Below are positions 1 to 24,898 of a stretch of DNA of 24,898 nt, piece after piece. A program made the translations under genes and the position numbers. Each line of letters begins with the position of its first letter. Position 1 is the stretch's first letter. A model generated the notes under the pieces. It was given only the letters and a program-made list of their open reading frames with translations, was not told the DNA's origin and made no database searches. This DNA comes from a virus: positions 1 to 24,898 of the IMG/VR virus record IMGVR_UViG_3300022690_000179. One strand, given 5' to 3'.

Positions 1-1
1 C

Positions 2-385
2 GTTACTAATGCATTTGCCGAGAATTTTGGCATCCCTGAAGCGGAGGCGTTGCAAAAATTTTTAGAATTGTGCGGTGATGCCGATCGGGTTTCTTTTGGC
101 AAAGCATTTGATCAGCGCGTTATTCGTATCGCAACCAAACGATACAGCGATGTTGATACCATTGACAAATGGGCCATCAAAGATAACTTCCATTGTGCCA
201 TGGCAGCCGCCAAGCCATTTGTCCAGATACCGGCAAAAACAAAGGGTAAATTTAAAAACCCTAAAATGCAGGAAGCTTACGAGCACTTTTTTTCTGACTC
301 ATTTGAAGGCGCTCACTCCGCAATGGTTGACGCAATGGCCTGTAAAAATATTTATTGGTCTTGTATTGACGCTAGTGTAATTTAA
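2..385 (+). CDS. DEDDh-type 3'-5' exonuclease, C-terminal part (partial)
   Basis: The frame is open at the left edge, so the N-terminus, including the Exo I Asp-x-Glu motif, is outside the window; 127 residues are visible. AFDQRVI (catalytic Asp at visible residue 37) matches the Exo II motif, and GAHSAMVDAMA (His 105, Asp 110; H-x4-D) matches Exo III of the DEDDh family (DnaQ/RNase T-like). Such enzymes remove nucleotides from DNA or RNA 3' ends with two metal ions. In phages they usually sit among replication genes, as would fit the DNA-metabolism-type gene at 552. A TTG at 50 could be taken as a start, but the reading frame and the family fold extend upstream of it. The exact substrate cannot be told from this fragment. 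Confidence 0.8.
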   Translation, partial: VTNAFAENFGIPEAEALQKFLELCGDADRVSFGKAFDQRVIRIATKRYSDVDTIDKWAIKDNFHCAMAAAKPFVQIPAKTKGKFKNPKMQEAYEHFFSDSFEGAHSAMVDAMACKNIYWSCIDASVI

Positions 386-393
386 TTTATTTA
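366..393 (+). promoter_or_regulatory. Possible sigma70 promoter at the end of the exonuclease gene
   Basis: TTGACG (366-371) is followed after 16 bp by TATTTA (388-393) in an AT-rich stretch, just ahead of the strong ribosome binding site of the 16-codon ORF. The -10 match is poor, so this is a weak candidate. Confidence 0.25.
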
Positions 394-419
394 ACCTTAA
401 CTACCCAGGAGGGTAAACC

Positions 420-470
420 ATGTCTAACGAAAGAAAAACAAACGTAATCGATTTTTTTGGCGAGGGCTAA
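420..470 (+). CDS. 16-aa ORF with strong Shine-Dalgarno
   Basis: ATG at 420 follows an almost consensus Shine-Dalgarno (CCAGGAGGG, ending at 413) at 6 nt spacing. The frame reads MSNERKTNVIDFFGEG and stops at TAA. A terminator-like hairpin follows about 20 nt downstream. The ribosome binding site is one of the strongest in the window, yet the peptide is tiny. It could be a leader peptide, a real small protein, or the remnant of a longer gene. No family is recognised. Confidence 0.4.
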   Translation: MSNERKTNVIDFFGEG

Positions 471-491
471 CGCCAACCAGTAGTCATGCCG

Positions 492-512
492 AAGCCGCTT
501 AATTGCGGCTTT
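492..512 (+). terminator. Intrinsic terminator-like hairpin
   Basis: AAGCCGC (492-498) and GCGGCTT (505-511) form a 7-bp stem with a TTAATT loop, followed by TTGTT. The U-tract is short, so termination may be partial. A related hairpin occurs at 901-923. Confidence 0.55.
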
Positions 513-554
513 GTTGGTGAAACTATCAGTTAATTAACCAGGAGCAATAAAATG
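492..554 (+). repeat. Intergenic module copy 1 (hairpin + GGTGAAA + TTAATTAA + RBS)
   Basis: Reads hairpin, GGTGAAAC, the palindrome GTTAATTAAC (529-538), AGGAGCAATAAA, ATG. Its elements match copy 2 at 901-960 in the same order and at nearly the same spacing. A third, shorter version lacking the hairpin lies at 1828-1853. Confidence 0.6.
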
Positions 555-884
555 GCAAGACGATTAAGCGCAAGGGTTGGCGAGTATGAGAGGGACGGCC
601 AAACCAAAGGCGAGTATGTTCAAATCGGCGTTATATTAAATAATGCCAACGGCGATTATGTTTTACTTGATCCGACCGTTAGCTTGTCCGGTGTTCTGGC
701 AAAGCAAAACGCACTTGAGTATAAAAAGGGTGGCGTTATGCGTGATAATGTCATGTGTGGCATTTACGAATATCAGAATAACCAGCAACAACAGCAAGGC
801 GGCTTTAATCAGCAGCAGAATCAAAATCAAAGCCAACATCAAGGCCAGCAACAACAAGGTGATTATAGCAATAACCGGCAGTAA
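552..884 (+). CDS. Small conserved phage protein with Q/N-rich tail, possibly DNA-binding
   Basis: 110 residues. The folded part (about 1-75) is beta-rich; the pattern DGQTKGEYVQIGVILNN followed by GDYVLLDP resembles a small phage/plasmid family whose members read roughly 'G..KgrYv.iG......dG.y.klD'. From residue 76 the protein is almost only Gln, Asn, Gly, Ser and His, a low-complexity disordered tail. Single-stranded-DNA-binding proteins share the plan of a beta-barrel plus a disordered tail, but the acidic tip typical of SSB is missing, so that link is only an inference. It follows the exonuclease and has its own RBS (AGGAG, 7-nt spacing). It is flanked on both sides by terminator-like hairpins, so it may be a separately tuned transcript. 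Confidence 0.7.
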   Translation: MARRLSARVGEYERDGQTKGEYVQIGVILNNANGDYVLLDPTVSLSGVLAKQNALEYKKGGVMRDNVMCGIYEYQNNQQQQQGGFNQQQNQNQSQHQGQQQQGDYSNNRQ

Positions 885-900
885 GGCGGTAAAACTAACT

Positions 901-923
901 AGGCCGCTTAACCGCGGCTTTTT
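901..923 (+). terminator. Intrinsic terminator
   Basis: AGGCCGC (901-907) pairs with GCGGCTT (914-920, one G-U pair) around a TTAACC loop, and is followed by T residues through 923. This is a good rho-independent terminator directly after the Q/N-tail gene. Confidence 0.7.
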
Positions 924-960
924 GGGTGAAAGTGTTTAATTAATGAGGTGAATAAAAATG
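901..960 (+). repeat. Intergenic module copy 2 (hairpin + GGTGAAA + TTAATTAA + RBS)
   Basis: Same order as copy 1: GC-rich hairpin, GGTGAAAG, TTAATTAA (936-943), GAGGTGAATAAAA, ATG. The conservation of non-coding order and spacing suggests duplication of a terminator-plus-initiation module. Confidence 0.6.
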
Positions 961-1341
961 AAAATTAAAGTAAAAGAAGGCTCGAGCATTTGGAAGTTAG
1001 CAACATACTGGGGAACTGATGATTTACCCTCGAATTTTTGTGATTTAACACGAAATGTTGTTTTTTGTTTTCTCGTTTCATTCGTATTTATTATCATGAT
1101 TTCTGCTTGGGTTGGTTGCGTTTTTGCAACTATTGCCGCGTCGATATCCGTGGGCTATGTAATATGGTCGGTAGCTCTTAGTATTTTTATTGGAATAATC
1201 GGGCTTATATTTTGTTGTTTCTTAGTCGAGATTCAACGAGGATATTTCAAAGAGCACCCAAGCGAAAGGTTTGACAATGTCAAAATTATATATCGATCAT
1301 GGAAAGATAAATTCTGTCCATTAATTGAAGAAATTAAATGA
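958..1341 (+). CDS. Small membrane protein, two predicted TM segments
   Basis: 127 residues. A polar N-terminus of about 33 residues is followed by two long hydrophobic stretches (about 34-60 and 66-92, rich in Val, Ile, Phe, Cys) and a charged C-terminal tail of about 35 residues. No signal peptidase site is evident. The family is not recognised. The start has a good RBS (GAGGTG, 7 nt upstream). The gene overlaps the next one by four bases (ATGA, 1338-1341), so the two are translationally coupled. In this small-gene cluster next to a holin-like protein it could be involved in lysis control or superinfection exclusion; neither can be read from the sequence. Confidence 0.7.
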   Translation: MKIKVKEGSSIWKLATYWGTDDLPSNFCDLTRNVVFCFLVSFVFIIMISAWVGCVFATIAASISVGYVIWSVALSIFIGIIGLIFCCFLVEIQRGYFKEHPSERFDNVKIIYRSWKDKFCPLIEEIK

Positions 1342-1592
1342 AAATGCTAGTTCGCGGCTTGGAGAAACAAGAGCGAGTCGAACTGCTTATCAGTTTAACC
1401 AAGATGAGCAGCGAGACGCAGAAACAGGCTATTATCGATCACTTAGTTAAGGGTCGCAGCGATACTGAGGCCGCATTGCTTAATGATGTCTCACAGTCGA
1501 ATTTTAACCGGGCAATGTCTAGGTTGAATGAGATAGCTGGTATTGTTGAGGAAATAAAAGCTCTTGATTGGCAACATCTTAAAATCAGTTAA
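1338..1592 (+). CDS. PapB/FocB-like transcriptional regulator
   Basis: 84 residues. ELLISLTKMSSETQKQAII (15-33) followed by DHLVKGRSDTEAALLNDVSQ and SNFNRAMSRLNEI (to about 67) follows the PapB/FocB/SfaB layout: a helix ending 'LL.gIs.i.s..v..Al.dyLV.G.sr.eac', then the helix-turn-helix 'vn.gyfs..lgRL'. PapB-type proteins bind DNA as oligomers and regulate fimbrial operons. The HTH lies at about 41-63. It overlaps the upstream membrane-protein gene by ATGA. A second in-frame ATG at 1344 is a possible alternative start. Its target is unknown; a role in phage or host surface-gene control is an inference. Confidence 0.7.
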   Translation: MKMLVRGLEKQERVELLISLTKMSSETQKQAIIDHLVKGRSDTEAALLNDVSQSNFNRAMSRLNEIAGIVEEIKALDWQHLKIS

Positions 1593-1618
1593 GTGATATG
1601 AATTAATAGGACGGAAAA

Positions 1619-1831
1619 ATTATAGAATATTTAAAATTAATATTGGTTTTGTTCTTTCTTCTAACGAGTATTTTATTAGTGATGATTGGATATGTGGCTG
1701 CAACAAACTCTTGTCCGAGAACGTTAAATTTCAGTACGAGACTTGGTGGTTTTATTGCGGTTTTAACTGGTTGTTACGGGTGTTTTATTGCCTACCAGGC
1801 AGTTGAATTGACAGTTAAAATTCAACTTTAA
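1619..1831 (+). CDS. Small membrane protein, probable rare ATT start
   Basis: The frame has no ATG at its N-terminus: an in-frame TAG lies at 1607-1609 and the first usual start codon is a TTG at 1643, which lacks a Shine-Dalgarno. ATT at 1619 sits 4 nt after AGGACGG (1608-1614), a good Shine-Dalgarno, so initiation at ATT (as in infC or pcnB) is the best reading. It gives about 70 residues, beginning MIEYLKLILVLFF. Two hydrophobic segments are visible (about 4-30 and 41-62), joined by a short polar loop with Cys and Arg. The size and topology resemble small holins, antiholins or other phage membrane peptides. No family is recognised. A sequencing error turning ATG into ATT is the main alternative. 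Confidence 0.6.
   Translation: MIEYLKLILVLFFLLTSILLVMIGYVAATNSCPRTLNFSTRLGGFIAVLTGCYGCFIAYQAVELTVKIQL
1801..1827 (+). other. AT-rich inverted repeat at a gene end
   Basis: AGTTGAATT (1801-1809) and AATTCAACT (1819-1827) are perfect 9-bp complements around a 9-nt loop, inside the last codons of the preceding membrane-protein gene and just before its stop. The following TTAATTAA belongs to the initiation module of the next gene. It may be a weak terminator or an RNA stem that tunes that start. Confidence 0.4.
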
Positions 1832-1853
1832 TTAATCGAGGTAACAATAAATG
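1828..1853 (+). repeat. Initiation module copy 3 (TTAATTAA + RBS, no hairpin)
   Basis: TTAATTAA (1828-1835), then CGAGGT, AACAATAA and ATG. It matches the 3' half of the modules ending at 554 and 960. Confidence 0.5.
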
Positions 1854-2249
1854 AGTGATTTAATATTAAAAATAACAGGTCGATCGCATCATCCTGACTG
1901 CACATTGGGCCGGTTATCTTATGGCGATTACCAATGCTTTACGCTTGAGTTGCCATGGCTTAACAACGCTAAAAACGTAAGCTGCATACCTCCTGGGACT
2001 TATCATTGCAAAAAAATAATAAGCCCGTCATTAGGTGAGTGCGTCGAAGTCCAAAATATTGCCGGTAGAACGTATATCAGAATTCACAAGGGTAACTTTA
2101 CCCGTCAAATTGAAGGTTGTATCTTGGTTGGGACGTCGATTCAATTTATTGATGGTGATAGCATTCCTGACGTTGGCGCTAGTGCTAAAGCGTTTAACGG
2201 ATTGATGGACGTTTTGCCCAAATCTTTTTTAATGGAAATAGGAATATAA
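1851..2249 (+). CDS. DUF5675 family protein, candidate cell-wall or lysis protein
   Basis: 132 residues spanning a whole DUF5675-like domain. TLGRLSYGDYQCFTLELPW (18-36) is followed by NVSCIPPGTYHC (42-53), VEVQNIAGRTYIRIHKGN (65-82) and GCILVG (89-94), in the order typical of this family of phage and bacterial proteins. The biochemical function of DUF5675 is, to my knowledge, not established. The conserved His79-x-Gly-Asn and Gly89-Cys90 recall the H-G and S-x-G-C motifs of L,D-transpeptidases (YkuD fold), but this is only pattern resemblance. It sits directly before a holin-like gene (4-nt gap), and no ordinary endolysin is visible nearby. Its RBS (CGAGGT) precedes the ATG at 1851. Confidence 0.75.
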   Translation: MSDLILKITGRSHHPDCTLGRLSYGDYQCFTLELPWLNNAKNVSCIPPGTYHCKKIISPSLGECVEVQNIAGRTYIRIHKGNFTRQIEGCILVGTSIQFIDGDSIPDVGASAKAFNGLMDVLPKSFLMEIGI

Positions 2250-2253
2250 AATC

Positions 2254-2646
2254 ATGAGTGTATTGTCAGTGTTATCAAGCTTTGGGAGTGGTTTGATTTC
2301 CCCAATAACTAACCACTTCACCAAAAAGAACGACAACAAAACGAAAGTTAAGCAACAGCAAATTCAACGCTTAATGAATTCTGATGACAAGGAAGCTGAG
2401 TGGGAAGCCATCCAGGCCGAAAGCGGGAATAATAGCTGGAAAGACGAATGGATCACGTTAATCATTACGCTACCGATCCCCGTTATATTCGTGTCGGTTA
2501 TTTTGTCCGTATTGCTTGAGGATCCAGCGATAGCCGAAGCGGCCAAGGCTGGCGTTTTTGCTATTAAGGAGTTAGTTCCTAATTACGACGAATTGCTCTA
2601 TATAGTTTGCCTGGCGGCAATAGGTATAAAAGCGTTCAAAAGGTGA
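2254..2646 (+). CDS. Holin-like membrane protein
   Basis: 130 residues. A basic, Gln-rich N-terminal half (20-60) is followed by SWKDEW at 61-66. TM1 covers about 66-88 (ITLPIPVIFVSVILSVLL) and TM2 about 112-127, with a short basic end. Between them lies an Ala-rich amphipathic segment. The plan, a charged N-terminal region, a Trp-rich entry to the membrane and C-terminal TM helices, is that of a family of phage holins related to GTA_holin_3TM-type proteins. Holins permeabilise the inner membrane at the end of infection. The RBS is weak (TAGGAATATAAAATC), which suits a low-level lysis timer. It directly follows the DUF5675 gene, which suggests a lysis pair. Confidence 0.65.
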   Translation: MSVLSVLSSFGSGLISPITNHFTKKNDNKTKVKQQQIQRLMNSDDKEAEWEAIQAESGNNSWKDEWITLIITLPIPVIFVSVILSVLLEDPAIAEAAKAGVFAIKELVPNYDELLYIVCLAAIGIKAFKR

Positions 2647-2697
2647 TTAATTTTGCATCATCACAACTCGAAGTAGCGAAAATAAGGGTATGAGAAA

Positions 2698-2856
2698 ATG
2701 ACTATACATAAAATTGAATATCTAACTGATTTAGAAAACGGCCAGTTAAAAGTCGGTGACACCATAGAAGTGGAAAAAGGTTATAGTCCACAACATATGA
2801 CGCAGCCTAGTGAATATGAAATTGTACCATTTAACGGTGACAAAAATGATGCCTAA
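2698..2856 (+). CDS. Small hypothetical protein (52 aa)
   Basis: ATG at 2698 follows AAGGGTATGAGAAA (AAGGG as Shine-Dalgarno). The 52-residue product is acidic and soluble, with no membrane segment: it starts MTIHKIEYLTDLENGQL and ends GDKNDA. DLENGQLKVGDTIEV suggests a short beta-rich fold. No family is recognised. Its last codons overlap the start of the next tiny ORF. Confidence 0.5.
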   Translation: MTIHKIEYLTDLENGQLKVGDTIEVEKGYSPQHMTQPSEYEIVPFNGDKNDA

Positions 2857-2935
2857 CTTACAGGGCATAATCTTCTTAATCGGGTTTATTCTGGTTTGTG
2901 GGTGCTTTGTGTGGTTGCACAATAATAATAAATAA
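2846..2935 (+). CDS. 29-aa single-TM peptide
   Basis: Two consecutive ATG codons (2846, 2849) lie in the 3' end of the preceding ORF in another frame. The product is one hydrophobic helix (about residues 7-24, GIIFLIGFILVCGCFVW) with a short polar tail, HNNNK. The TAA stop lies at 2933-2935, touching the first stem arm of the terminator. Translation up to the stop could affect terminator folding. It may be a lysis accessory peptide; overlap coupling and the clean TM segment support it, but no homologue is recognised and it could be chance. Confidence 0.4.
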   Translation: MMPNLQGIIFLIGFILVCGCFVWLHNNNK

Positions 2936-2952
2936 GCCCTTCCTTGGGGCTT
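2934..2952. terminator. Bidirectional terminator between convergent operons
   Basis: AAGCCC (2934-2939) pairs with GGGCTT (2947-2952) around TTCCTTG. The + strand continues TGTTTT and the - strand continues ATTTATTATTATT, so the hairpin has a U-rich tail in both directions. It ends the left-hand + operon and the - strand late operon after the tailspike. Confidence 0.8.
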
Positions 2953-2956
2953 TGTT

Positions 2957-5023
2957 TTAATTGTTTCCTGATGCTGTAACTGTTCCTGTGCCAGCGTCAG
3001 ATAGACCATCTGTTACACCGCCGTTAGATACCTTGTTGTCAGTTGCAATGGTACCCGTCGCCGCAGCTTCTATTCGTACACCAAACTTAGATTTATTAGT
3101 TGTTAGCCCTTTATCTGTGGTATTTGCTTGGACGACATTATTAGCTCCGGATAACACCCTAATATTTGAGTGTGTATCGTTAGCCGCTTGGCCATTTGCT
3201 TTCGCTGTATTTCCTTTAAAGCTAGCAGCCGTTGTATTCTGTAGCACCATTCCATCAGTATCATTTTCTAAAACTGTATTATCATTTGCAGTTTCAGATT
3301 TTCCGTTTTGCAACAATATACCTGTACCGTTACCTTTAATAAGATTGGAATTATACATGCTATCGTCACCGTCTAGGCTTCTTATCCCCTCGTCTGTGTT
3401 ATCTAATATATCAACACCAACAACTTTAATTAGTCCTCCGTCATTGAATATACCTCTTTGGCTCTTTTGCGCTGACCCTCCATTGATGCTAGCTCTTGAC
3501 CCTGGTTTAAAATGGTAAGCAAAACTAACGTTATCAGAACAATCAACGCCGTTAAACTGAACGGGTCGCGTAGGATCTTGTTTCATTAGCACGCCTACGC
3601 CGACTTGTGACTCATCAATCAAACCGCCAGTAAATTTTACACGATTGCAATTCGGAGAATCAATTACAAGATTACCCTCGGCATCACCTTTAGCGCTTCT
3701 AAGTGTTATATTATTAAAATCTATTTGCTGGATTTCACCGGTGATATGCAGATTACCACCTATGCCATTACTGTCTCTTAATATGCAATCTGTCCATTTA
3801 TGATTTGATGCAACGTTTGCCCCATTATTGTAGTGCACAGCCTCAAAACATTCGATTACAGTCACGTCCGTTGCCCTAAAATAAAACGCTGAACCTATAA
3901 ACTCTATACCCTTAACGTCGAATGATATAGTTCCTTCATTTCCGTCAATCTCTAGTTTTTCGAATTCTATTCGTGAGCCGCCAACTATTTCCAAGATAGT
4001 AAAATCAGCGTTAGTTGAAACACCCGCTTCAATAGAATTAACACGCCCTAGCGCTCTAATGTTTGTTAGCGATGGAACTACAGTTTTTGTATCGACAAAT
4101 AATTTATGGTCGAAAAATACATTAGTAAAATTATTAACCGAGTCTTGCATTGCTCTTGCATTAATGATTGCAGCCGCCGCAGTGTTAATACCGTCCATCG
4201 TTCCGTACCAAGATATTCTAACCTCTGCTCCCGTTCCGCCCAAGGTGCCGTTAAACGTACCTAAATCGCCCCATATGCGATACATCCCGGCGATGGGCAA
4301 TTGATTTAATGTTACCGTAACTGCTGGTTCTGGCTCCAAGATCGCAAATTGCTCATGCGTTATTACATTAGAAAACGTTATGTTTGATGCTATTTTATAA
4401 ATCCCTTTAGTTAATAAAAACGATCCATTTGCATCTATTGCTGCTAATGCTGCTCTATCATCAGCAATATTATTTCCTGATGCCCCGTATTGTCTAATTT
4501 TTCTGATCCCACCAGGAAATAAACCTTTTGCTTGAAAAGTTAATAAATCAATAAATGCACCACCATCATCCGTCCCGGTGCCGGCTGCTACAATTTCATA
4601 ACGGTTATCGCCGCCGTCACCTTTGGTAATGTATCCTAACGTTGATACAACATCTCCTATCTCAATTGATGCGTCTGCAATCATTATTGCTACAGTGTCA
4701 GGGTTTAGACGATCGATTCTTGAATTTAATACACCACCAGTAACCCCAACATCAACAGCAATAGTTACTGGAGTACCTTGATTGTCAAAAACAGCATTAT
4801 AATCAGCGGCAGCGGCGAAAAATGTAAGCTGACCGAGAGAGTTAGTTGTTGCGCCTGTTTGAGTGATCGGTATTGTTCCAGCAGAATCTGAAAAAATTAG
4901 AGATAAACCACCGCTAGCACCGCTAGACAATCTCTCTCGGATTTCAATTGGTGCGTTTGGCAAAATGTTAAACGGCGCATCTGTTTTAGTAACTATTGTT
5001 ACAGTGAAGCTTTGTAATGCCAT
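2957..5023 (-). CDS. Tailspike / tail fibre with parallel beta-helix
   Basis: 688 residues. The N-terminal part (about 1-100) looks like a small beta-sandwich anchor (NAPIEIRERL, then GQLTFFAAAADYNAVF), common in phage fibres. IRKIRQYGASGNNIADDRAALAAI (173-196; shown as two halves IRKIRQYGASG and NNIADDRAALAAI) is the start of a pectate-lyase-like right-handed beta-helix, as in P22-type tailspikes. From about 330 to 670 there are irregular short coils (for example LIKGNGTGILLQNG, NTVLENDTDGMVLQNT) typical of beta-helix rungs. It should form a trimer that binds, and may degrade, surface polysaccharide; catalytic residues cannot be named from sequence. It is the last gene of the late operon and starts in a TAATG overlap with the hub gene. 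Confidence 0.85.
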   Translation of the reverse strand: MALQSFTVTIVTKTDAPFNILPNAPIEIRERLSSGASGGLSLIFSDSAGTIPITQTGATTNSLGQLTFFAAAADYNAVFDNQGTPVTIAVDVGVTGGVLNSRIDRLNPDTVAIMIADASIEIGDVVSTLGYITKGDGGDNRYEIVAAGTGTDDGGAFIDLLTFQAKGLFPGGIRKIRQYGASGNNIADDRAALAAIDANGSFLLTKGIYKIASNITFSNVITHEQFAILEPEPAVTVTLNQLPIAGMYRIWGDLGTFNGTLGGTGAEVRISWYGTMDGINTAAAAIINARAMQDSVNNFTNVFFDHKLFVDTKTVVPSLTNIRALGRVNSIEAGVSTNADFTILEIVGGSRIEFEKLEIDGNEGTISFDVKGIEFIGSAFYFRATDVTVIECFEAVHYNNGANVASNHKWTDCILRDSNGIGGNLHITGEIQQIDFNNITLRSAKGDAEGNLVIDSPNCNRVKFTGGLIDESQVGVGVLMKQDPTRPVQFNGVDCSDNVSFAYHFKPGSRASINGGSAQKSQRGIFNDGGLIKVVGVDILDNTDEGIRSLDGDDSMYNSNLIKGNGTGILLQNGKSETANDNTVLENDTDGMVLQNTTAASFKGNTAKANGQAANDTHSNIRVLSGANNVVQANTTDKGLTTNKSKFGVRIEAAATGTIATDNKVSNGGVTDGLSDAGTGTVTASGNN

Positions 5024-7584
5024 TATGAGCGCCTTCCTTTAATGTTTAAGTTGTTATCGCCTGATGTTATTGTAACAGTGTTACCATTGCTTACGATAGC
5101 AAACCCACCAAGACCACCATCCGATCCGGTTGGTGAATCGCCTTGCTCACCCCACTCGCCACCACTTATTGAGCCAATTATACCTGGTGCGCCTCTAGAT
5201 CCATCATTGCCAGTTTGTCCGGTGTCTACTAATGTTGCTGGCTCTATTGATGTTGCACCAGCGCTACCACCGCCACCTCCAACAAAACCTTGACCTCCCG
5301 AACCGCCGTTGCCAGCATTACCTGTTGTTGACGGGACATTAGATCCGAAAGACGTTGAGCCGCCGGCACCTCCGCCGCCAGCCCAAATAGCGCCAGAACC
5401 CGTATTAATTGTACAATCAACGGTTGCATTAAAGGCATTTCCTCCAGTGCTTCCATCATTGCCATTTGCGAAAAAACTACCTGACTGATCAATAGGCAAT
5501 GGCATCAATAATGAACCACCAGCGCCGCCGCCCGCTCCTCGACCCTCTATGGCACCTCTAATTATAAAATCAAAGGTTACGCCAGCTGCTTGTGCTCCGG
5601 TTGTAAATGCATCTATCAAAGTTGCTGTCGATCCAATAGTTACACCGGTATCAATTAATACGATAAAATTACCAGCAGCCGGAGCAAATTCAGTTGATAA
5701 ATCGTAATTTTCTTTATCGACAGATATTGTGAAATCAACGGTAACCCCTTCGAGAGGATCTTGAAATAGCCTTGTTTTAATTCGATATCGTCCTGGCCCT
5801 TCTTTGCCATTATCTTTAATCATTAATACTTGATGATTTTCTGCTTTTGATGAACCGTCAACGTTTACCAATCGAGAGCTTGAAAGATTTATTATCGAGC
5901 CTAATTCTAATTTTCCGCCCTGAGTATCGAACACACTTTCTACGTCTAAATCAAATTCAGCTAATTGCGGTACGTCGTTAACCCTATCGATGGTTCGCTG
6001 GGCTATCGATGTGCCTTTTGTTACATCTGCACTAGATGTTGTTAACCATCGGAAAAATTCGATTTTCTTTTCATTAATCTCGCCTATGTTTTCGGGAAGC
6101 TCATTTGTTAAGTTAACTGATTGAAAAATTATAGAGAAAAATTCCTCATCTTTTGTTTTTGTAATATCGTTTGGTCCCCAGGCAACAGAGTATCGCGTGA
6201 ATTGATTTTTAGTGTCTCTTGTAAATGAGATTGAATCCTGGCCAATGTGATCATCTTCATTTATATTTATTGGCTCAACAGTTGAATCAGTTACTTGTTT
6301 TATGCGTATTTTTTGATTTTCTTCATCATAAAAAACAGTTAAATCGCCAATCTTTATTAGTTCATTTATTAAAAGGTTTACCGATGTTGGCTTGTTGATA
6401 TTAGCCGTTAGCGTGATGCTTACTGTTGCAGCTATAACGGAGGTATAATCATCTAAAAATGTTGATGGAACCTTTGTATGGTTCGTCAATAAATCCTCGA
6501 TAATTGTTACGACATTAACATTGGTATAAACTTTACACACCTGAATTGTGGCGTTAACATCATGGTCTTTCTTTTCGGTTCCGCCAACAGCGCGATTAAC
6601 GATTGTTAAAACGAAATCACTTAAAACTGTACACTCAATCACTTCGGAATCTAGTCGGACAAAAACTGTAGTTGTTGCGACGCCATAATCAAAAGCTGGT
6701 GCGCTAGAATATGTGATCGTTGTGCTGGCATCGATTATTGCTATTGTATTAATTCCCAACGAAGCAGCCGGCACCTTGGCCTTTTTCTCGTCAGTAAGGA
6801 TAAGCGGATCCATTCCTTTAACAGTAAATATTCCTTTTTTAAGTTGAGCGCTGTCAATTATGTATTCTCGAGTTATAAAATTGTCGAAATCAAGATTAAA
6901 CGGGTCAAAGCCGGTGTGGATCTTGAGCGGACGCAATTCGAAATTAGGGTGCCTAGCTACTAACTTAGTGAATAATGTCCCGTTGTTTGTTCTTCGTCCT
7001 GGATAGGGCACATATAAATCCGCTTCCTTATGGTCAGATAATGTCAAGGTTGCGCTGGCTCTTTCTCCCATCGATTGCCCTGGGTCTACTCTAGCCGGGG
7101 AGTGGGACCAACCTATATACCCATTGAAATATTGCTCATCTAAATCAAGTTGTGTCGATGGAAATCTGAATAATAATTTTATGTTTGCATCATAACTATC
7201 AGGGCTCGAGCAGGTAAAGGGCGTCCCGTAACAACCCCCGTCACTTTCACCTTGATGCTCTAATTTAGCAGCTGTAGGTGAGTGAGCCACGTCAATAGTT
7301 CCAAATTGCGCTCTGGCTGTTGCTGTTAATTGAATGTTTGAATCGACTGTTACTTTTATTAATTCGTCATCCCATAATAAATAAGGGATAGAATTTACAA
7401 ATGACAAAGCGTTGCCACCGGATATTGTTATTGTTCCAAGAGCACCTACACCCAACGATGATGAAATAGTTATCGTTCCATCGAGTACAGATTGGGCTGT
7501 CGTGTGCCTACAACGATCAAGTTCCAGGTCCGCAATGACGGCTATGCTTTGACTGTCCTTAACCTTTAAATTATTAAATGACAT
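5023..7584 (-). CDS. Central tail hub protein with C-terminal glycine-rich tip domain
   Basis: 853 residues. The N-terminal two thirds contain CYGTPFTCSSPDSY, GYIGWSHSPARVDPG, MGERASATLTLSDHKEADLY and KGMDPLILTDEKKAKVP, features of a siphophage central hub/tip protein that closes the tail tube and carries the receptor-binding parts. From about 630 to the end the protein changes character: FIVLIDTGVTIGSTATL leads into glycine-rich strings (681-828, including AGGGGAGGS, GNGGSGGQG, VGGGGGSAG) and a beta end. Such strings resemble polyglycine-II sandwich adhesins like phage S16 gp38, so this end is probably a receptor-binding tip; this is an inference. It sits between the distal tail protein and the tailspike. 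Confidence 0.8.
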   Translation of the reverse strand: MSFNNLKVKDSQSIAVIADLELDRCRHTTAQSVLDGTITISSSLGVGALGTITISGGNALSFVNSIPYLLWDDELIKVTVDSNIQLTATARAQFGTIDVAHSPTAAKLEHQGESDGGCYGTPFTCSSPDSYDANIKLLFRFPSTQLDLDEQYFNGYIGWSHSPARVDPGQSMGERASATLTLSDHKEADLYVPYPGRRTNNGTLFTKLVARHPNFELRPLKIHTGFDPFNLDFDNFITREYIIDSAQLKKGIFTVKGMDPLILTDEKKAKVPAASLGINTIAIIDASTTITYSSAPAFDYGVATTTVFVRLDSEVIECTVLSDFVLTIVNRAVGGTEKKDHDVNATIQVCKVYTNVNVVTIIEDLLTNHTKVPSTFLDDYTSVIAATVSITLTANINKPTSVNLLINELIKIGDLTVFYDEENQKIRIKQVTDSTVEPININEDDHIGQDSISFTRDTKNQFTRYSVAWGPNDITKTKDEEFFSIIFQSVNLTNELPENIGEINEKKIEFFRWLTTSSADVTKGTSIAQRTIDRVNDVPQLAEFDLDVESVFDTQGGKLELGSIINLSSSRLVNVDGSSKAENHQVLMIKDNGKEGPGRYRIKTRLFQDPLEGVTVDFTISVDKENYDLSTEFAPAAGNFIVLIDTGVTIGSTATLIDAFTTGAQAAGVTFDFIIRGAIEGRGAGGGAGGSLLMPLPIDQSGSFFANGNDGSTGGNAFNATVDCTINTGSGAIWAGGGGAGGSTSFGSNVPSTTGNAGNGGSGGQGFVGGGGGSAGATSIEPATLVDTGQTGNDGSRGAPGIIGSISGGEWGEQGDSPTGSDGGLGGFAIVSNGNTVTITSGDNNLNIKGRRS

Positions 7585-8388
7585 CTATGAATATCCATTA
7601 AGCTCAAAAGATAAATCAGTGTGAAAGCTCGTTGCGTATGTTGGCTTCGGTAAAGATTTCACGTTTTGCAATGCGAACATCGTTTGATCTTTAACGTTTG
7701 ACCATTTAAAGAACATCGGCTTTGAATCGAGAATGTGATTTATCATTTCATCGAAAAATACATCGATGTCGTCAAAAGGCACGAATCTAAACGTCGGTTT
7801 TTCTTGAAACCCTTTATTTATCCGCCTCCCTATTAAAAAATTATTTCCGTCTGTTCTGAATTGCTCAACTTTATCTAGTGGTGATGTTCTTCCTGGCTGG
7901 AAACCAAGTGAAGGCGTTCTATTAAATACGACGGCCTCTCCGATATAAATGGCACCTATAAATAATTTTGATGTGAATGTCAGTGTTAGCTTTTGTCTTT
8001 GGCTGTTTTTTGTTCCGAAAAATTTAAGAAATGGCCGATTATTTTTAATGCTCGCAAATTCGGCAACCGTTTCAAATACGCCAGCAACCTCAACCTCAAG
8101 TTTGCCAGTTAACCCGGAATCTTGTGAGTTGTGAATGGCGAACGCGAAATAATCCATATCAATTGGCGCGGCCTGGTCGAATTGAATAACAACGGTTGTG
8201 CTTACGGCCAAAGGACTGTATTTAGTGTTATCTCGAAAATCCAAAGCGTTAGAAAAAGGAAATAACGGATCTTCAGCTTGGCCGGTAATCGTCGACGTTG
8301 GTAATACAGAACGAAATCCCAAAACAGCGAAGTCAGACGCTTGTTGCTGCGCTTGTAAACTCGTATCAACTACTAAAGTGTTCGACAT
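7585..8388 (-). CDS. Distal tail / tail tip-associated protein
   Basis: 267 residues, mostly beta. FSNALDFRDNTKYSPLAVSTTVVIQFDQ (about 48-75) followed by DYFAFAIHNSQDSG resembles a jelly-roll, discoidin-like fold often found in phage tail-tip proteins. Further on, GFQPGRTSPLDKVEQFRT and NINKGF-like residues lead to FRFVPFDDIDVFFDEMI, followed by PMFFKWSNVKDQTMFALQ, typical of the proteins encoded between the tape measure and hub genes. It probably joins the tail tube to the hub. It starts in a TAATG overlap with the tape measure gene and ends directly at the hub start (TAG then ATG). Confidence 0.7.
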   Translation of the reverse strand: MSNTLVVDTSLQAQQQASDFAVLGFRSVLPTSTITGQAEDPLFPFSNALDFRDNTKYSPLAVSTTVVIQFDQAAPIDMDYFAFAIHNSQDSGLTGKLEVEVAGVFETVAEFASIKNNRPFLKFFGTKNSQRQKLTLTFTSKLFIGAIYIGEAVVFNRTPSLGFQPGRTSPLDKVEQFRTDGNNFLIGRRINKGFQEKPTFRFVPFDDIDVFFDEMINHILDSKPMFFKWSNVKDQTMFALQNVKSLPKPTYATSFHTDLSFELNGYS

Positions 8389-11045
8389 TAAATAGCGCCT
8401 ATTCTGCTTGCTTCGTTTTGAGCGTTAGTTATGTTTATCGCTATGTCAGTGTCCGATTCTAACACAGACGCAAGCGCTTCCTTAAACATTGCCCCTGTTA
8501 GCAAAGCATTTTCATCGATGCGAATGTCTACGACTCTCTTTTGCTGTATAGCTTCCTGGGCGGCTGGCGTTGGCCCTGGTGTTTGCGCGAGGCCAGCGCC
8601 GCCACCGGACGCTGACGGAACCCCGCCCCCACCAAGACTGGCCGCTTGCGATATGCCGGTCGCTGCTATTAACCCTGCCGATATCTTACCAAAGGCTATC
8701 ATTGATGCCGCAGCAGGCGGGCCCGATATTGGGCCCAGTACGGCCAATGCTCTTGTTGCTGCCACTTGAGAATTAATTAACGTTTGCCCTATGGCAAGAC
8801 CTTTTTCTATACCTATCAAGGCGATCGCGACCACTTTTGAATCGCCAACGAGCCCCTTAAGAAGATTGACGGCTTGGCTGGCAACGCCAAACCTCATAGC
8901 TGTGACCTGGGCCGAATAGCTTTCCTCTAATTTCAATCTGTCGTTTGTTGACTCGGTTGTTATTTCGGTTAATTCTTCTTGAAATAAACGTGCTTTTTCT
9001 AACTGATTCGCGTCAAATAAGTCTCTCAATTCCGTTTTTGCAACTTCATCGGTTCCGAGCTTTTCCAGCTCAAGCTGAAATTTGTTTTCTTCTCTCAGTA
9101 ACCTGTTGTCAGCGGCCAAGGCTAGCATCGCCTCTTCTTCTGATAAATCGCCCTGCCGAATCAACCGCCTGGCTGCTAATTCGTTTTGTAACGCTTCTGT
9201 TTCAAGCTTTAAGCCGGTTACAAATGCTGAGTCTCCGTCTAATTTTTGCTTTGGCGGCTCTTTTCCGTCAAGAGTTCCGCCGCCAACGGTCCCCTCAGTC
9301 TCGAAAACTCCCGCCAATATATCAGTCTTTGGCACCGCACTTTCTAGGTCAAACAATGACTCCTTAAGGGCGTTTATTCGATCGGTTAACGCCTGCGCTT
9401 GTTGTGCTGCCCCAGCAAGGCCAGATCCGGCGACCCTGGTCGACTGGCTTAGTGTGATCATTGCCTGTTCTTGATCTGCCAGATCGCTTGTTAATTCTGC
9501 GATTTCTTTCTTAACATCAAGTATTGATGACGCTCTGAGGGCCGCGTTTGATTCTCTTTGCTTCTTTGTGGTGTTGTTTAACTCCGTGTTTAGCTTTCTA
9601 AGTGATTCGGCATATTTGTCGCTTGATTCTTCGGCATCAGTGGACGCATCCACAAACAAGAATATGGCCGTTGCCGCCAGTAGTGCCGCCCCGAGTGGTC
9701 CACCAATCAAAGCCATGGCCGCTGTTGCCCCTCTTGCCGCTATTGATAGAACATTAACCGCTATGGTCGCTCTTGTGGCTGCTGCTGCCTGTATGCCCAT
9801 GGCAGCGCTAAACCCGGTGGTCGCTTTTGTTGCCGTGGCCTGCGCGATAGTGTTCGTAACAATTGATGTTGTGTAAGCGGTTACAGCCGGGATCATTCTT
9901 GCGGCAAAAGCGACGGCACCCAAAATAATGAAATCCGTTAAAGTTTCGAGGTTTTCGCTGACAGAGACGATCGCCGCACCGGCACCACCGACAACATTTT
10001 TAACCGCAGTTGAGCTACCAACAAACGCGATCATGTTGTTATTGGCTACTTCCATGTCTTGCGCGAAAGTCGCTATAGAAGCGGCGAACTTTTTATCTAT
10101 AATGTCCGCGGCTTCGTCCAGCGCCCTTATTAACACCGCCGACGAAAGCTTGCCAGTATCCGCTAGCTTTCTAAGCTCGCCCGCTGTTTTGCCTGTTGAT
10201 CTTTGCAACGCCTTAAATATCTCCGGCGCATTTTCTATGATTGTGTTGTATTCCTGACCACGCAAGACGCCAGACGAAAACGCTTGGTTGAGCTGCCTGG
10301 TTGATTCGGTTGCTTGCGCCTGCGTCTTACCCGAAAGGGTGAATGACTTGGCTATTGTTTCCGTTAGCCTCAATCGCCTTTCGTCAGTAAGGTTTAACGA
10401 CTCAGTTGCAAGCGTTAGCTGTGTAAACGATTCGCCAACTGCGGTGACTGAAGATCTGGTTCTGTTTGCTAACGCCAGTATGTCTTCTGTTCTTTCGGTT
10501 AGCCCCTCGGTTGAGGTTGTTGTTTGCCTTAACTGGTTTTGTAGCGAAGTAAACGCGTCGGAATATCTAGTTATGCTGGTCACTGCGATAGCAGAGATCA
10601 CGCCAACAGCAACTCTTGAGAAGCCAGTTGTTAAGATGGTTGTTCTTTCAGTGGTTCGCCCCAAGCTTCTTGTTTGCTTATCTAAACCATCAAAGGATCT
10701 TGTTAGCGCCTTGGACTCTCTCTTTGCGCTTTTTAGAGCCCTTACTAATTCCCTCGCCTCGCCTTTTTGGTCGTCCAGAGTTCTTGCTAGCTTTGCCGAA
10801 GCGGTGTTTAGTTCTAGGCTTCTCTTCGTGCTACTTGACGTTATGGAGTTGAGTTTTTTTAGCTGCTTTGCAGTCTGTAATATTTTATTGTTTGTTTTGG
10901 CTAACGCAGATCCCAGCTTTAAAACGGACGCAGTCACCTTATCGATTTGCTTGCCTAAAGCCTTCATGACCGTATCAAGCTTTTTAGCCTTAGCTGCTGA
11001 TCCTGCCGTTCTAATTTTTATATCAATAAATCGAGTGGTGGCCAT
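8388..11045 (-). CDS. Tape measure protein
   Basis: 885 residues. The first 135 are Lys/Ser/Leu-rich coiled coil. Residues about 160-350 carry the tape-measure N-terminal domain (TIGR02675 type): YSDAFTSLQNQLRQTT, then LALANRTRSSVTAVGESF, QAFSSGVLRGQEYNTIIENA and LSSAVLIRALDEAA. Hydrophobic stretches at about 372-395 and 433-470 probably insert in the host membrane during DNA ejection. A second coiled-coil region and a Gly/Ala/Pro-rich segment follow. The protein sets tail length; at about 0.15 nm per residue it predicts a tail near 130 nm. It is preceded by the chaperone pair, as in lambda. Long open frames on the opposite strand here are composition shadows. Confidence 0.93.
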   Translation of the reverse strand: MATTRFIDIKIRTAGSAAKAKKLDTVMKALGKQIDKVTASVLKLGSALAKTNNKILQTAKQLKKLNSITSSSTKRSLELNTASAKLARTLDDQKGEARELVRALKSAKRESKALTRSFDGLDKQTRSLGRTTERTTILTTGFSRVAVGVISAIAVTSITRYSDAFTSLQNQLRQTTTSTEGLTERTEDILALANRTRSSVTAVGESFTQLTLATESLNLTDERRLRLTETIAKSFTLSGKTQAQATESTRQLNQAFSSGVLRGQEYNTIIENAPEIFKALQRSTGKTAGELRKLADTGKLSSAVLIRALDEAADIIDKKFAASIATFAQDMEVANNNMIAFVGSSTAVKNVVGGAGAAIVSVSENLETLTDFIILGAVAFAARMIPAVTAYTTSIVTNTIAQATATKATTGFSAAMGIQAAAATRATIAVNVLSIAARGATAAMALIGGPLGAALLAATAIFLFVDASTDAEESSDKYAESLRKLNTELNNTTKKQRESNAALRASSILDVKKEIAELTSDLADQEQAMITLSQSTRVAGSGLAGAAQQAQALTDRINALKESLFDLESAVPKTDILAGVFETEGTVGGGTLDGKEPPKQKLDGDSAFVTGLKLETEALQNELAARRLIRQGDLSEEEAMLALAADNRLLREENKFQLELEKLGTDEVAKTELRDLFDANQLEKARLFQEELTEITTESTNDRLKLEESYSAQVTAMRFGVASQAVNLLKGLVGDSKVVAIALIGIEKGLAIGQTLINSQVAATRALAVLGPISGPPAAASMIAFGKISAGLIAATGISQAASLGGGGVPSASGGGAGLAQTPGPTPAAQEAIQQKRVVDIRIDENALLTGAMFKEALASVLESDTDIAINITNAQNEASRIGAI

Positions 11046-11048
11046 GAT

Positions 11049-11372
11049 CTACTTACCTTTAGTTTTGCGTTTAATTTCTTCACATTTTTTCGTTACATAT
11101 TCCAGATCGATATCGTTTATCGCTGTGACAAATAGATCGGGAGCAAACCCGCAAGATCCGTTGTGTTCCTGGTAGTAATGTATGTCGCGGTCTTTAATGG
11201 GTAATGGTGCGCCGCCATTCATTGTTTCACGTTCCTGGCTTAACTTATAAAATGCCGATAATAAATTGACCTGTTTGTCAGTTAGATCTGGCTTAAGCTC
11301 GTAAAATAAATCTAAGCTTTTAGCCCTTTTGTATTCAAGCCACACCACTTCCTCTGAATCACCGTGGCCCAC
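11049..11372 (-). CDS. Tail assembly chaperone T-part, made as -1 frameshift fusion with upstream ORF
   Basis: 107 residues counted from a GTG at 11372, but this frame is open upstream to the slippery site at 11393-11399. No convincing Shine-Dalgarno precedes the GTG. It is most likely translated only as the C-terminal part of a G-T fusion: 131 residues of the upstream ORF, seven linking residues (ELIYRLE), then this domain, about 245 in total. It is alpha-helical, with DLTDKQVNLLSAFYKLSQE and a Cys-Gly (SCGFAPDLF). By analogy with lambda gpG-gpT, the T domain recruits tail tube protein to the tape measure-chaperone complex. The location, directly before the tape measure gene, fits. Confidence 0.8.
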   Translation of the reverse strand: MGHGDSEEVVWLEYKRAKSLDLFYELKPDLTDKQVNLLSAFYKLSQERETMNGGAPLPIKDRDIHYYQEHNGSCGFAPDLFVTAINDIDLEYVTKKCEEIKRKTKGK

Positions 11373-11386
11373 CTCTAATCGATAAA

Positions 11387-11785
11387 TTAACTCTTTTTTG
11401 CGGCCTCTATGTCCTCGCTTACTTCGTCAAATAAGTATTTGCTGTAATCAGCCGCGTGATTAAGAAGGTATGCGTTAAGCGACCTGTGATAAGCAGGGTT
11501 TAGGAATACGGCCCTTGCATTATCCCTTGAAAATTCAAGCACGCTATCCTCGTTTTCTACGCCTTCCCACCCTGTCACGCCATACTCAGCCAGCCAAAAT
11601 GCCGTAATTTTATCGGCGTCGATTTCCTTTGGCGCGAACCCGTAAAGGTCTTTCTTTATTTCTTCTATTTGCTTGTTAAATTCTTTAGTACCGGCGCGTT
11701 GTACATAAAAACAAGCTTCCCCCAGGTAAAACGGTGATCCGCCTGAGTGCTTGTCTAGATCTTCTGCATAATCGTCGAGCTTCAT
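11387..11785 (-). CDS. Tail assembly chaperone G
   Basis: 132 residues, acidic and helical. FWLAEYGVTGWEGVENEDSV (about 64-83), LEFSRDNARAVFL and a C-terminal helix ending EAAKKS match the siphophage tail chaperone family (lambda gpG-like), where 'v.gWegv...g.p..fs.enA..ll' recurs. It coats the tape measure protein during tail assembly and is not in the mature virion. RBS GAGGGA precedes the ATG at 11785. The last codons, GCA AAA AAG AGT TAA, contain the programmed frameshift site. Confidence 0.82.
   Translation of the reverse strand: MKLDDYAEDLDKHSGGSPFYLGEACFYVQRAGTKEFNKQIEEIKKDLYGFAPKEIDADKITAFWLAEYGVTGWEGVENEDSVLEFSRDNARAVFLNPAYHRSLNAYLLNHAADYSKYLFDEVSEDIEAAKKS
11393..11399 (-). promoter_or_regulatory. 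Programmed -1 ribosomal frameshift site (A AAA AAG)
   Basis: On the - strand the G ORF reads GCA AAA AAG AGT TAA, so the heptamer A AAA AAG is in the right phase for tandem -1 slippage. After slipping, the frame reads AAA AAA GAG TTA ATT TAT CGA with no stop and joins the T ORF. GAGG lies just upstream. A possible downstream stem, GCCAC pairing with GTGGC, could stimulate slippage. Confidence 0.88.
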
Positions 11786-11875
11786 AATAATCCCTCGTCA
11801 AAGGTAGTCAAATTGGTGCGAGAGAACCGGGTGACTAGCCCGATATCGGCCTCGATAGCCTATCCCGCATTGTTC

Positions 11876-13063
11876 TTAGAAGTTACGGAAGATCTGGATT
11901 GTGGTCTTAGTAATGTCGTCTTCTTCCGCAGTGTACGTCATTTCGTTGCTCGCAATAACGTTAGAGCCATCTGGCATTGAGTGATCAGTAACAAGCGCCT
12001 GCATGATTTCGATAACCATCCATCGAGTGCTATTAGCGAACTCAACAAGAAAGGCTAATGAAAATGGTGTGGTATTACGATAACGTGAGCGCCAATCGAA
12101 TGTGTTGCTTATAATCGCTCGGGTCACAAGTGCGCCCGACAACTCAATGTCGCCGAATGCATAACGGGCACCATCGCAAGCGGCTGATCTATCCTCTTGA
12201 TAGTTGTTGTTGAACTCGAGCCCAAGAGATTTAACGCCACAGGCAGAATCAACACCGTTGACATAAATTGTCGTTATATTGTTGGTCGAACTAACAACGC
12301 TTGATACATCGATTGCGGCATCTGTTTGGCCCGCGATCGCCGCAGTGCCAGGAAGTAATGTTTCGATATTCAATGCTAATGCGCCGGTTACGATTCCCGT
12401 TTCGCCAATTTCCAAAGATCCGGTATTTATGATGCCATCAACAAAAGTGTCATGACTAAGATCGCCAACAGCAGATTTGTCAAGGGTGCGGGTTTGTACA
12501 GTAAAGTATGTAGGGGCGCTGCCGGATACTGTTTTCTGGCTTTCCATTGACACGGATGCGCCTGCCGCTTCTACCGCTGGCGGAACTGGTAGCACTTCAA
12601 TATCACCATCACTGTTTTTAACAGAGATTCTATAAAACCCGTTAATAGCTGTATTCACAAAGCCAGCAACTTTAATCCAGTCACCAACATTTAGCCCTGT
12701 AAACCCGCTGCCAGAATCAGTGAAACCGTCAGCATCCGACGCGATAGTTATCGCCGCAGCAACGCTATTATCGACTTGAGCGCCGTGGATCATTGCGTCC
12801 AAATAAAGGGCCGTTTGTTCATTAAGTTCAAAACTTAATTCGGCCACATTAGTCGTAGACTCTTGAATTTGCATTCGAGCCTGGCGGTTTGATTTTACTT
12901 CGTTTGAATTTGTATAGGCTACCGTTTGAACCGGCTTACCTTCTAATCGACGAAATTGATCAAAGACGGGGCTGACATTTATTGAACCCTTAGCAGTCTG
13001 AGGACTAGTGAATACACTAATATCGCTGCCGGATAATGAACGGTCTGCTACTGTGCTTGGCAT
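11876..13063 (-). CDS. Major tail tube protein with inserted beta domain
   Basis: 395 residues. The N-terminal part (RRLEGKPVQTVAYTNSNEV, then ESTTNVAELSFELNEQTALY) and the C-terminal part (LGLEFNNNYQEDRSAACDGA, then FGDIELSGALVTRAI and FSLAFLVEFANSTRWMVIEI) are typical of long siphophage tube proteins of the Phage_tube_2 type. Residues about 103-176 form a separate beta domain (TIASDADGFTDSGSGF, then LNVGDWIKVAGFVNTAINGF), a module found in other virion proteins; it probably decorates the tail exterior. Hexameric rings of this protein stack to form the tube. RBS AAGGTGA precedes ATG 13063. The gene is followed on the - strand by the chaperone pair. Confidence 0.85.
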   Translation of the reverse strand: MPSTVADRSLSGSDISVFTSPQTAKGSINVSPVFDQFRRLEGKPVQTVAYTNSNEVKSNRQARMQIQESTTNVAELSFELNEQTALYLDAMIHGAQVDNSVAAAITIASDADGFTDSGSGFTGLNVGDWIKVAGFVNTAINGFYRISVKNSDGDIEVLPVPPAVEAAGASVSMESQKTVSGSAPTYFTVQTRTLDKSAVGDLSHDTFVDGIINTGSLEIGETGIVTGALALNIETLLPGTAAIAGQTDAAIDVSSVVSSTNNITTIYVNGVDSACGVKSLGLEFNNNYQEDRSAACDGARYAFGDIELSGALVTRAIISNTFDWRSRYRNTTPFSLAFLVEFANSTRWMVIEIMQALVTDHSMPDGSNVIASNEMTYTAEEDDITKTTIQIFRNF

Positions 13064-13088
13064 GGTTTTATCACCTTGTTTAATTTAG

Positions 13089-13103
13089 TGGCGAAAAACG
13101 CCA
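13089..13103. other. Small inverted repeat upstream of the tail tube gene
   Basis: TGGCG-AAAAA-CGCCA, a 5-bp perfect stem with a 5-nt loop, in the 84-nt gap between the tail terminator and tube genes. On the - strand no U-run follows, so it is not a clear terminator. It may be an mRNA-processing or stability element that helps raise tube protein output. Confidence 0.4.
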
Positions 13104-13147
13104 AATATTGATTAAAATAACTTTAACATATAAATTGATTTAATGTT

Positions 13148-13546
13148 TTAGCCTTCCATATAGAACTCGACGCTAACTTGCAAGACATACCACGCATCTT
13201 CCTCGCCTACGGTTTCGATGCTTGCTGCCCAGGTTGTGGTATTACCAAATTGTTTATTATCAAATAGAGCCTGTATTTCCTTGGCATCTGCTAGCTGGTC
13301 TTTATCCCCGCTTTCTTTGGGGAAAAAGATATCGATCACGAAAAAACCAAAAGTTCTTTGATAGCCATCCGGGGTAACATTCTCAGTGTTATTAAATAGC
13401 ACTGTGCCGCGCAGCCATTTTGTGTTTGCTGGTGTGGTGAACTTAAAATTAGGCTTTTTAAATGTCGCATCAGTATAACCGGCCGGCAGATTGTTTCTGA
13501 GCCTGTTAATCAAGTCTGGTTGCGTCAGAGTGATATCGTTAGCCAT
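13148..13546 (-). CDS. Tail terminator protein (gpU-like / DUF4128-like)
   Basis: 132 residues. DLINRLRNNLPAG, WLRGTVLFNNTENVT, QRTFGFFVIDIFFPKESGD and a C-terminal VLQVSVEFYMEG follow the alpha/beta plan of lambda gpU and DUF4128-type tail completion proteins: an N-terminal helix, strands with 'G...i.if.p.g.G', and a last strand. It caps the tail tube at its final length and meets the head neck. The start is preceded by AAAGGCGGG, and the gene overlaps the upstream neck gene by 8 nt. Its order, after the HK97 gp10-like gene and before the tube protein, is the usual one. Confidence 0.75.
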   Translation of the reverse strand: MANDITLTQPDLINRLRNNLPAGYTDATFKKPNFKFTTPANTKWLRGTVLFNNTENVTPDGYQRTFGFFVIDIFFPKESGDKDQLADAKEIQALFDNKQFGNTTTWAASIETVGEEDAWYVLQVSVEFYMEG

Positions 13547-13934
13547 TGGACCCGCCTTTAGTTACTATCGCGTTTCTTGCTCTTTGGGCGATCATGTCAA
13601 TAAATTTAGAGGGAGCCTGTTTTGAGTGGCCGTTGTTTAGTTTCCGTATATAAGGCAAGACGGAAGTTACAAACAGCGTTGGGAATTTAACAAGCTTCGC
13701 GGCTTTTATTGCTGCTCTGCCCTCTCGCCTTGCCGATCCCCGTCTTCGAGTTTTCGCTCGCCGCTTCCTGGTCGGCTCGCCCTCTGTAATCTGCCAAGAG
13801 CCCTTAGCTTCCCCGGTATCGATTGGCGTTTCGTCAAGTACCGCGTCAAGCACAAAGTTAGCTGTATCGCGAGCTTCTTCGTTTACCAAGGCTTCAATAT
13901 CGTCAAGTATTGAGAATGATTGTTCGTGGTTCAT
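13539..13934 (-). CDS. HK97 gp10-like neck / tail completion protein
   Basis: 131 residues. DETPIDTGEAKGSWQ (about 36-50) and the C-terminal YIRKLNNGHSKQAPSKFIDM (94-113) are the signature of the HK97 gp10 family ('DTG..k.sW..' and 'Y...le.GhS.qAP'). Between them is a very basic Arg/Lys-rich loop (TRKRRAKTRRRGSARREGRAA), which could contact DNA at the head-tail junction. It sits between the stopper and the tail terminator, in its usual place. The start is in a TAATG overlap with the 44-aa gene. Confidence 0.82.
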   Translation of the reverse strand: MNHEQSFSILDDIEALVNEEARDTANFVLDAVLDETPIDTGEAKGSWQITEGEPTRKRRAKTRRRGSARREGRAAIKAAKLVKFPTLFVTSVLPYIRKLNNGHSKQAPSKFIDMIAQRARNAIVTKGGSNG

Positions 13935-14068
13935 TATGCTGAAGTAACCTTAAAGATAAACATCCACTTGCGAATTAAAGACTTTAGTCCGATAAAGCAC
14001 AAAATAAATATGGCGGGCTTAGCCCATCGTTTTAAAGTCATATTCACTACTAGTTTTGATTTAGCCAT
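13934..14068 (-). CDS. 44-aa basic hydrophobic neck-module protein
   Basis: ATG at 14068 and TAA at 13934-13936; both ends are TAATG overlaps, with the stopper gene upstream and the gp10-like gene downstream. The product starts MAKSKLVVNMTLKRWAKP and has a hydrophobic core AIFILCFIGL, then a basic helix LIRKWMFIFK. YuA-like and related phages often carry a short basic protein of this kind between these two genes; function unknown. The double coupling strongly supports that it is translated. It could be membrane-associated or a small virion or assembly factor. Confidence 0.65.
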   Translation of the reverse strand: MAKSKLVVNMTLKRWAKPAIFILCFIGLKSLIRKWMFIFKVTSA

Positions 14069-14427
14069 TATTTAGTCCTTGCGTGGATAGTATAAATCGC
14101 CCTGGCCGCGTCTTCCGAAACTAGTTGGATTGATACGGCCTTGCCATTGAATACCAGGTTAGTGTTATCAGATCTAACGTCGATAGTTACATCTTGCTGC
14201 AGTATCAGTATTTTGAAATCACCAGTTTGGATTCTTTTTCCGTCGACCTGGTTCTTGTTAAATTCAACCCTTATGCCAAACGTATTATCGGTTGCCAATA
14301 TTGGCGCTACTTGGGTGTCGTAATCCTGCGTTCCAAGTTCAGTTAGCACTACCGGATCGCGAAAATCACCGAATGTTTGATTTACCATTCGCTTTGCCAT
14401 TGCCTGCATTCTTGCTCTAGTCTGCAT
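14068..14427 (-). CDS. Head-tail connector / stopper-like protein
   Basis: 119 residues from ATG 14427, chosen because AAGGTGA (14433-14439) lies 6 nt upstream; further in-frame starts follow directly upstream (ATG 14430, ATG 14433, GTG 14436). It is beta-rich: TFGDFRDPVVLTELG, TFGIRVEFNKNQVDGKRI, DFKILILQQDVTIDV and a final DAARAIYTIHART. This resembles head-closure (stopper) proteins such as SPP1 gp16 or lambda gpFII-type connectors. The position between the adaptor (beyond the inserted island) and gp10-like genes supports it. A promoter-like sequence directed into this gene lies at 14452-14479, so it may be the first gene of a tail sub-operon. Confidence 0.7.
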   Translation of the reverse strand: MQTRARMQAMAKRMVNQTFGDFRDPVVLTELGTQDYDTQVAPILATDNTFGIRVEFNKNQVDGKRIQTGDFKILILQQDVTIDVRSDNTNLVFNGKAVSIQLVSEDAARAIYTIHARTK

Positions 14428-14451
14428 CATCATCACCTTGTCGTTTTGTTG

Positions 14452-14479
14452 ATTTTACCACTAATAAACCTTTTTACAA
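14452..14479 (-). promoter_or_regulatory. Putative leftward promoter for the neck/tail genes
   Basis: Read on the - strand: TTGTAA (-35, 14479-14474), 16-bp spacer, TAAAAT (-10, 14457-14452). Its -35 box is one arm of the operator-like inverted repeat. It is back to back with the rightward promoter, with identical spacing. Confidence 0.5.
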
Positions 14480-14493
14480 AACAGACTTGTAAA
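14473..14493. promoter_or_regulatory. Operator-like inverted repeat covering both -35 boxes
   Basis: TTTACAA (14473-14479), AACAGAC, TTGTAAA (14487-14493): a perfect 7-bp inverted repeat centred on 14483. A further TGTAAAT half-site lies at 14497-14503, 9 bp from the one at 14488-14494. It is the natural binding site for a dimeric repressor. The HTH-like protein encoded at 14553 is the nearest candidate. Confidence 0.55.
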
Positions 14494-14514
14494 TGATGTA
14501 AATTAGGTTAATAT
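14487..14514 (+). promoter_or_regulatory. Putative rightward promoter for the inserted island
   Basis: TTGTAA (-35, 14487-14492), 16-bp spacer, TAATAT (-10, 14509-14514). It is the only good promoter-like sequence ahead of the five + strand genes. An alternative -10, TATAGT (14512-14517), has 19-bp spacing. Confidence 0.55.
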
Positions 14515-14552
14515 AGTGTCGATTGATGTTAATTTACGGAGTTATAAGAAAT

Positions 14553-14915
14553 ATGAATAAGCTGACAAGAAAGATTAAAGCAAAGGGTTATACATTGCCC
14601 GAAGGTGTGAAAGCTATGGGCATTTCGTTAAGTACTTATCGAAAGCTTGAAAAAGAAGATCACCCTCTTAACGAATGTCTGGTTGATTGGGTTAATGAAT
14701 TGGAGCGTAAAAAAATGACTGAGCTTAAATTTTGCTGCGGGGAGCGGCCTATTGTATTCGTTCCGGCAACCTGGGGAAATAAGCAGATTGACGAAACATT
14801 AATGCCTAGTGTTGAATGCGGAAATTGTGAAAGAGCTTGCTATGGCAATACTCAAGATCAGGCTTTTCACAACTGGAATTCAATCGAACACTTGGAGTAT
14901 GAAAAAAATGATTAG
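14553..14915 (+). CDS. HTH-like domain fused to Lar-like zinc-ribbon protein
   Basis: 120 residues from ATG 14553, which has ACGGAG 11 nt upstream; earlier in-frame starts (TTG 14523, ATG 14526) lack an RBS. Residues about 1-54 look like a small HTH (GYTLPEGVKAMGISLSTYRKLE). Residues 55-120 resemble the Lar restriction-alleviation family: LKFCCGERP, later VECGNC, then QAFHNWN, with four Cys able to bind zinc. An in-frame ATG at 14715 has its own TTGGAG (14700-14705, 9-nt spacing), so the Lar-like half could be made alone. Lar proteins modulate type I restriction; this role here is an inference. First gene of the inserted + island. Confidence 0.6.
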   Translation: MNKLTRKIKAKGYTLPEGVKAMGISLSTYRKLEKEDHPLNECLVDWVNELERKKMTELKFCCGERPIVFVPATWGNKQIDETLMPSVECGNCERACYGNTQDQAFHNWNSIEHLEYEKND

Positions 14916-15126
14916 TATCGATGGTGTAATGACAATAAGCGAAGTTCAGTACAAAACGCTGACTACTGAACATGCCGTATCACTGGTTAACAAGGAAATA
15001 CCAAACAGCCTTGTTTATGAATGCCGGTTACTTTGCGAGACTGTGCCGACTGCTGGCCCTAATAGTTTGTTTGGTTACCATAAATACGATTTTAGAATCG
15101 AGTTCCGCGCAACTATTGGAGAATGA
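14908..15126 (+). CDS. Hypothetical protein (72 aa) in inserted island
   Basis: Start ATG 14908, chosen because TTGGAG (14892-14897) is 10 nt upstream; ATG 14899 is too close to it. The gene overlaps the end of the previous one by 8 nt. The product, about 72 residues, starts MISIDGVMTISEVQYK and ends YDFRIEFRATIGE. It is mixed alpha/beta, soluble, with two Cys in the middle (YECRLLCE). No family is recognised. It shares the initiation-site sequence of its neighbours, and so is probably co-translated with them. Confidence 0.55.
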   Translation: MISIDGVMTISEVQYKTLTTEHAVSLVNKEIPNSLVYECRLLCETVPTAGPNSLFGYHKYDFRIEFRATIGE

Positions 15127-15129
15127 ACA

Positions 15130-15549
15130 ATGCAAATAATATTTCAGTCATTATCTAACTTTTCGATAACGACGATTGATGGCAAACCAGACCTTGAGCT
15201 AGGTAGTCAAATCGGAGTTTATAGCCATGGCCTGAAGCCAACCTACGGCATGACGGCTGAAGATATGGATTTTCATAGCCTTAGCATGTCAGTTGAGTTT
15301 GAAAAATCAAACACGTACAAAGTGTTAATCAGAAAGAACTCAACCGGCGAGACAAGGCTTGTCGACACTGAGCTTGTTTGGCATCACGACACCCCGGATG
15401 ATTGGTGGTGGCGTGAAGGAAATTTCAGTTGTGATTGTAATCGATCCGGTGTGTTTGGCGATGGCCTTGAAGTTGAGTGTTCAGATGGTAAGTACACTGT
15501 AATACATGCCGTGTTACCTAATGGCGATATAATTAAAATTGATGATTAA
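15130..15549 (+). CDS. Hypothetical protein with WWWREGNFSCDCNR motif
   Basis: 139 residues, ATG 15130 with TTGGAG (15116-15121) 8 nt upstream; only 3 nt separate it from the previous stop. It is largely beta. The most striking part is DDWWWREGNFSCDCNRSGVF (90-109), with three Trp and CxC, followed by VECSDGKYTVI. The first 60 residues (LELGSQIGVYSHGLKPTYG) form a different beta part. I believe similar Trp/Cys blocks occur in other uncharacterised phage and plasmid proteins, but cannot name a family. It may bind metal or a small ligand. Confidence 0.6.
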   Translation: MQIIFQSLSNFSITTIDGKPDLELGSQIGVYSHGLKPTYGMTAEDMDFHSLSMSVEFEKSNTYKVLIRKNSTGETRLVDTELVWHHDTPDDWWWREGNFSCDCNRSGVFGDGLEVECSDGKYTVIHAVLPNGDIIKIDD

Positions 15550-15559
15550 GGGGTGAGTG

Positions 15560-15874
15560 ATGAGAATCATAATGATTTTATTTCTATTTTTATTGTTATC
15601 CGGATGCATTCCAGCTCCGGCTGATAGGCATTTTTGGTACCCGGTAAATCTTAGTCACGCAACCTGCACGAACTTTACCGGCGAGGTTTATTTTATGACC
15701 AATAGCATTGGCTGGCGGTCATGGGCTTACATTATTGAGAAGGATACAAAGAAAGAAATTACTCTTGGGTCGGATTGTGTATTTAGGACAATCCGAAAGC
15801 TGCTAGTTCATAAAATGGATATTCAAGATCATTTAACAAGTGAGCAGGTTGAATATTTAATAGAGGGAATGTAA
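15560..15874 (+). CDS. Predicted lipoprotein
   Basis: 104 residues from ATG 15560 (AGGGGTG 4 nt upstream; an in-frame GTG lies one codon earlier). The N-terminus MRIIMILFLFLLLSGC is a lipoprotein signal peptide with lipobox L-S-G-C and acylated Cys16. Residue +2 is Ile, not Asp, so it should go to the outer membrane. The mature part is about 88 residues with Cys at two sites (ATCTNF, GSDCVF) that may form a disulfide, and a helical end. Phage lipoproteins from moron genes often block receptors and prevent superinfection (T5 Llp, for example); that role is an inference. The next gene follows without a gap. Confidence 0.75.
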   Translation: MRIIMILFLFLLLSGCIPAPADRHFWYPVNLSHATCTNFTGEVYFMTNSIGWRSWAYIIEKDTKKEITLGSDCVFRTIRKLLVHKMDIQDHLTSEQVEYLIEGM

Positions 15875-17143
15875 ATGAAAAACGTAAAACCGATGCTAGG
15901 TCAAACCTGGTCAAATAACGGCAACGAATATAAAGTTAAGCAACTAGGTGACGGCCTGGCCAATATGTGGTCATCTTCAATACGGACCAAGCTCGGGATA
16001 AAAATAGACGATGGATTTTATTCAGTCTTCACATTCATCCCACAAACAGATTTGGAATGGCTGGCAATTTATTGTAATTTCTCTGTTATGGAGGTCCGAG
16101 AATACGCGAGGCGAGATAAAGAATTTGATTTCGTTATTGAATATTGGCATTACAGAAAAGAAAGGAGCCACTCTCACGATGAAATTCAAAACAAACGCTA
16201 CGAGTTGGGGCTTGATGAGCGCACACCAAAAGAGGCTTACAGGGAATTTGATAAGCAATTAAAGCTGGACAAAGAAAAGGAATTCGAGGAAGAAATAAGA
16301 AATTGCCCGGTTCGTGGGCCGCTACTTAAGAAAATAGATGAAACGCTGAGCCGGTCCAGAAAGGAACTTGTCGATTATTTTCTTGAAAACAAAAAGCCTA
16401 AGCGCAGTATCTATCTAGGGCCAATCCCTATTAATGTTTTCGTCGCGCCTAACGTGGTAATAAAGCCTCAGCCCTGGGTTAACATGATTAATCCGGCAAC
16501 TGTCAGTGATCATAACTCTCAATCGATTTTCGTAAAGGCAGCCTGCGCGATGAGTCCCGGTGATGCGCTTGTCATAAAAGATTACAGCGATGCGACGGCT
16601 GCTATTAAGGGTTTTAGCAAAGCGGTTAAGTTAGCCGAGACATTTCTGGCAAACAAAAAGGCAACGAAAGTGAAAGAAGAAACTACAAGTTTGATCAATG
16701 CTAAGCGCGGTGAGCAATTCGTTTTAAATAACGATGAGGTAGTCACGTTTTTTGCTCGTACCAAAATGAGCTCTATTTGTCAGTTAGGTAATGGGTATGC
16801 AATGCTTTACACACACGACGGCGAATTTGATGAGTATGTTGCGTCAGACGATGATGCTGATAACTGGAATATCAAATCAAAACACGATCCCCGCCACTGG
16901 CTGAAGCACTTGCCGGATGCTGATTTATTCCACGAAAGCTTTACACATTTAGCGTGCGATAGAAACGGGCAATGGAAGGTCCACGCAAGCAGCCCTTTAA
17001 TGTACAACTTTTCAGAGTGGAAGAGTATGAGGCATTTACCAGTTTTACGGATTGAGGGTAAAGCTTTAACAGGCAAGGAATGGGAGCAAAGTAAGATCTC
17101 TATTCCGGAACTTAAAGCCTGGCAAGAGGCGTACGAGTCCTAA
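15875..17143 (+). CDS. Hypothetical protein (422 aa), last gene of inserted island
   Basis: ATG directly after the lipoprotein stop, with GAGGGAATGTAA as RBS region. No signal peptide or TM segment. Three parts can be seen: an N-terminal domain (1-100) starting MLGQTWSNNGNEYKVKQLGD, a highly charged helical stretch (about 100-185; EAYREFDKQLKLDKEKEFEE), and a C-terminal half with a second small beta domain (KRGEQFVLNNDEVVTFFA, then GYAMLYTHDGEFDEY). The two beta parts start alike ('G...n...y.v...g.g.a...'), suggesting an internal duplication. Family and function are unknown. Its TAA overlaps the stop of the convergent adaptor gene by four bases. Confidence 0.6.
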   Translation: MKNVKPMLGQTWSNNGNEYKVKQLGDGLANMWSSSIRTKLGIKIDDGFYSVFTFIPQTDLEWLAIYCNFSVMEVREYARRDKEFDFVIEYWHYRKERSHSHDEIQNKRYELGLDERTPKEAYREFDKQLKLDKEKEFEEEIRNCPVRGPLLKKIDETLSRSRKELVDYFLENKKPKRSIYLGPIPINVFVAPNVVIKPQPWVNMINPATVSDHNSQSIFVKAACAMSPGDALVIKDYSDATAAIKGFSKAVKLAETFLANKKATKVKEETTSLINAKRGEQFVLNNDEVVTFFARTKMSSICQLGNGYAMLYTHDGEFDEYVASDDDADNWNIKSKHDPRHWLKHLPDADLFHESFTHLACDRNGQWKVHASSPLMYNFSEWKSMRHLPVLRIEGKALTGKEWEQSKISIPELKAWQEAYES

Positions 17144-17511
17144 ACGCTAAACAACGTTATAGACCTGTCATCAATATTGGCCAAGCACCCATTTGACAAC
17201 CTATTCGCTTGGGTTCCATATGGCGTGCCGTCGATATTGTTTTTTATCGTTACCGGATCCGAATAAGTCGTTTCAAAGATATCTAACTTCTCTTTCGTTA
17301 TAAATCCCCGTATAGACGGATCAAGCATTCCGATAAGGTGAGCTGATAAATAGAGCTCGACTTGTGTAAGCAAGACTTCATCGCCGCCAATACACTCAGC
17401 GTTAGCCGTTACTATCGTACTGGCCCCATCAATCCAAATCTCAATAACCGGATCGGCCAATGTGGTCTCGATAATAACTTTTACTTCTGTCGGTGTTACT
17501 CTTGACGCCAT
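17140..17511 (-). CDS. Head-tail adaptor (gp6-like / DUF4054-like)
   Basis: 123 residues. VTPTEVKVIIETTLAD at the start, DEVLLTQVELYLSAHLIGML (about 44-63) and a C-terminal IDGTPYGTQANRLSNGCLAN fit the small helical adaptor proteins of the DUF4054/HK97 gp6 group that bind under the portal. RBS AGAGGATC precedes ATG 17511. Its stop TAG is read from the same bases as the stop TAA of the convergent 422-aa gene. In related phages the stopper gene would come next; here it is 2.7 kb away, beyond the island. Confidence 0.75.
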   Translation of the reverse strand: MASRVTPTEVKVIIETTLADPVIEIWIDGASTIVTANAECIGGDEVLLTQVELYLSAHLIGMLDPSIRGFITKEKLDIFETTYSDPVTIKNNIDGTPYGTQANRLSNGCLANIDDRSITLFSV

Positions 17512-17523
17512 GATTAGATCCTC

Positions 17524-17841
17524 TTAGTTACGATTCTTTTTCTTTTTCTTTTTCTTTTTTTTCTTTTGCTTACCAGGTGCCGGGGCTTTAATCGCGTCAT
17601 GCGCTTCTATTGCAAGCCGTGTTTCAACGTTATCATGGCTCTCGTCAGGTGATTCGACGTTTCCATGACTCTGTTCTTCTCCCGCTTCGATAACAGGTGT
17701 TTTAACCGGAACCGGAGCTATATATTGTACACCGGATTGCATTAAAGTTATTAGCTCTGCGACTTCTCTATATGGCCGGTCGGCGAGATAGTTCAATACC
17801 TTGTTAACCGTGTCTGTGGTGTATATTAATTTAGGTTCCAT
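17524..17841 (-). CDS. Small phage protein with polylysine tail
   Basis: 105 residues. The N-terminal TVNKVLNYLADRPYREVAELI (11-31) is a conserved pattern seen in small head-module proteins of several phages (roughly 'n.vlnYLa.rPy.Eva.Li'). The middle is acidic and low-complexity, with a short repeat (SHGNVES and SHDNVET). The last 20 residues are almost only Lys (KQ, then ten Lys, then NRN), encoded by AAA/AAG repeats. It lies between the fibre genes and the adaptor. Function unknown; the basic tail may bind DNA. Confidence 0.65.
   Translation of the reverse strand: MEPKLIYTTDTVNKVLNYLADRPYREVAELITLMQSGVQYIAPVPVKTPVIEAGEEQSHGNVESPDESHDNVETRLAIEAHDAIKAPAPGKQKKKKKKKKKKNRN
17536..17562. repeat. 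CTTTTT microsatellite encoding polylysine
   Basis: Three CTTTTT units followed by C and eight T. Six-base units preserve the frame, so repeat number could vary without breaking the gene, but indels in the T8 run would change the last residues. Confidence 0.75.
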
Positions 17842-17871
17842 TAGAAAATCCTGTGTTATGTTGATAAATGT

Positions 17872-19035
17872 TTATTCAATGTATGTTACTAGTAAATTGA
17901 CGGGCTTGCTAGTGATGCTTGAACCGCTGTTTATAACGTGAATGTTGAAGGCGTCCCACCACACATCCCAATCAAAACTACCGCCCCCAGCTTCGTATCC
18001 TGGAGTTATACCCCTGCCTGTTACATGCGCTATATGCCCTGTGATTGATAGAATTTTACCTAATGGTATGCTGTGAGGTATTTGTATACTTCCTGTGCTA
18101 GATGATGATGAAGTCCCTTTGGCTATATACATCTTAACGCCTATATTAAGAGTTCCTTCACCGAGCTTGGTGAATCCTTTCATCGTGATAAGTTCATTGG
18201 TGGTTTTAGGCGCTATAGTTATACCGCCCCATTCATTAGACCAAAATGCTTGATTTCTATCACTAGACGAGCCATAACCAAACCACCCTTTTCGAGCGCC
18301 TTGGTGGTCGCGGAAGTCCATGATTGTGCTTTGGTTGACAACGCCCTGTCTGATTCTAAGACCCACGGTTCCCGTCGAAGATTGAACTTCAATTGCAGGG
18401 TCAGAGCCATAGTTGATTTTAACCTTGTCGTTTATGGTAGTGAACCCGTCTACAGTGAGAGACTTGGTTAATTTTGTATCGTTGTGTACTTGGAATTTTC
18501 CGCCCAAATTATTCGCTATAACTACATCTTGACCATCGTTTTTATTGGTTAGAGTGTTACCTTTGATAATCAAATCGTCCATTACCAAGCCAGCCGTGCC
18601 GGTGGTAAAATCAAATCCTCCCGCACCTGAAGAGAAGAAACTCAAAACTTTATCGACAGTAGCCGTTAGAGTGTTATTGTCAAGAATTATATCATCAACA
18701 CTAAAACTAGTAACTCCGAGCATTACGCCTGTGTTACTTATACTTACGGGAGACTGCCGCAATAACCTACCGGTTACACCGTCGAATGTCGGTACTCTAA
18801 AATCAATGCTTGACGCTGGCCCGACTACATCGCCCGAGCCTGCGCCACCAGGTAAGTTAGTCAACTGTGAGCCGTCGCCTATAAACTTGTTGGCCGTTAT
18901 GTCACCCGCGGCGCTAATGGTTGCCGATGACTGCTTGGTTAATTCGCCTGTTGTGCCATCAAACAGCATGATCGAATTGTCAATACTGGCCGCAATACCT
19001 GTTACCTTTCCGACGCCTGTATTTACTAAGCTCAT
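17872..19035 (-). CDS. Virion fibre protein, smaller (387 aa)
   Basis: Beta-rich fibre with two copies of a common phage-fibre motif at about 17-41 (SIDNSIMLFDGTTGELTKQS) and 76-100 (SSIDFRVPTFDGVTGRLLRQ), followed by GDITANKFIGDGSQLTNL, also frequent in fibres. The middle alternates short strands (LIIKGNTLTNKNDGQDVVI); the end has a Ser run and a compact beta head with Trp (FDWDVWWDAFNIHVI). The start overlaps the larger fibre gene by ATGA, with GAAGGTGA as RBS. Its place in the head gene region suggests a head fibre or neck appendage rather than a tail fibre, but this is an inference. Confidence 0.7.
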   Translation of the reverse strand: MSLVNTGVGKVTGIAASIDNSIMLFDGTTGELTKQSSATISAAGDITANKFIGDGSQLTNLPGGAGSGDVVGPASSIDFRVPTFDGVTGRLLRQSPVSISNTGVMLGVTSFSVDDIILDNNTLTATVDKVLSFFSSGAGGFDFTTGTAGLVMDDLIIKGNTLTNKNDGQDVVIANNLGGKFQVHNDTKLTKSLTVDGFTTINDKVKINYGSDPAIEVQSSTGTVGLRIRQGVVNQSTIMDFRDHQGARKGWFGYGSSSDRNQAFWSNEWGGITIAPKTTNELITMKGFTKLGEGTLNIGVKMYIAKGTSSSSSTGSIQIPHSIPLGKILSITGHIAHVTGRGITPGYEAGGGSFDWDVWWDAFNIHVINSGSSITSKPVNLLVTYIE

Positions 19036-21479
19036 GTTGTCACCTTCCCGCCTAAACCCGTTCTAAAGTTGTAGTAATACCACACGCCAGCAAGGCTATA
19101 CAGTTCCACATAATCATGGCCCCTGGTCAGCGTGAGCTCGTCAGTACCATCGACGAATATTATACGAACATTGAATGTTCCTATATTATTGTTTAAGTCC
19201 CTCACCGTGAGTTTAGTCACATCAAGCGGTACAACGATCCATAAATCAGCAGGTAATGGCCCGACTAAATGATCTTGATTCTGGGCCGCTATAATGTTGG
19301 TTGTGATCAGTCTGTAATTGTCATACTCGAGGACGTCACCCGTAGATATTTTAACAGTAGTGCTTTGCACTCGGTCGCCAGTAACCCCATCGAATATAGC
19401 CACGCCTCTGTCAGTAGAAATACGATTGGTAGGCTGTTGCACTCCCGATGATACGGTGAGAAGTTGTTTGGTGTTATAAAAAGCGCCCGTATCGTCTACC
19501 GTTAGACTTTCTAAATTGTTTGGGCTGATTAAAGACGTTGTGGTCGCGTTAACGTCTATGCGGTCCTGAGCCCCAACGTTAACCCTTAATCCGGCGTCGT
19601 CTACTTGCAAGGCGTTAGCTCCGTCAGGGCTAACGAATATTGTTGTTGTTGCTAGGATGCCTAATCTATTAAACGTGCCGTCGTTATGAATAAGGCCAAG
19701 ATTATCTACCGTTAAAGTCTGGACCCCATCAGGGCTTAATAAGGCTGTCGTAACCCCATCAACTTCTATGCGGTCGCGAGTGCCATCGTTGTACTTTAGT
19801 GTGGCATCGGTAATGGTTAGGTTTTTAAGCGCGTCGGGTGATAATATGCGCGCATGGTCATGGATGGTCGGCGAAAAATCATGCGGTTCCTGGCTGTGGT
19901 CGAAAGCAATTTTACCTCTATCGCCTCGGTAAGCGTTTGATATTAATTCGCCCAATACTAAACCAGTAGCGATTTGAGAAAAAACTGAACCCGTCCAGCG
20001 ATAAGCCGCAGAAGTGTTTAAATCAATATAAATCTTACTGGCCGCGCCTACAATAATAGTAATTAGTCCAGCTTCTACATAAAAAGAATCAAAGCCGTTT
20101 AACTTGGTGTCGCCAATATCTAAGAATCCCTCAATAACATCATCAACAAACGATGGTAAATTAGCCTCCGGTATTAAGCCGCCAACCAAAGGGGCAACTG
20201 ATACGCCAATATCGACATCGGTTAATATTTCCGAACCATCGTAAAAAGCGCCGGTATTATCTATTTGTATTGTGACAAGCCCGTCAGGACTTGGTAGCTT
20301 AGTCAGAGTTGCACCAATATCGAGCCTGTCTCTAGTGCCATCGTTTAATTTGACAGAGCCCGAACCTATAACGAGTTTTGCCCCGGATTCTCCCAAGTTT
20401 CCGCTGAGTATGGTAGAGGCGCTATCCATCCATAGTTTTTGTTTGTTGCCTTGGTCTATTTTGACCGAAGCGTTTTTCAATCTGATGAAGTTTTGGCCGT
20501 CTTTAGATGTTAATTTGGCTTGAGTGTTGGTTATATGTAGGGCGTTACTCCCCTCCATGACGAAGCCAATCGATGTGGCGTTGACTTTCATGTATCGCGT
20601 TGTGTCACCGGGCGAGAATATTTTGCCGTTTACGCTATCAAATTCAAATCTTAATGTGCCATCGCCGTCGTTATACTTAAGATCTGTATCGGTGATAATT
20701 AAATCTTTTAGCCCGTCCGGCGACACTATTCTATCGGCCTGGATATCGTTAACCGTGGCCAAAATCTCTCTCGTATACGACCTAAACCCAAATTCACAAT
20801 ATAATTCTGTGGGGTCTGTCGCTCCTGCTCTTACCTGGAATACTGAGACTCCATTTTTAATTATTTCAGTGAATATATTGGGGACGGTAATTTCAACGTC
20901 TAGCTGATGATTAAACTCCCATATAAGCTCGTCATCTATTGCTTTGGTTAGACCCGTAATTAATTGACTGTAAACCTGGATGGAGCCATTGCCTATCCCG
21001 TGGTGTAATTTGAACTCTAATACGTCTGTAGGCACTAAAGCCTCACCGCACACCACTTTTAAATCGAAAAACGACGCGCTCCCCGCTGGAATATATTGCC
21101 TTGTAGAGTTAACGGTTCTAGTTAAATCTCTAGCGCCGTTTATTTCTATAGTTGAATAATTAACGTCAGAGTAAACCCTAGTTCCGGCCTTTATAACGCC
21201 AGTCGAATCTCGATTGGCTAAAATAGATTGGTCTTTAAGCCCTCTGGTTATGGGTTGCCAATTAACATCGGACGACAGGTTAGTGAAAACCACACCCGAA
21301 CCAGTGGACGAAAGTTTTTGTTGCTTGCCTATATATAGACTATCAAGTGTAGTCTCAATAGACAGGTCAGCAACAAGTCTGCCGGTTACAGCGTCAAACC
21401 GCCAGTGAGATAGAAAATCAACACTGTCTTGTGATACCCCAACCGTGCCACCGGCGAGCTTTTGAGTATTAAATCCCAT
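19032..21479 (-). CDS. Virion fibre protein, large, with 35-residue repeats (815 aa)
   Basis: The N-terminus (DSVDFLSHWRFDAVTGRL) and C-terminal region (STDRGVAIFDGVTGDRVQST) carry the FDGxTG motif shared with the smaller fibre. Between them, repeats of the form SPDG-x5-L-x-VDD...NDGT-x-DRI occur; four lie exactly 35 residues apart at 547, 582, 617 and 652, and related copies start at 252 and 397. Residues 516-530 (AYRGDRGKIAFDHSQ) and the preceding IYIDLNTSAAYRWTG are modules well known in phage fibres. It should form a long trimer. It starts in a TAATG overlap with the 85-aa gene. It is encoded among head genes, so probably a head or neck fibre. Confidence 0.75.
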   Translation of the reverse strand: MGFNTQKLAGGTVGVSQDSVDFLSHWRFDAVTGRLVADLSIETTLDSLYIGKQQKLSSTGSGVVFTNLSSDVNWQPITRGLKDQSILANRDSTGVIKAGTRVYSDVNYSTIEINGARDLTRTVNSTRQYIPAGSASFFDLKVVCGEALVPTDVLEFKLHHGIGNGSIQVYSQLITGLTKAIDDELIWEFNHQLDVEITVPNIFTEIIKNGVSVFQVRAGATDPTELYCEFGFRSYTREILATVNDIQADRIVSPDGLKDLIITDTDLKYNDGDGTLRFEFDSVNGKIFSPGDTTRYMKVNATSIGFVMEGSNALHITNTQAKLTSKDGQNFIRLKNASVKIDQGNKQKLWMDSASTILSGNLGESGAKLVIGSGSVKLNDGTRDRLDIGATLTKLPSPDGLVTIQIDNTGAFYDGSEILTDVDIGVSVAPLVGGLIPEANLPSFVDDVIEGFLDIGDTKLNGFDSFYVEAGLITIIVGAASKIYIDLNTSAAYRWTGSVFSQIATGLVLGELISNAYRGDRGKIAFDHSQEPHDFSPTIHDHARILSPDALKNLTITDATLKYNDGTRDRIEVDGVTTALLSPDGVQTLTVDNLGLIHNDGTFNRLGILATTTIFVSPDGANALQVDDAGLRVNVGAQDRIDVNATTTSLISPNNLESLTVDDTGAFYNTKQLLTVSSGVQQPTNRISTDRGVAIFDGVTGDRVQSTTVKISTGDVLEYDNYRLITTNIIAAQNQDHLVGPLPADLWIVVPLDVTKLTVRDLNNNIGTFNVRIIFVDGTDELTLTRGHDYVELYSLAGVWYYYNFRTGLGGKVTT

Positions 21480-21736
21480 TAGTCCAAGGTCACTACTAAG
21501 GTAAAGTTGCCGAGAATGGCTTTAGCATAAAGCGATTGGCCCGCTTTCAGAAAAAAGCCCAAAGGCGGATGCTCTTCAGTCACGCGATGACCGGTCATGT
21601 CAGCTTCTAGCGGGGCTACGCTCTGCTCATTTAATAGAACAGCGCCCGAACCTTTGACGCTTACTGTACCGGTAGTGTCGGCGGCTGCTATTAAGTTCCA
21701 TCCTTCAGCTAGTGCGGTGTCTACTGTGTTGGCCAT
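21479..21736 (-). CDS. Small virion protein (85 aa)
   Basis: 85 residues, no TM or signal. TALAEGWNLIAAADTTGTVSV and a final LGNFTLVVTLD suggest a small beta-barrel. VTEEHPPLGFFLKAGQSLYAK reads like a cupin- or decoration-type strand pair. It is coupled on both sides: 1 nt after the upstream stop and TAATG with the large fibre gene. Family not recognised; a minor capsid or fibre-attachment protein is plausible. Confidence 0.55.
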   Translation of the reverse strand: MANTVDTALAEGWNLIAAADTTGTVSVKGSGAVLLNEQSVAPLEADMTGHRVTEEHPPLGFFLKAGQSLYAKAILGNFTLVVTLD

Positions 21737-21737
21737 A

Positions 21738-22364
21738 TTAGATCCTGATGTATCCGGTTATAATCACGTTAAACGTTCCGAGCGGTCTTAAATCATCGTT
21801 AATTGTAAAGCCTAGCTTGTCTAAACTGCTTTTTCTAAGCCTTATCCCTAGCGGTGACAGGTCGGTAAAATCTAAAATAGGATTGTAACCATCTTCATTG
21901 CCCGAGTTTGTGTTTGCTAGTAGATAAGCATCATTCTTGCTTCCGGTGCCCGGGGTTAAGGTCGATACTCTAATCATGTCAAAGTTGGTCTTTAGGCCTT
22001 GCGCAACACTAAACCTGGCGTTTTCTGTCTCAACAAAAATGTCAATGCCTTTCGCTAGTCCGCCCGTTATACCCCCGAACCTATTAAGCGCAACAACGCC
22101 GCTATCTGAAATCAATATATTAGCCGTAGTTAGATATAGATCTCCGGTTATAGGAGGCCCGACAAAAACATCTACAGGTATGACGCTTCCGTCAACACGA
22201 AGGTCAGACGTTATGTTGTCCCCGTTAACGGTTAAGTTTCCCGCGAATGGTATTATTTTGTTGGGGACATCCAACGGCGGGTATGGCAAGACAGAAACCA
22301 GAGCGCCTTGATCTAGTACCCTGGCAATTTCCGGCCCTTCGCCTATTATCTGAACTTTAAGCAT
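21738..22364 (-). CDS. Probable virion structural protein (208 aa)
   Basis: 208 residues, beta-rich, no TM. It begins MLKVQIIGEGPEIARVLDQG and contains VNGDNITSDLRVDGS and LRPLGTFNVIITGYI at the end. Short strands with Gly, Asn and Asp turns suggest a jelly-roll or fibre-base domain. It starts in a TAATG overlap with the gene at 22364-22954 and lies in a run of similar proteins between capsid and fibre genes. No family is recognised. Confidence 0.55.
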   Translation of the reverse strand: MLKVQIIGEGPEIARVLDQGALVSVLPYPPLDVPNKIIPFAGNLTVNGDNITSDLRVDGSVIPVDVFVGPPITGDLYLTTANILISDSGVVALNRFGGITGGLAKGIDIFVETENARFSVAQGLKTNFDMIRVSTLTPGTGSKNDAYLLANTNSGNEDGYNPILDFTDLSPLGIRLRKSSLDKLGFTINDDLRPLGTFNVIITGYIRI

Positions 22365-22954
22365 TAGGCTTTAGGCACTAAAAATGCGTTATATCCGGCC
22401 TGCACTTTCATGCTTGTATTTCCGGCGGGTGGTTTTATTGTAAACGCGATAGACCCGCCCCTGGGAATAACGATTGACTGGAAAGGCACTAAGTGTCTAT
22501 TGCCATCAGATGGAAATAAAAACTCAATAGGGACTGTTCCGCCTACTACAGTTTTTCCTGACGCACCAACCGTCGACGTAACCTGTAATGTCTTGCCAGT
22601 TTGTCCGGTATTAAAGTTTTGCGGGGCTTTTGATGTGGCGGTTAATATGTCTCCACCCGTCGGGTTATAAATGATGGTAGCCTCTATTTCTCCGGCACCG
22701 GCTGTACTAGCTCCAAATGTCACAAAGATGCGCGGAACAATAATTCCTCTTTCCTCTGCGTCATTTCTCAAGAAGAACAAAGGGGTATCTAAATCATCAG
22801 TCAGGATGATATTAGACGTGTTGAAGTTGTACGCGTCTCCATCCCTTGCGGCTATTTCTTGCTCGGTTGCTGATACGGCATGGGCTTCTATTTCTCCCTT
22901 ACTGTTTACGTGTACGCCGTTTTTGGGGTTATTTGCGCCTTCTATTCCGGCCAT
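22364..22954 (-). CDS. Probable virion structural protein (196 aa)
   Basis: Start ATG 22954 chosen over GTG 22963 because AGGTGA lies 5 nt upstream. 196 residues. A flexible N-terminus (NNPKNGVHVNSKGEIEAHA) is followed by a beta-sandwich-like domain: TPLFFLRNDAEERGIIVPRI, GGDILTATSKAP, FQSIVIPRGGSIAFTIKPPA and GYNAFLVPKA. The plan, a flexible arm and a beta domain, is common in capsid decoration and fibre-anchor proteins. Family not recognised. Confidence 0.55.
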   Translation of the reverse strand: MAGIEGANNPKNGVHVNSKGEIEAHAVSATEQEIAARDGDAYNFNTSNIILTDDLDTPLFFLRNDAEERGIIVPRIFVTFGASTAGAGEIEATIIYNPTGGDILTATSKAPQNFNTGQTGKTLQVTSTVGASGKTVVGGTVPIEFLFPSDGNRHLVPFQSIVIPRGGSIAFTIKPPAGNTSMKVQAGYNAFLVPKA

Positions 22955-22955
22955 G

Positions 22956-23396
22956 TTAATCACCTATATCGTTTTTGTTAATTCCGGTTCTTGCCATTTC
23001 TTCAAATCTTAAATTAAAAAGTTTTAGTTGATCTATTATCTCTTGGCTTTGACATTCAGCTTTGCTAAATAGTGTAGTAACAACGTCTATTAGGTTGTCG
23101 AATGAGCCTTGTTGCTCATCCACAAATACAGAGACATTAACTTCGGCGTCTCCTACCAGGGCAAGTGCCCATAGTCCTAAATCACCTTTGTTGTTTGATA
23201 CCTTGCCGACTCTCGGCTTTAGTGTGTTGTATGATCTGAAGTCAAGATCCGGCTGTTCTTGGGCGGATGTGTAATAAATGTCAGAGCTGCTAACATTATC
23301 TATTGATACCCTGGTACCGACTTTAATACCTGACTTAGCGTACAGATCAATCCATACGCCTGAAGGAAGCGGGATGTTTGGTAAAGTTACGCTCAT
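22956..23396 (-). CDS. Probable virion structural protein (146 aa)
   Basis: 146 residues. A beta domain (PLPSGVWIDLYAKSGIKVGT, then RVSIDNVSSSDIYY and LWALALVGDAEVNVSVFV) is followed by a C-terminal helix (IIDQLKLFNLRFEEMARTG). RBS GAGGTG precedes ATG 23396. It follows a terminator-like hairpin, so its expression is probably lower than that of the capsid protein. It resembles small accessory proteins of phage head/appendage modules; no family assigned. Confidence 0.55.
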   Translation of the reverse strand: MSVTLPNIPLPSGVWIDLYAKSGIKVGTRVSIDNVSSSDIYYTSAQEQPDLDFRSYNTLKPRVGKVSNNKGDLGLWALALVGDAEVNVSVFVDEQQGSFDNLIDVVTTLFSKAECQSQEIIDQLKLFNLRFEEMARTGINKNDIGD

Positions 23397-23421
23397 TTCA
23401 GCACCTCAAGAATTGATAATA

Positions 23422-23444
23422 AAGCCCATTCAATGAATGGACTT
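23422..23444 (-). terminator. Terminator-like hairpin after the capsid genes
   Basis: On the - strand AAGTCCATTC (23444-23435) pairs with GAATGGGCTT (23431-23422; one G-U pair) around an ATT loop, 10 bp in all, followed by TATTATC. It lies between the small gene after the capsid gene and the next structural gene. The U-tract is imperfect, so partial termination that favours capsid mRNA is likely. Confidence 0.65.
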
Positions 23445-23459
23445 GATATCTACTCTGCT

Positions 23460-23663
23460 TTACTTCTCGTCTTTGTCAGCGCTTTCGCTGCCGACTTCGA
23501 CTTTAGGTTTAGCGCCTTTAACAAGTAACTTACCTTGCTTCACTAGGCTGGCAGCATGTTTCTCTTCCATGACGATTTCGGAGTCCTTTTTAACATGCGC
23601 CAACTTGCCGTCAACTTTAAGAAACTGTTTTGGGTGAGCAACAATAAAAGTTTTCTTAGCCAT
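23460..23663 (-). CDS. Small protein downstream of capsid gene (67 aa)
   Basis: Start ATG 23663, with AAGGA 6 nt upstream; the open frame extends further but without an RBS. The start overlaps the end of the capsid gene region by a 2-nt gap (TAATCATG). 67 residues: MAKKTFIVAHPKQFLKVDGKL and EKHAASLVKQGKLLVKG suggest a small beta-rich domain of a kind common after phage capsid genes, followed by an acidic tail (EVGSESADKDEK). It is possibly a minor head protein or head-completion factor. Confidence 0.65.
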   Translation of the reverse strand: MAKKTFIVAHPKQFLKVDGKLAHVKKDSEIVMEEKHAASLVKQGKLLVKGAKPKVEVGSESADKDEK

Positions 23664-23665
23664 GA

Positions 23666-24742
23666 TTAATCCTTCGCGAGAAACGCACAAGTGTTTGAGA
23701 AGAAGTCGGTTCGAACTTCCCAACCGATAGCTGATGCCACAACAAAATCATAATTTGCATTATAAATCTGACGAGGCTGCGCGATGGTAGAGACACCCAT
23801 GCCGGTTAATGGACGAACCAAACCGTTAAGAGGGAAACCCATCATTTCGTTGCCAGTGATAGCGCCACCAGGCCCAACCTTGCTAGATGACTTGATACCA
23901 CCAACACCGCGCAACGTAATAAGCTCGGCCTCAATGGTTTTAGCGTCATACTGGCTAGAAAACTTACGCTCGAAGTTTGATGCCATTTCTTCTGAAATGT
24001 AATACATCAGATCAACGGTACATTTATTGGTAATACGTACTGTGTCGCGGATCTGGATAAATGCATCCTTGATTTGAGCGCCGGTTTTAGTTTGATCTGT
24101 GAAATCAAAGTTAACACCACCAACACCAAGATCGATTTGCGCAACTCGAGCATCGGCACGCATGCCTGACCATTTACGGGTATCAACCACAATGATCTGA
24201 CCGTTCTTGTCTTTGTGGCCATCCATGAACGTATCAGCAAGATGATTACGATGCGCCGCAACGTTTTCACGCTGATCATCAACCAACACGTCAAAACCTT
24301 CTGATGCGCCTGCTGAGAATTCACGCCAGCCCCGAGAGAAGCCGTTATCATGAACCGGGATGATCGTTCCATCGATGCTGAAGTCAACGTTATCGAACTT
24401 AACGCCAATCTGACCATTCATTGAAGTCTGTACGTTACCAGCATCGGAAGCGCGACGGTTTTCAAACGTCAACTTGCCGATAGGTAAAGCGCGAGACAAG
24501 GGCATCAGATCATTTAAAAATGCGTCGCCCTCGTCTAGCTTCATGCGCTCGACGGTTACATTGTCGAACTCGCGAAACATTTCATCAGGAATACGACCAG
24601 CATTGGCTTTTAAGCCGTGCGCCCGGTATTCGCTGGCGAATCTGCCTTCGTTGATGTTGAAACAGCTTCGAATAGCATCACGCTCTCGTAACTGTCGTTG
24701 TGCTGGAATGCTATTCGCAACCAGTGATTTATTAAAAATCAT
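23666..24742 (-). CDS. Major capsid protein (DUF6260-like, HK97 fold)
   Basis: 358 residues. EFDNVTVERMKLDEGDAFLN (about 58-77) followed by DLMPLSRALPIGKLTFENRR, QTSMNGQIGVKFDNVDF, GTIIPVHDNGFSRGWRE and GFDVLVDDQREN follow the pattern of the capsid protein of Pseudomonas YuA-like siphophages (DUF6260). The C-terminus has a coat-protein type end (FVVASAIGWEVRTDFFSNT). It forms the icosahedral shell. No long scaffold domain is seen at the N-terminus, so scaffolding is probably encoded upstream, beyond the window. RBS AAAGGAG precedes ATG 24742, the strongest in the late operon. Confidence 0.9.
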   Translation of the reverse strand: MIFNKSLVANSIPAQRQLRERDAIRSCFNINEGRFASEYRAHGLKANAGRIPDEMFREFDNVTVERMKLDEGDAFLNDLMPLSRALPIGKLTFENRRASDAGNVQTSMNGQIGVKFDNVDFSIDGTIIPVHDNGFSRGWREFSAGASEGFDVLVDDQRENVAAHRNHLADTFMDGHKDKNGQIIVVDTRKWSGMRADARVAQIDLGVGGVNFDFTDQTKTGAQIKDAFIQIRDTVRITNKCTVDLMYYISEEMASNFERKFSSQYDAKTIEAELITLRGVGGIKSSSKVGPGGAITGNEMMGFPLNGLVRPLTGMGVSTIAQPRQIYNANYDFVVASAIGWEVRTDFFSNTCAFLAKD

Positions 24743-24753
24743 AATTAGCTCCT

Positions 24754-24898
24754 TTAAGCTATTACAACACGAACAAGCGTTACCGCAGTCGTGGTGATGA
24801 TTTCATCGGAATACGCTAAAAATTCCTCGCTTGTCACGCCGACTGTTGCCGGTGTTACTGCGATCTTTAACGTGCCATCGCCATTAGAACTTAAAGGC
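24754..24898 (-). CDS. C-terminal end of a head protein, possibly capsid decoration (partial)
   Basis: A 47-codon reading frame runs in from the right edge and ends at TAA (24754-24756), 11 nt before the capsid start. The visible end is beta-like: GDGTLKIAVTPATVG, then EEFLAYSDEIITTTAVTLV and RVVIA. Decoration or cement proteins are often encoded directly before the capsid gene, so this is a plausible but unproven identity. Confidence 0.5.
   Translation of the reverse strand, partial: PLSSNGDGTLKIAVTPATVGVTSEEFLAYSDEIITTTAVTLVRVVIA

Follow-up and report, generated by a model that had tools for sequence, protein, structure and literature searches.

Antisense genes between the adaptor and stopper genes of a phage late operon: a candidate hotspot for optional accessory cassettes

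Why would five genes stand against the direction of transcription in the middle of a structural operon? In the window, by which we mean the whole 24,898-nt stretch analysed here (IMG/VR record IMGVR_UViG_3300022690_000179, positions 1 to 24,898), the open reading frames form a block of five packed + strand genes (14553-17143) that parts the adaptor gene from the stopper gene of a - strand late operon, just as an earlier sequence-only reading had described. Judged from the comparisons below, the best explanation is that the adaptor-stopper gap serves as a putative hotspot for optional accessory cassettes facing against the late operon.

Layout and gene content of the island

The island, its flanks and its candidate regulatory sites are as follows.

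14068-14436, - strand: flanking stopper/head-closure gene (PHROG 161 Hc1, E 8e-13)
14452-14479, - strand: late-strand promoter-like site TTGTAA-16 nt-TAAAAT, its -10 extended (TGGTAAAAT), directly upstream of the stopper gene
14487-14514, + strand: putative cassette promoter, TTGTAA-16 nt-TAATAT (from alignment with TTGGAA-17-TATAAT of G003/L004)
14495-14504, + strand: putative operator half O1, GATGTAAATT (direct repeat with 14525-14534, 30 nt)
14525-14534, + strand: putative operator half O2, GATGTTAATT (direct repeat with 14495-14504)
14553-14915, + strand: first island gene, a mini-HTH and, in frame with it, a zinc-ribbon-like part (ORF)
14553-14714, + strand: mini-HTH part (AlphaFold)
14715-14915, + strand: Lar-like zinc-ribbon part (Pfam Lar, E 0.0011, below cut-off)
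14899/14908-15126, + strand: 72-75-aa protein (ORF only)
15130-15549, + strand: 139-aa protein, N-terminal domain of ~60 aa plus C-terminal domain
15560-15874, + strand: lipoprotein with lipobox LSGC (lipobox and homologue)
15875-17143, + strand: 422-aa protein, the last large island gene (homologues)
17140-17511, - strand: flanking adaptor (head completion) gene (DUF4054, E 6e-4, just under the Pfam cut-off)

The span first proposed for the island, 14437-17143, holds only when the divergent promoter region is counted in; the most likely start of the first gene is ATG 14553. At the far end the overlapping stops reported earlier are confirmed, with those of the last island gene and the adaptor gene sharing 17140-17143, and a search there for a terminator-like hairpin, an own terminator being one mark of a moron, found none. 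The adaptor protein is 69-81% identical across the first six relatives. Island G+C is slightly lower (0.416 versus 0.435-0.445). A DNA-level search of annotated phages with the island region returned no match. Because the island genes have homologues in other phages and conserved protein sequences, they are, by sequence criteria, more than chance ORFs.

A second start, preceded by GGAG, lies at 14715 within the first gene, so that 14553-14915 may be either a single fusion or a pair of genes; standalone mini-HTH homologues of 53-57 aa occur in relatives. The AlphaFold model of the mini-HTH has four helices (pLDDT 74-80), and on this model the cassette is predicted to encode a small HTH protein. 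Its Foldseek list consists mostly of lambda-repressor-like/XRE proteins and includes Aca1 and restriction-modification C-proteins; every match has E>1 and none is significant, and we used only the consistent type of the matches, not single ones. Scans of Pfam, PHROGs and NCBIfam with three members of the mini-HTH family, and of about 50,000 phage records with two, gave no match, and Pfam, PHROGs, NCBIfam and PADLOC yielded no known Aca family for this HTH and no proven Acr in the operon. The C-terminal part had been called Lar-like. Its Cys pattern and -WN- ending do resemble Lar (PF14354), but its 19.6 bits fall short of the curated cut-off of 28.6 and, unlike Lar, this ribbon is in frame with an HTH.

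Among the remaining genes, the 72-75-aa protein yielded no homologue, while the N-terminal ~60-aa domain of the 139-aa protein (dN/dS 0.30) forms a separate gene in other islands and its C-terminal domain occurs in other phages. The identity of the lipoprotein, proposed earlier, is upheld by the lipobox and by conservation: the L004/G003 island has a homologue at 74% identity (dN/dS 0.17), both copies conserve two further Cys, and the mature protein is short. No family match above cut-off was found for it in Pfam, PHROGs, NCBIfam, PDB or phage genomes. The 422-aa protein has conserved N-terminal and C-terminal modules and a variable middle; homologues lie in the islands of G003, G006, L047, L048 and L049 and, outside adaptor-stopper islands, in G001, L046 and L051-L054, with dN/dS of 0.24-0.36 at nearly saturated synonymous sites. 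Its AlphaFold model (pLDDT 32) was set aside. Bacterial genomes searched with this protein and with its C-terminus gave no match, so neither host nor prophage was found. Weak matches of island proteins to the Bubble, RING, NuoD, IglE and Rz1-like spanin families were judged to be chance, and no island protein scored above cut-off in any known defence or counter-defence family.

Occupied and empty junctions among relatives

The claim that adaptor and stopper genes are usually neighbours had come with a proposed check, alignment with relatives, and the alignment bears it out. Ten contigs, the window (G000) included, were reached by adaptor or capsid protein; they have samples and ancestry in common, and the counts are therefore not independent. 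Five carry antisense genes at the adaptor-stopper junction (G000, G003, G006, G008 and G001, the last cut by the contig end). In the other five (G002, G004, G005, G007 and G009) the junction is empty: the two genes overlap by 8 nt or leave a gap of 3-14 nt, and in the cultured Vibrio phage 1.247.A they are likewise only 14 nt apart. The same island in all relatives, the finding that had been named as fatal to the earlier proposal, is thus not what these contigs hold, and its description of a compact, optional, self-contained unit is supported. Three further occupied junctions (L047, L048 and L049), found via the C-terminus of the 422-aa protein, belong to a different capsid family. The islands have a core in common: a predicted HTH of ~54 aa, at or near the front, in those of G000, G003, G006, G008, L047 and L048, and the 139-aa N-domain and the 422-aa protein in most. 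The direction of gain or loss is unrooted, and loss of an ancestral island together with its promoter in some lineages is possible.

Sister cassettes, which the sequence-only reading did not mention, stand at other late junctions. Antisense cassettes with an HTH at their head sit at the portal-accessory/protease junction of G001, G002 and G007 and at the chaperone/tape-measure junction of G002 and G006; that of G001 contains a Dam-type methylase, and YopX occurs in sister islands. G003 has one pair, a 136-aa gene and an HTH, at its adaptor-stopper junction, and G007 has it at its portal-accessory/protease junction (136-aa proteins 76% identical); at the sequence level such comparisons show that modules are exchanged between junctions. 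Several late junctions of Pseudoalteromonas phage H103 likewise contain antisense genes; this phage was rejected as a member and kept only as a parallel because it has no HTH of the mini-HTH family and mostly lacks TGNTANNAT.

Two further proposals about these phages fared less well. The YuA-like label does not fit matches in which the capsid is led by Vibrio phages, at 46%, and the neck proteins by PaMx25/NP1-type and KL1/Kaya-type phages. Lysogenic conversion is disfavoured because none of 18 contigs contains a tyrosine integrase; no lysogen is known.

Promoter-like sites and repeats in the divergent region

On the late strand, the extended -10 site upstream of the stopper gene was found in all seven complete occupied adaptor-stopper junctions (4/4 in the first contig set, then 3/3 in contigs left out of the site definition) and in none of the five empty ones. 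The late-strand motif TGNTANNAT is present in 13 of 14 divergent regions; 1000 shuffles gave 1.2 on average and never more than 5, and 5.4% of coding tiles have it. The regulatory block is nearly identical among contigs whose stoppers are unrelated. These sequence comparisons show an association of the candidate late-strand site with the cassette at the adaptor-stopper junction. The tie is limited to this junction because promoters of the same type are also found at other late junctions without cassettes, which rules out a late-strand promoter unique to cassettes. This association was absent from the earlier reading.

A regulatory region of its own, with the divergent promoter-like sequences claimed for the island, is supported at the level of the family: on each strand, sigma-70 score sums over the set of 14 divergent regions lie above every one of 300 shuffles, and most HTH-bearing relatives have repeats near the cassette promoter. 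In the window, however, the putative cassette promoter is a weak consensus match that does not by itself rise above shuffles. Direct repeats 30-31 nt apart, overlapping the cassette promoter region, occur in part of the family, including most HTH-bearing relatives. They match at 10/10 positions in L048 and 9/10 in L047, both at 31 nt, and neither contig played any part in choosing the spacing. At 30-31 nt the repeats are significant in the window (p 0.007), L048 (p <0.0005) and L047 (p 0.0125); the evidence for an operator is uneven, since they are not significant in G003 (0.33), G007 (0.08) and G008 (0.08) and are absent in G006 (0.96) and L049 (0.92).

Possible workings and role of the cassette

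We consider it probable that the island is a moron-like accessory cassette, expressed early and shut by its HTH protein, with a divergent promoter that would restart the downstream late genes; the cassette is probably mobile. Soon after infection, host RNA polymerase would make island mRNA from the sigma-70-like cassette promoter. The small HTH protein, encoded first, would build up, bind the paired repeats over the promoter/start region and turn the cassette off, a step that follows the logic of acr-aca operons, and this shut-off would come early enough to keep antisense transcription from running into late transcription. The late-strand promoter upstream of the stopper gene, whose site is placed by comparison, would restart tail-gene transcription, so that the inserted antisense block would not silence the tail genes. 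The cargo might act on the host cell during infection; our guesses are superinfection exclusion for the lipoprotein and counter-defence for the others.

Like morons and the P2/P4 anti-phage hotspots (PMC9122126), the island is optional, places variable cargo between two conserved genes, has promoter-like signals of its own, is present in some close relatives and absent from others at the same junction, and is slightly lower in G+C. Unlike them, it faces against the late operon, has a small HTH gene of its own in first place and comes with a late-strand promoter-like site that empty junctions lack; there are several such cassettes per phage, and a lysogeny module was not seen. With acr-aca operons (PMC9410906) it shares a short operon, a putative sigma-70-like promoter, repeats that in part of the family lie within the promoter region, a small predicted HTH protein (here a likely autorepressor) and swappable accessory genes, but its HTH lies at or near the front and outside named families, it contains no known Acr, and its repeats are direct, not clearly inverted.

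The acr-aca likeness invites a reading of the islands as counter-defence operons (anti-restriction, perhaps anti-CRISPR) under an Aca-like autorepressor, which we regard as possible though somewhat unlikely. The autoregulator logic and strong early-type promoters of acr-aca operons (PMC9410906), the Aca1 and C-protein fold neighbours of the HTH, the methylase in the sister cassette of G001, Lar-like ribbons, one (weak) in the window and one beside the 422-aa homologue of L053 (PHROG 599), and cargo that differs from phage to phage all point that way; against it stand the lack of island proteins above cut-off in known defence or counter-defence families, an HTH that matches no named family, and gene order, the HTH being first or near first here, while known aca genes usually come after the acr genes. 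It is unlikely that the island is chiefly a superinfection-exclusion ('lytic conversion') unit whose lipoprotein, like T5 Llp and T1/phi80 Cor, would reach the envelope and block the receptor that the phage itself uses, with the other genes as passengers or regulators. T5 Llp, which blocks FhuA, is itself a small lipoprotein and contains an intramolecular disulphide (PMC9586334), and the island protein shares with it and with T1/phi80 Cor (PMC9586334) small size and a conserved Cys pair, besides its lipobox, short mature form and constrained divergence between copies; it is possibly early, in a phage without visible lysogeny genes, and an unrelated lipoprotein ORF occupies the corresponding place ahead of the 422-aa gene in L049. 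Yet Pfam, PHROGs, NCBIfam, PDB and phage genomes gave no sequence match above cut-off between the island lipoprotein and the Llp or Cor families, its genomic context differs, and the islands of G006, G008, L047 and L048 have no copy of it, so that it is not the defining cargo.

That HNH homing endonucleases carry antisense cassettes of mostly selfish cargo into the junctions seems very unlikely: HNH genes (PHROG 953, E about 1e-78) do occur within HTH cassettes, in G001 and G002, as well as at a number of other late junctions, and one module is common to different junctions, but neither the window island nor the complete islands of G003, G006, G008 and L047-L049 contain one, and the cargo is under protein-level purifying selection. 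Virion components, for instance neck or decoration proteins, inverted by chance would explain why the island sits inside the structural module, but we hold this to be extremely improbable given the opposite strand, the optional presence, and homologues of the modules in regions of early or accessory type: a match to the C-terminus of the 422-aa protein next to NinX in Vibrio phage 1.076.O, a homologue near replication/recombination genes in L054, and the YopX of the sister islands.

The moron-like accessory cassette remains our preferred reading, and its putative restart promoter suggests how genes may enter against a structural operon without loss of those downstream. Because the mini-HTH had no match in the family databases and phage records scanned yet turns up at late junctions of three kinds, it may be usable as a tag for new accessory genes (host-takeover, exclusion or counter-defence), as aca genes are for anti-CRISPRs. 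Bolder, and in our estimate rather doubtful, is a family of backward-facing cassettes with a two-way promoter under their own mini-repressor, in which a single HTH would set the timing of the early accessory genes as well as that of the late-operon restart at each insertion; if that were true, the HTH would be a new Aca-like marker pointing to undiscovered counter-defence genes.

Occupied and empty adaptor-stopper junctions

The window, a 24.9-kb viral record from IMG/VR, carries on its - strand a late operon that runs from the major capsid protein through the adaptor, stopper, neck and tail terminator genes to the tape measure and fibre genes, and five + strand ORFs lie between adaptor and stopper.

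23666-24742, - strand, major capsid protein, start of the late operon in the window
17140-17511, - strand, adaptor, one flank of the island
14068-14436, - strand, stopper, other flank of the island

Among viral contigs, queries with the adaptor, with a profile of it and with the capsid protein turned up nine related ones (G-numbered here) whose junction is readable, counting G001, which ends inside it. As the sequence-only reading had anticipated, adaptor and stopper adjoin without the island in some relatives: five of the nine junctions are empty (G002, G004, G005, G007 and G009, with spacings of 9, 8, 13, 3 and -8 nt respectively) and four hold antisense genes (G001, cut by the contig end, G003, G006 and G008), or five of 10 once the window is included. 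In the more distant cultured Vibrio phage 1.247.A the two genes are separated by 14 nt. Three further occupied junctions (contigs L047, L048 and L049, of a different capsid family) came to light when the C-terminus of the 422-aa island protein served as query; they were kept out of the occupancy rate since that search favours occupied sites. The antisense accessory cassette is real and optional, and apparently regulated.

Over 13934-17511, the window differs from most relatives in the families of its stopper, its tail terminator and its major tail protein, but the adaptor is still 69-81% identical; the island is therefore located at a mosaic joint of head and tail modules. Elsewhere, the capsid-to-adaptor interval (17872-21479) encodes proteins of 387 and 815 aa with weak fibre-like matches, possibly variable head fibres or spikes; in other relatives this place is taken by a 574-aa protein or by pairs of proteins of ~200 aa. 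A protein at 17524-17841 ends in a lysine run (KKKKKKKKKK). The G003 contig has a late-strand HNH gene, split into two frames (L021, 15697-16310) and flanked by the genes for the tail terminator and the major tail protein, and the small phage contig G001 an RtcB-type RNA ligase gene (2506-3609; PF01139, E 1e-89).

Cassette genes and their relatives at other junctions

The islands share a core. The HTH is present in the window, G003, G006, G008, L047 and L048 (L049 has a weak match only, E 0.003), the N-domain of the 139-aa protein in all of these except G008, and the 422-aa family in those same five and L049. YopX-type genes occur in G003, L047, L048 and L049. The lipoprotein is restricted to the window and G003 (74% identical), and in L049 an unrelated lipoprotein ORF occupies its slot; further content is variable.

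The first ORF, most plausibly starting at ATG 14553, encodes an HTH followed in one frame by a zinc-ribbon-like part. Because every other island read has the HTH as a gene of its own (53-57 aa), and a good internal start lies at 14715, the window copy is either a fusion or a pair of genes. In the 139-aa gene, a ~60-aa domain that is standalone elsewhere is joined to one that also occurs in other phages. One island would then hold two in-frame fusions of genes separate in relatives, at 14553-14915 and 15130-15549.

AlphaFold, given ten sequences, predicted four helices for HTH residues 1-50 (pLDDT 74-80) and nothing for the zinc-ribbon part. Foldseek neighbours were mostly lambda-repressor-like/XRE proteins, among them EnrR, CylR2, HipB, Aca1 and restriction-modification C-proteins, but no hit reached a significant E-value, and the family had no match in Pfam, PHROGs, NCBIfam, PDB or annotated phages.

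Antisense cassettes headed by HTH-family genes also occur at the portal-accessory/protease junction (G001, G002 and G007) and the chaperone/tape-measure junction (G002 and G006). Two at the former carry an HNH gene, and one of these also a methylase of D12/Dam type (E 4e-14):

G001 (L017), 9836-11388, antisense, HNH endonuclease (PHROG 953) and Dam-type methylase
G002 (L019), 5023-5832, antisense, HNH endonuclease (PHROG 953)

HTH copies are most alike at the same junction (73% and 89%), and subtypes are therefore partly junction-specific. Modules have nevertheless been exchanged between junctions, as shown by a 136-aa + HTH gene pair that G003 carries at adaptor-stopper and G007 at portal-accessory/protease (76% identity in the 136-aa protein). 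The C-terminal module of the 422-aa protein has homologues on the late strand upstream of the protease (L051, L052), amid packaging genes (L046, L053) and close to recombination genes (L054), and a short one adjoins NinX in Vibrio phage 1.076.O. The cultured Pseudoalteromonas phage H103 has antisense small-gene clusters, lacking the mini-HTH family, at four late junctions (10292-10871, 15232-15553, 18121-18904 and 22807-23327).

Divergent promoters and candidate operators

Of 14 divergent regions between antisense cassette and next late gene, 13 carry a late-strand extended -10 (TGNTANNAT), against one of 14 on the cassette strand, a mean of 1.2 and a maximum of five of 14 in 1000 mononucleotide shuffles, and a frequency of 5.4% in 125-bp coding tiles. 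Summed sigma-70 scores exceeded all 300 dinucleotide shuffles on both the late strand (121.0 vs 95.5 +/- 5.9) and the cassette strand (130.6 vs 97.6 +/- 6.0), statistics that overstate independence as the 14 regions share descent in part. Similar late-strand sites occur at several late junctions without cassettes. At adaptor-stopper, sequence comparison ties the site to the cassette, not the stopper, because it is present in four of four occupied and none of five empty junctions (and in all three later-found occupied ones), and because the block TCTATTTTGTAAAAAGG..GATTAGTG.TAAAAT is near-identical in the window, G003, L048 and L049, even though the window stopper has no detectable relatedness to those of L047 and L049.

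Part of the family also has repeats that form a putative operator. The window has GATGTAAATT at 14495, in the promoter spacer, and GATGTTAATT 30 nt further on at 14525, past the -10. A spacing of 30-31 nt was picked on the window, G003, G007 and G008 (0.023 over all spacings; G003 not significant taken alone); on sequences from outside that set, the repeats matched at 10/10 in L048 (p < 0.0005) and at 9/10 in L047 (p 0.0125). No repeats at this spacing were found in L049, without a clear HTH, or G006, whose HTH is more distant.

Proposed working and affinities

Host polymerase would most likely read the cassette promoter early, the HTH would then shut it, and the late-strand promoter would restart the tail genes beyond the antisense block. 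The closest described regulatory logic is that of acr-aca operons (PMC9410906). For cargo function, which we infer, T5 Llp (PMC9586334) offers the closest idea for the lipoprotein. The lysogenic conversion suggested earlier is disfavoured, as is lysogeny itself, because tyrosine integrases, the family searched for and recovered in 14 of 14 control genomes, were absent from all 18 contigs, which may be fragments (three of 43-46 kb, three of 48-50 kb). Variable cargo flanked by conserved genes is most closely described for P2-type hotspots (PMC9122126), and the antisense cassette is a variant of this moron/hotspot kind.
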